Below are positions 1 through 45,293 of a DNA stretch of 45,293 nucleotides, piece by piece (position 1 is the stretch's first letter; every line of letters begins with the position of its first letter). The notes under the pieces are model-generated. The model searched no databases, was not told the origin of the DNA, and saw nothing but the letters and a program-made list of their open reading frames with translations. The stretch is from a virus. The stretch lies in the IMG/VR virus record IMGVR_UViG_3300008050_008594, positions 1 to 45,293 of that record. One strand, 5' to 3'. A program made the position numbers and the translations under genes.

Positions 1-3000
1 ACCGGAGCGTACTGTGTTTGAAGCACAAGGTTAGTATTACTATCCCCATCTGTGGCAGCCGTCGGATTGGGGGCACGGTTTACCACATTGGAAGTAGTAT
101 CGCCCAGGGCAGCATCAAACCTATACCATGCTATTAAATTATTACGCAAGGTATCAACACTGTACATAGAAATATCCAGCAAATCAGCCGAAATGCCCTG
201 ATTATAAAGGCTCTGCGCCTCTGTTTCAGTTAGAGCGCGGTCCCAAACAGTTGTGTCAGTAATATAACCGTCCCAAGTGAATTCGCCAGACTGTCGACCA
301 CCAATATAACAGCTATACCCGGAGATCGCGGATGGCGCGCTCACCTGGGCGCCGACGTTTGTATCAAGGACTCCATTAACGTACATGTTAATGTCCCCAG
401 CTGTACCGCCGGAATATGTTGCAACCACGTGGATCCACTTATCAAAATCTTGTGCGCTTGAATCGGTGTAGCCGGCGGAGCTCCCGGCGATGTACGCCCT
501 GAACCCCCCCAGTTGCCAAACGAGTTGGCGATCAGAAGATGAAAAGCTGAATATGCGCCCATAGGTACCCTCTCCGGAGCTTTTTGCATAAACCCATGCC
601 GACAAAGTAAACGCCTTGGCGTCGGCGCCGGTGCCGCCAATCAAAGAATCCCAAACTGTATCTGTTCCAATCTCAACTCGACTATCGGTCCCATTAAAAG
701 ATCCAGCCGATCCTGTGACCTGTTCAAATCGTATGATGGGGTTCCTGTTTGTCTTTGTCCACGAGGGGGTGATAGAATATCCACCTCCGCCGTCGATACG
801 TGTGGTTCCCGGAGTGCCGGTTGAGGGTCTCGTCACAACACCATACGCTGAGTCAATCCCATAAGGGTCCGAATGCAATGTTGATAGCTGATTGAGTCCG
901 CGGTTCTTGCCAAGTTGGTCGACCACACGGATGGAGCCCGCGATGCTGGGGTCTGCGGAGGCAGAACCAGATAGACCATAATCAATAACTCCGCGGTTTC
1001 GGTAGGGAGAAGCGTTGTATGCTGACAACTCTTCGTGCGCAGGATCAAGATAGCCGCGGGAAAGTGTCTTATATTCTCCAGGGGCGCTGAAGTGATTGAC
1101 GATGATGGTTTGATTCGAGTTGGAGCCGGCTCGGTCGGGGAGGGCGAAGTTCAATTCACTATTGACGAGTCCGGTCTGTGTAGGAACAGTATTAGAGAAT
1201 GTCGGACTGTTTGTAGGCGTGGCATTATTCGTTCCGGCGATGTCATAAATTATTGAGGTAGTGTCGTTTGGTCCATTACCCATTCGCCACCAGGCGGAAG
1301 GTGTGGGAAGTGCAGGGTTGTAAGGCAGCGTCGGTTGGCTGGTGTACAAGGTAGTAACCTGGTCACTGCGCAAAGTACTATCCCAAATGGTCACCTCATT
1401 TATAGAGCCGCCGAATCCAGCGGTGTTGACGCCGGCGAAAGAGCTGTCGGTGACACCGGGCATGCCATACCAGGCGCCGGCGGGGGATGTTCCACCCGGC
1501 GTCAAGCTAAGCGACGTGCCGTTTAGATAAACAACTGGGTTGTTGGCAGTACTTGTGGCATCATATGTCCACACAAGATGATTCCATACACCCTCGGTGA
1601 AAACATAATTGGCAGTGTACCAGGTGGCAGAGACGCCGTTCCAATAGGTCCAAAGCCGGAGCCAGCGGGACGACTCGTGGGTATCTATCCACAGGTAACC
1701 GCCAAAAGACAGAAAGCGTTGATACGTTCCACTACCTTCCGCATCAAGATTAAACCAAACCGAGAGCGTCATCTTAGACGTTCCGGCGGCATTGCCGATG
1801 ATATCATTCCAAACACTTCCGGCGCCGATAGTTGCATACTGATTACTGGCTTGATCAAAAATCATTGATTTAGTATTGGTTAAAGTTTGAAACTGTCCGG
1901 GTGGGCGTCCGCGAAGGACGCCGGTCTCGGGATTCAAAGCAAAGTCAAACGACTGATCTTGGAAGAACGGGTCGTTGATCATGCGACCACCAGTGCTGAT
2001 AACCTGATAGTTCTTCTGGTAGTTGCCGATTGGATTATGAGTAATCGTTCCGCTCAAGCGTGTCCCCACCGAGGCAGTTGTCATCAAGATGTTCTTGATG
2101 TTTAAGGGTCGCTTGGCAGTTTCATCTCGGAAGCGCTGTGCAATGGGCACATCTTTGAGCCAGCCGAGAACAGTCCCAGCATCATTAGTTAACTCACTCT
2201 CAAGTGTGTCGCTGAATGGATAGTTGGGAGGAACGACGCCCACTGCGCCGGCTTTGCCAGGAGCAATAGTTCCAAGTTCTAGCCGGAAGCCTTCGGCGCG
2301 GGTCGTCCTTGTGTCACTCCCGGCATTTGGTTCGGTGTGACGGAAGAACCGACCACCCACGAACTTCTCAGTAAACGGACCCTGGGCCGGGGTATCATGT
2401 GAATCCACAAAGTCATTATGAAGGTTGGTAAGCATGGTGCCAGACTTATAGGTTGTTACGACTGTAGCATTGTAGCCTGTTTCGACGGAGGAGCTATACA
2501 TACTAAATGGAGCATATAGATTACCATCAAAGGCGGTTGTGGAATCCACTTCATCAATATTGATGGTGGGGTTCATTCCGAATCCTAGGCGTTGCTTAAA
2601 GGTGGGATAATATTCATCTGGCGAATCAATGAGTTCTTCGACACCTTCATTAAATCCAACCATAATGTTAATTGGAACATTAGATCCCGATACCATCGGA
2701 CCATAGGGGCTGCAGTGAGCAAACGTATAGTTGGGCTTATTATTGGGCGGGCGGGCAACACCGCCGAAGGTCACATATCCTTCTGCCCCAAATTTAACAG
2801 GTGTATTAACACTTCGATCATACGACTTCTTGATCGCGGTTAACAAATCTTTGCGGACTGTGTTGGATGCAACGGTTGGCTTCGGCTCTGCGCTTCCAGA
2901 CCGGTATCGTTGCCAGTAAATGTTTTTGTTGCGCCATGCCATATCCATGATATGTTGTGCAGCTGGGTCATAGGGAGAAACAGCCGGAGGAGAAACAGAT

Positions 3001-6000
3001 GCTATAGCGGCTGACGAGGCGAAAGCATTAGGGGTTCCAGAAGGTCCGCCTACAACCTCATTGCTCATCGCCCCATTATAAGTGTCACCGGTACCGGAGC
3101 CAAGCTTCCACCAAGATAGAAGGCTGCTAACACAGGATGCCTCGCTTAGATTAGTGCGCTCTCCTGCAGCATAAATTTCGGTCACTTCGGCACTAGAGAG
3201 TTCTTTACTCCAAACGGCTGCGTCACACATATAGCCGTCATATGCGTCCCCACTGACATGTCCTGGAGCGTCGCCGATCTTCACGCCGGAGCCTAGGCTG
3301 TTCAATGTAGTCCAATCCGGGGAGCCGACATCGCCGACGGTGTCAGTGTCGTTGCTTCCGTTGATATAAACTGTCGGGGTTCCGCCGCTGCCATTAATAG
3401 CTGCGGCCGGGACTGTAATAACCGCATGGTGCCAAGTTTCGATGCTCCATCTATCGCTGTAGGCATAAGAATATGAGCCGGCTGTTCCATAAGGCGCAGC
3501 ATATATGCGACCAGACGACCCTGCGGTGCCGCCGTTGTTGTATATAAAGACTGTTATACCCTGATACCACCATGGATGCTCGCGTATCTTTCCTATACTA
3601 AACATCCTCGTGCTGCTGGTCTCATTGTTGCTGTTAAACCAAAACGATAAACTAAAGCCATCAGTGTATGCGTCAGCTAAGTCGGCTTCCCACTGTGTAT
3701 CAGATCCTGCTGTGACATTCGTGTTAGCGGACTCATCAAACAATAATGATTTAGTCGGGCCGAGAGATAACTCTCGTATGGGGGCATGGAAATGCTTCCA
3801 GCTGTTAATCTGAGGGGTTCGTGATGATCCAATTTGTCGCTTGGTTAACGAGGTGTTGGCAAACAGAAGAGATCCTTGAGGGAAATCATCCGGTGAACCC
3901 ATTGCTGTGCCGTCGCCTCCGCCCTCGACGGCGCCAGTGATGTCGTTTCCTCCCTTCCTTTGAAGGATTGGAAATTTATTCCGGTACTTTGGTCTTTCCA
4001 GAACATGATTTTCTACCATAGTGCGGACATTATTCGAGAAATCGGCGGACGCTGGTACAAGTTGTCCTAACATTAAAGATAGAGAGCTATCGAACCACTT
4101 GTAATACTCATAAAACTTCTCAAAATCCAACTCTTGATTGGCAACGTTTTCAAAGAATTTTTGCCTCATAAAAGCAAGTTGTTTATATTCTGGTCGGTAT
4201 TGCTCTACAACATCTCCGATTAAGTTATGAAAATCTTTTAAATTAGCAAATGAGTTGAGGATCTCTTCGGAGATCACTTGATACATGCTCTTTTCAAAAG
4301 CGAAGTAATAGTTTACAGGGCGGCTTTCTGTAGTAAAGACATCTTGTTCCTGTGCATTCAATACTTTAACCATGTCTTCGGCTCTGACATTCTCAGGAAG
4401 GTTGAGCTTGGAAGAAATCATAAAGTCTTTATCGATGGACTTTGTCGAGGATGGTAAGAAGAAGGAGCCACTAGCGGTGTACTGCTTATTAAGAATGCCT
4501 CCTAGGCTTCCGAACCTAGTAAAGTCGGCAGATCCAGAAGATAGATCGTCGACCATAAAGGTTCCGCCGGCACTAGAGCCCGTGTTTGTTAGGAACTCCC
4601 AGTTGAACACCAGCGTATCATATTTGGTCACATCTCCATAAGAAGCAGACGTATCAAATTCAAACGCATATAGATGGGGCCGTAATGCACCATAATTTTC
4701 CGTATCAAGAATATGACCCCTCAATGCTTCATCATCAACATAGTCTAGCCAGTAGCGGCAAGCGTTCACCTTAACATCGGTCATGTCTAGGACGGTAGAG
4801 CCCGTGAAGTTAGAACGATGGGCTCCAACAAACACTCTCTTGCTGCCAGTCACGAAAGAAGGTCTAGGCGCTGTAATACTAGCAGAAACTGTGAATTCCT
4901 CTAGGATAACGCCAGCTTCTGCTTGTATACCATGGAGTTCGACTACGTAATTGCTGCTTGCACTATTAATCAATCCCTTCATCGGGTAAGTTTCTGGCTT
5001 TATCCGTACGGCAAGATTCCATCTCGTATTGTTGTAGACCTGTTGATAGAGGCTACTCGACAACTTCGGGATATAACCCCCCGTTGAGCTAGTCAGAACA
5101 AATTTTACATTATCTGAATATAGTTCGTCGCGGACAGCATAAACTTGGAAGTTAACGGTGTCGTCCCCAGGCCAAGTTGTTTTGGTCGCGGACAGTGTGG
5201 TGCCGTGGACACCAAACAATGAAGAACTAATTGTATTAGTGTTCACATACGACGGTGAGTCCTCTGATATTTTAAGGGGAAACAGCACCTCTGTCTCTAG
5301 CGTGGTTGCAAATCCCCCGGTCAAACTAGAATTAGCATCAATATAACTAACTGAGTTGGAATTGGTAGGGTCTGCATAATTGTAAACTGTAGCTTTGGTG
5401 TTGTCGCTGTTATTGAAGTTGACAAATTTGTCAGCCACTACAACGTTGCGGCGATTGTTTTGTAACTCGTAAGTAACATCATTCGCGTACATATTAATTT
5501 TGACGAGTTCGTCGTCAATACCAAAGCAGCGAATTAAATTACGGAATGACTTTTCGGTTCCCTTAGACTTATAGATATAATTGAGGTTGTTATAGATGTT
5601 TTGATAAATAATATTCTTGATATCGTGAAGCGACTTTTCATAAACCTTATCTTCACTGCGATCCAATAGCTTCTCAAGGATGTCAGCATCCAGGAATAAG
5701 TCCGGAGCGACCAATCCGTAATTAGATAAAAGTTTCTCAGCAAACGGGAGCGGCTTCTCAGCGCTTCCGCTCAAATAACGGATATCTTTAAGCTTATTTA
5801 GGCTCTCTATTTTTAAGTGTAAGCTATCAAAATAACTAGACAATATCTGTGTTAGTTTTTTAACATCTCCGGAGCCTTCCTCGTCTTCCTCAGAAATCCA
5901 AGAAGGAATAGTTTTGAACAGCGAAGCATTATTGTTTACATCATAAGTCGAGCCAGATAACTGGAGCTGTGTACTTAGGAGTTCTACACGAGGGTGGAAA

Positions 6001-7340
6001 GAATAGATAATTGGATCTTCGAATTCTCGGACAGCAGCGCTGGAGGATATTATCGCGGAGCCGGTGTTTCGTGAGTTCGAAGTATATCCGGTCCAGGCGC
6101 CATTAGACCAGCGTCCAGAGTAATCCAGAACCACGCTATCGGTCGCGGCTCGTCCAGTAATACCTTCATTAAATTTAAAGTAGACGCCTAAATTAACATT
6201 AGAAGATTCTTCGGTAGTCGTAAAGGGTACTGGGTCAGTATTAACGCCCCCTCCTACTTGGGTAAACCAAAAGCGACCGATCTCTTCAGATGATCTCTGT
6301 GTCTTCCAGTACCGGAATTCATCGAGAGACGCCGAGAGCTTGCCGTCAGCAGCTTTTGTGGAGCTAGGGGTAGTAGTTCCTGATACAGCCGTTACAAGCG
6401 CTCCTGCGTATGCTCTGAGCGCCGTACTGTCGACATCATTTATACCAGTAGAGCCTAGGGTGGATTCTTTGTCTAGGGCGCCGTTGACATAAAATCTTGT
6501 GGTTACGCCGGCTGATGCAGACTTAAGAGTTACTGCGTAGTGTTGCCAGGTATCGTTCCCCACCGAAGCACTGGTGATTGAGGTGCTGGAGATATTCTGT
6601 CTGTAGAAGCCTGTAGTTCCCGACATTGCTGTGAGCAGGAACGGTGTGGATCCGTCGGTTAGGTTTCCGGTAAGCTCCAGCCGGAAGCGTGCGTAGTCAG
6701 CAGAAGACGAGTTCTCGCCGTTCCATAGGTCAAAGATGACCTCGCGGGGAGACTCTTCCAGGTAAGCACTCTTTTTAAGCCAGAACTCTAGAGATGCTCC
6801 ATTGCTGGCCAGGTTTAAAGAAAGATTAGATCCCCGATTTTTGGAGGGCTCATAATAGTTGGAGCCAGTAAATTGAATAGTATAGGGAGTTTCCTTTACC
6901 TGATGAGGATTGGGTCCACCTTTTACATAAATATATTCAGGGGTTGCTGGTGAGCCGTAGCCATCAACAAGATTACCCGTTCCCCAGCCGTCAGCTGAGA
7001 GGATAACGTAGCCAGTTGTCCGAGGATATCTATTTTCAAAGACATACAGATCAATATCAATTGACTCGTTATGCCATTCGCTCCTTTCGCGGAGGGACCC
7101 ATCATAGGGGTAACCTTCATAGATTCTTTTGAGCGCTTCGTTATAATACTCTTCTGCCGATCCCCAGCGCGCAAAGTTCTGCGGCTTTGAAAAATCAACA
7201 CGAGAGATAAATCTCTCTTCTTGAATCAAATCTTGCTCGTGGTAGCCAGCGGACTCGACTTGCGAGGCTATCTCCTGAGCAGATTTGTTCGAGAGAGACT
7301 GAATATTTTCTGCTACTTCAAAATATTTCTTTATACTCAT
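1..7340 (-). CDS. Giant LamG-repeat virion protein, C-terminus beyond window
   Basis: One reading frame stays open from an ATG at 7340 to the left edge, giving at least 2446 residues with no stop. The N-terminus starts MSIKKYFEVAENIQSLSNKS. Four segments have the look of LamG/concanavalin-A-like jelly-roll domains, at about residues 153-360, 1190-1385, 1815-2000 and 2200-2380. Each has a hydrophobic first strand, a W-hhVVxTY-type strand, a 'YVNG' turn and a closing strand such as VWDRALTETEAQSLYNQG. The stretch between the first two domains is long and unassigned. LamG folds bind carbohydrate or protein ligands in other systems. Lying directly downstream of baseplate genes, it is probably a peripheral baseplate, tail-fibre or adhesin-like virion component. 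The ribosome site is weak (GAAGA). The short minus-strand ORFs inside it are in another frame and are shadows. Its true length is unknown. Confidence 0.85.
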   Translation of the reverse strand, partial: MSIKKYFEVAENIQSLSNKSAQEIASQVESAGYHEQDLIQEERFISRVDFSKPQNFARWGSAEEYYNEALKRIYEGYPYDGSLRERSEWHNESIDIDLYVFENRYPRTTGYVILSADGWGTGNLVDGYGSPATPEYIYVKGGPNPHQVKETPYTIQFTGSNYYEPSKNRGSNLSLNLASNGASLEFWLKKSAYLEESPREVIFDLWNGENSSSADYARFRLELTGNLTDGSTPFLLTAMSGTTGFYRQNISSTSITSASVGNDTWQHYAVTLKSASAGVTTRFYVNGALDKESTLGSTGINDVDSTALRAYAGALVTAVSGTTTPSSTKAADGKLSASLDEFRYWKTQRSSEEIGRFWFTQVGGGVNTDPVPFTTTEESSNVNLGVYFKFNEGITGRAATDSVVLDYSGRWSNGAWTGYTSNSRNTGSAIISSSAAVREFEDPIIYSFHPRVELLSTQLQLSGSTYDVNNNASLFKTIPSWISEEDEEGSGDVKKLTQILSSYFDSLHLKIESLNKLKDIRYLSGSAEKPLPFAEKLLSNYGLVAPDLFLDADILEKLLDRSEDKVYEKSLHDIKNIIYQNIYNNLNYIYKSKGTEKSFRNLIRCFGIDDELVKINMYANDVTYELQNNRRNVVVADKFVNFNNSDNTKATVYNYADPTNSNSVSYIDANSSLTGGFATTLETEVLFPLKISEDSPSYVNTNTISSSLFGVHGTTLSATKTTWPGDDTVNFQVYAVRDELYSDNVKFVLTSSTGGYIPKLSSSLYQQVYNNTRWNLAVRIKPETYPMKGLINSASSNYVVELHGIQAEAGVILEEFTVSASITAPRPSFVTGSKRVFVGAHRSNFTGSTVLDMTDVKVNACRYWLDYVDDEALRGHILDTENYGALRPHLYAFEFDTSASYGDVTKYDTLVFNWEFLTNTGSSAGGTFMVDDLSSGSADFTRFGSLGGILNKQYTASGSFFLPSSTKSIDKDFMISSKLNLPENVRAEDMVKVLNAQEQDVFTTESRPVNYYFAFEKSMYQVISEEILNSFANLKDFHNLIGDVVEQYRPEYKQLAFMRQKFFENVANQELDFEKFYEYYKWFDSSLSLMLGQLVPASADFSNNVRTMVENHVLERPKYRNKFPILQRKGGNDITGAVEGGGDGTAMGSPDDFPQGSLLFANTSLTKRQIGSSRTPQINSWKHFHAPIRELSLGPTKSLLFDESANTNVTAGSDTQWEADLADAYTDGFSLSFWFNSNNETSSTRMFSIGKIREHPWWYQGITVFIYNNGGTAGSSGRIYAAPYGTAGSYSYAYSDRWSIETWHHAVITVPAAAINGSGGTPTVYINGSNDTDTVGDVGSPDWTTLNSLGSGVKIGDAPGHVSGDAYDGYMCDAAVWSKELSSAEVTEIYAAGERTNLSEASCVSSLLSWWKLGSGTGDTYNGAMSNEVVGGPSGTPNAFASSAAIASVSPPAVSPYDPAAQHIMDMAWRNKNIYWQRYRSGSAEPKPTVASNTVRKDLLTAIKKSYDRSVNTPVKFGAEGYVTFGGVARPPNNKPNYTFAHCSPYGPMVSGSNVPINIMVGFNEGVEELIDSPDEYYPTFKQRLGFGMNPTINIDEVDSTTAFDGNLYAPFSMYSSSVETGYNATVVTTYKSGTMLTNLHNDFVDSHDTPAQGPFTEKFVGGRFFRHTEPNAGSDTRTTRAEGFRLELGTIAPGKAGAVGVVPPNYPFSDTLESELTNDAGTVLGWLKDVPIAQRFRDETAKRPLNIKNILMTTASVGTRLSGTITHNPIGNYQKNYQVISTGGRMINDPFFQDQSFDFALNPETGVLRGRPPGQFQTLTNTKSMIFDQASNQYATIGAGSVWNDIIGNAAGTSKMTLSVWFNLDAEGSGTYQRFLSFGGYLWIDTHESSRWLRLWTYWNGVSATWYTANYVFTEGVWNHLVWTYDATSTANNPVVYLNGTSLSLTPGGTSPAGAWYGMPGVTDSSFAGVNTAGFGGSINEVTIWDSTLRSDQVTTLYTSQPTLPYNPALPTPSAWWRMGNGPNDTTSIIYDIAGTNNATPTNSPTFSNTVPTQTGLVNSELNFALPDRAGSNSNQTIIVNHFSAPGEYKTLSRGYLDPAHEELSAYNASPYRNRGVIDYGLSGSASADPSIAGSIRVVDQLGKNRGLNQLSTLHSDPYGIDSAYGVVTRPSTGTPGTTRIDGGGGYSITPSWTKTNRNPIIRFEQVTGSAGSFNGTDSRVEIGTDTVWDSLIGGTGADAKAFTLSAWVYAKSSGEGTYGRIFSFSSSDRQLVWQLGGFRAYIAGSSAGYTDSSAQDFDKWIHVVATYSGGTAGDINMYVNGVLDTNVGAQVSAPSAISGYSCYIGGRQSGEFTWDGYITDTTVWDRALTETEAQSLYNQGISADLLDISMYSVDTLRNNLIAWYRFDAALGDTTSNVVNRAPNPTAATDGDSNTNLVLQTQYAP

Positions 7341-7347
7341 ATGCTAA

Positions 7348-8874
7348 TTATTCTTCAACTCTAAATTTAAACGCTTGAGGTTGCTCCTGCCAAGATCCTA
7401 TGCTGTCGTTATAATAGGATAATCTAATCTCATACATGTAGTCTGCCTCCAGCAAACTCATATTTAAATCAAAGTAGTTTCCCTCCTTGTCGTAAGATAA
7501 GTAAGTACTCTTTTCTGAACCCGTGCCGTAAGGAACGGCATCATAGTTATCAATTATGCGACGAATATTAAATGACGCGCTAGGAATAATATCCGTAGGG
7601 TTATTTGCAGTCGCAACGGTATAAACATTCGGGCTCCAATTCCTGTCACGAACAAAAAACCTAAAACGCGCAGTGTCTTGCGGGGAGTATTTCTTTTTTA
7701 AGTTTTTACATGAAGTGATACGATTAAAAGTCGGCGCAGAATCATAAGTTGGAATTAACTCAGGATAGATTGAGCCGGTGAAGAACTCAACGCCGCCGCT
7801 GTGCCATACATCATGCACGGCCAAAAGACGGGTGGAGGCAGCTGTGAGAGCTAGTTGAACGGTGTACAGACCAGCACTTGAGTAGCTAGCTGTGGCATTT
7901 AGATGATCGGCTGTAACAACACCGCCGCCGACGGGGAGCTTAAGTTTTGAGCCAGAAGGAACACCATTAACCGAGCTAGAATAGAAAGATACGAGCAGGT
8001 CGTTGGTTCCAACTGCGGGGATATTCACGAGCCGGCCGCGAATCAAGTTATATAAATGAAGCTTATTAAGATTATCTGCAGCTGGTGCCAAGGAACTAGA
8101 ATAATAAAAGTTTTCGCGATCATCTTCAATCCGAGAATCCCAGCGCGCTTCAATCACGGGGCGCTGGAAGAAGAACTCAGTGGAACGAGAAAAGAATTTT
8201 TTAGTGTAGTATGACTGCTTAGCCCCAACTGTATTTTGAATAACGCTTCCGCTATCGGTACCGAGGGAACTAGAGAAGTAAGCTTCTTGGCTAGCTGTTA
8301 AGTGAATACCAAATCCATAATTATTGAACTCATTGGATGCTGCGATCCATCGCTCCATTATCTCTGAGACATTCACCTCTAGATTTTCATATCCTTTGGG
8401 GAAGGAGACATTATAATTGGAGGCAGTAAGATAATCTCCTCCTTGGGAGGTCCAATCACCAGCCAAAGTGGGTTTCCCCCAGTTCGCCTGTCCTAGGTCT
8501 TGGTATTCGTCCATGTCTAAGCCAGTTCCTTCATTCCAGGACTGAGAAACAGGTGCAACTATTAAATTAAAGTCCTGAGGCAGCGTGAACGGGGTCCTCG
8601 CATTATACATCTTAAGATAAAACTCAACGCTACCAGAGGCTGGGATTGTTCCCGCGGTACGGTTCGCGCTAATTACACTTACCGGGAACTCAATTAAAAT
8701 GCGTGACAGTTCTTGAGATTGTCCGTTAGACCCGGATTCTTGTCCATAAATAGAAAAAACCTCTAAAGCATCAGCATAGCCCATATTGGATCCGGAGCCC
8801 CGGGTAACCAGGTTGGCTTCGTAAGCATTTGTGATTGTAGTATCAGCGCTAGCTGTGTACCTTAATATAGCCAT
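7348..8874 (-). CDS. Virion structural protein with DNRLRE/CBM96-like domain
   Basis: This is a 508-residue protein between the gp6-like wedge gene and the giant LamG protein; its start overlaps the gp6 stop as TAATG. The N-terminal part (about residues 5-210) resembles DNRLRE/CBM96-type beta-sandwiches. It has an opening TITNAYEANLVTRGSGSNMG, a central SRILIEFPV strand, a SWNEGTG motif and a late 'VNVSEIMERWI..NYGF' strand pair. The C-terminal part is beta-rich and aromatic, with no family I recognise. No signal peptide or membrane segment is seen, as expected of a virion protein made in the cytoplasm. The position suggests a baseplate-peripheral or fibre-attachment protein, possibly carbohydrate-binding. 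The domain assignment is from pattern only. Confidence 0.7.
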   Translation of the reverse strand: MAILRYTASADTTITNAYEANLVTRGSGSNMGYADALEVFSIYGQESGSNGQSQELSRILIEFPVSVISANRTAGTIPASGSVEFYLKMYNARTPFTLPQDFNLIVAPVSQSWNEGTGLDMDEYQDLGQANWGKPTLAGDWTSQGGDYLTASNYNVSFPKGYENLEVNVSEIMERWIAASNEFNNYGFGIHLTASQEAYFSSSLGTDSGSVIQNTVGAKQSYYTKKFFSRSTEFFFQRPVIEARWDSRIEDDRENFYYSSSLAPAADNLNKLHLYNLIRGRLVNIPAVGTNDLLVSFYSSSVNGVPSGSKLKLPVGGGVVTADHLNATASYSSAGLYTVQLALTAASTRLLAVHDVWHSGGVEFFTGSIYPELIPTYDSAPTFNRITSCKNLKKKYSPQDTARFRFFVRDRNWSPNVYTVATANNPTDIIPSASFNIRRIIDNYDAVPYGTGSEKSTYLSYDKEGNYFDLNMSLLEADYMYEIRLSYYNDSIGSWQEQPQAFKFRVEE

Positions 8875-10673
8875 TATTGAATAGATCCTTTGATATCGAC
8901 GTTGGGGAACTTAAGTTCAAAAATAATATTTTCTTTGGCAGCAATTCGGCGACCATCAGCTGATAGGTTCTTAGTGAAGCTATAATCAAGATTAGAGTAG
9001 GTCGCGCCAACTTTGCCCTTAATCTCAAGTCCCACGACGTCAATAACTCCCTTAACTTTCTGCAAAACTTTATAGAAATCGACCAGTTGTATGTTCTCCC
9101 CAATATCATACTGATTGTTTTGAAGCCAATTCCGCAGAGCAACGTTTGCCCTGTTGATAACATCAAAGCGGTTTGTGTTTAGATCAATAGCCACACGATA
9201 GTCAATACCAAAGTTAACAATAGATGCGTCGAGGATATCGACCGTATCATTGATTATTTTATACTGTAGAAGCCATGTTTTTAAATTGTTTTTAAGAGTC
9301 TGGTTCGGGGTCACAAGCTTATCGCTGCTATTTGAAGAGATCACATAAATATTCAAGTTGCGCTTAAGCTCGTCAAAGTCTCGTGCGACTGCGACTCTTT
9401 TGATAGAACCAAACTTAGCTGGCATGCCGTAACATATCGCCTGATAGTCCTGTACCGTGACGGCTCGATTTTGAGCGGCATAAAAGCCGAAGACTCGCTG
9501 TTTAATCTCTTCTGATGAGGGGAGTGAAATATCCCCCACGAAGGCTTCATCATTAGTTACTTCTATAGACGACATAACGGTACTACGAGTTCTGGGCGCC
9601 AGAGATCCCTGTGATGTGAATCTAAAGGACGGTCTATCTACATTTATTATTGTTCCGACCCCAGAGTTTACATCGTTAATATTATTTACGCGGTAACCTA
9701 TGCGCAGCGTAGTATTAGCTGGTGCGATTCCAAATTTATCAGTACTAATAAGCTTTGTGGGGTCAAAGTCGACATCAGTTACATAGGTTCTACCATGAAG
9801 GTCTAATACTAGGTTAGTCGGGTCGACTACCGAGTCAGAAAGTAATTCAGAGTCGGAACCATAACCAAACTGAAGGAATGCTGTGTCTGCTTTGTACTCC
9901 ACCGTAAAGCGGCGAGATACCGGGACGGCTTTCATGATGCTCGCCACCGTTCCGTTGGTCGAAGTATTAGGATTCTTAACAGCCTTATAGATAACGTTCT
10001 GCGACAGATTGTCCACTTCGTAGTACTCGTGACCTTCAAGATCGGTTACCGAAATTACCTCTGCTACGTTTTTAGTGGCCAAGTTAACGGTTAAGAATCT
10101 CTCAAAATTCCCAACATCCACCTCTCTAAAACTTACTTGTCCAGAACATGCTCGACCTTGTGCTCTAACGACGTAATTCGTAACATTGTCCGTCGTGTTG
10201 TCGACATTTGCCACCACCACTTGATTGGTCGGACGAGCAAAATCTATATCTTCTAATAACGTATAAGTTCCGCCGCCTGTCGATGACATAACGCTACCAG
10301 CTTCCAAAGTAGGGGCATATGCCAAATCAGGTCCGACACTAGTTCCGTCGCTAGGGATCTGGATGTAGAAAGTTAGGACGCCAAACGAGGATGGACTCGG
10401 ATTTAACTTAAAGCCCATCTGTCGGGCTAATCGGATTACATTATCATATTCGACCGCGGTTTCTAAAAAGCTTTCGTTGGCTTGATAATCCAGGTAGAAT
10501 GAGAGAACATCGCCCACGTATGAGACAGTATCCAGCATGAGAGAACCAAAAGATGCCCGATTAAAATCCTTGTAAGTATCTGGATAGTATCTTTTGGCGT
10601 AGTTTTCTAGATCTTTCCGAATTGAGTCGAAGTCTCGGCTAGTATAATCAATGGGCTGTAGTTTTTTGGGCAT
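8874..10673 (-). CDS. 6: Baseplate wedge protein, T4 gp6-like (Baseplate J family)
   Basis: This 599-residue protein is close in size to T4 gp6 (about 660). The N-terminus, with IDYTSRDFDSIRKDLENYA followed by 'FGSLMLDTVSYVGDVLSFYLDYQANESFLETA', is the conserved opening of gp6/Baseplate_J wedge proteins. A mid-region 'QNRAVTVQDYQAICYGMPAKFGSIKRV' matches the segment that packs against neighbouring wedge subunits. gp6 forms the iris-like ring that holds the six baseplate wedges together in contractile tails. It lies just downstream of the gp25-like gene, the usual partner in the core wedge. The start is ATG with a modest AGAGA upstream. The family call is secure; exact orthology to T4 gp6 is inferred. 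Confidence 0.93.
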   Translation of the reverse strand: MPKKLQPIDYTSRDFDSIRKDLENYAKRYYPDTYKDFNRASFGSLMLDTVSYVGDVLSFYLDYQANESFLETAVEYDNVIRLARQMGFKLNPSPSSFGVLTFYIQIPSDGTSVGPDLAYAPTLEAGSVMSSTGGGTYTLLEDIDFARPTNQVVVANVDNTTDNVTNYVVRAQGRACSGQVSFREVDVGNFERFLTVNLATKNVAEVISVTDLEGHEYYEVDNLSQNVIYKAVKNPNTSTNGTVASIMKAVPVSRRFTVEYKADTAFLQFGYGSDSELLSDSVVDPTNLVLDLHGRTYVTDVDFDPTKLISTDKFGIAPANTTLRIGYRVNNINDVNSGVGTIINVDRPSFRFTSQGSLAPRTRSTVMSSIEVTNDEAFVGDISLPSSEEIKQRVFGFYAAQNRAVTVQDYQAICYGMPAKFGSIKRVAVARDFDELKRNLNIYVISSNSSDKLVTPNQTLKNNLKTWLLQYKIINDTVDILDASIVNFGIDYRVAIDLNTNRFDVINRANVALRNWLQNNQYDIGENIQLVDFYKVLQKVKGVIDVVGLEIKGKVGATYSNLDYSFTKNLSADGRRIAAKENIIFELKFPNVDIKGSIQ

Positions 10674-10689
10674 AATGGTTCTCTGTTAA

Positions 10690-11085
10690 TTAGTTGTTTA
10701 TGTTAATTTCGAGCAGGGTCTTCTCCTGAATCGGTGTGATTGTAAAAAAGATAGCAACCGACATGGTGTTGGGGAAGAGGTCGGGATTGTTTTCTGGCAC
10801 TCGAAATATAATATTATCTAATGAAATATAGGGAAGGTAGATGGAAACTTGTTGAGCTATGTTGCCCTTAATTTCTGAATACGTATCCGGTGTATTGTTT
10901 TCGAACAAATATTTTCGCAGCCCGACACCAAACTCCGGGTACATGATCCTCTCACCAGGAATAGTGAGTATCAACATCTTTAAATTTTGTTGGGCTAACT
11001 CCTGAAATGTTGTGTTAAGGTCATAAGGACCAAAAACATCACTAACCGAGAGAGGTAGCGCTACTGATAATCCAGATCCTTTCAT
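10690..11085 (-). CDS. 25: Baseplate wedge protein, gp25-like (GPW/gp25 family)
   Basis: This is a 131-residue protein with the family signature 'NLKMLILTIPGERIMYPEFGVGLRKYLFE' at about residues 33-62. It includes the E-R-x-x-x-P-E-F-G core that defines GPW/gp25 lysozyme-like wedge proteins. The length matches T4 gp25 (132). gp25 nucleates sheath assembly and sits in the core bundle of the wedge with gp6 and gp53. The ATG overlaps the stop of the upstream 1849-residue gene by 4 bases, which suggests translational coupling. The gp6-like gene follows after 16 bases. Despite the family name no enzymatic role is implied. Confidence 0.93.
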   Translation of the reverse strand: MKGSGLSVALPLSVSDVFGPYDLNTTFQELAQQNLKMLILTIPGERIMYPEFGVGLRKYLFENNTPDTYSEIKGNIAQQVSIYLPYISLDNIIFRVPENNPDLFPNTMSVAIFFTITPIQEKTLLEININN

Positions 11086-14000
11086 GGCGTTGTCTCCTCA
11101 ATAGCAATTTCAGCCTCCTCACAGTCAGTCGGCTCTGTGCTATCACTGACATTGACTCCCCCCGATCCAAACGGAGAGTTAATGTCAAGGTTAATATCTG
11201 ACTGTGCGTCCCAATTAATTAGTTGCAACAGAAGATAAAGAAACCCTAAAGGTGTCGGTGGAATCATATACATCCCCATGCCGGTTCCTAAAAAGTCAAC
11301 ACCATCTATACTAATACGTGGAAATAGGTTAAGCGGCTGAGGGTCAATGATCGGGAACCCGGGAGGGTTTTGTAGCAGATGGTTTACCACACAGAGAATG
11401 GCTACGAAAAGGTCGCCCGCGTCGGCGCCGGGGGCAAATGGTGCGGGAGGGATATCCGGATCCAACGCTAGAGCCTCCTGGTACGCCGGATCATCTTCGC
11501 TGAGAAGGTCCTTTTGTGCTAGAACTGCGCTAATTGCGTTAAAGGCAGCTCCGGTTCCCGTTTTAATCATTTTTGTAGTCGAAACGTGGGGATCTATAAT
11601 CTCTAGTATTCCCTTTAATATGTCAATAGGAGTTTTAATAAGCATCTTCAAAATAAAGTCGCGAGCCATGCTCTCGGGATCAATCGTGCTCATCGAAACG
11701 CTGCTATTTAAGGCATGATTGGAGGCAGCAGTGCGCCCGAGGCGCGGCGTTCCGTCATATCTATCGTCTCCTCGCAAGATCGTTTCCATCATACTTAGAA
11801 CTCGATCCTTAGTTGATGCCATGGTGGTCTCAATTGCAGGAAAGTAATGATCAGTTAAATAAAAGTTTTGTATTATCGGGACGATTCCAACGATTTCTTT
11901 ATTAAAAACTGTCGAAAAATATTGCTGGTATTTAGGATCGGCAATAATATGGGCCATCTCCTCCGGGGCTAAGCTCGACGGCACAAAAGGGACGGGGTTG
12001 AGCGCGGAAGAGAAACTCTCCACCTTATACTTTTTTACAACTCGATTGCGAATCGCAGTTTTCTCGGGAACATTAAGGGCTCCGTGGGCAGCGCCATTTT
12101 CATCAAGAGCGGCTTCGGCTTGAGCCCACAGGGCTGCGACTTCTGGTCCAAAGTCAAAATCTTCCACATCAAATAATTTAACAATATACTTCTTTCTTTG
12201 TTTCCATTCGGTGGATCCTTGATAGAGAGCCGCCCCGCCTTCGCCGCCGAGCTTATCTACATACATCCAAAATGAGTATTGTATCTTACTTCGGTCCCAA
12301 ACCGAATCAAGGAGAGGAAAATCGGTGCTGTTTTTAGCGCGGATTCCAATCACATTTTTAGTAATCAAAATTCGTGACCGGTCGTTCAGTATGTCTTCTA
12401 TTTTTTCGAAAGCAGCATCTCGTCTCGCAGAGGTCCAGTCTCTCGCGATCGCGTTGCCTCTTACAGATATTAGAGGGACGTCTTTTAGGAGCGCACCAAT
12501 AGAAGCTTTACTATCTGCTGGGGATATTCCTTGTAGTACGGGCATCGAAGATAGAAAGATTTGTTCTTGAGTCAGCTGATTTTGAGTGGGAAGAGCTTTT
12601 TTTATAGCGTTCGAAACGGGGCCCGGGTCGGAGGTGGATCCCATAGACGCCTGAATCCTAACAATTGCTAGATAATCGATAATGTCATTGAACGTTGCGG
12701 TTGATGCGTTAGCGGGGATTGCCGCGGAGGCAGCCATGGCGGTGGCGGCTGGAACGACGGCGGCAGCCATGGTGGTCGCGGCGGCGGTGGTTGCCGCGGC
12801 GGCAGCCATGGTGGTCGCGGCGGCGGTGGTTGCCGCGGCGGCGGTGGCGGTGGTTACCGGGCCGGCGGTGGTGGTCGCGGCGGCGGCGGCGGTGGTTACC
12901 GTGGGGGTGACGGAAAGGCTCGAGATCGGACCCTCTCGGAGGAAATATGTTCCCAGTGGGAAAACAACATTCCCCTCATTATCCAGTATACCGCCTTGGC
13001 TAACCGTGATAGGTCGTATCATCTTTTTATTAAACAGGTCGATCAAGGAGTTCTTTATTTCTACAATGGCGCCTATTTCTCCAATTCCCTCAAAGTAACG
13101 GGTCAGAGAGCCGAGAATCTCATCTCGCATGTAAGAAACAATAAAGTCGTTAGCGAATACTTCGTTCAGCTGTACTGCAGAAAAAAGGAATATATTTTTG
13201 ATCACAAATTCTGCTACGTGAACCTGAACCAAAAGAAGATACATAGCATATTTCATAACACTGCGCATGCGTGTACGGGGAGGAACTGTCGCATCTGTAC
13301 AAGCTTGTTGCATATATTCTTGCTGAACTTCGTTGAAAATGCCCTCGACATCAAGTAGGTCGGCTGACGTTCCCGGTAGGCAATTTGAATTATCGTGGAA
13401 AAAGTTTAGTTGCTGGAGGGCGGCGGCAGTAAAAACCCCATTCTCTACATAATATTCAAATAGCTGATCTAATAAAAGTCCATAAGCGTAAGGAAAGAAC
13501 CGGGACTCGGCAACATAGGCATCAACCCAAGTAGTGCCGGTCGTGTCCTTCGACTGTAAAACGGAGTCAATAAACTCATCCAAATTTAAATGTAAATTTG
13601 CGCCGGCTAGGGCTTTGGTCGTTTCTTCTGCCATGGCGTCTTCTAATTGTTCTTCGACGTCGGACTCAAGAAGATCACTTAAGCTAAAGTAAAGAGGGGT
13701 CGGCTGATTAGTATTCTCGTAACGAGGATATCTTAATACGATGCGTTGTTTAGTGCTATCACTGGTGAACTTAGGAAAACTAAACTGTATTTTAAACACC
13801 GCGTCGTCGCGACTGAAATTTGTATAATAAGAATATAGATGATTAGGGATCTGAAAAGTCTTTGAGGAGGACTGACCGCGCCTTGCTTTACTAATATCAA
13901 TATAATTTGAGAAGCGCCTAAAGAATTCTTGATTAAACTCATATGTTGTAATCATGGGTGTGTTTGGCGGTAGTGCCGCGGCAGTCTGCAGCTTGGTCGC

Positions 14001-16631
14001 GATGCCTTCGAAAGCCCCCTGAACCTCAGGGTCTCTTAAAACATCTATGATCCCGTTGACAGCGTTTCCGACATCCCGAATCTCGGGATTTAAAAGACCG
14101 GGGGTATCAAGTAAACACATTTCTATCGCATCTCGGATTGGTCCTGTAGCATCAGCAATGTCATTAAACGTGTTTTTGATGGCATCGAGGGCTTCGCTGT
14201 CGGGATTGCGCGCCCATTCCTCAGGGGTTGGAGAGTCCGCTCCGAAGCTGGCGGCTGCCTGCTCATAGGGGCTCAGTGGTCCTGGACCTCCTAGCGTGGC
14301 CTCCAATAAAACATTCTTTATAGCGTCGGTTGACGAGATAAACTGCATCTCCACAAATTCAATAAGATCGCTAAGAGTTTCTGGAACAAGTCTTGTGATA
14401 ACAGGATCATTAATAAAGTTTTCGGCATCCGGACAATCAAAATTATAGATGGGAGGAGCGTCATCGAAGCCATTCTCGATAAGATCGAGTAACTCTTCAA
14501 TATTGTTTTGTTCTTCAAGCGACAACTGGGCTAGGTCGTCTTCTGTGAGACAGATGTTATTTTGGTTTAGATAAATTAAATCATTAATAATCTCGTTGCA
14601 AAGCTCACTTACGTCTGCCATGGTAGAAAGTATACTCCAGAAATCGGCTACCTGGGAGAGGTCAGATAGATTGGCAGATATGCAGGGAGTCGGGTACGTT
14701 TCGTTAAACTCAGCTATACGTGTAAGGAGACCCTCGGGGAGTGCCAAATCCGACTGCATCAACAAACAAATATCTATTGACGACAGTATCCCGGAAACAT
14801 CATTTAGATAGGTAAGGATCTCCTCTCCGGAACAGCCAGTCAAATCAATAAGGTTGCCGAAGGGGCTATTTTCATCATTGCCGAAGCCAAATGGAGAGTT
14901 AGAGTTAGGGCCGACGATAGTGGGACCAAGCAAGTTTGGGATGTCAACAGAACCAAAATCTTCCGCGCGTGGGTTGCGAATGGTACAAGCTTCCTTTAAA
15001 AGCTGGGTTAGCTGCTGAATGAGAGTTATAAGAGCTTCAGAAATCGAACTAAGGATTGAATCGAGCACTACTTTCCAGAGATCACCCTTGATCGAGAAAA
15101 TCTTAAGTAGCGACATCTCCAAGTCAAAAGCAAATCGTGTATTGTTTTCCTCTGTCGACCTGTATGGCTCGTTAAGTTCATCTTGTAAAACATCGCCGAT
15201 GGCGTTAGTGATGCGTTGTATTTCAAAGTTTAAACCAAAGGTCAAACAAATCATGGCTTCTCTGGCTAGTGCCTTTAGTCCAAACTTCTGCATGATCTTA
15301 TCCGCGGCTGAGCCGTCTTCGAACAGGGCTAACGGTCCAAATTCCAACGCCTTTCCGATGGTGTCAGTTACATCTACTCCGGTTTGAAGTTTTTGTTTTT
15401 TCTCTTGTTGATATACTTTCTCAAATAATTCAGGATTTTGTTCAACAGAATGCCGTAATGCTGCCAGTTCATCATCAGTAAGGGCTTTAATTCCTTGTTG
15501 AAGGTCTTGATCATCGGTGGGGTCTAGGTATTTAAGACGAATTGCTTCTTGGATAAGAGCATCGCTGTCGGTATTGGGATCATTTTCAGTGGGAAATGTG
15601 AACATCTCTCCAGCGGCTTCGTCACGAGGGGCTTGCAGCGCCATATCTGACATAAAATTAAGCATTCCCGTGGGGCGTCCTGTCGCTGCGGCGTTTCTTT
15701 CCTGTTCAAGGATATCATCCACTCTTCGCAGGATTTTTAAAGTCATCTGGTCGCTGAATATTTTTTTATACTTCATCAGTGAGAAGTACCCCACCTTAAC
15801 AAATTCAACACCCGGGGTGGCATCGGCTGCCACATATGTCATAGCGGTGATAGCTATCCTTGTGGTAGTATTAGTAAACACATTTAAGGGATCAGGAGGA
15901 GGAGGGTTGTCCGGGCGATCTGTTTTGTTAGAGAAGTATAAAGTAAGAACATCTCCCTCCGTATAGCTAGTCTGATGTTGTCCGCCCTGCTGTACTCCCT
16001 TTAGATCTTTGGCTAGTCCTTTTACAATTAGAGCCAGGATCTTCGTAATAGATGTAGAAAGAAACCCAAAATCTACTCCCGACACGTTAACGGCGCCGCC
16101 ATAGTTTTGTTTTTGTTCCTCAAACTTATTCATGAGGGCGCCCATACTATGGGCCGTCGTACCAAGCGAACTTAGTGCTATCTCTGTAACCCCGTTGAGG
16201 TCCTGGCTGATATTGTTCTCCTGATTAAAGAACAAGAGATTATCTTCGAAATCGGGTAGTGCTGCAGACATTGCTACGCGGAATTCTCGCATGGACATTT
16301 CAGCCTCTAATTTAAACAGAACATATTGTTTAGTATCTGAGGGTGGTCTCAACGCGTAGCCGGGGTTCTCAATACTGATCACTCCCTTGAGAGTTTCGCG
16401 CAAATCGTTGTAGACAGTTTGATCACCGTCGAAGTCAGGGTCGCGCATATTGCGGTAGAACTCTGGAAAATAATAAGTAATGTACTTATTTACCGCTCTT
16501 TCTATCTTTTGTTCCGGAGTTGAAATATCCTTATTCAGGCGCAGGCGCAGCCATGAGACATTCCCATCTTCGAAGGGAATCTTAATAGGTTCGTCATAAA
16601 AAGTTTTATTTAGATTTACTTGTGCAGGCAT
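11082..16631 (-). CDS. Very large acidic structural protein, 1849 aa, unrecognised
   Basis: No family is recognised over most of its 1849 residues. It is acidic, mostly predicted helical, and rich in Asn, Asp and Glu. It has no signal peptide. Several hydrophobic stretches occur (for example near residues 520-545, TLIQQLTQLLKE) but none is a convincing membrane segment. A low-complexity Ala/Thr block at about residues 1238-1312 separates a long N-terminal part from a C-terminal part of about 530 residues. It sits directly between the spike-like gene and the gp25-like gene, in the baseplate module, and overlaps gp25 by 4 bases. A baseplate hub, wedge or bridging role is inferred from position and size only. 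The ATG at 16631 has no good Shine-Dalgarno sequence. Confidence 0.75.
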   Translation of the reverse strand: MPAQVNLNKTFYDEPIKIPFEDGNVSWLRLRLNKDISTPEQKIERAVNKYITYYFPEFYRNMRDPDFDGDQTVYNDLRETLKGVISIENPGYALRPPSDTKQYVLFKLEAEMSMREFRVAMSAALPDFEDNLLFFNQENNISQDLNGVTEIALSSLGTTAHSMGALMNKFEEQKQNYGGAVNVSGVDFGFLSTSITKILALIVKGLAKDLKGVQQGGQHQTSYTEGDVLTLYFSNKTDRPDNPPPPDPLNVFTNTTTRIAITAMTYVAADATPGVEFVKVGYFSLMKYKKIFSDQMTLKILRRVDDILEQERNAAATGRPTGMLNFMSDMALQAPRDEAAGEMFTFPTENDPNTDSDALIQEAIRLKYLDPTDDQDLQQGIKALTDDELAALRHSVEQNPELFEKVYQQEKKQKLQTGVDVTDTIGKALEFGPLALFEDGSAADKIMQKFGLKALAREAMICLTFGLNFEIQRITNAIGDVLQDELNEPYRSTEENNTRFAFDLEMSLLKIFSIKGDLWKVVLDSILSSISEALITLIQQLTQLLKEACTIRNPRAEDFGSVDIPNLLGPTIVGPNSNSPFGFGNDENSPFGNLIDLTGCSGEEILTYLNDVSGILSSIDICLLMQSDLALPEGLLTRIAEFNETYPTPCISANLSDLSQVADFWSILSTMADVSELCNEIINDLIYLNQNNICLTEDDLAQLSLEEQNNIEELLDLIENGFDDAPPIYNFDCPDAENFINDPVITRLVPETLSDLIEFVEMQFISSTDAIKNVLLEATLGGPGPLSPYEQAAASFGADSPTPEEWARNPDSEALDAIKNTFNDIADATGPIRDAIEMCLLDTPGLLNPEIRDVGNAVNGIIDVLRDPEVQGAFEGIATKLQTAAALPPNTPMITTYEFNQEFFRRFSNYIDISKARRGQSSSKTFQIPNHLYSYYTNFSRDDAVFKIQFSFPKFTSDSTKQRIVLRYPRYENTNQPTPLYFSLSDLLESDVEEQLEDAMAEETTKALAGANLHLNLDEFIDSVLQSKDTTGTTWVDAYVAESRFFPYAYGLLLDQLFEYYVENGVFTAAALQQLNFFHDNSNCLPGTSADLLDVEGIFNEVQQEYMQQACTDATVPPRTRMRSVMKYAMYLLLVQVHVAEFVIKNIFLFSAVQLNEVFANDFIVSYMRDEILGSLTRYFEGIGEIGAIVEIKNSLIDLFNKKMIRPITVSQGGILDNEGNVVFPLGTYFLREGPISSLSVTPTVTTAAAAATTTAGPVTTATAAAATTAAATTMAAAAATTAAATTMAAAVVPAATAMAASAAIPANASTATFNDIIDYLAIVRIQASMGSTSDPGPVSNAIKKALPTQNQLTQEQIFLSSMPVLQGISPADSKASIGALLKDVPLISVRGNAIARDWTSARRDAAFEKIEDILNDRSRILITKNVIGIRAKNSTDFPLLDSVWDRSKIQYSFWMYVDKLGGEGGAALYQGSTEWKQRKKYIVKLFDVEDFDFGPEVAALWAQAEAALDENGAAHGALNVPEKTAIRNRVVKKYKVESFSSALNPVPFVPSSLAPEEMAHIIADPKYQQYFSTVFNKEIVGIVPIIQNFYLTDHYFPAIETTMASTKDRVLSMMETILRGDDRYDGTPRLGRTAASNHALNSSVSMSTIDPESMARDFILKMLIKTPIDILKGILEIIDPHVSTTKMIKTGTGAAFNAISAVLAQKDLLSEDDPAYQEALALDPDIPPAPFAPGADAGDLFVAILCVVNHLLQNPPGFPIIDPQPLNLFPRISIDGVDFLGTGMGMYMIPPTPLGFLYLLLQLINWDAQSDINLDINSPFGSGGVNVSDSTEPTDCEEAEIAIEETTP
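12729..12900 (-). repeat. GC-rich tandem repeat encoding Ala/Thr linker
   Basis: Inside the 1849-residue gene, a 39-base unit is repeated almost exactly at 12762-12800 and 12801-12839. A shortened degenerate copy starts near 12729, and GCG/GTG-rich derivatives run on to about 12900. It encodes runs of Ala and Thr with Met punctuations (13-residue unit AATTAAATTMAAA and variants). The GC content is far above the surrounding gene. This looks like slippage-expanded DNA that serves as a flexible or extended linker. Confidence 0.85.
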
Positions 16632-16634
16632 AAT

Positions 16635-17642
16635 TTAATTAGTGTTGTTGTATCTACTCAATATATATTGGCTTTTGCCATCCTTTTCAGCGGCCGCGCC
16701 GCCCGGAGTCCGTAAGTGATTGGTGTCTACATTGTTTAAGGTTTGCATGTGGCTGTTTAATTGCAGCTGAACATTCGTGACGGTGTCAATTAAGGATTCA
16801 ATACCATCTGGAAATATCCCTTCAAAATCTGGTGCCGTGGAATACCCAAAGAACGGAGAGTGGTGGGTGTGTTTGATGACTGCCTTCATAAACATCCGGT
16901 TATACTCTAAATAGTTATCGAGGAGGCTACTAAGATCATGAACATTTTTAATAATTTGCTGGAGGCATGATACCAAGGAGTCGCCTTTTACGAGCGGTTG
17001 AAGATCTTTATCGTCGTTCAGGGCTATTAAATCAATACCATAGTTCCCTACAAAAGCGTCTCCCAGGTTCGCGCCTTGGGAATTTTGGCTGTCGGTACGT
17101 GTGACGAGCTTAATATTCTCTCTGGCTATAAACCGCAGTGTGTCTGCCTTCAAAGCCACTGTACTACGCGGCGAGGACTTACTAGTGTTGCCCACGCTTC
17201 CCTCAACCAACCCAAAGTACCCATCGGGATCTGATTTCTGAGAGATATACACTCTTGACGCGTCTAGTTTAAAGTTGGGGTCTGAATTTATATTCTGTCC
17301 GCCTGCTGTTCGCTTTGCGGCACGGTATCCCATTCTGCCAGCAACTATATCAATGGCTGCACAATGGGTGTTCTTCCTGCCGCCGAAGCCTGAAAAAATA
17401 TTGCTCGGGCGATCCAGTCCTAGAATTATTGACGAGTTGCCGTTGCGATAGACGGCATCACCGGTCGAATGGATATATGAAGGGGTATCGAAGTTTTGTC
17501 GGTTATTCTGTCCGAACCCCAAATAGCGCGCCTTTTCAACTGGGGTTCTCTTGTCGAAACTCTCCCTTTCTGTGTCAGACATCAGGTTCAGATCTATGGC
17601 ATCTGTTGCTTTTTTAAGGAATGATTGAATGCTTATCTTCAT
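16635..17642 (-). CDS. Probable baseplate/spike-associated structural protein
   Basis: This is a 335-residue protein with a clear spike-like segment at about residues 155-185, 'STVALKADTLRFIARENIKLVTR'. It resembles the repeating beta-strands of gp5/VgrG-type needle proteins. The preceding region is Gly/Asn-rich. The C-terminal third is helical and ends in a short disordered tail with GGAAAEKDGKSQY. It lies between the M15 peptidase gene and the 1849-residue gene. In T4-like phages the central spike (gp5) combines lysozyme and needle; here needle-like and hydrolase parts are on adjacent genes, so a spike or hub role is reasonable. The Shine-Dalgarno GGAG lies 10 bases before the ATG. The exact role is not established. 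Confidence 0.6.
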   Translation of the reverse strand: MKISIQSFLKKATDAIDLNLMSDTERESFDKRTPVEKARYLGFGQNNRQNFDTPSYIHSTGDAVYRNGNSSIILGLDRPSNIFSGFGGRKNTHCAAIDIVAGRMGYRAAKRTAGGQNINSDPNFKLDASRVYISQKSDPDGYFGLVEGSVGNTSKSSPRSTVALKADTLRFIARENIKLVTRTDSQNSQGANLGDAFVGNYGIDLIALNDDKDLQPLVKGDSLVSCLQQIIKNVHDLSSLLDNYLEYNRMFMKAVIKHTHHSPFFGYSTAPDFEGIFPDGIESLIDTVTNVQLQLNSHMQTLNNVDTNHLRTPGGAAAEKDGKSQYILSRYNNTN

Positions 17643-17661
17643 TTGTTATTTTCTCCATTCT

Positions 17662-17669
17662 CACTTATA
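17662..17669 (-). promoter_or_regulatory. Weak candidate late promoter (TATAAGTG)
   Basis: The 42-base gap upstream of the spike-like gene is the longest in the window. On the minus strand it contains TATAAGTG, which matches 6 of 8 positions of the T4 late promoter box TATAAATA. It lies about 20 bases before the ATG. A gp55-like sigma factor is encoded in the window, so such a site is plausible, but a 6/8 match in AT-rich DNA is weak evidence. Confidence 0.2.
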
Positions 17670-17684
17670 CACCAATGTAACGAC

Positions 17685-18977
17685 TTATGTATATACATGA
17701 GGTGTTGTTAAATCAATACTGGCATCAGTAAGACCGGATGAGTTCCAAGGTCTGCCCGGTGCGTTCATCCCAGGTAATACAGATTTGATATTCTTCCAGG
17801 TAATATGCCAGTGTTCGTTCGTGACATTAAAAACAAAGTTATAGTCTGCCGAAAACTTATTAAGCCACCGAAACTCTGGGGATCTATTCCCTCTGCCTTT
17901 TGTCCAGTCTGATCTGACTAAATCAATTGCTGCTCCCCAGCCATGATTTGATGTTCCAGGGGTTGCAGCCTTTCCGATCTTGCGTCCGGTTGCGCCGAGG
18001 CGCTCAGATCCCTGACCGCAATTATGTCCCGGGCCAGCTCTTTTCATCCGGACGCTGACCTGGCTCGCATACGTCCGATAGCCAGAACCTTTTAGTTGTT
18101 TACCAAATTTCACTTTGTACGCGTCTGCGAGTTTTAAAAAATCTTCCATAACCGGGGGCAGCGCTTGGACTCCAGAAGCAGAATCGGTGGCTAGCATGCC
18201 TGTATCTTCTAAGGACCCATTCGAAATCACTGTACCATTCCACTTCGAGTATCTTGGATCTGATGATTGCCATGTGTCCGTCCTTTGTCTTTTGTGGTTC
18301 GACCATGGGCAGTTGCCCGGGTCGTTGGCGTCCTTTGCCCACCCGCCCACTGGTGCTGGTGCCGTCTTTCCACCGTTTCGAGCCGGTGCGGATCCGCCTC
18401 CTCCGCCGCCGGGGGCGCTGGCTCCGCCTTCTCCCTCAAAGGCAACCGGCTCTTCACTACACCAAACGATAGTCGGATTTTTAAAATTAACAAGGTTCTC
18501 GAATTCAACGTGAACTACAGACCCAAGGGGTATGGGATCTTTGGCGTCGAGTCCGGTGGCTTGGTAAACGTCATAATAGGTAAAAACAACCGGGTCTTCA
18601 AAAGAAAGAGGCGCTGGTCGACACTCAATCTCGGGTATGTATACTTTATACACATTTATTAAACCGTCGCTAGTCCAGCTCTTTACTTTGTCCCAAGCGC
18701 GCTGCAATCCAGTACGAGCATATGCACTTAAAATGTCTTCTTTGGTTCTGGCTGCACCTGGCTTTTTTTGAGAGCAATGCATTACAATCCCAGTCATTGT
18801 ATTGCCGACGCCGGACATGGCGCTCGGTTGGTAGGTCTTCTGAATTGCTGCCTTAAGATAATCTGTGCCATTCGAGCGCCGGCGGTCTACAGAATTGCCG
18901 GCTCCCTGGTCGCTGCAATTATTTAAAAACCCAAATCCTAAGTCAGAAAATTTGAGCTTGTTTGGATCACTTGTCAC
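17685..18977 (-). CDS. Tail-associated M15 (VanY-like) peptidase
   Basis: This 430-residue protein has three parts. Residues 1-180 form a probable virion-docking domain; the stretch INVYKVYIPEIECRPAPL to 'GSVVHVEFENL' looks like a small beta-barrel. Residues 180-215 are a Gly/Ala/Pro linker. Residues about 265-400 form an M15 D,D-peptidase domain. The zinc site is visible: 'GTSNHGWGAAIDL' gives H345 and D352, and 'NEHWHITW' gives E388 and H391. 'SGYRTYASQ' is the usual substrate-side motif. It would cleave peptidoglycan peptides during DNA injection, replacing the lysozyme of T4 gp5. The start is GTG at 18977 with GAGG nine bases upstream; it overlaps the upstream gene by 11 bases. Confidence 0.85.
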   Translation of the reverse strand: MTSDPNKLKFSDLGFGFLNNCSDQGAGNSVDRRRSNGTDYLKAAIQKTYQPSAMSGVGNTMTGIVMHCSQKKPGAARTKEDILSAYARTGLQRAWDKVKSWTSDGLINVYKVYIPEIECRPAPLSFEDPVVFTYYDVYQATGLDAKDPIPLGSVVHVEFENLVNFKNPTIVWCSEEPVAFEGEGGASAPGGGGGGSAPARNGGKTAPAPVGGWAKDANDPGNCPWSNHKRQRTDTWQSSDPRYSKWNGTVISNGSLEDTGMLATDSASGVQALPPVMEDFLKLADAYKVKFGKQLKGSGYRTYASQVSVRMKRAGPGHNCGQGSERLGATGRKIGKAATPGTSNHGWGAAIDLVRSDWTKGRGNRSPEFRWLNKFSADYNFVFNVTNEHWHITWKNIKSVLPGMNAPGRPWNSSGLTDASIDLTTPHVYT

Positions 18978-19278
18978 CGGTCAAATCCTCATTTAGCAAA
19001 TCGAAGAGCTGGTCTTTGTCGTCTTCTGAAAGACCAATATTTGTTACTTTTTGTCTCTGGAGGATTGATGCGAGTTTCACCATCTGTTCGTTGGATCTTT
19101 GGAGGTTTTCTACGAACTTGGCAGCAATAGGGCCCATCTCCCTCCTATCCGTGGAGGAGCCTGCCATGTCCGTCATCACATCGATGAGGAGGGTCTTTGC
19201 CATCGCGCGGTCTTCGCGGATGTTTTTGGTCGTCTCTTCGACGTACTCATCTAAACTTAAATTTCGCCGCTTTGCCAT
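18967..19278 (-). CDS. Small helical protein beside late sigma factor
   Basis: This 103-residue, charged, all-helical protein has no recognised domain. A conserved-looking core 'GPIAAKFVENLQRSNEQMVKLASIL' is followed by an acidic C-terminus, SEDDKDQLFDLLNEDLTG. It overlaps the sigma factor gene by 22 bases and the peptidase by 11. Two readings are possible. It may be a gp33-like late-transcription co-activator, since those are small, lie near gp55 and end in a hydrophobic/acidic clamp-binding tail. Or it may be a small terminase-like DNA-packaging protein, whose families have similar 'AAKYLE..RSNEQLVKL' helices. Neither is established. AAAGG lies close to the ATG. Confidence 0.7.
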   Translation of the reverse strand: MAKRRNLSLDEYVEETTKNIREDRAMAKTLLIDVMTDMAGSSTDRREMGPIAAKFVENLQRSNEQMVKLASILQRQKVTNIGLSEDDKDQLFDLLNEDLTGDK

Positions 19279-19955
19279 TTGCCTTTAAACACCTTATATC
19301 TTTTTCTTAACTTATTTAGATTGTTAACAACCTGTTTTGTGTTAAGTCCTGTGATCTCTCGCAGGTATAAATAAATAGCTTTTTTATTAAAAATTTCTAT
19401 AGTGTCGGCAGAATCCAATAGAATACGGACAGCCATTAAGACTTTTTTCTCGTTTTCTTTGAGCATAAACGCATCCCACGTGCTTATCTCAGTGTTAAGA
19501 GACGACCAGAACTCCATCTCGGTCCTCTTCTGGATATACGTCGGCTCGCGTGAAACTAGGTCTTCGTCTAGTTCATTAAGAATGTCTTCCATAAAGACTT
19601 CTGTGCGATTACGCTTTTGAGTCCTTTTGACTTTATGGATAAACCAATTTTTAGTCACCACAGAGAAATACGAAAATGCCTTCGAACCTTTAGAGGGGTC
19701 ATACTTATTTAAAATGGTAGTAAGCCAAACTTTACAATCGGCTTTTAAATAATCAATATTTGGCAACGTTGTAAATCGATAGGTATAGATAATCTTATCA
19801 ACCATTTGGTCCAGAGCAGGTTGAATGTACTCTTCGTACAGTTTTGCCCTCAATTCGCGGTCCTCTGACCTGGCGTATTTTACTATTGCGTCTTCATGAA
19901 CACTTGTAAAGTAATGATTTTTAGTACTTTTTTTACGTTTCTTCTTCGGTGGCAT
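19257..19955 (-). CDS. 55: T4 gp55-like late sigma factor
   Basis: This is a 232-residue protein (T4 gp55 is 185) with a lysine-rich start MPPKKKRKKSTKNHYF. A sigma region-2-like core spans about residues 15-125: 'YEEYIQPALDQMVDKIIYTYRF', then 'ADCKVWLTTILNKYDPSKGSKAFSYFSVVTKNWFIHKVKR'. The latter matches the sigma-70 family region 2 pattern of core binding, then Y-F-S-x-V-x-x-N-W. Phage late sigma factors redirect host RNA polymerase to TATAAATA boxes. An additional C-terminal helical part (residues 150-232) is longer than in T4 and ends in a Lys-rich helix, possibly a DNA-binding extension. GAGGAAG precedes the ATG. It sits upstream of the tail genes, as suits a late activator. Confidence 0.85.
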   Translation of the reverse strand: MPPKKKRKKSTKNHYFTSVHEDAIVKYARSEDRELRAKLYEEYIQPALDQMVDKIIYTYRFTTLPNIDYLKADCKVWLTTILNKYDPSKGSKAFSYFSVVTKNWFIHKVKRTQKRNRTEVFMEDILNELDEDLVSREPTYIQKRTEMEFWSSLNTEISTWDAFMLKENEKKVLMAVRILLDSADTIEIFNKKAIYLYLREITGLNTKQVVNNLNKLRKRYKVFKGKWQSGEI

Positions 19956-20247
19956 TAAGTTCTTCCTCTAGTTCTTCGTCAAGGGTAAATTCAAAAATCT
20001 CTCGAAATTCTTCCATCTCGACATTGGTTTCTTTGATTCTATAAACCAGTTCTTGAATCATTGGCTCACCATGATAGGAATCCATACTATACATGTTCGT
20101 GGTAAATATTTGAAATGACCGCAAAGTCAGATACAAATCCGCTAAATTTTCAGATATAAAATAAAATTTTCTCAAAAGGCGGCTCAGGTACCAAATCAAT
20201 AGGAAATTTAATACTGCCGAGAATGCAACTAATATATAAAATGTCAT
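19933..20247 (-). CDS. Small membrane-anchored acidic protein
   Basis: This is a 104-residue protein with one N-terminal membrane segment (about residues 3-23, FYILVAFSAVLNFLLIWYL). A basic stretch RLLRKFYF follows, then a long soluble helical part that becomes strongly acidic (EELEEELNATEEET). The basic residues after the helix suggest the C-terminus faces the cytoplasm. The function is unknown. The gene overlaps the sigma factor by 23 bases and the zinc-ribbon gene by 4, so it is probably co-translated with them. There is no lipobox and no spanin-like pairing, so a lysis role is not supported. Confidence 0.75.
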   Translation of the reverse strand: MTFYILVAFSAVLNFLLIWYLSRLLRKFYFISENLADLYLTLRSFQIFTTNMYSMDSYHGEPMIQELVYRIKETNVEMEEFREIFEFTLDEELEEELNATEEET

Positions 20248-20501
20248 TTTCTTTTCTTACTTAGCTCTTCTTTTTGACGCGCAAGGTCCTCGCGAGATTC
20301 TTTAATTTGATCCTCGGTCAAATCTCCCGTTTTTTGAGGTGTTGATACTGTGCTTTTTGGGGCAGTCGTAAAACTTGTAAGCATTTTAATAAGCGTATTT
20401 TCTGTGAAACAATGCGGGCACTCCGTCCTGGTTTCAGTCGATAAGTGATTAATTGTAGTTAATAATTCACAGGCTGAACACTTATATTGGTATCTGGGCA
20501 C
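20244..20501 (-). CDS. FmdB-like zinc-ribbon protein
   Basis: This is an 85-residue protein. The N-terminus MPRYQYKCSACELLTTINH followed by 'ECPHCF' gives two CxxC knuckles, the layout of FmdB-type putative regulatory zinc ribbons. The rest is a Thr/Ser linker and a charged helix (about residues 60-85, with 'EDQIKESREDLARQKEELSKKRK'). Zinc binding is inferred from the four cysteines. Proteins of this kind are common in environmental phage genomes without assigned function. The start overlaps the next upstream gene's boundary directly (20501/20502) and the stop overlaps the membrane-protein start by 4 bases. Confidence 0.8.
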   Translation of the reverse strand: MPRYQYKCSACELLTTINHLSTETRTECPHCFTENTLIKMLTSFTTAPKSTVSTPQKTGDLTEDQIKESREDLARQKEELSKKRK

Positions 20502-20729
20502 TTAGTCTTCCGGGATTAAGACCGTCGTATCTTCGTTGCTTAAAGTGTCTTCCGAGGTATTTTCAACACCCTGTAGCGATACAACGGGTGGATTCGTTAC
20601 CTGTAGTTCCCCGTCTTCTGTTTGCACAAAATCCATCTCTAATAGAACCGGCACGATATCGCTCTGTTCCATTAAAGATTTTTGTAGAGCCATCATCAGG
20701 GCTCCCACTGCTTGATTGCTTAAATTCAT
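20502..20729 (-). CDS. Small unknown acidic protein
   Basis: This is a 75-residue protein with an N-terminal helix MNLSNQAVGALMMALQKSLM and then an acidic, beta/disordered tail ending in 'TTVLIPED'. No family is recognised. Its ATG overlaps the stop of the epimerase by 4 bases, so it is the first non-carbohydrate gene after the glycan island. It abuts the zinc-ribbon gene. Compact coupling on both sides supports that it is translated. Confidence 0.7.
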   Translation of the reverse strand: MNLSNQAVGALMMALQKSLMEQSDIVPVLLEMDFVQTEDGELQVTNPPVVSLQGVENTSEDTLSNEDTTVLIPED

Positions 20730-21589
20730 TTGTTATTCTCCTTAAAATCTGCAATATATTTTTCTAACTCTATTGTGGCCTTCCAGCCCAACTTATTCAT
20801 TTTGGTCAAGTCGATCGAGGTAGTATAACGCTCTCCGACGCGTTTATCTAAGTATACTACATCTTCACTAAACATTTTAGCAACTTCCACGATCATGTGG
20901 CTCTTGTCGGTTCCAATGCAGTATCCATCACCCGATGAAGGTCCCTTCAATAGTACTAGTGCTGAGACCACATCTTCAATATGAGTAAAGTTTCGAGTTT
21001 GGGTTCCCGGGAAGACAATTGATTGTGGCTCTTTAGCTAAATACTGGCGTTCAAATATCCCTACGACGGTAGCATATTTTCCGACACTGATCTGTCCGGC
21101 GCCATACACATTATAAAAGTAGCATATCACATAATCCAACCCAAACCATTCACCATAATTATTGATTAGTTCTGTGTTTTGGGATTTATGGAACGCATAC
21201 GGGGAGCAATCTTTGTTTTTCCCATCGTCTCCAAACTTGGTACTGGACGCCGAATATATTAACTTGGACTTATTTTGCTTACAGAACTCTATCACACTTC
21301 GCGTTCCCACTACATTATATTCCCACACTAGCTCATAGTCATCGAAGCTTGTCGAAACTCGGGAGTATTCACCAAAATGATAAATAATATCAGGCGAGAA
21401 CTCAATATGAGTCCCGATATTTCGGCAATCCCCCTCAATGTAGGTGGCGCCAGCAACATGGTTTTCTCTTACTCCTGTAAAATAATTATCCAGAGAATAA
21501 ACCTCAACTCCTTCAAGCTTCACCAGCTCTTGAATAAGCCTAGAGCCCACAAAGCCAGCTCCGCCGGTAACTAAAATCTTTTTAGTCAT
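20726..21589 (-). CDS. NAD-dependent nucleotide-sugar epimerase (extended SDR)
   Basis: This is a 287-residue extended SDR. The Rossmann motif GGAGFVGSRL lies at residues 9-18. The substrate-side serine motif 'IYSASSTKFGD' and the catalytic Y-x-x-x-K, in 'PYAFHKSQNTEL', are intact. 'YNVYGAGQ' and 'RNFTHIEDVVSAL' are typical of UDP-glucose/UDP-GlcNAc 4-epimerase relatives. The protein is shorter than GalE (about 338), so the sugar substrate is uncertain. It likely epimerises or dehydrates a nucleotide sugar in the cytoplasm. It is the last carbohydrate gene of the island and is separated by one base from the GT9-like gene upstream. Confidence 0.85.
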   Translation of the reverse strand: MTKKILVTGGAGFVGSRLIQELVKLEGVEVYSLDNYFTGVRENHVAGATYIEGDCRNIGTHIEFSPDIIYHFGEYSRVSTSFDDYELVWEYNVVGTRSVIEFCKQNKSKLIYSASSTKFGDDGKNKDCSPYAFHKSQNTELINNYGEWFGLDYVICYFYNVYGAGQISVGKYATVVGIFERQYLAKEPQSIVFPGTQTRNFTHIEDVVSALVLLKGPSSGDGYCIGTDKSHMIVEVAKMFSEDVVYLDKRVGERYTTSIDLTKMNKLGWKATIELEKYIADFKENNK

Positions 21590-21590
21590 T

Positions 21591-22403
21591 TCAGCTAGTG
21601 CTCCAGTCTATAAATTGTTCGTAAATGGTTGTTGCCGTGGGGTGCCAGTCGCTACTGCTATCAAATAGCACAGGAGTCTGTAGAGGGTTCCAGTTTAGCT
21701 CGTACCGGATTTTATTATTTGGGATGGACCAAACAACATGAGGGAGCGCGCATAAACTGACTAAATGCATCGGACCGGAGGAGGGACCAAATGCACACTC
21801 GGCGTTATGAAGTGTATCGAAGAGGTCTCCTAAGGGGATATCACGCAGATCGTCGGTGCCCTCGATTAAGGCAGATTCCGCTTTAGTCCCGATGCATGCA
21901 ATCCGTTTGTCCCCTAGTAATCTTTTTAACTCGCTCCAGTTTTCTAGAGACCAATTGTCTTCCTCTCTAAGTTTACGATCTCGGGCGTGAAAAATATAAT
22001 CATACTTCCGCGGGGCTTTCTTCCCATATGCAACGTATTCTGGGGCAATCATATAGTCCCCTATCATTAGGTACTGCTCATAATGAGTGTAGGGAGGGAA
22101 TCCTAGCCGTTTAGGGACAAAGAGGGTTGTCTCTTTATCCATTCGAATCTGGTTTCCCATTATCACTTTTTTTAATTCCTGTACAAAATCTAGATTGTGC
22201 ATGAAAAAGGAGTCTGTGAGTCCGCCGGCGGGCATGTGTCCGACAAATTGGTCACTGAAGTCTGAGTATAGTGCTTCAGAGCCCGGACGAGAGATTATAG
22301 TAGTGTGGTCAAAATTGCGAGATAAGGCACGCACGTACGCCTGCCATGCAAATAGCTCCCAGCCGAACTCACCTACCCACGGACCGGCGATCAGCTTTTT
22401 CAT
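21591..22403 (-). CDS. Putative GT9-like glycosyltransferase
   Basis: This is a 270-residue protein beginning 'KKLIAGPWVGEFGWELFAWQ', a Gly-rich turn followed by aromatic residues. The C-terminal part has 'ECAFGPSSGPMHLVSLCALPHVVW', which resembles the acceptor/donor loop 'GnDSGpmHlAaAlg.P' of ADP-heptose:LPS heptosyltransferases (GT9, GT-B fold). The protein is smaller than standard GT9 enzymes (about 320-350). In a cluster that also encodes heptose activation, a heptosyltransferase-like role is attractive but not proved. Its ATG overlaps the neighbouring glycosyltransferase stop by 4 bases. Confidence 0.65.
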   Translation of the reverse strand: MKKLIAGPWVGEFGWELFAWQAYVRALSRNFDHTTIISRPGSEALYSDFSDQFVGHMPAGGLTDSFFMHNLDFVQELKKVIMGNQIRMDKETTLFVPKRLGFPPYTHYEQYLMIGDYMIAPEYVAYGKKAPRKYDYIFHARDRKLREEDNWSLENWSELKRLLGDKRIACIGTKAESALIEGTDDLRDIPLGDLFDTLHNAECAFGPSSGPMHLVSLCALPHVVWSIPNNKIRYELNWNPLQTPVLFDSSSDWHPTATTIYEQFIDWSTS

Positions 22404-23107
22404 CCGTATACTCTTTCGTAATCCAATTGAGCTTGGTGCATCTTATTGCGGGCTGCGCCCTCATCGAACACTCCTCTACCCGCATAGTGAATAATGTGTG
22501 AGTCAAAGCGGTTGGGTGAGTCGTTCCAGCTTTCAGAATACATCGTCATGTGATTAAACTGATAGGAAAGTTCGTGAACCTTATACCCATACTTATTTAT
22601 GAGGTACCCAATATGAATATCATCTGTTCCCCATGCAACGAAATATTGATCATTAATTTTACGATAGATATCCCGATGGCACTTAGAAGTAACAAACACC
22701 CCCGTATTAATATATCCAGACGTCCATCCGATCTCTCCAAATTGTTGCTGCGCGGCAAGCATGCACTGGTGGCGTTGTGGGGCGCGGGTACCTATGTCTT
22801 CGTAAATCGAACCTACACTGTCATAGGGGACAACGTCAAATAGATTGGGTAGTGATGGCATCAGGATCATGTCAGTATCCAAAGCTATAATCCGATCATA
22901 GTGCTCGTGTAAATCATAGTGCTTCAGGATTCGGTACTGATACACTCCGTTGCCGATTCCTCCGGTAGCACCTTTGGCGTCGGTGGCTTCGTCAAGTACA
23001 AGAAAGTCTGCTCCGATTCGGTGCGCATATTGTTGGAATAGCGGGTGGACAAGTTTGGCCCACTCCCAGCTAGTATTATCTGCTCTAGTAGTCAGCAACA
23101 ACTTCAT
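22400..23107 (-). CDS. Putative GT-A glycosyltransferase (GT8-like)
   Basis: This 235-residue protein has a GT-A layout. The motif 'RIIALDTDMILMPSLPNLFD' (about residues 68-88) holds the D-x-D metal/nucleotide site. 'SGYINTGVFV' is the typical second-half loop of GT8-like enzymes, and 'NHMTMYSESWNDSPNRFDSHIIHYAG' near the end places His residues where GT8 enzymes hold a metal ligand. It probably transfers a sugar from a nucleotide donor in the cytoplasm. A strong AAGGAG in the end of rmlA precedes... the adjoining gene pair: the rmlA stop lies immediately beside this gene's ATG side, with no gap at 23107/23108. The acceptor is unknown. Confidence 0.7.
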   Translation of the reverse strand: MKLLLTTRADNTSWEWAKLVHPLFQQYAHRIGADFLVLDEATDAKGATGGIGNGVYQYRILKHYDLHEHYDRIIALDTDMILMPSLPNLFDVVPYDSVGSIYEDIGTRAPQRHQCMLAAQQQFGEIGWTSGYINTGVFVTSKCHRDIYRKINDQYFVAWGTDDIHIGYLINKYGYKVHELSYQFNHMTMYSESWNDSPNRFDSHIIHYAGRGVFDEGAARNKMHQAQLDYERVYG

Positions 23108-23830
23108 TTATTTCTCCTTATACATTAACCAATTAGTGGTATGATAGGAGTCCATGGTTCCTGCGTCAGACCAGACATCTTCGAGGGTTGCCCAGCTACA
23201 ACTATCCTTGTCAATAAAGGTATTATTAACGCTGGTTATCTCATACTCTCCGCGAGCGGAGCGCTCCACTTGTTCAATGGCGTCAAAAACTTTATTAGAA
23301 TAAAAGTAGATACCAACACAAGCCAAATTGCTCTCGGGCTTTTCAGGCTTTTCATTCAACTCCACTAGTTTGTCTTCTACAAAGGTCCCCACACCGTAGC
23401 GGCGAGGATCTGCGACTCGCTTAAAGAAGAGCCGGCAATCTTCGTCGCCCTGTAAGAAGGATGCCACCTCTTCTTTTAAATTATCCTTAAAAATATTGTC
23501 CCCCAGGAGGACCACGCAAGATGAATCTCCTACGAAATTACGACACAACCTCAGGGCTCCGGCAATGCCGTCAGGTTCGTCTTGAACCTTATAGGTGAGG
23601 GAACAGTTGTGATCTTTCCCAGAGCCCAGTAGAGACGTAATCCCGGTGGCGTGATCAACACCTGTGACCACCATAATATCTTTGACGCCGGCTTCGGTCA
23701 GTTTTCGCAAGGGATAATAAATCATTGGCTCCCCTGCGATGGGAAGCAAGTGTTTGTTAGTAACTTTAGTGAGAGGGTAGAGTCGTGTACCTTGTCCGCC
23801 GGCTAAAATAATTCCTTTAATACTTTTCAT
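23108..23830 (-). CDS. rmlA: Glucose-1-phosphate thymidylyltransferase (short RmlA type)
   Basis: The N-terminal nucleotidyltransferase signature 'GIILAGGQGTRLYPLT' followed by 'NKHLLPIAGEPMIYYPL' is diagnostic of RmlA-type enzymes, which make dTDP-glucose from dTTP and glucose-1-phosphate. 'CVVLLGDNIF' carries the metal-binding Asp. 'LVELNEKPEKPESNLACVGIYFY' is the conserved mid-region. From the ATG at 23830 it is 240 residues, shorter than E. coli RmlA (about 290), so it lacks the usual C-terminal oligomerisation helices. An upstream in-frame TTG at 23842 would add four residues but has no support. It overlaps rmlB by 14 bases, giving the first two steps of dTDP-deoxysugar synthesis side by side. 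Confidence 0.9.
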   Translation of the reverse strand: MKSIKGIILAGGQGTRLYPLTKVTNKHLLPIAGEPMIYYPLRKLTEAGVKDIMVVTGVDHATGITSLLGSGKDHNCSLTYKVQDEPDGIAGALRLCRNFVGDSSCVVLLGDNIFKDNLKEEVASFLQGDEDCRLFFKRVADPRRYGVGTFVEDKLVELNEKPEKPESNLACVGIYFYSNKVFDAIEQVERSARGEYEITSVNNTFIDKDSCSWATLEDVWSDAGTMDSYHTTNWLMYKEK

Positions 23831-24776
23831 TATACCAATCAATCGTTTTCTGTATACCCTCTTCGAAGGTGATTCTAGGGGACCAATTCAAGTCTTCTTT
23901 AATTTTTTTATTGTCGATAGCGTAACGATAATCATGACTTAAGCGGTCTTCAACGTGTTCTACCCATTCAGACGGGACAACGCCCATCGATGTACAGATG
24001 GTGTCGATGACCTCAACATTACGTTTTTCGCAATTAGACCCAATACAGTATGTCTCCCCTAGAACGCCATCTTCCAATACCTTCCAGATGCCCTCACAAT
24101 GATCTCCTACGTAAATCCAGTCACGGACATTCAGCCCAGCGCCATATAAAGGGATTTTCTTTTTGTTTGCCAAAGAACGAATCACAGTGGGAATAAATTT
24201 TTCATCATGCTGATGAGGCCCGTAGTTGTTTGAGCAGTTAGAGATTGTGACAGGCAGTTTATAAGTATGAAAATAAGACATCACTAGAAAATCTGACGCT
24301 GCCTTGGACGCAGAGTATGGATTTCGAGGGTCGTATGCTGTGTTCTCATCAAACTTGCCTGTTTCTCCTAGCTCTCCGTACACTTCATCAGTTGACACAT
24401 GATGGAACCTCTCAACTTTTAGTTGTCGCGCAATCTTTAAAAGATTAAACGTTCCTAAAATATTACTGTCTACAAAGGCGCTAGGATCTAAAATAGAATT
24501 ATCCACATGGCTTTCGGCTGCAAGGTGTACCACGTGAGTTATACCGTGCTCCACGAATACCCTTAGTAACGCGGCGGGGTTGCATAAGTTTACCTCTTCG
24601 AACACATATTTGTCGTCAGCATGAAAATCTTTAGTATTCTCTAGATCGCCAGCATACGTTAAAGCATCCAAATTAACTACCTTGGATACCAAATCGCGAT
24701 GAGGCTCATCGAGCACCATTTTTATGAAATTGGATCCGATGAAGCCGCAGCCACCTGTTACAAGCAAGTTCATCAT
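23817..24776 (-). CDS. rmlB: dTDP-glucose 4,6-dehydratase
   Basis: This extended SDR is 319 residues from the ATG at 24776 (usual 330-350). 'LLVTGGCGFIGSNFI' binds NAD. 'HVSTDEVYGELGE' holds the Thr-Asp-Glu triad that marks 4,6-dehydratases. 'NPYSASKAASDFLV' is the Y-x-x-x-K pair. 'NNYGPHQHDEKFIPTVI' and 'RDWIYVGDHCEGIW' are also RmlB hallmarks. It makes dTDP-4-keto-6-deoxyglucose, a branch point for rhamnose, fucosamine-type and amino sugars. No RmlC or RmlD is recognised in the window. A TTG start at 24809 was rejected: it has no ribosome site and adds a non-family extension. The ATG lies one base after the upstream stop. Confidence 0.93.
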   Translation of the reverse strand: MMNLLVTGGCGFIGSNFIKMVLDEPHRDLVSKVVNLDALTYAGDLENTKDFHADDKYVFEEVNLCNPAALLRVFVEHGITHVVHLAAESHVDNSILDPSAFVDSNILGTFNLLKIARQLKVERFHHVSTDEVYGELGETGKFDENTAYDPRNPYSASKAASDFLVMSYFHTYKLPVTISNCSNNYGPHQHDEKFIPTVIRSLANKKKIPLYGAGLNVRDWIYVGDHCEGIWKVLEDGVLGETYCIGSNCEKRNVEVIDTICTSMGVVPSEWVEHVEDRLSHDYRYAIDNKKIKEDLNWSPRITFEEGIQKTIDWYNEKY

Positions 24777-24777
24777 A

Positions 24778-26169
24778 TTAAGTTTCGGTCGTTGTCTTGG
24801 GGCGCTCAAGCTGTACTACGGTCGGTTGAGGTGCTGGCATTTTAACATTATTAACATTTGTTCCAATCGGGGTGGACGTCGACTGTTTTTCTAGTTCTCG
24901 CATGTCGCCGAAGCCTCCGCCTTGTGAGGAATCCTCTTGGCGTTCGCAAAGCAATAAATCATATTTGGTTTTAAAATAGGCTTGTTGCGCTTTCAACTCG
25001 ATATTGGTGAAGTGCTCAGTGCACCAAAAGTCGTTAGAATATTCATCAGCCTTTTCCCAATCTACATTTTGATGTAGCTCCGGCTTATAAAGGTCGGTTC
25101 CCGGATAGGGGCACAATATTGTGAACCCGACGACATCTGGATCGATCTCATCTATTAGTTCTTCAGTGAGTAATAGGTCTGCCCGGGTCTCGTTTGGCAT
25201 GCCAAAGAGGAAGAAGCCCCTTCGTTCGACGCCATGTTTCTTGGCCCAAGCAAACACATTCTTTACACTTTTAATCGTGAGACCTTTTTTGATATCTCTC
25301 AGGATTCGTGCACTGCCGGTCTCGACACCAATATTAACCTGATTGCACTGTGCCAACTTAAGCCACTTGAACATTTCTTCATTGGCAAAGGTAGCATGAA
25401 TGAGGCATTCCCACTCTGTTGTCATGCCCCTCTTAATCTTTTCTTTACAAAACTCAATAACAAAATCTGCTGTGATATCAAATGTTGCATCAACGAACTT
25501 AAAATAGTTTAGATCCAATTCTTCAATAACGTGCTCAATTTCATCACACATGTCTAGAACAGGTCGCGAGCGGATTGGATTATCACGGCGATTCCGGGTT
25601 CCGGTTATTACTCGTTCTGCACAAAACGCACAAGCTACGGGACACACCCGGTTGCACTGAAAGGAGGCTGTTCTCTTTCCGTTCATTGTTTCACACAGAT
25701 CCACTGTTCTATAGTTTTTGATAATCTGTCGATCCGGCCATGGGAGATCGAGCATCGACGGCTTTGTGCCCTGTACGATGGGGTCAGTATTACCGTTAAC
25801 AACATCTAGAAAAACTTCTTCTCCTTCTCCAATTACCACCTGATCGACAAACGGATGCGCGGCGGATTCTTGTGGGAGTGCAGACGGATGCCATCCTCCG
25901 AACACAGTTCGAGTGGACGGGCTTACTTCCTTAATAGCCCCTGCCAAACGCAACGCATGCGGCCATGCAGGAGAGGTACAGGAAAACCCGACTACATCGG
26001 CTCCTATACACGCTTCCACAATAGTTTCATCTGTGTCAAAGTTTCCCTGATAACATCGTAGATCCAATTCTCCTTCGTGGTACTTTTTCAGATACCCCGC
26101 AATAAACCCTAACCCAATAGGTTCCCAGATATTTTCATAATAGGGCTGTATTAAAATAACCTTTTTCAT
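24778..26169 (-). CDS. Radical SAM enzyme with B12-binding-type N-terminal domain
   Basis: This is a 463-residue protein. Residues 1-130 form a cobalamin-binding-type Rossmann domain: 'PIGLGFIAGYLKKY', 'VVGFSCTSPAWPHALRLA', 'TVFGGWHPSALPQE', 'VIGEGEEVF'. The classic D-x-H-x-x-G base-off motif is not evident. Residues about 165-390 are a radical SAM barrel whose 4Fe-4S cluster motif C-x3-C-x2-C is C176, C180, C183. The last 55 residues are disordered and Gln/Thr/Pro-rich. Class B members methylate unactivated carbons or rearrange carbon skeletons, often in natural-product or O-antigen clusters. It overlaps the mini-DegT gene by 4 bases, which suggests a coupled job on an unusual sugar or small molecule. 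The substrate is unknown. Confidence 0.85.
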   Translation of the reverse strand: MKKVILIQPYYENIWEPIGLGFIAGYLKKYHEGELDLRCYQGNFDTDETIVEACIGADVVGFSCTSPAWPHALRLAGAIKEVSPSTRTVFGGWHPSALPQESAAHPFVDQVVIGEGEEVFLDVVNGNTDPIVQGTKPSMLDLPWPDRQIIKNYRTVDLCETMNGKRTASFQCNRVCPVACAFCAERVITGTRNRRDNPIRSRPVLDMCDEIEHVIEELDLNYFKFVDATFDITADFVIEFCKEKIKRGMTTEWECLIHATFANEEMFKWLKLAQCNQVNIGVETGSARILRDIKKGLTIKSVKNVFAWAKKHGVERRGFFLFGMPNETRADLLLTEELIDEIDPDVVGFTILCPYPGTDLYKPELHQNVDWEKADEYSNDFWCTEHFTNIELKAQQAYFKTKYDLLLCERQEDSSQGGGFGDMRELEKQSTSTPIGTNVNNVKMPAPQPTVVQLERPKTTTET

Positions 26170-26801
26170 CGGTTTCCCTCCGTATATACTTTATATTTAG
26201 ATAGATCTTGGTATTCAATTTCCAGATCTTCATTTTCATCTTTTATGCCCAGCATCAAAACGGCGCCTCTAGCGGCTATTTCTGGAAGCATGTAGTAATT
26301 CCAGCCGAGCATGTCAAACTCTTCGACTTTATGGTCTACCGGGCGGCGGCCGAAATAGGCGGCTCGCTTCAGCCAGTCATAAGTTTCCTTGCTGTCGGTT
26401 AAAATCATACCACCCTTCCCCAACTTCAAAAACTTGTGGGGGCCGCTGAACGAAAGACACTGGAGTTGTCCTGGTATATACATGTTTCGGCTGAATGTGA
26501 GAGCGCTGTCCCAGATAGGATAGGGCTCAAGCTGATACTGACCACGGAGCCTCTTACCATCAACAATGGACGGATGAGATTTGTCAAATTTGACCTTGTT
26601 ACCCGCATGAATAATTGCACACGGAACGGACATAAATGTAACCGCGGGGATGGTAATCTCCTGATCTTCTATCCCCAAATATTTCATGCACAAAAATAAT
26701 CCATTTGTTGCATTATCAACTGCTACCGCATAGGGCGCCCCGCAATACTCAGCTATTAGTTCTTCAAAAGTAGTGATGACTTGATATGGATTGTGTTTCA
26801 T
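26166..26801 (-). CDS. Ultra-compact DegT/DnrJ/EryC1-type PLP protein
   Basis: This is a 211-residue relative of DegT aminotransferases (usual 360-400). Visible family elements are 'PYAVAVDNATNGLFLCMKYLG', 'ITIPAVTFMSVPCAI', D98 in 'IWDSALTF', PLP-lysine K123 in 'SFSGPHKFLKLGKGGMI', and 'WNYYMLPEIAARGAVLML'. About 70 residues are missing between the cofactor-stacking region and D98, and nearly all of the C-terminal domain is absent. The frame is clean and the ends overlap neighbours normally, so it looks like a compact gene rather than a decayed one. It may be a stripped aminotransferase, a dehydratase-like enzyme or a partner of the adjacent radical SAM enzyme. A candidate promoter lies just upstream. 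Confidence 0.75.
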   Translation of the reverse strand: MKHNPYQVITTFEELIAEYCGAPYAVAVDNATNGLFLCMKYLGIEDQEITIPAVTFMSVPCAIIHAGNKVKFDKSHPSIVDGKRLRGQYQLEPYPIWDSALTFSRNMYIPGQLQCLSFSGPHKFLKLGKGGMILTDSKETYDWLKRAAYFGRRPVDHKVEEFDMLGWNYYMLPEIAARGAVLMLGIKDENEDLEIEYQDLSKYKVYTEGNR

Positions 26802-26824
26802 TATTTTTCCTTTTTGCTTTATAT

Positions 26825-26853
26825 ATTATAATGGATCTCATACAATGTTTAAA
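26825..26853 (-). promoter_or_regulatory. Candidate sigma-70-type promoter for mini-DegT/radical SAM genes
   Basis: On the minus strand a -35-like TTTAAA (26848-26853) and a perfect -10 TATAAT (26825-26830) are separated by 17 bases. They straddle the stop of the hydroxyacid dehydrogenase gene and the 36-base gap before the mini-DegT ATG. AAAGGA follows at the ribosome-site distance. This is the best promoter match seen in the island and could give early, host-sigma-driven expression of the genes from 26801 downwards. Confidence 0.4.
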
Positions 26854-27782
26854 GGTGTTCTCCCTTTCAATATACGCAGTGCATTAGTTGCCGCTTTTAC
26901 TCTCATCTCCTCAATAGCCTCTACGGAGTAGTAAGCCGTATGTGGATTAATAATAAGGCGATCCCTAATCCAACCTAAGCTCGATCGCCAATCATTTATC
27001 AAGGGGCTAGTAATCGGGGGTTCCTCCGGGAGGACGTCCAAGGCTATCTTAGATATTTTTTTAGACTTTAATCCGTCGTATAAGACATCCAAGCTTTCTA
27101 TCAGATCACCTCGTGCAGTATTAACCAATATCGAGTCGTCTTTCATGCACTCTATAAATTCTTTATTTATCATCCCCCTCGTTTCGTCATTGCTGGGTAC
27201 GTGTACTGACACAATATCTGATGCGCTCAACAAGTCCTCCAAGGATTCCATCCGCTGCACACCGTGCAACTTTTCAATTCCACTCGGCTGATACTTATCA
27301 TAAAAAACAATGTTGAACTTTAAAGCTTTGGCTTTTTGAATTAGTGATCCTCCTATTCGCCCTGCGCCGATTATTCCTAGTGTCATCTCTGAGTGTCTTC
27401 GAACTGTGGGTATAACGTTCTCTTGCCATGTGTTATATAAGCATTTTGCCCTTTCGTTGTAACTGGTCGTGCCGCGGGTGAAATTTAAAATCATAGACAA
27501 TGCCGTATCGGATACCTCGTCTACTCCATAATCAGGGTTGTTGCAACATACAATCCCCCGCGATTTAAGGTAGTCAATATCTAAATTGTCGAAGCCGACG
27601 CCGTATCTCTGTACTCCTTTTAAGTGAGGCATATCTTTAATATAGTCTTCATCGATTATATCGTGCCAGACTATGAGGACTTCGGTCTCTTCTGTAGCCT
27701 CTACCCCCACTAAATTGCCCAAAATACGTGTTTCCGGGGGGCCCGGGGCTGAAAAATAATCCGTTATAACTATCTTTGACAC
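26838..27782 (-). CDS. D-isomer-specific 2-hydroxyacid dehydrogenase
   Basis: This is a 314-residue, full-length member of the family (SerA/PdxB/CtBP type). The NAD-binding motif is 'LGIIGAGRIGGSLIQKA' (135-151). The catalytic triad is intact: R224 in 'NTARGDLI', E254 in 'DVLPEEPP', H281 in 'NPHTAYYS'. It interconverts a D-2-hydroxyacid and a 2-oxoacid with NAD(H). The start is GTG at 27782 with an excellent GAGGTGG seven bases upstream, inside the end of the FAH gene. It lies in an AT-rich block with FAH, cytidylyltransferase, GAPDH-like and HAD genes, so its substrate is probably an intermediate of that pathway, possibly a phosphorylated aldonic acid. That last point is inference. Confidence 0.9.
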   Translation of the reverse strand: MSKIVITDYFSAPGPPETRILGNLVGVEATEETEVLIVWHDIIDEDYIKDMPHLKGVQRYGVGFDNLDIDYLKSRGIVCCNNPDYGVDEVSDTALSMILNFTRGTTSYNERAKCLYNTWQENVIPTVRRHSEMTLGIIGAGRIGGSLIQKAKALKFNIVFYDKYQPSGIEKLHGVQRMESLEDLLSASDIVSVHVPSNDETRGMINKEFIECMKDDSILVNTARGDLIESLDVLYDGLKSKKISKIALDVLPEEPPITSPLINDWRSSLGWIRDRLIINPHTAYYSVEAIEEMRVKAATNALRILKGRTPLNIV

Positions 27783-27784
27783 TT

Positions 27785-28402
27785 TTAGACCACCTCAAAT
27801 CGTAATTCAAGTTTATCATCAAGTGTGTGTAACACTCTGTCCCCACGTTGCAATATATTGTTTTCTACGCCGGCGGGCGTTCCCGTTAAGATAAGGTCTC
27901 CCCGCTTAAGCTCAGTTATTCTTGATATATAAGATATAGATTCCAATAAGTTGTATTTCATGTCCTTCGTGTTTCCCTCTTGAGTAAGTTTTCCGTTTAT
28001 AAAAGTACGGAGCACGAATTCTGAGGATTGGTCTAGAATCGTAGGCGAAAGGTACTCTTCCACCACTGGGCAGAAGTTTTTTCGGCTTTTTGAAAACGCT
28101 AAGTGATGATCGCGGTGATGGACATTCTGACAAGTGAGGTCCGCTCCCAGAGTAACTCCAAGAATGACTTCCATAACGGCGGACGCTTCCACATTGTGGC
28201 ATTCCTCACTAATAAAAACTGCCAGCTCGGGCTCTGTCCAAAACTGATTTGATAGTTGAGGATATTCAACATGACTATTACTAAAACACATTGCATTTAA
28301 CGATTTAACAAAATATAGTGGATCTTGTGAGTTATCCCCCACTCCCCTATAATTTAGAGCTAAACAGTGGATATTCTCAGTTATTGGGAGAGCATGCTTC
28401 AA
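27785..28402 (-). CDS. Fumarylacetoacetate hydrolase-family enzyme
   Basis: This is a 205-residue FAH-fold enzyme of the short FAHD/HpcE class. The start region 'IHCLALNYRGVG' followed by 'PLYFVKSLNAMCFSNSHVEYP' matches 'IxCxGxNYxxH..P..F.Kp..'. 'EPELAVFI' gives the metal-binding E-x-E, 'TLGADLTCQNV' the metal-binding Asp, and 'GDLILTGTPAGVENNILQRGD' the C-terminal signature. Family reactions on 2-oxoacids include acylpyruvate hydrolysis, oxaloacetate decarboxylation, hydration and dehydration of 2-keto-3-deoxy acids. The start is TTG at 28402, overlapping the upstream stop as TTGA; no in-frame ATG fits the family. A phage copy inside a sugar cluster is unusual. Confidence 0.88.
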   Translation of the reverse strand: MKHALPITENIHCLALNYRGVGDNSQDPLYFVKSLNAMCFSNSHVEYPQLSNQFWTEPELAVFISEECHNVEASAVMEVILGVTLGADLTCQNVHHRDHHLAFSKSRKNFCPVVEEYLSPTILDQSSEFVLRTFINGKLTQEGNTKDMKYNLLESISYISRITELKRGDLILTGTPAGVENNILQRGDRVLHTLDDKLELRFEVV

Positions 28403-29151
28403 TTAGAAATGTCCCTACCGGAATCAATGAGCGGCTGTATTATTGGATCGTACTCTTTCGAAAACTCATTAGAAGATTGAGCTTCCATAAATTGAGACAT
28501 AAACTCTGCCAGTTGAAAGTCCTCTTCGTAATCGATATCTATGGAGCCTATGCCGCTTGTTTCAAAAAAACCCAAGGTCCCAGTATATAGTCCCCATTGA
28601 TGCTTCTCATAATTTTGTCGATATTTCTCACAATTAATTATTGTTATAGCAAAATTCAATGCCAGTAAGGGCTCCAAATCCTGCGACCTTGGATGCTGCC
28701 CGTCGCGGTCGAAATTAACCGGGATCCCTTGATAAAAACAATGAGTCTGAATTCTCTCGCATGACAAGAGGGTATCGCAGTCACCATTTCTATACTGCTC
28801 CCATGCGCGATCATATTCATCGGACGTCACAAACGGAGACGTAGGATTTACAATTGCCAGGTAGTCTGCATCTGTATGCAACACAAAATCATAAATATAA
28901 TCATCTATCAACGATTCACTGGTAGCTAGTTCTGGTCTTCTTTTATAAAATTTAACTGACTCGCGAAGAGCTACCTGCTCATACAGTTCTGAGTCTGAAT
29001 TAATACAGATGTCAGAGAAGTAGGCAGTCTCCTTGAGGGCATCTATACAATAAGAAATGAGGGGCTTCTTATTAAGCAGCCGCAAACTCTTTCCTGTGAC
29101 CCTTTTACTTCCTAACCGAGCTGGGACCAGAGCTACTAATTTATTTTCCAT
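28399..29151 (-). CDS. CMP-sugar-acid synthetase-like cytidylyltransferase
   Basis: This is a 250-residue protein of the NeuA/KdsB/PseF family. 'LVALVPARLGSKRVTGKSLR' is the CTP-binding opening. 'NKKPLISYCIDAL' and 'ICINSDSELY' follow as usual. 'IDIDYEEDFQLAEFM' near the C-terminus carries the metal-binding Asp residues of acylneuraminate cytidylyltransferases. The enzyme activates a 2-keto-3-deoxy acid (sialic-like or Kdo-like) with CTP. No NeuB-type synthase is recognised in the window, so the acid's identity is open. A strong GAGGGG lies in the end of the GAPDH-like gene upstream. The TGA stop overlaps the FAH start. Confidence 0.87.
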   Translation of the reverse strand: MENKLVALVPARLGSKRVTGKSLRLLNKKPLISYCIDALKETAYFSDICINSDSELYEQVALRESVKFYKRRPELATSESLIDDYIYDFVLHTDADYLAIVNPTSPFVTSDEYDRAWEQYRNGDCDTLLSCERIQTHCFYQGIPVNFDRDGQHPRSQDLEPLLALNFAITIINCEKYRQNYEKHQWGLYTGTLGFFETSGIGSIDIDYEEDFQLAEFMSQFMEAQSSNEFSKEYDPIIQPLIDSGRDISN

Positions 29152-29156
29152 ATATT

Positions 29157-30218
29157 TTACCCCTCGAGCAAGTCATTGACATACTTAACCTGCTCAACAA
29201 CTTTCCCAGCATAACCATACTCGTTATCATACCACAAAACTACTTTTATAAGATTGTCCCCGATGACACTAGTCCATCTGTTATCTACAATCGCGGAATA
29301 ATCTATCTGCTTAAAATCCAAAGACACCAGGGGCTCGATATTATTCTTAATAATTTGCCACTTCTGTTTCTCTTCATATTCTGTAAGACAGGCTATTAAA
29401 GCGTCACATGTAACCGATGTCGCGACGTTTAAGGTAACATCTGCGCTACCAACTATGGCAGTAGGAGTTCGATAGGAAAATGACCCGATCATTTCCTCGG
29501 TTATATTATGGCGCTTGAGAACATTGCAAGTTTGGGTAACTGCTGTTGTGGGCTTCGGAATCATATTCCCAATGGCCGTACGGCCCAATGCATAATGATG
29601 ATAAATCTCTCCCGGAACTGACCAGGAACTAGCGGGCCCATCTTGCAGATTTTGATAACTTAACCAAGGATGCAACGTCGTTATATAGCCATTTGTTATC
29701 TTATACTTATCATTTATCAATTTCAACACGGGAGCAATAGCAGTAGCATCACAAATACTAGTAGAAATTAAAAAATGCTCATCGAGATTTAACTCTTCCT
29801 CGTTAGCTCCCAATACTAACTGAAAATCTACGATGTCCGGGGAGTGGGTTACAAAAACTCTTTTGATCTTCTTTCGACTTAGGATTTTTCTCGCTCTAAC
29901 AACATTTTCATACACTCCGGAAGCATCGATGATATAATCAAGATCATGATCCTCCCATGGCACTTCGTCTATGTTTTTACAGTTATAGATGGCTATACGA
30001 TAATTACCACTAACAAGAATCGTATCATCAACTTTGAATTTGAATGGAGAAGGATATAGAGTGTCATAATTTAGAGTATAAGCTAAATTATGCGCATCAG
30101 GATTAATGTCATTTATAACCTTAACGTCAAGGAATTCTTTATAATGATTATTTCGTAATATAGCTCTCCCAATACGCCCAAGGCCATTGATTCCTACTTT
30201 TATTTTTTCCCTTGTCAT
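29157..30218 (-). CDS. GAPDH-family aldehyde dehydrogenase, altered active-site signature
   Basis: This is a 353-residue protein with the complete glyceraldehyde-3-phosphate dehydrogenase architecture. 'VGINGLGRIGRAIL' (8-21) binds NAD. Cys156 and His183 occupy the catalytic positions. 'YRTPTAIVGSADVTLNV' holds the conserved Arg250, and 'LWYDNEYGYAGKVVEQV' is the C-terminal hallmark. The catalytic-site sequence is CDATA instead of the near-universal CTTNC, and the phosphate loop around residues 190-225 is rewritten ('SSWSVPGEIYHHYALGRT'). It probably oxidises a different aldehyde, perhaps a sugar phosphate such as erythrose-4-phosphate, or catalyses a non-phosphorylating reaction. Location among sugar-acid genes argues against a plain glycolytic role. 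The ATG has AAGGA about 12 bases upstream. Confidence 0.9.
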   Translation of the reverse strand: MTREKIKVGINGLGRIGRAILRNNHYKEFLDVKVINDINPDAHNLAYTLNYDTLYPSPFKFKVDDTILVSGNYRIAIYNCKNIDEVPWEDHDLDYIIDASGVYENVVRARKILSRKKIKRVFVTHSPDIVDFQLVLGANEEELNLDEHFLISTSICDATAIAPVLKLINDKYKITNGYITTLHPWLSYQNLQDGPASSWSVPGEIYHHYALGRTAIGNMIPKPTTAVTQTCNVLKRHNITEEMIGSFSYRTPTAIVGSADVTLNVATSVTCDALIACLTEYEEKQKWQIIKNNIEPLVSLDFKQIDYSAIVDNRWTSVIGDNLIKVVLWYDNEYGYAGKVVEQVKYVNDLLEG

Positions 30219-30243
30219 GCGATATAAGCGTCCTTATGAGTTA

Positions 30244-30858
30244 TTATAATAAATCTATGAAATTCTCTACAACCTGATCGTCGGTACTTAAAAACTTGAA
30301 TGGCGGCGCCTCCTGCGTCAGTCCCTTCATGAAGATGAAGTTGACCCCACTCCCGGTCGCGGCTAAACAATCGTAACGCGAGTCTCCTATAAAAAAATCA
30401 TGGGGGCGCCTTTCTATATTTTTCAAATGTTCAATCTTAGTTGTGGGGGCGGAGAGTATCTCATAAAAATAATCCCTTATACCCTGTTTCTCTAAATATT
30501 CTTCTATTTCTTCTCGGCTTCCACCAGAGAGAATATACACCGTGTCGTTAGAATTTTTCTTTAAGAACCGTATGAGACCTGTGTTTAGTGGAGCATCTAA
30601 AAGATTTACATTTAATTTTGTATACTCCTCTAAAATCTTTTCTGTTGGAACTTGCATATCTTCTTTAAAAAATTCTTTGGTTTTTAGGTCGCGCGGGAGG
30701 CCGTTGTTGGCGATGAAATATTCTCTAAATGCTCGTGCTGTTTTCTTGTCCACATACAACGCTGCCGCGGCTTCTATGTTTCCCTTCTTTATCTCATTAG
30801 AATCGCATATTACTCCATCAAAGTCAATAAAAATATTTTTATTTTCTATATCTAACAT
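30244..30858 (-). CDS. HAD-superfamily phosphatase (phosphoglycolate-phosphatase-like)
   Basis: This is a 204-residue HAD hydrolase with all core motifs. Motif I is 'NIFIDFDGVICDSNE' (nucleophile and acid Asp), with a helical cap at residues about 18-85. Motif II is 'VYILSGGS', the conserved Lys is in 'TTKIEHL', and motif IV is 'DFFIGDSRYDCLAA'. It would remove phosphate from a small sugar or acid phosphate. It is the first gene of the AT-rich block with GAPDH-like, cytidylyltransferase, FAH and hydroxyacid dehydrogenase genes. A dephosphorylation step before CMP activation, as in Kdo and sialic acid pathways, is a natural reading. It overlaps the DUF115-like gene by 7 bases. Confidence 0.87.
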   Translation of the reverse strand: MLDIENKNIFIDFDGVICDSNEIKKGNIEAAAALYVDKKTARAFREYFIANNGLPRDLKTKEFFKEDMQVPTEKILEEYTKLNVNLLDAPLNTGLIRFLKKNSNDTVYILSGGSREEIEEYLEKQGIRDYFYEILSAPTTKIEHLKNIERRPHDFFIGDSRYDCLAATGSGVNFIFMKGLTQEAPPFKFLSTDDQVVENFIDLL

Positions 30859-31580
30859 ATTGTCTCCTTAAGCTGAGCCTCTGGAAATATATCAAGGGCC
30901 ACCGGATTAATACTGCAAATTTGTACATCAGGATAGTTCTGCCCGATCCACTCTTTTACCTGTTTCCAGTATCTCAAAATATAATAATCAGCCTGCTGTT
31001 GTTTACCAATCATAATCTTTGCAAAAGTTCCATTGGTGTAATCACAATCATGTCCTACCAAGTAGATCTTTTGTATTCCACAGTATAACATAAATTGCAG
31101 CACTTCAAAAGAGATAGATGCTACAGCTGTCAGATGACCCTCGGCAATGTCCTTTTTGAACAGACATGTCTCTGGGTTTCCGCCGCTTCCGGCTACATAA
31201 TACTTAGAGTTTTTCATTCCCAGCGGAAGCTGCCCATTGCGAGCCACCTGTCCATACGGAGGTACGATGATTTTTCTGTCATCTTTCCAATCGCAGAAAC
31301 GGATAAACTTTTGAAGCTTAGGGGTATAGTTGTTATATAGATGCAGCCGATCCCAAAACTTAGCAGGGACTTGAGGGACGGAGTCACCCATAAACCAATA
31401 ATCTAAATCTAAATCTAGAAAAATCTGATCATTGACTCCAAAGCGCAAAACATTATCCGGAAGATTGGTAGTGTCGAACTGAAGTAGTGAGGGTCCCGAG
31501 CCGAAGAGGACGCCAGAGCGACCTAGGTGACTGTTTTTATAATCACCAAATGGGTTCTTAATATCAGCCGGAGCTATCAT
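30852..31580 (-). CDS. DUF115/GT42-like putative glycosyltransferase
   Basis: This is a 242-residue protein with 'SGVLFGSGPSLLQFD' near residue 22, 'RFGVNDQIFLDLDLDYWFMGDS' after it, and 'FMLYCGIQKIYLVGHDCDYTNG' in the second half. The G-x-G-P-S-L start, the 'N..' second motif and the C-terminal 'GxD..Y' are the layout shared by DUF115 (flagellar Maf-like) proteins and GT42 sialyltransferases. GT42 enzymes use CMP-activated donors. A CMP-sugar synthetase lies two genes downstream, so this is the best candidate for the transferase that uses its product. Family membership is by pattern; activity is inferred. Confidence 0.65.
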   Translation of the reverse strand: MIAPADIKNPFGDYKNSHLGRSGVLFGSGPSLLQFDTTNLPDNVLRFGVNDQIFLDLDLDYWFMGDSVPQVPAKFWDRLHLYNNYTPKLQKFIRFCDWKDDRKIIVPPYGQVARNGQLPLGMKNSKYYVAGSGGNPETCLFKKDIAEGHLTAVASISFEVLQFMLYCGIQKIYLVGHDCDYTNGTFAKIMIGKQQQADYYILRYWKQVKEWIGQNYPDVQICSINPVALDIFPEAQLKETIC

Positions 31581-32166
31581 CTGGCTTCCCTATATAAACC
31601 GGGATGCCTTTCAGTTTACCGCCGGCTAAGTTATAATTCTTTAACACTTGTTTAGAAGGAAATTGCTCGAACCATGCCAGGAGTGAATCATTAAACCCAG
31701 GATCAGTGGGATCGCCTCCGTAGTCGATGACAAAACAAGATTTTATAGATAAATTATTAAAAAGATTGGTGTAATAGTATCGCGGAGTTTCCGAAAGACA
31801 ATGAGTTTCTAATAGCATATCATATTGCTCATCAAAAACCTTTTCATAGTTAGCAGATGTAATATACTTCACCTCCGGGTGGTCGATCAAAGTCTTCTTA
31901 ACCACTTCTTCAATGTTTTTTTCAATGTCTAAAATCGTATAATCTATATTAGGATAATGGGTTAATATCTCATTAGCTAAAAAGCCAGTCCCGGCGCCGA
32001 TCTCTAGGATCGAACCAGTGAATCCATCGTAGTGTTCGCGGAAGAGCTTCATATACTCTTTATCTCCCCCGGGGGTTACGGCGGCATGAACGTTGGGATG
32101 TGACTTCCAAGTGTGTTTAAGATTTTCGTTGTTCGCGCGTAAAATGTTTAAATCATATTTTGCCAT
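31564..32166 (-). CDS. SAM-dependent methyltransferase (sugar O-methyltransferase-like)
   Basis: This is a 200-residue class I methyltransferase. Motif I, 'GSILEIGAGTGFLANEIL', binds SAM, and 'DYTILDIEKNIEEV' gives the acidic residue at the end of strand 2. 'DMLLETHCLSETPRYYY' and 'CFVIDYGGDPTDPG' follow. The length and the 'LEIGAG.G.....YTILDI' layout resemble putative sugar O-methyltransferases of polysaccharide clusters. A methylated sugar in the final glycan is a fair prediction. It overlaps the DUF115-like gene by 17 bases. Confidence 0.8.
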   Translation of the reverse strand: MAKYDLNILRANNENLKHTWKSHPNVHAAVTPGGDKEYMKLFREHYDGFTGSILEIGAGTGFLANEILTHYPNIDYTILDIEKNIEEVVKKTLIDHPEVKYITSANYEKVFDEQYDMLLETHCLSETPRYYYTNLFNNLSIKSCFVIDYGGDPTDPGFNDSLLAWFEQFPSKQVLKNYNLAGGKLKGIPVYIGKPDDSSG

Positions 32167-32168
32167 GA

Positions 32169-33116
32169 TCAGAGTCCCCTTTTAATATTAACGTATGGAT
32201 TAATAAAATCAATAACGTTTAAGGCTTTAATAATCTCATCGATGCCGTCCTCAATGCTTACCTGAGTTCTGAACCCAAGCGCTCTCACCTTATCATAACT
32301 GACAACATAGTTCCTTTTATCTGCATCCGAGCCAATTTCCTCGAAATGGATGAACCCATTTGTCTTCTCCGAAACCATATTGCAAATTTCTTCTTTGCTA
32401 TAGTTCATCGTGTCGTCGCCAATATTATAAACATTGTTTACCATCTTGTCAACATTGTTGACCGCTAACATAAAAGCTGCGGCCATATCTGAGACATGAA
32501 TAAACGTTCGCATAAAGTTCTTTTCGTACACTACCAAATATCCATCCCGCAGGCACTTGTTTGTAAAGTCATTTATAAGTAAATCTAAACGTAAGCGAGG
32601 CGATACTCCAAAGGCAGTTGCGAATCTGTATGCCACAACATTTCCACGAGCCATCAGCATATGTTCGGCTTGTGTCTTGGTTTCACCATATAGGCTTAAC
32701 GGGTTAAGGGGAGACTCTTCAGTACAAATATCTGTCACCTTACCATAGTTGCTCCCAGTCGAACCATAAAAGATAACTTGGTCCGGTGTGGTAACATCAA
32801 TTAAATTCTGTGTCCCCCCGACGTTAACAGCAGTGGCTAACTCAGGATTGTTTTTGCATGCTGGGAATCCAACAATTGCAGCCAAATGAATAATGATATC
32901 CTTCTCTTTTACTGCCGACTCTAGGTCGCCCTTAATGGTGACATCCCCGTTAACGAAGTGAAAGTTTTTGTTGCGAAAAAATGATAAAAGCTGATTTCCA
33001 CCTTGCATTAAATTATCAAATACTGTAACTTCATGTCCAGCCTCTAGAAGACGCGGCAGTAGGGCAGTCCCCACGTAGCCGGCGCCGCCTGTAACTAATA
33101 TTCTTTTCTTTACCAT
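32169..33116 (-). CDS. NAD-dependent nucleotide-sugar epimerase/dehydratase
   Basis: This is a 315-residue extended SDR, full length for the family. 'RILVTGGAGYVGTALLPRLL' is the cofactor motif. 'IHLAAIVGFPAC' and 'IFYGSTGSNYGKVTD' follow. 'LYGETKTQAEHM' holds the catalytic Y-x-x-x-K. 'FMRTFIHVSDMAAAFMLAV' and 'YNIGDDTMNYSKEEI' are usual downstream segments of UDP- or GDP-sugar epimerases. Specificity is not readable from sequence. The ATG overlaps the DUF962-like gene by 7 bases. Confidence 0.87.
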   Translation of the reverse strand: MVKKRILVTGGAGYVGTALLPRLLEAGHEVTVFDNLMQGGNQLLSFFRNKNFHFVNGDVTIKGDLESAVKEKDIIIHLAAIVGFPACKNNPELATAVNVGGTQNLIDVTTPDQVIFYGSTGSNYGKVTDICTEESPLNPLSLYGETKTQAEHMLMARGNVVAYRFATAFGVSPRLRLDLLINDFTNKCLRDGYLVVYEKNFMRTFIHVSDMAAAFMLAVNNVDKMVNNVYNIGDDTMNYSKEEICNMVSEKTNGFIHFEEIGSDADKRNYVVSYDKVRALGFRTQVSIEDGIDEIIKALNVIDFINPYVNIKRGL

Positions 33117-33418
33117 ATTCTTAATCTCCCTAATAAAATGTCTTTAAACATGATCCAGTCACAAACTTTGGCCTTCAGCGTTGTCCATCCATAATCATTC
33201 ATGCCTTCCCAGGCTAAAGGCTTGTTTTTCTCAAAGTACAAATGGCCGGCCCACGCAAAGGGATAGACAATGAATGGTATTAATGGTATAAGGTACCACA
33301 ACCCTCCTGTAAAAATGGCCGCGGCAAATATTAAAGTCGCCCATTGGCCAATAAAATGCAATAACCTGCACTTAGGGTGCGTGTGAAGTGTTAGATAGTA
33401 TTGGTAATATTCACTCAT
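33110..33418 (-). CDS. DUF962/Mpo1-like membrane protein
   Basis: This is a 102-residue protein matching the small bacterial DUF962 form end to end. It reads 'YYQYYLTLHTHPKCRLLHFIG', two adjacent membrane segments (about residues 24-40 and 42-58), 'PFAWAGHLYFEKNKPLAWEG', and a final 'DWIMFKDILLGRL'. The conserved His residues (in THPKCRLLH and WAGHLYFEKNKP) are those that bind iron in yeast Mpo1, a dioxygenase that shortens 2-hydroxy fatty acids. In a phage glycan cluster it may act on lipid A-type hydroxy acyl chains, or be a membrane factor of unknown role. It overlaps neighbours by 7 and 8 bases. Confidence 0.85.
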   Translation of the reverse strand: MSEYYQYYLTLHTHPKCRLLHFIGQWATLIFAAAIFTGGLWYLIPLIPFIVYPFAWAGHLYFEKNKPLAWEGMNDYGWTTLKAKVCDWIMFKDILLGRLRIW

Positions 33419-34127
33419 TGTTGATAAATCTCCTTAAATCAGTCAGAATTTCCGACTGTGTATATAGATACTTTCCCTTTTTTCCCCAATATCTAGCATA
33501 ATCGGTCTGCATCTTTTCTTGTACTGTCTTCCCTGTAACAGTTCTTTCGGCTTCTACTTCAAACAGCTTAAGCACCTTATCAAACGCGATTGGCTCTGTG
33601 CTCAAATTTAAAATTTTAATTCCCAAATCCAGCTGTTTTGTGACGTCTGACCATATATTGTCTAAACAATAGTATTGAAAGAAGCTCCACGGGCCCGGAA
33701 GAAAGCGATAATCCTCATTTATTAGATCATAAATAGCATTCTTTTTTAAACCTTTTCCAAATAAGGAGGGTAATCTCGTAATATAAAGGTCTTCGTATGT
33801 GTTCTTTAAATAGGTTTCTAAATATAATCTATGGCTCCCATATGCACTCTCTGCTGGTTTATTATAAACAGCTATCGTTGAGATCAGGATTAGTTTTTTA
33901 ATATGGGCGCTAGCCAAACAACTTATAAGTCGTTGAATTTGTTCAAAGTCTTCTCTTGGCTCTTTATTGGCTTTCCATTTAATACTACTTACCCCGGCAC
34001 ACACTACGGTATCAAATTTTTCTCCTGCTATAGACTCTATGTTCTTTGAATTGTAGCACTTATCAAAGCTGGCTTGATGTAAAATATTGGAGCCTACAAA
34101 GCCAGTATGTCCGATCAGGGCCCTCAT
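33411..34127 (-). CDS. Short extended-SDR nucleotide-sugar reductase, YGxHR variant
   Basis: This is a 238-residue Rossmann protein. It opens with ALIGHTGFVGSNIL and has 'FDTVVCAGVSSIKWKAN' and 'KKLILISTIAVYN' in the positions of NAD-binding and Ser/Thr active-site strands. The catalytic pair reads 'AYGSHRLYLE', so the Lys of Y-x-x-x-K is Arg. It is about 60-80 residues shorter than typical epimerases. The GHTGFVGSN opening resembles the other SDR at 35257. It might be a reductase or a weakly catalytic epimerase relative. The start overlaps the aminotransferase stop by 4 bases. Confidence 0.75.
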   Translation of the reverse strand: MRALIGHTGFVGSNILHQASFDKCYNSKNIESIAGEKFDTVVCAGVSSIKWKANKEPREDFEQIQRLISCLASAHIKKLILISTIAVYNKPAESAYGSHRLYLETYLKNTYEDLYITRLPSLFGKGLKKNAIYDLINEDYRFLPGPWSFFQYYCLDNIWSDVTKQLDLGIKILNLSTEPIAFDKVLKLFEVEAERTVTGKTVQEKMQTDYARYWGKKGKYLYTQSEILTDLRRFINNE

Positions 34128-35257
34128 ATGGTATCATATTCCTTGATGGCCTCGATAACCCGAGTGACATCTGATGTAGTGAGATCAGCATGGAGCGGTA
34201 TCAAAATAACATCTTCGTCGGCCCGTTTGAGATTAGGCAAATCACAGAGGCCGCCAAACATCTCATAAACATCATTGCGCCTGTTGTTCACATTAACTTG
34301 GATATTTCGATCCCACATGAACTGAGCAAAGGCGGCGCGGTCTTCTACATGAATGGGAAAAATTTGATAGTTGGGTGACCAATGGTCCTTATAATCAACC
34401 AGGGTAACTTTTGAGAGGCCCGCTAGCTCTTCTCGGTATCGTTCACCGATGGGTCGGCGGATCGCGAGTGCTTCATCTAGACTATCAATAGCTACGCATG
34501 CCAGAGTAGCTGTAATGTCGTTCATGTTAGACTTGAAGCCTAGACCATCAGGAGGGGCCGGGAGCGGGTCCAGGATGCTTGTCTTCTTCGTATCGCGATC
34601 GATACCATACCACGACTGTTTCTTAAGCCTCTGATAGACCTCAGGGCGTGTGGTGGTGACGACACCTCCGTCGCCACTAGTCACAATCTTCACACACTGG
34701 AAAGAAAAAGTCGCCACATCTCCGGTGGATCCAATTGGATTACCCTTGTACTTGGCGCCCTGGGCATGTGCACTATCCTCAATAATAGGAAGATTGTGGG
34801 CACTGGCAACTTCCCGCAATTCATCTAAATCTACAGGATTTCCGGCGTAGTGCACACACATAATGGCTTTAGTTTTCTCTGTGATCTTTTCTGCAACACT
34901 CTTGGGATCAATATTGAGGGTATCATACTGAATATCTGCAAAGACAGGAGTCGCTCCGATCTCTAAGATTGCGGTGTTAGTTGCTATAAAGGTAAAAGGA
35001 GTGCTCACCACCTCATCCCCGGGGCCCACACCGAGGGACTTAAGAGCAATTTTAAGAGCGGCTGTGCCAGTCATGCAGGCCACCGCATAGGGAGCATTAA
35101 AGCGCTGGCAAATCTTTTCCCTAAACTCTTTCTCTTTTTTCCCTGTATTTATCCACGTGGATTTAAGGGTCTTTGTTACTTCGTCACCTGCATGCTCAGG
35201 AATGAAAACGCTCCAGCAGCGGATAACAGGCTCTTCCATCTTGTAATCTTGTTCCAT
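34124..35257 (-). CDS. DegT/DnrJ/EryC1/StrS sugar aminotransferase
   Basis: This is a 377-residue, full-length PLP aminotransferase of nucleotide-sugar pathways. Key residues are visible: 'CMTGTAALKIALKSLGVGPGDEV', 'STPFTFIATNTAI', 'IEDSAHAQGAKYKG' with D161 for the pyridine nitrogen, and 'FSFQCVKIVTSGDGGVV' with Schiff-base Lys190. It transfers an amino group, usually from glutamate, to a keto sugar nucleotide such as the RmlB product. It lies between two SDR genes, overlapping them by 4 bases and 1 base. The same island also encodes the mini-DegT at 26166, which is much shorter. Confidence 0.92.
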   Translation of the reverse strand: MEQDYKMEEPVIRCWSVFIPEHAGDEVTKTLKSTWINTGKKEKEFREKICQRFNAPYAVACMTGTAALKIALKSLGVGPGDEVVSTPFTFIATNTAILEIGATPVFADIQYDTLNIDPKSVAEKITEKTKAIMCVHYAGNPVDLDELREVASAHNLPIIEDSAHAQGAKYKGNPIGSTGDVATFSFQCVKIVTSGDGGVVTTTRPEVYQRLKKQSWYGIDRDTKKTSILDPLPAPPDGLGFKSNMNDITATLACVAIDSLDEALAIRRPIGERYREELAGLSKVTLVDYKDHWSPNYQIFPIHVEDRAAFAQFMWDRNIQVNVNNRRNDVYEMFGGLCDLPNLKRADEDVILIPLHADLTTSDVTRVIEAIKEYDTI

Positions 35258-36177
35258 TACTTTAATACTCCTTTGTAATATTCAACTGTATGGTTAATTC
35301 CTTCTTGGTGATCCGAGAACTTGTATTCTTCAAACAACGTTGCAAACTCACCCATACCCAGAATCTTAACGGGGGCGCCGTCTTGATACTCGGTATTGAA
35401 TGTTAAGGCACCGGTGTATCCAGTTGCACTCGCTATGCAACCTCCCGTTTCAGCGATAGTAAATCCTTTACCCTGGGCAACGTTAATAGGCTCAATCATA
35501 TCGCCCAAATCGGCCGCCCTGTGCATTATTTTACATACATCGTCGATATAAATCCACTCGCGGATCGGCTTTCCAGTGCCCCAGATCTCGAAGTACTCGT
35601 CGTTCGAGTCAATTGCACCCAGCATGCGTATAATCATTCCATTAAGTGCGTGTACCTTATTGGGATCCGTACTATCACCGGGACCATAAATTCCCGGGAA
35701 CATGAGGTTTACACTGCGCACTCCGTATTGTATGTTATAACAACGAGATATATAATATAAAACCCTTTTAAAGTTGCCAAAAGAAAAGACCGAGGGGTGT
35801 ACGGCGCCGGAGAGCCACCTAGTCTCATCCTGGATTTCGGTTCCGTTGGCATAGCAACAGTTTGATAGCGGATTAACTATGACAGCTGTGGGGCACGCCT
35901 TCAATACGCTTCGATATAAATTAAGGGCCATTAACGTATTATCATGAATAACGTCTCCAGCATAAGAAGTGACATAGTGGACGCTCCCTACGTTTGCCGC
36001 ACAATTAAAAACGACATCTACATCGTCATGGATTTGAAACTGCTGGCTTATCTCCTCGTAATCCCGTAGGTCACATTGCTCGCGGGATAGGCCCACAACC
36101 TCTACGTTGTTCTGCTCTAAAAATGTTACCAGATTCTTTCCCACGAATCCTGTGTGTCCTAAAACAATTGCTTTCAT
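35257..36177 (-). CDS. GDP-fucose-synthase-like SDR with Tyr-to-Phe change
   Basis: From the ATG at 36177 this is 306 residues; AAGGAG lies 6 bases before it. A second ATG immediately upstream (36180) is also possible. The longer frame to 36204 overlaps the neighbour and starts before the family's N-terminus. 'AIVLGHTGFVGKNLVTFL' binds NADP. 'VIVNPLSNCCYAN' and 'NLMFPGIYGPGDSTD' resemble GDP-4-keto-6-deoxymannose epimerase/reductase (Fcl/WcaG). The catalytic Y-x-x-x-K site reads 'SFGNFKR', so the Tyr is Phe in the DNA. The enzyme may have lost standard redox/epimerase chemistry or may use another acid. Confidence 0.83.
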   Translation of the reverse strand: MKAIVLGHTGFVGKNLVTFLEQNNVEVVGLSREQCDLRDYEEISQQFQIHDDVDVVFNCAANVGSVHYVTSYAGDVIHDNTLMALNLYRSVLKACPTAVIVNPLSNCCYANGTEIQDETRWLSGAVHPSVFSFGNFKRVLYYISRCYNIQYGVRSVNLMFPGIYGPGDSTDPNKVHALNGMIIRMLGAIDSNDEYFEIWGTGKPIREWIYIDDVCKIMHRAADLGDMIEPINVAQGKGFTIAETGGCIASATGYTGALTFNTEYQDGAPVKILGMGEFATLFEEYKFSDHQEGINHTVEYYKGVLK

Positions 36178-36187
36178 CATATTCTCC

Positions 36188-36901
36188 TTATTTGTGTATC
36201 TCATCCCACATGTATTTTAGGTCCTCTTTTTTAAAAAAAGGAGTGGAGGGCTGGTTCGTTATTGTTTCTCCCTCGCTATTAATGGTTATTTGTCCTTTGT
36301 TGTAAAGTTCAACGTTACAGTATGGGTGTGGTTCTGTTGGATAATCATAATCAAAATTTAAAATACGTGCTTGGTCATTTCTCGCATCGTTAACCAGTTC
36401 AAAATCCCAGGAAGTGAGATTAGGATTTAAATATTTAAGAAAATAACTTTTCTTCCAGATCGCTGGGTGGAGTGACGTACGGTACAATACATCCTGTCGG
36501 ATCTCCACCAAATTATTTCCTATTCTTTTTCCATCGGAAAATTGGACACCTCCTCCAATCATGGCTTTCTCTGCCCGATTGAATTTAAAGTATTTCTCAA
36601 GCAAACTCATCTTAGCTTGTTCCACGGGGTGCGCCAATACTTGATCTTCCAGGATCAAGGCAAAGTAGTCCTCCGGGACATCTCTAAAGAACGGAATCAG
36701 GGCATTTGTCCAGGTCTTCCCGAAATCAGCCTGCGTACCTAGGCAATGAACTGTTACATTCTCTGGAAGGGTTTCCAGTTCTAGGACCTTTTCATATCCC
36801 ACTAGGGTGATCTCTTGCCCGGGCCAATATTTGTTTAAAAAATGAATGTTAAGGGGACACAGCTTAGAGTATTTATTTGAAGTTAGTAAATATATTCTCA
36901 A
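36188..36901 (-). CDS. Putative GT-A-type glycosyltransferase
   Basis: This is a 237-residue protein of unrecognised family. It starts 'RIYLLTSNKYSKLCPLNIHF', a beta-strand then helix. About residue 80 it has 'EDYFALILEDQVLAHPVEQ', similar to the acidic metal-site loop of GT-A enzymes. 'WDFELVNDARNDQARILNF' lies in the second half. Context (GT-D-like gene one base upstream, SDR downstream) supports a transferase. The stop overlaps the alternative start of the SDR but not the chosen one. Confidence 0.55.
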   Translation of the reverse strand: MRIYLLTSNKYSKLCPLNIHFLNKYWPGQEITLVGYEKVLELETLPENVTVHCLGTQADFGKTWTNALIPFFRDVPEDYFALILEDQVLAHPVEQAKMSLLEKYFKFNRAEKAMIGGGVQFSDGKRIGNNLVEIRQDVLYRTSLHPAIWKKSYFLKYLNPNLTSWDFELVNDARNDQARILNFDYDYPTEPHPYCNVELYNKGQITINSEGETITNQPSTPFFKKEDLKYMWDEIHK

Positions 36902-37609
36902 TTAATTACACTCCTTGCATCTTTGTGTTAAATTAAACCCAGTTTCTTCCCAGCCCTTGTGACAGTTGTGCCACACATCTCTTGTAAATGGATCGAGATT
37001 ACTCCCCATATCAATAAAAGTAAGATCAGGGTATTTTTCAAACCATTGTCGTACCAGGACCCTGGCTGTCGGTCCCAACGAAATCCCCACCACATCGCCG
37101 GGCTCGAAGTATTCTGGTAACATGTTAAAAATCTTTTCATAGAAACTCCAGCTATTAACACGCGGGACCAGTGCAGTCTTTCCCACGTTGATACCCAAGT
37201 TCTTGAGGGCTTCTGGATTCTGATCATTCCCCCCTACCCATATCATACGTCGCCCCTCCATCAGGGAAGGAAACGTATCAATAAATGTCTTCCAATTTCT
37301 ATTCGTGGTTGCTACTGCTCTTGTTAAATAATCATAATCGCCAACCAACTCCCTTGCGAGTGCAGCGAGGCGAGGATAGCAGAGCGAGCACGGAATTCCC
37401 ACATAGTAGCGAGACTGTTTATAGATTAAGGCTTCGTGGAGTGCGTTACTAAGAGACTCGTCGACCACTTGGTCGCCGCGAGCAACGGTGCAGCCGACAT
37501 TATCGACTGCCATCATTTCTCCGTCATTAAAGCGAGCGAACCCAAATGGAGTTTTTTCTTCTAAATGCTGAGTGAACCAGTTCATCTCTAGGGAGCTTAC
37601 ATCTTGCAT
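36902..37609 (-). CDS. GT-D-like glycosyltransferase (DUF1792-type)
   Basis: This is a 235-residue protein. 'PFGFARFNDGEMMAVDN' (about residues 21-37) matches the 'xRFGDGE' motif that replaces the DxD of GT-D enzymes (DUF1792). The later 'GDVVGISLGPTARVLVRQWF' and 'LTFIDMGSNLDPF' match the family's 'vllaLGPtAtvLayDL..G..aiDiGh' segment. GT-D enzymes add hexoses in glycoprotein glycan assembly in Gram-positives. Finding one in a phage is of interest for protein glycosylation. A strong AAAGGAG lies before the ATG. The C-terminus is Cys-rich (CHKG, CKECN). Confidence 0.7.
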   Translation of the reverse strand: MQDVSSLEMNWFTQHLEEKTPFGFARFNDGEMMAVDNVGCTVARGDQVVDESLSNALHEALIYKQSRYYVGIPCSLCYPRLAALARELVGDYDYLTRAVATTNRNWKTFIDTFPSLMEGRRMIWVGGNDQNPEALKNLGINVGKTALVPRVNSWSFYEKIFNMLPEYFEPGDVVGISLGPTARVLVRQWFEKYPDLTFIDMGSNLDPFTRDVWHNCHKGWEETGFNLTQRCKECN

Positions 37610-37611
37610 AG

Positions 37612-37968
37612 TTAGTCTCCTTTAATAATCCTATGACTATCCGAGTCAAAGTGTTGAGTTGAAAACTCAAATAACTCGGTGTCCTCTAGAGCGATCATTT
37701 GGTGGCGCAGTCCTCGATACACGTGGAAATTGTCCCCTCTTTCTAAAATCTGCTCTTGTGCTGCAGCGAGAACATCACTTTCCGAATATTTTACCAGAAT
37801 GCGTCCGGACTGAACATAGAAAACCTCATCTTTGAGTTTATGGTAATGCCAGGAACAGCGTTTCCCTTTGGCGAGAAACAGTAGCTTCCCGCAATATTCT
37901 TCGCAGTTAACAATCCACTTTTCAAAGCCCCAACCTTTTGGTACAAACTTAATTGGTAAAGAAGTCAT
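37612..37968 (-). CDS. Cupin (phosphomannose-isomerase-type fold)
   Basis: This is a 118-residue single-domain cupin. 'KGKRCSWHYHKLKDEVFYVQSGRI' gives the first cupin motif with H-x-H and Glu metal ligands. 'GDNFHVYRGLRHQMIALEDTELFEF' gives the second with its His. Such small cupins next to HAD and heptose or mannose genes act as sugar-phosphate isomerases or epimerases in capsule clusters. It could supply a missing isomerase step, but the substrate is unknown. It overlaps the HAD gene by 20 bases. Confidence 0.8.
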   Translation of the reverse strand: MTSLPIKFVPKGWGFEKWIVNCEEYCGKLLFLAKGKRCSWHYHKLKDEVFYVQSGRILVKYSESDVLAAAQEQILERGDNFHVYRGLRHQMIALEDTELFEFSTQHFDSDSHRIIKGD

Positions 37969-38272
37969 TATCGTTTATTCCCTTATCGTCAATATAAAAA
38001 TTGCCTGCGGGCTTCCCCATAAACAAGCGATGGTATTTTACTCCCCAAGCACGGAGTTGGTCTTGTGTCAGTTCAAAAAAGCTAGCATAGGCAAAGGCAG
38101 GGGAATTTTTACTTCGTCCCATTCCTCGCGCTGTATGGAAAATGATGGTGTGGCCTGCATCGTAGAGTTGATTAACTTTGTCTATTCTCTCTTGCATGGG
38201 GACGGAATTCTCATAATCGCTGTTTTCGTTATGGCAAATGGTGCCGTCGATATCAAACACATAAGTTATCAT
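37949..38272 (-). CDS. Small HAD hydrolase of capsule-cluster type
   Basis: This is a 107-residue minimal HAD protein without cap. Motif I is 'TYVFDIDGTICHNE', motif II 'IIFHTARGMGRS', and 'GKPAGNFYIDDKGIND' holds the last acidic motif. This compact form resembles capsule-biosynthesis phosphatases rather than GmhB (about 190 residues). It could still perform the bisphosphate dephosphorylation of the heptose pathway, since it sits directly next to the heptose kinase with a 4-base overlap. That assignment is by position only. Confidence 0.8.
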   Translation of the reverse strand: MITYVFDIDGTICHNENSDYENSVPMQERIDKVNQLYDAGHTIIFHTARGMGRSKNSPAFAYASFFELTQDQLRAWGVKYHRLFMGKPAGNFYIDDKGINDNDFFTN

Positions 38273-39057
38273 CTTAAGCTTCTCACATCTTCCTCTGTGA
38301 TACTATAGGTTCCAAATCGCTGCACTACAATTCTAGAGCACTTATTGGCAAAATCTATAGCTTTTTCGAGCGATTTCGTTTTAAGGTATTCGGCCACCAG
38401 AGCAGCCAAGAAAGTATCACCTGCGCCAGAGACATCAAACACCTCGCAGGGCTTCGTCCCAAACTGTACCCCGTTCCACCTTGCGCCAGCGGCGCCAAGT
38501 GTTACCACTAGCTCATACTTTATAGGGTATCGGGCCGTCTCGTGGAACTCTTTCTCATTTATCTTGAGAATGGCGCCCTCAAAACAGCTTAAATCCTTTT
38601 TTTTCGAATCCACGAAAAGAGGAATCTTATGTTCTAGGCATCTCTTCGCGATATCATCAGCATTTTCTTCAGTTATAAAGCCCTTGTTGTAATCGGATAT
38701 AACCACCGCATCATAGGTTTCTAAATTAAGGCGCTGGGTGGCGCCTTTACTCAAGGGGCGCTGGGCCCCAGTTTCGCCAACGTCGAAGCGGAGAAGATGT
38801 TGCTTTGTTTTAAGATCTACAAAACGCTCTTTAGAAATAATGCCGGTGTTATGTTTCTTATCTGGCCGAATGCCAAAAGAAATAAGATTACGCACCACAT
38901 TTAAACACATCCCATCGTGTTCTTCAGTATGGTTGTGTCGCAAAACAGGCACAGGTGCCTCTGGACTCAGTCGTTCACAGTGTCCATAATGATATTTATC
39001 AATGCAAGCATCACCTATTACGATGACCTTCAATGATTCTGGTTGTTGAATATCCAT
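38269..39057 (-). CDS. hldA: Shortened HldA/HldE-type heptose kinase (PfkB family)
   Basis: This is a 262-residue PfkB kinase. 'VIVIGDACIDKYHYGHCERLSPEAPVPVL' is the characteristic N-terminus of D-glycero-D-manno-heptose-7-phosphate kinases. 'FDVSGAGDTFLAALV' holds catalytic D214. The enzyme is about 50 residues shorter than the HldE kinase domain: after 'NLISFGI' the usual loop is missing and 'KHNTGIISKERFVDLKTKQHLLRFD' follows at once. The Gly-Gly substrate motif reads DGM. The start at 39057 has AGAGGA upstream, so the 47-base overlap with the nucleotidyltransferase gene appears real. Confidence 0.82.
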   Translation of the reverse strand: MDIQQPESLKVIVIGDACIDKYHYGHCERLSPEAPVPVLRHNHTEEHDGMCLNVVRNLISFGIRPDKKHNTGIISKERFVDLKTKQHLLRFDVGETGAQRPLSKGATQRLNLETYDAVVISDYNKGFITEENADDIAKRCLEHKIPLFVDSKKKDLSCFEGAILKINEKEFHETARYPIKYELVVTLGAAGARWNGVQFGTKPCEVFDVSGAGDTFLAALVAEYLKTKSLEKAIDFANKCSRIVVQRFGTYSITEEDVRSLR

Positions 39058-39409
39058 CTATCCTCTTAAAGTATCTAATCTCTTTGGCGAAGTGTCCGCC
39101 AACTATTTCCTTCCCCTGCCAATCGGAACCCACTACCATTATATCTGGAGTGAGTTCTTTTATTAAGTTTTCTAGTTCCTCTCTGGAATTAAATTGCCTG
39201 ACTTGATCTATGTCTTGTAGTCGTGATAATATATAGGCTCTATCGGTCGCGCTATTAATCGGTCGATGCGGTCCTTTTAGTTCTCGGACTCTCTCGTCCG
39301 TATCAATTCCCACCGTAAGGTGATCCCCCAGAGATCGTGCGTATGCAAAAAGCTCCAGATGTCCTCGATGAAGTATATCAAAGCATCCATTTACAAATAC
39401 CGTCTTCAT
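39011..39409 (-). CDS. hldC: HldC/HldE-type heptose-1-phosphate nucleotidyltransferase
   Basis: This is a 132-residue cytidylyltransferase-fold protein equal to the second domain of HldE (RfaE). 'VFVNGCFDILHRGHLELF' contains the H-x-G-H nucleotide motif. 'LTVGIDTDERVRELKGPHRPIN' is typical of the RfaE domain-II family, and 'GYSTTRIIE' is the C-terminal nucleotide motif. It activates heptose-1-phosphate with ATP (or possibly CTP/GTP in variants). Kinase and transferase are separate genes here, as in the HldA/HldC arrangement. The ATG overlaps hldD by 4 bases. Confidence 0.88.
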   Translation of the reverse strand: MKTVFVNGCFDILHRGHLELFAYARSLGDHLTVGIDTDERVRELKGPHRPINSATDRAYILSRLQDIDQVRQFNSREELENLIKELTPDIMVVGSDWQGKEIVGGHFAKEIRYFKRIDGYSTTRIIEGHRNR

Positions 39410-40263
39410 CGTTTGGCTAGTACCTTTTCTATGCCCTCCTCCAAAGAAATTCTTATGGTGGAGTAGCCTGCATGCGTGATTTTCTCATTATCGCTTTGTG
39501 TGTTACGCTGGTATTTTCCTTTTAGATGTTCTGGGAACGGTATCTCCACCACCTGAGCATCTAACTTCTTGGCTATGATATTGGCAACATCTAGAAAAGA
39601 ACGTGGAATACCGGTTCCTACATTATAGATATCCGATTCAAAATCTACAGCGGCTTTCGTCATTTTTACTACATCCTCGATATGCACGAAGTCGCGATGA
39701 TAACCATCACTTCCCTCAAATATCTGTATCTGTTTATTCTCCATTGCTTGGTGAATAAATTTATGAACTGGGCTTGCCATGTCTCCCTTATGGTCTTCTC
39801 GATGACCATACACATTAAAGTACCTTAATCCCACAATGCGCGCGGTCGGTATATCTTTAATCTTCTGTCGAACCATCATATCAAATGCTGTTTTGGTAAT
39901 GGCATAATAATTCACTGGTTTCATAGGCTGCCACTCTCGATGGGGTCCGACTATGGTGCCATATACCGAGGCGGAGGAGGCATATACAAAAGGGATATTT
40001 TTTTCTAGGCATGCCTCCAAAAGGCGGCTACTAAAGAGGATATTTTCTTGAGTAACTTTTACCAAATCTGTAACCGTAGTTGATGAAATGGCGCCCATAT
40101 GATAAACGGCTGTCACTGCCCCATCGCCAATAGCGCCTACTGCTGCATCTGGATTGAGCATTTTGTCGTCTCGGGGATCACACAGCAAAAGCCGATCTGC
40201 GGGGAATGTATCCACCAGACAACTTCCAATAAATCCTGCAGCTCCAGTGATTAATATCGTCAT
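39406..40263 (-). CDS. hldD: ADP-glyceromanno-heptose 6-epimerase
   Basis: This is a 285-residue SDR close to HldD (about 310). 'ILITGAAGFIGSCLVD' binds NADP. 'AVYHMGAISSTTVTD' and 'VYASSASVYGT' are HldD hallmarks, 'YYAITKTAFD' is the Y-x-x-x-K pair, and 'LRYFNVYGHREDHKGDMASPVHKFI' is nearly diagnostic. It converts ADP-D-glycero- to ADP-L-glycero-manno-heptose, the donor for LPS inner core. The three heptose genes are contiguous and overlapping. The sedoheptulose-7-phosphate isomerase (GmhA) is not seen in the window, so the host may provide that step. Confidence 0.92.
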   Translation of the reverse strand: MTILITGAAGFIGSCLVDTFPADRLLLCDPRDDKMLNPDAAVGAIGDGAVTAVYHMGAISSTTVTDLVKVTQENILFSSRLLEACLEKNIPFVYASSASVYGTIVGPHREWQPMKPVNYYAITKTAFDMMVRQKIKDIPTARIVGLRYFNVYGHREDHKGDMASPVHKFIHQAMENKQIQIFEGSDGYHRDFVHIEDVVKMTKAAVDFESDIYNVGTGIPRSFLDVANIIAKKLDAQVVEIPFPEHLKGKYQRNTQSDNEKITHAGYSTIRISLEEGIEKVLAKR

Positions 40264-41093
40264 TTCAATAACTTATAAAAATATTCTAAGGCATTCCCAA
40301 CTTGCCCCTCAAGGGTCTCTATTAATTCATCTCCGGACTGTGTAGCAAAAGGTTCGCTCATCATGCCTATAAGTTTTGGGTTAGTATAGACATTGCATTC
40401 CAACATTTTAGCTTCTGCCACTAAACGACAAAAAGTTTCCAGGACTTGGGGGATAAAGACGAGCGCTCGAAACTGTGCAAGATTCTCTAAAAACTCATAT
40501 TGATCATTTGAACCGATGAACTCAAACGCAAGGTCTCGATCATTACAAAATTGTACGGCCGAGGGTGTGCCTTTCGTAGGGTTGCCCGACTGGACAATCG
40601 CTACATTTTGGTGTTTTTCTTTAGAGACAGATTTTAAAAAGCTAAACTTTTTTGCTGACCATAAGCTTGATCCGATGCTATGGACATTTGTGAGCCCTAA
40701 ATTATACTCTAGGACATCTTTACATATTTGACTCAACACAACGACCTTTTTGGCTCGTTGATAAAACTCTATATTTACGAGGCGGTCCTGTGGTATTTTA
40801 AAATTGGGAAACTTTGAGGGATCACGCGTGGAGACATACTTATGGTCGTGTTCGTATATAATGTAATTGGCATTGTTTGCTAAATACGTCTTTGACTGAT
40901 CACTTAAAAGTATAAAATTTGAAACTAGAATAGAATCATGAGAATCTATCTGTTCTCTGGTAACTTGATTACTATAACACCGCTCAATATCGACACCGCG
41001 TAACTCTAAATCCTGTATGAGGACGGCGTCATTATTTTCGCCGCCGCCGTTTATCTGATCGTTATAAAAATCAGCAATAAACAATACGGACAT
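40260..41093 (-). CDS. Short GT4-like glycosyltransferase
   Basis: This is a 277-residue protein of GT-B type. The N-terminus 'SVLFIADFYNDQINGGGENND' has the Gly-rich acceptor loop of GT4 enzymes. 'KVVVLSQICKDVLEYNLG' resembles the interdomain segment, and 'IPQVLETFCRLVAEAKMLEC' places Glu residues as in the E-x7-E donor motif. It is 70-100 residues shorter than most GT4 proteins. The junction with hldD is a 4-base overlap; with the next gene the stop/start is TAATG. Confidence 0.7.
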   Translation of the reverse strand: MSVLFIADFYNDQINGGGENNDAVLIQDLELRGVDIERCYSNQVTREQIDSHDSILVSNFILLSDQSKTYLANNANYIIYEHDHKYVSTRDPSKFPNFKIPQDRLVNIEFYQRAKKVVVLSQICKDVLEYNLGLTNVHSIGSSLWSAKKFSFLKSVSKEKHQNVAIVQSGNPTKGTPSAVQFCNDRDLAFEFIGSNDQYEFLENLAQFRALVFIPQVLETFCRLVAEAKMLECNVYTNPKLIGMMSEPFATQSGDELIETLEGQVGNALEYFYKLLK

Positions 41094-42355
41094 TACAATA
41101 TCTGGATGTCTTCCATCTGTTCAAGCCACTCTAGCTCTTCGGGAGAAGGATCATAAATTGCAGTCCTGAACTGTTCATACATTTTTTCAGCTGTGAAGTT
41201 CTTGAGGATATGCTTTTGTAGTATTGCAGCTTCCTTTTTATAGTGCTTCTCTTTTGTTAGAGACTCCCGTAGTGCCTTCTTGTAAGAAGCTTCGCGAGCG
41301 TAACACCACATAGATTCGGCTTCGATAACACCTTTCCATACTGCTTCTGCTTGAACCGGCTTCAAATCATAATCTACTTTAATTATCTTTGGCACGTTCT
41401 TCTTATTCTTATTCGGCTTACAAATAAAATCTAATTGGCCACTCCAGGGGACGGTAATTAAAGGCAATCCATTATAGGCAGCCTCAAACATGGGCAAGCC
41501 GAATCCCTCGCCGTGCCCTATATTGATAAGCGCTTTCATGGTAGGGTGCTGGTACAACCATGTCAACTGTCCGGGGGACACTTCACCATGAAGAAGATAG
41601 ATTTTACACTTTCGATCTGTGTGCTGAGCCAAAAGTCCAGCTAGCCTTGCGGTCGTGTGCTCTCGATCTAGTATTGACTCCTTGACGGAATTTGTTTTAA
41701 CTATAAGACCCACATCGGGGTTGTCTTTAAACTCTTCTACAAACCAGTTGATGGTGTTTTCCATATTTTTACGTACGCCCCATTGAGCCACACAAAGATA
41801 ATTTGTGTCTGTCACCAAATCGATATTAAGTTCTTCGGCGTCATGTTCGCGGACCGGATAATTTACTACTTCAACGGGTACTTGAAGTCCCCAGTCTTTC
41901 ATATGTGTACCGTCGGGAGTTTGTATATCATATTTTGTTTGCTCAAACACCTTTTTAGAATGATTAGAAATAACAATAAGCTTATCGCAAGCTGCATTAG
42001 ATTTTTGGATCCACTCCCCGGCGACCCGAGTAGTTTCGATGCCTGCTGTATATCCTATATTTACCGGAGCGATCTTTTCAAATTCATTAGGAACCGTAAT
42101 TTGCAGGGAAATATCAAAAGTAGGCTGACCGCCGGCGGAGTTGGCATAAGCGGTTAACTTCTCGATGGAGCGCTTAATGTACTGTGACTCTTCGGAGTTT
42201 TCAGCAATTTGTCCTGTACCACCCCAATTAAGATTGAGAACATATATATCGAAGAGATCTTCTCGTGTACGTAGAGACCGGAGTGCAAAACGGGATTGCT
42301 CTCCGTAGCCGGAGCGCGATAAAAGAGGCGCCTTTATTAATATTTTCTTTTTCAT
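41093..42355 (-). CDS. GT4-family glycosyltransferase
   Basis: This is a 420-residue GT-B enzyme. 'LIKAPLLSRSGYGEQSRFAL' is the N-terminal Gly loop. 'YLCVAQWGVRKNMENTINWF' matches the 'vgR...KN' donor-domain start, and 'GHGEGFGLPMFEAAYNGLPLI' holds the E-x7-E motif. It would use a nucleotide sugar made in the island. It sits between two other GT4 genes, so a short oligosaccharide may be assembled by the three in order. No membrane segment is present. Confidence 0.85.
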   Translation of the reverse strand: MKKKILIKAPLLSRSGYGEQSRFALRSLRTREDLFDIYVLNLNWGGTGQIAENSEESQYIKRSIEKLTAYANSAGGQPTFDISLQITVPNEFEKIAPVNIGYTAGIETTRVAGEWIQKSNAACDKLIVISNHSKKVFEQTKYDIQTPDGTHMKDWGLQVPVEVVNYPVREHDAEELNIDLVTDTNYLCVAQWGVRKNMENTINWFVEEFKDNPDVGLIVKTNSVKESILDREHTTARLAGLLAQHTDRKCKIYLLHGEVSPGQLTWLYQHPTMKALINIGHGEGFGLPMFEAAYNGLPLITVPWSGQLDFICKPNKNKKNVPKIIKVDYDLKPVQAEAVWKGVIEAESMWCYAREASYKKALRESLTKEKHYKKEAAILQKHILKNFTAEKMYEQFRTAIYDPSPEELEWLEQMEDIQIL

Positions 42356-43606
42356 TTAAAAAGTCCTAACTTCATAGGGCGAATAGCCCTTTCTGGTGTC
42401 CCAGGAGCCCTTTTCATCTACAATTTTCATGAATAGGTCATCCCAGGTCTGGATATAAGTATCGAAATTGAAGGTCTTTTCAGTCCATTCCCTACCCAAT
42501 AGCCCGATTTCTGCACGCTTCTCGGCGCCCATCTCATATAATTCAGTGAGACCGTCCAAGAAGTCTTCTCGGTTTAGTCGATCCTCATAGATATATGGAA
42601 CCTGTTGTGAGCCGATGATGGCTTTAGATGAAGGTTCCAGCCCTACCCCAAAGACAGTCTCACCATCTGTGATCTGGTCTTGTAGACCTCCAGTTTTATT
42701 GATGAGAATTGGCGTCCCGCACGATAGAGACTCTAATGTCGACAAACCAAATCCTTCGGCATCTGAAATATTGATTGTCAGATCTGCGCCGTTATAGACC
42801 ATGGCTAAGTCCTCAGGTGCCACTTTCTCCCGGGAGAATAGGACCTCACCATTGATAAGCCCCAATTCATGAATAATTGCTTCCAAGTCCTGACCATGTT
42901 GGTCCTTGATATCTGTATGCATAATCAGCGTTGCCTTGTCGTGCCCCACCCTATCGAGAAAGTCCTTAAACCAAAAAATGAGAGTGCCGGATTGTTTCCG
43001 GCGAGCATTACGATTGTTCCAAAAACAAACAAATTTATCATCCAAGCCGCGCTGCTGGCGGAATGTTTTTACATCCTGGGGCGGGTGCGGTCGGAAGATA
43101 TTACCATCTACCGCGTGAGGTATATACGAAGAGTCCACTTCCGGGGCTACTGTTTCAACGATATCATGGGTTAACTTGGAGATGCAAGCTACATGATCAT
43201 TTGACAGATAGAACGGTCTATTGAACTTAGGATAAGGGTAATTATCCCAAACATGATAATAGACCATTGGCATGTGCGCTCGAATTTCGTTTTCAATATC
43301 CCACAGCCACGTATAAAAGCGAGGATCCGTCATAAACCACAAAATATCTGGCTTTTGGGCTTGTATCATGGCGCGGACCTTGTCGCCGTCGCCGTAGCCA
43401 TCAACGGGCCAGATGATCCAGTCTTGTCCCCATTCTTCTGTGTGTTGAGGATCGTGTGCTGGGTGCTGGATAGCTCCTCCAAAGGAGACAAACTGGTATT
43501 TTCCAGTTTTCAGCATTCCTTCGATCATGTATTTAGTTTGAGTTCCAACTCCCGAAGGGGACAATGGGTGGTCACTAATCGTAAAGATCTTAATTTTATC
43601 AGACAT
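42356..43606 (-). CDS. GT4-family glycosyltransferase
   Basis: This 416-residue GT-B enzyme is the first gene of the carbohydrate island. 'FTISDHPLSPSGVGTQTKYM' is the acceptor loop, 'FWNNRNARRKQSGTLIFWFK' the donor-domain Arg/Lys motif, and 'ISDAEGFGLSTLESLSCGTPI' the E-x7-E motif. It abuts the next glycosyltransferase without gap. AAGGAATAAAT precedes the ATG; the TAAATA inside this ribosome site is too close to the start to be a promoter. Confidence 0.87.
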   Translation of the reverse strand: MSDKIKIFTISDHPLSPSGVGTQTKYMIEGMLKTGKYQFVSFGGAIQHPAHDPQHTEEWGQDWIIWPVDGYGDGDKVRAMIQAQKPDILWFMTDPRFYTWLWDIENEIRAHMPMVYYHVWDNYPYPKFNRPFYLSNDHVACISKLTHDIVETVAPEVDSSYIPHAVDGNIFRPHPPQDVKTFRQQRGLDDKFVCFWNNRNARRKQSGTLIFWFKDFLDRVGHDKATLIMHTDIKDQHGQDLEAIIHELGLINGEVLFSREKVAPEDLAMVYNGADLTINISDAEGFGLSTLESLSCGTPILINKTGGLQDQITDGETVFGVGLEPSSKAIIGSQQVPYIYEDRLNREDFLDGLTELYEMGAEKRAEIGLLGREWTEKTFNFDTYIQTWDDLFMKIVDEKGSWDTRKGYSPYEVRTF

Positions 43607-43615
43607 ATTTATTCC

Positions 43616-44398
43616 TTATGGGCAGTGTTTAGTATTAAGCAATTTACACGGATAGGGCTTATGGCAGTTTAGCCGGTTCTTGATGCTAAATCTTTTAGTG
43701 ATATTATAGATTGCTTGATAGAGAAGTTTAAGAGCATTTTCAGTTTTTTGCTGTCCGCTCGTTACCCTAAATATCTCTACACGGTCTTTTTTAGCTGTTC
43801 TTTTTAGCAAAGCAAAGTGGGTTTCCACACTTTTTGGGTCGATGTCATGCTTTTGACAGAAAAAATGCTTGTACAATGTAAGCTGGTAAGTGACTAACTT
43901 CTCTGCCTTTTTTCTACTGTTCCACCCCCAGGAGCATGTCTTCCAGTCGAATAGATGATATGTATCACCTACCTTTACGACTGCATCAACGAACCCTTTA
44001 AAATTAATGTTGAAATCTTCAATAGGGACGTATAACATTTCCTCGGAGGAAAAAACTTCGTAGTCACCAAAATAATCTTTTAAGGCCGGCTCGACCTCAG
44101 CTAAAATTGCAGGTCCCGCTGTTTTCATTTGTTGTACATTAGATCCATTAAACTCGATATTTTTTTCCAGGAGTTCCTGGAGTCTCTTAGCAAAGCCAAT
44201 CTGAAACACCTCTGCTTCATTGATATCCTCTTTAAGGAGCTTTTTCTCGCACACATCGTGGATGGCGCTACCAAAGGCAGTGTATTCATTGCCTTCGAAT
44301 GGGGCTATTTTTTCAATCCAGGCTTTCTTGTGGTAATGGGGGCACTGAGCCCAATCCTTTAATTCAGAATAGGATATGTGTTCACGCTTCGTCGTCAT
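43616..44398 (-). CDS. PD-(D/E)XK nuclease, RecB/Cas4-like, possible Fe-S cluster
   Basis: This is a 260-residue nuclease. 'ISYSELKDWAQCPHYHKKAWI' is the usual opening of RecB-like/Cas4 nucleases. The active site is visible: His in 'FGSAIHDVCEKKL', Asp in 'FKGFVDAVV', D-x-K in 'HLFDWKTCSW', and Gln in 'VTYQLTLYKHFF'. Cys19 plus C-terminal Cys245, Cys251 and Cys259 recall the iron-staple 4Fe-4S cysteines of Cas4/AddB/Dna2, but the C-terminal spacing (x5, x7) differs. It probably processes DNA in phage replication, recombination or host DNA breakdown. No Cas genes are nearby. Confidence 0.87.
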   Translation of the reverse strand: MTTKREHISYSELKDWAQCPHYHKKAWIEKIAPFEGNEYTAFGSAIHDVCEKKLLKEDINEAEVFQIGFAKRLQELLEKNIEFNGSNVQQMKTAGPAILAEVEPALKDYFGDYEVFSSEEMLYVPIEDFNINFKGFVDAVVKVGDTYHLFDWKTCSWGWNSRKKAEKLVTYQLTLYKHFFCQKHDIDPKSVETHFALLKRTAKKDRVEIFRVTSGQQKTENALKLLYQAIYNITKRFSIKNRLNCHKPYPCKLLNTKHCP

Positions 44399-45005
44399 TA
44401 ATTATTTCTTCAATCTTTCTATACAGAATCGGTGAAATATCTCTCACCGTTTGTGGGTTGTCGAGAAAATACTTCTCGAATCCGTTTGCAAAATACTCTT
44501 GCACAGAGGTAGCGCCATATGGCGATACAAATAGTCCCATTGTCAAAGACAACAGAGTAGGGTAGCCAACTTCATTGGCAAGGAAATTATCAAATTTTTC
44601 GTTGTATTCAGTAAACCCGTATAAAACTGGATTTGTATGAAACCCCTCAGCACTCAATAGATGAAACAGTCTTTCGCGCTTTCCTTTAAACTCGTTGATG
44701 AGGTTATCAGTATAAATAAACATACCATACCTAGACTCTAAAGAATGGGCCACTTCATGAACAAAACTCTCTAGCATATCAAAGTTAGTAGGCTCGGACA
44801 CAGACATATATATGGCGCCGTTTGAATACGCTGCAGTTCGGTTGCCCTGCGCTGCGCTAAGTGCCCCGATATACACAACATCAATATTGTGCAAAAGTCG
44901 ATGAGGTAAAATATCCTCGACTTCTTGGCAAAATACGGGTAAGTCGACGCCCTCTTCTAATGGCGCCGTCACGAATACCGGGACGTCGTATATGTAATAT
45001 TCCAT
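44382..45005 (-). CDS. HEXXH zinc metallopeptidase-like protein
   Basis: This is a 207-residue protein. 'FVHEVAHSLESRYG' (about residue 85) is a canonical HEXXH zinc site. Downstream 'TSVQEYFANGFEKYFLDNP' supplies a Glu where gluzincins of the anthrax-lethal-factor type have the third ligand ('EFFAEaf..yf'). No signal peptide or membrane segment is seen, so it would act in the cytoplasm or be packaged. Possible roles are cleavage of a phage structural precursor or of a host protein. It overlaps the nuclease gene by 17 bases. Confidence 0.78.
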   Translation of the reverse strand: MEYYIYDVPVFVTAPLEEGVDLPVFCQEVEDILPHRLLHNIDVVYIGALSAAQGNRTAAYSNGAIYMSVSEPTNFDMLESFVHEVAHSLESRYGMFIYTDNLINEFKGKRERLFHLLSAEGFHTNPVLYGFTEYNEKFDNFLANEVGYPTLLSLTMGLFVSPYGATSVQEYFANGFEKYFLDNPQTVRDISPILYRKIEEIINDDEA

Positions 45006-45247
45006 CAGCCCTTATTTTTTTCGGCTGCTTCTACATCATCTAGTGCTTGTTGATAACCTCGCAGGAAGTTCTCTTCGGCAATTGCCATAAGAAACTGCGG
45101 AAATTCTGCAGCGAAGACCTGTACTGCCATATCAACAGTAACCTCCTCCGGCGCATCTAAGCGGTTGCCAATGTAGTTAACTACGAGCTGTTGCAGCCCG
45201 GTGTTTCCTTCAACTGGTCTTTCTAAATCAGGGTTTTCATTTTCCAT
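45005..45247 (-). CDS. Small unknown acidic protein
   Basis: This 80-residue protein starts at the ATG at 45247, which has GAG six bases upstream. A TTG at 45283 in the same frame would add 12 residues but has its purine run directly touching the start, so it is less likely. The sequence is acidic and helical: 'LQQLVVNYIGNRLDAPEEVTVDMAVQVFAAEFPQFLMAIAEENFLRGYQQAL'. No family is recognised. The stop/start junction with the metallopeptidase is TAATG-like at 45005. Confidence 0.7.
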   Translation of the reverse strand: MENENPDLERPVEGNTGLQQLVVNYIGNRLDAPEEVTVDMAVQVFAAEFPQFLMAIAEENFLRGYQQALDDVEAAEKNKG

Positions 45248-45293
45248 ATTAATCTCACAAATTCTGAGCGGCGAAGGTTGCAACCTTTGATCT

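Follow-up and report, generated by a model that had tools for sequence, protein, structure and literature searches.

A phage gene cassette that probably builds a CMP-activated sugar acid independently of NeuB- and KdsA-type synthases

Introduction

The best-known ulosonic acids that are activated with CMP, namely Neu, Pse, Leg and Kdo, are products of NeuB- or KdsA-type synthases, which depend on PEP. The Kdo pathway (KdsD, KdsA, KdsC, KdsB) resembles the phage cassette described here in having a HAD phosphatase and a CMP transferase at its end, but it has no counterpart for the GAPDH homologue and D-2-hydroxyacid dehydrogenase of the cassette. The nonulosonic acid pathways (sialic, pseudaminic and legionaminic; NeuB/NeuA and PseI/PseF) are akin to it in their cytidylyltransferase, since that of the cassette is closest to PseF and NeuA, and in the modelled sialyltransferase-fold proteins next door, but differ in their precursor enzymes. 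A third relative is the Epd-PdxB pair of vitamin B6 synthesis, in which an aldose phosphate becomes an aldonate phosphate and then a 2-oxo acid; the cassette shares this chemical logic of a GAPDH homologue followed by a D-2-hydroxyacid dehydrogenase, but is associated with a cytidylyltransferase and glycosyltransferases.

The window, by which we mean the entire 45,293-nucleotide stretch of viral DNA analyzed (IMG/VR record IMGVR_UViG_3300008050_008594), was the subject of an earlier sequence-only reading proposing that five consecutive genes make a CMP-activated acid by an undescribed route. Our analysis indicates that the probable product of this phage cassette, which also occurs in ocean bacteria, is an activated sugar acid resembling sialic acid, made with no synthase of the sialic-acid or Kdo type. 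Phages and bacteria may therefore possess an undescribed route for surface decoration, and, if true, ocean bacteria (Prochlorococcus, SAR86, Pelagibacter, Bacteroidota) and phages would harbor a previously unrecognized class of acidic sugars in activated form.

Results and Discussion

Five genes form a unit that recurs in bacteria and is exchanged between phages

All five open reading frames were found on the minus strand, and Pfam confirmed the family of each. From the upstream to the downstream border, the features are as follows.

30852 to 31580, minus strand: predicted sialyltransferase/Maf-fold protein directly upstream of the cassette, not exchanged (AlphaFold model, Foldseek, VIA-align)
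30244 to 30858, minus strand: HAD-family phosphatase, 204 amino acids, first gene of the cassette (Pfam HAD_2, 2.9e-9)
29157 to 30218, minus strand: GAPDH homologue, 353 amino acids, from a separate subfamily (Pfam Gp_dh_N/C, 2.8e-21 and 3.2e-22)
28399 to 29151, minus strand: NeuA/PseF-like CMP transferase (cytidylyltransferase), 250 amino acids (CTP_transf_3, 1.9e-20)
27785 to 28402, minus strand: FAH-family enzyme, 205 amino acids, without the FAHD1 lid stretch (FAA_hydrolase, 7.9e-37)
26838 to 27782, minus strand: CtBP/PGDH-like D-2-hydroxyacid dehydrogenase, 314 amino acids, final gene of the cassette (2-Hacid_dh_C, 3.8e-42)
26166 to 26801, minus strand: short DegT-type gene, 211 amino acids, marking the 3' boundary and outside the exchanged block (Pfam DegT, 2.8e-19)

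The closest solved chain to the dehydrogenase is CtBP (1hku, 1.7e-41). Spacings between the five genes are +25, +5, -4 and +2 bases in the order listed, with a four-base overlap of the cytidylyltransferase and FAH genes, and such tight packing would fit a single transcript. The GC content of the block is 0.403, against 0.445 and 0.426 in its flanks. The block sits in an extended island of glycan genes, among them epimerases, RmlA/RmlB-like genes and aminotransferases, and glycosyltransferase and cytidylyltransferase genes also lie around it.

The sequence-only reading had staked its proposal on the gene set co-occurring elsewhere, and the set was indeed found again in bacterial genomes. The same five families in the same order are present in two Cryomorphaceae-type genomes (L024 and L026) and, because this order recurs there at 34-60% protein identity, the block is more than a chance assembly. 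The order GAPDH, cytidylyltransferase, FAH, dehydrogenase is found at L022, Prochlorococcus, SAR86, Pelagibacter and other genomes carry variants, and Bacteroidota are among the groups with members. Among 26 loci carrying the GAPDH subfamily, 21 have the dehydrogenase, 21 have a cytidylyltransferase within the cassette and 14 match the HAD profile; the five loci that miss the dehydrogenase comprise three real exceptions (L032, L033, L036) and two that end at a contig edge (L004, L028).

DNA similarity to three related phages (L063-L065) stops at the cassette edges. With L063, window positions 31451-30946 are covered and similarity then resumes at 26811, while it resumes 3' of the cassette at 26816 with L064 and at 26801 with L065. 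Between the same two flanking genes these phages carry a SIS-type (isomerase) gene and a different cytidylyltransferase, and a search of their whole records (G1238-G1240) returned no FAH or HpcH. Judged from these alignments, the cassette is exchanged as a single block between related phages. Because the gene order is conserved in bacteria and the exchange among the three phages is clean, we regard the five genes as a real unit and not as chance neighbors. An island this rich in epimerases, RmlA/RmlB-like genes and aminotransferases could have gathered genes that each serve a separate sugar pathway, but such mere co-location is extremely improbable given the repetition of families and order in distant bacteria, the single-block exchange, and the finding, described below, that the cytidylyltransferase is inherited together with FAH or an aldolase.

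The GAPDH homologue has altered phosphate sites and falls in a subfamily of its own

The catalytic residues of the five enzymes had been described as intact, and for the GAPDH homologue this holds only in part. Cys156, His183, Arg250, Asn332 and Tyr336 are kept, the first two in all 26 aligned members, but the classical phosphate-site residues Ser148, Thr150, Thr179 and Asp181 (in the classical numbering, and with the roles usually given to these positions in the two normal phosphate sites) are replaced by Ile, Asp, Leu and Tyr, again in 26/26. The pairing of catalytic Cys and His with canonical phosphate-site residues that defines a phosphorylating GAPDH is thus not seen in these sequences. 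Twelve active-site positions are invariant in all 26 members, and three more, located in an insert, are variable. The subfamily carries the signature SICDATAIAP..TTLHPWLSYQN..PGE..LGR..NMIPKPT, and its profile (A3) scored at least 165.9 bits in 20/20 genomes, whereas the other GAPDHs of those genomes reached at most 63.5. By these sequence criteria, the cassette GAPDH stands apart as a subfamily whose phosphate sites have been remodelled.

These features also bear on whether the genes serve a non-glycan role, boosting host vitamin B6, serine or triose metabolism during infection. Epd-like and PdxB/PGDH-like family matches would suit this idea, yet the GAPDH homologue falls far below the Epd cut-offs (NF010058, 156.9 bits vs 539; TIGR01532, 144.2 vs 530.55) and the dehydrogenase below that of PdxB (NF001309, 85 vs 434). 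Together with the replaced phosphate-site residues and a location among glycosyltransferase, epimerase and cytidylyltransferase genes, this makes a metabolic role very improbable.

The FAH slot is interchangeable and tracks the cytidylyltransferase

In the FAH-family enzyme E57, E59, D88 and K105, which we take to be metal ligands, are invariant across four members, and the enzyme shares a Pfam family with FAHD1 and HpaG. The description of the catalytic residues as intact is again only partly sustained, as the cassette FAH is shorter at the FAHD1 stretch NYADHVREM, which presumably holds the catalytic His-Glu pair of that enzyme; this lid stretch is missing from the four-member profile when compared with FAHD1. 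The short loop is present in eight of nine aligned members (that of L035 is three residues longer), and the motifs NIHCLALNY and RDHHL are likewise conserved in 8/9.

FAH lies beside the cytidylyltransferase in 7/26 GAPDH loci, and in another 8/26 the same slot, directly 3' of the cytidylyltransferase, is filled by an aldolase of the HpcH/HpaI class II pyruvate family (HpaI, GarL, YfaU). The window and a 71 kb record from a close relative (94% DNA identity to the window over 17 kb) contain no HpcH/HpaI match and have FAH in the slot instead. The presence of the aldolase in sister clusters suggests that the reaction at this position is pyruvate-type C-C chemistry and weakens the hydrating or trimming role first proposed for FAH. 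The C-C step is not universal, as the stretch read at L017, L025, L034 and L072 contains no FAH and no HpcH next to the cytidylyltransferase.

When loci were labelled FAH, HpcH or none, the cytidylyltransferase tree required four label changes (shuffled mean 9.6, as low in 0/200), whereas the GAPDH tree required seven (shuffled mean 8.8, as low in 18/200). In these trees the type of cytidylyltransferase tracks FAH or the aldolase, a pattern of co-inheritance, and the type of GAPDH does not. The best solved matches of the cytidylyltransferase are NeuA-type enzymes, but because it scores 73.8 bits against the PseF family (cut-off 205.7), it is assigned to the NeuA/PseF-type CMP transferases at the superfamily level only. 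It is also distant from the KdsB-type family (34.2 bits, cut-off 193), and the cassette HAD has no match to the KdsC family.

NeuB and KdsA families are unmatched in the phage records

That no NeuB/KdsA-type synthase is visible was borne out in the 45 kb record and in the relative's 71 kb record. Neither the NeuB family (PF03102) nor the KdsA/DAHP-synthase family (PF00793) was matched in the window record and 10 other virus records, an absence short of proof because all of these records, four of them below 42 kb, may be fragments.

In bacteria, 8/15 genomes searched have a NeuB gene no more than 18 kb from that of the GAPDH and on the same contig, which counts against a NeuB-free reading and makes a nonulosonic acid link possible in those hosts. 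The cassette could then play an accessory part in standard nonulosonic acid or Kdo metabolism, its cytidylyltransferase activating a host NeuB or KdsA product and its other enzymes modifying the sugar or supplying a precursor. The affinity of the cytidylyltransferase to PseF/NeuA would agree with this, as would L018, where the only cytidylyltransferase in the 14.8 kb read is inside the cassette, and L035, where the GAPDH piece and NeuB are about 1.5 kb apart and KdsB-like transferases are also present. However, in L017 and L025 the part of the island with NeuB contains a second cytidylyltransferase gene, the drafts G003, G014 and G018 have no NeuB match, and in G006, which carries GAPDH-cytidylyltransferase-FAH-dehydrogenase, NeuB reaches only 39 bits, and does so where the DAHP-synthase family matches at 266 bits. 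With the 11 virus records and the tracking of FAH or HpcH by cytidylyltransferase type also set against it, we consider the accessory role unlikely.

Sialyltransferase-like folds are predicted beside the cassette

The suggestion that the cytidylyltransferase points to glycan chemistry gained support from models of the neighboring proteins in both the phage and L024. The predicted structure of the upstream gene product has a GT42/Maf fold at modest confidence (mean pLDDT 77.0, 18 residues below 50). Foldseek ranks 1-10 are all Cst-II (best E 6.2e-5, TM-score 0.50) with Maf at rank 11, and VIA-align gives Maf a Z of 12.2 (rmsd 4.2, 199 residues) and Cst-II a Z of 10.6 (187 residues), though the archaeal pterin kinase HPPK, which is not a glycosyltransferase, shares the fold at Z 10.8. 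This protein is a possible user of the CMP donor. In L024, the model of the gene product after the dehydrogenase matches a polysialyltransferase (Z 22.0, rmsd 5.1, 316 residues; next family 16.6; Foldseek E 6.1e-10), and matches also non-sialyl GT-B enzymes and NeuC-type epimerases.

These neighbors are relevant to whether the product is an ulosonic acid at all. A small hydroxy or oxo acid of the glycerate or erythronate type might instead be joined to CMP at an ordinary hydroxyl or by way of a phosphonate and then serve, once transferred, as a charged decoration, a proposal in keeping with the resemblance of the GAPDH homologue and dehydrogenase to Epd/PdxB and PGDH families acting on C3-C4 compounds, and with the nucleotidyltransferases reported for phosphonates (PMC6697681). 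The sialyltransferase-fold neighbors rather indicate a CMP-ulosonic donor, and PEP mutase, as a marker of phosphonate pathways, was matched in 0/6 virus records and in 13/20 bacterial genomes, only one of which (G156) has it on the GAPDH contig, about 198 kb away. A small-acid product is accordingly decidedly unlikely.

A putative route and an alternative cassette at the same site

We favor, with a probability of roughly 0.6, an exchangeable five-gene cassette whose product is a CMP-activated 2-oxo sugar acid (2-ulosonic acid), formed with no synthase of the NeuB/KdsA kind and used by the adjacent predicted sialyltransferase-fold glycosyltransferase. The GAPDH homologue would oxidize a small aldose phosphate at C1 to the acid, the D-2-hydroxyacid dehydrogenase would oxidize C2 to give a 2-oxo acid, and the HAD phosphatase would remove phosphate in this front part of the route. 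FAH may then rework or extend the carbon chain through metal-bound 2-oxo-acid enolate chemistry, after which the cytidylyltransferase would couple the product to CMP and the glycosyltransferase encoded next door would use the CMP-acid. A C4 2-oxo acid is unable to form the hemiketal on which known NeuA-type enzymes act, so that an Epd/PdxB-like substrate would need chain extension.

A broader generalization, which we hold at somewhat under even odds, is a previously undescribed and modular NeuB/KdsA-free route to CMP-2-ulosonic acids. Here a dedicated GAPDH/CtBP-like pair would convert an aldose phosphate to a 2-oxo acid, on which FAH or HpcH/HpaI enzymes, as interchangeable parts, would build different carbon skeletons. 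Matching cytidylyltransferases would activate these, and the whole would pass between marine bacteria and T4-like phages as a cassette for swapping sugars, located beside a sialyltransferase-fold enzyme.

The related phages offer a natural experiment, as two alternative CMP-sugar cassettes occupy one site, which makes function directly testable with few purified enzymes. The alternative cassette, SIS-HAD-cytidylyltransferase(-FAH), mirrors KdsD/KdsC/KdsB of the Kdo pathway. A further relative, L066, has a different arrangement around the slot.

A conserved five-gene block in a phage glycan island

The sequence-only reading proposed that five consecutive phage genes make a CMP-activated acid without a NeuB- or KdsA-type synthase. 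The gene block itself holds, as all five open reading frames are present on the minus strand and nearly touch, with gaps of +25, +5, -4 and +2 bases:

30244-30858, minus strand, HAD
29157-30218, minus strand, GAPDH homologue
28399-29151, minus strand, cytidylyltransferase (CMP transferase)
27785-28402, minus strand, FAH-family 2-oxoacid enzyme (FAH)
26838-27782, minus strand, D-2-hydroxyacid dehydrogenase (HADH)

Pfam and NCBIfam agree on the family assignments, and none of the five proteins reaches an NCBIfam cut-off. The cytidylyltransferase scores 73.8 bits against PseF (cut-off 205.7), the GAPDH homologue 156.9 bits against Epd (cut-off 539), and the HADH 85 bits against PdxB (cut-off 434) and 188.7 bits against PGDH (cut-off 454). 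Scores so far under the family cut-offs, together with altered GAPDH phosphate sites, led us to reject Epd/PdxB or PGDH metabolism. The DNA comes from an IMG/VR virus record. PHROGs assigns no function to the cassette genes except the HAD hydrolase; elsewhere in the window it recognises a baseplate wedge subunit (1.8e-21) as well as a late sigma factor (6.1e-6), from which we read the phage as T4-like. A PfkB-family carbohydrate kinase is encoded at 38269-39057 within the same phage glycan island.

Distribution of the GAPDH subfamily

Searching viral contigs with the phage GAPDH returned two records at 99-100% identity (the same phage or a close relative), one locus at 50% (L004) adjoining a cytidylyltransferase, and nine matches at 27-38%, which we take for GAPDHs of the ordinary kind or a fragment. 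A subfamily-specific profile piece added one viral locus (L016, 64%) and 21 loci in public genomes, one of which (L037, 35%) is an ordinary GAPDH; by record title they belong to Prochlorococcus, Bacteroidetes (including Cryomorphaceae and Owenweeksia), SAR86, Pelagibacter, Myxococcota, a Heimdallarchaeota bin and others. Across 20 genomes the profile gave the subfamily at least 165.9 bits and the other GAPDHs there at most 63.5, a clean separation. With query sources counted, the subfamily occurs in 4 of 395 genomes from the phylum of the L024 genome (G096 and G156 new) and 3 of 88 from its family (none new), in 1 of 398 from the phylum of the L029 genome (none new) and 4 of 40 from its family (G1202 and G1203 new), and in 3 of 300 from the family of the L020 genome (G888 and G965 new). 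This patchy distribution is what is expected of accessory glycan islands. No named phage relative emerged: the best 20 of 26 phage-collection matches to the GAPDH all lie below 30% identity, and the cytidylyltransferase has a single match at 23%. The GAPDH of L027 has no match among plasmids at E 1e-60. A scan of viral contigs for the cytidylyltransferase subfamily found only two records, both the same phage or a close relative.

Altered active site of the GAPDH homologue

We aligned 26 subfamily GAPDHs, leaving out the partial L021, L050 (a near-copy of L073), the ordinary L037 (35%), L031 (wrong reading frame selected; GAPDH and HADH adjoin each other at this locus, and a 36% FAH lies on the opposite strand), L002/L003/L014/L015 (from the same phage or one closely related), L005-L013 (GAPDHs of the ordinary kind, or a fragment) and the short or repeat loci L038-L049, which are covered by L024, L026-L029, L020, L033 or L069-L073. 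Cys156, His183, Arg250, Asn332 and Tyr336 are conserved in all 26, and so are Ile155, Asp157, Leu186 and Tyr188, which replace the Ser, Thr, Thr and Asp of solved GAPDHs at positions that we take to be the phosphate sites. Arg213, Lys222 and Thr224 are likewise invariant, with three further insert positions variable. Ten extra residues precede Arg213 in the phage and L004 proteins relative to the ordinary GAPDH of L005, and the family alignment places this stretch in the other members as well. Because an acid adjoins the catalytic Cys where a phosphate-binding Thr normally stands, the alignment suggests that the product would be an acid released by hydrolysis and not an acyl phosphate.

A proposed common front end with exchangeable back ends

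The order HAD-GAPDH-cytidylyltransferase-FAH-HADH recurs as in the window at L024 and L026 (protein identities 34-60%), L022 carries GAPDH-cytidylyltransferase-FAH-HADH, and all five families occur at L020, spread over two strands. Among the 26 GAPDH-subfamily loci, HADH is found in 21, a cytidylyltransferase in 21 (KdsB-type in L035) and a HAD profile match in 14; the contigs that carry L004, L019, L023 and L028 are 5.5-8 kb long, and Pfam names none of several cluster genes. FAH stands beside the cytidylyltransferase in 7 of the 26 (including the larger FAH of L030 and, across a 257-base gap, that of L022), and an HpcH/HpaI aldolase lies directly 3' of it in eight. The aldolase calls rest on PF03328 for L018, on HpaI and GarL scores for L016, L018 and L027 (126.8-146.8 bits, cut-off 368.8, and 110.2-143.9 bits, cut-off 406.75) and on our own profile for the remainder; additional HpcH genes located apart from the cassette cytidylyltransferase (L020:11402-12154 and L029:4330-5094) are outside the count of eight. 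Neither FAH nor HpcH occurs in the stretch read at L017, L025, L034 and L072; at such loci the 2-oxo acid may itself be activated, or the missing enzyme may be encoded elsewhere, and FAH genes at other places, though no HpcH match, are present in G001 and G009.

Labelling loci by FAH, HpcH or none, we found the label scattered on the GAPDH tree (7 changes; shuffled mean 8.8, as low in 18 of 200 shuffles), whereas it is clustered on the cytidylyltransferase tree (4 changes; shuffled mean 9.6, as low in 0 of 200), with the reservation that both are quick-method trees with SH-aLRT support only, in which near-copies favour clustering. Labelled rows number 19 of 26 for GAPDH and 21 of 28 for the cytidylyltransferase; L035, whose transferase is KdsB-type, appears in the GAPDH tree alone, and 3 of 8 FAH-bearing viruses beyond the window's group are included (L052, L053 and L056), since the others are near-copies or have no cytidylyltransferase (L057). 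The cytidylyltransferase therefore tracks FAH or HpcH, while the GAPDH combines with either. GAPDH, HADH and HAD could thus form a common front end yielding a 2-oxo acid, with FAH or the aldolase and its matching cytidylyltransferase as back ends that would set the final sugar.

The folds of FAH and HpcH/HpaI are unrelated, and both enzymes handle 2-oxo acids as metal-bound enolates, so a C-C reaction on such an acid is consistent with the way they replace one another in a single slot. The FAH subfamily conserves E57, E59, D88 and K105 and lacks the lid stretch of FAHD1, which would make ordinary C-C hydrolysis unlikely. The HADH is closest to CtBP among solved chains.

L032, L033 and L036 form a separate GAPDH clade without HADH or an adjacent cytidylyltransferase; at L032:2216-4380 and L033:9554-11718 the GAPDH lies beside a DHQ-synthase-like cyclase and an SDR, hinting at another pathway using this GAPDH. 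At L073:8184-12933, in a genome of the same family as the SAR86 genome that carries L029, GAPDH comes directly after an SIS isomerase in a GAPDH-x-cytidylyltransferase-HpcH-HADH cluster, suggesting that the isomerase may supply the GAPDH substrate. L069:4829-7079 holds a second possible cassette in the same island, composed of a GFO/IDH-type oxidoreductase, an SIS isomerase and another CMP transferase. Near its cassette the phage carries a B12-binding radical SAM gene (24778-26169) with a 58% identical counterpart at L022:7365-8636, about 1 kb upstream of the bacterial GAPDH, and the L022 genome also has counterparts of the phage genes at 30852-31580 (40%) and 22400-23107 (41%), so more than five genes may travel together.

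Standard pathways and the place of NeuB

We rejected a conventional NeuB or KdsA route for the phage, as neither NeuB nor a KdsA/DAHP synthase matches in 11 virus records, which may be fragments. We likewise rejected a phosphonate pathway, with no PEP mutase near the cassette or in six virus records, again possibly fragments. In bacteria, NeuB lies about 1.5-17 kb from the GAPDH piece on the same contig in 8 of 15 genomes searched, and the stretch read at L018 has only one cytidylyltransferase, so that the cassette may support nonulosonic acid synthesis in some hosts. At L017 and L025, however, a second cytidylyltransferase belongs to the NeuB portion of the island. NeuB is on a different contig from GAPDH in G007, G011 and G015, is matched in G006 at just 39 bits, where a DAHP synthase lies, and has no match in G003, G014 and G018.

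The proposal of a CMP-activated acid is considerably strengthened by this comparative evidence: the cassette is a conserved, exchangeable, NeuB/KdsA-free gene set that would make such a product by a putative chemistry. Among the literature titles and abstract openings listed, none describes this gene set; subscription journals are mostly outside that coverage, making this weak evidence of novelty.

Cassette exchange among phages

Starting from the gene bordering the cassette upstream (30852-31580), we found six related-phage loci (L063-L068). The flanks of L063, L064 and L065 match the window (upstream gene 68-72%, short DegT gene 80-84%), and their slot holds, instead of the five genes, a different cytidylyltransferase and an SIS-isomerase relative, with a small domain read as HAD either fused to it or next after it. 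Compared with L063, the window's DNA is similar over 31451-30946, shows no similarity through the five genes and becomes similar again at 26811; the comparisons with L064 and L065 break off likewise, and L066 is arranged differently. GC content is 0.403 in the block versus 0.445 and 0.426 in the flanks. In another group of viruses (L052-L056, L058 and L059), an SIS protein with a second half read by eye as HAD is followed by a cytidylyltransferase and a FAH of the same subfamily, as at L054:6395-8630, where the SIS protein has a Pfam SIS domain and the HAD reading comes from a motif in the translation. This layout is similar to that of the Kdo pathway, but a KdsA-type synthase is absent from the three records searched (L052, L054 and L056). 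Given these alternative contents, the block is one of several interchangeable cassettes with a cytidylyltransferase in common. FAH and HpcH have no match in the whole records of L063-L065, so their SIS cassette shows no visible C-C step.

The short DegT gene (26166-26801) encodes 211 residues, about half the usual length. Its conservation in related and distant phages (also 55% in L056 and 47% in L067/L068) suggests a genuine short version of the gene, not a damaged copy.

Predicted sialyltransferase-type folds beside the cassette

Pfam places the upstream gene in no family; at E 1e-5 nothing among 50,697 phage records matches it, and phmmer against solved structures gives one irrelevant match (E 0.22). 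Its model (mean pLDDT 77.0) recovers Campylobacter jejuni Cst-II sialyltransferase at Foldseek ranks 1-10 (best E 6.2e-5, TM-score 0.50), with Maf at rank 11. VIA-align places Maf first (Z 12.2, rmsd 4.2 over 199 residues), followed by archaeal HPPK (Z 10.8), Cst-II (10.6) and a Pasteurella sialyltransferase (10.1); given the HPPK match, the fold is not confined to glycosyltransferases. The gene directly after HADH at L024 gives a model (pLDDT 86.6) matching a bacterial polysialyltransferase (E 6.1e-10; Z 22.0, rmsd 5.1 over 316 residues), the next family being UDP-GlcNAc 2-epimerase (Z 16.6), and a PF07388 score of 20.3 bits, below the 23.3 cut-off, hints in the same direction. Relatives occupy the same place at L025 and L026 and lie between GAPDH and HADH at L017. 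As two different predicted sialyltransferase-type folds adjoin the same cassette, these models argue for a CMP-activated acidic sugar donor, and the predicted enzymes could be its users.

At L027, an MptE-like (Maf-related) gene lies just after the HpcH-type cassette (14077-14865, 67.3 bits) and a weaker match, below cut-off, just before GAPDH (8568-9548, 18.9 bits), a further possible link to a CMP-sugar transferase.
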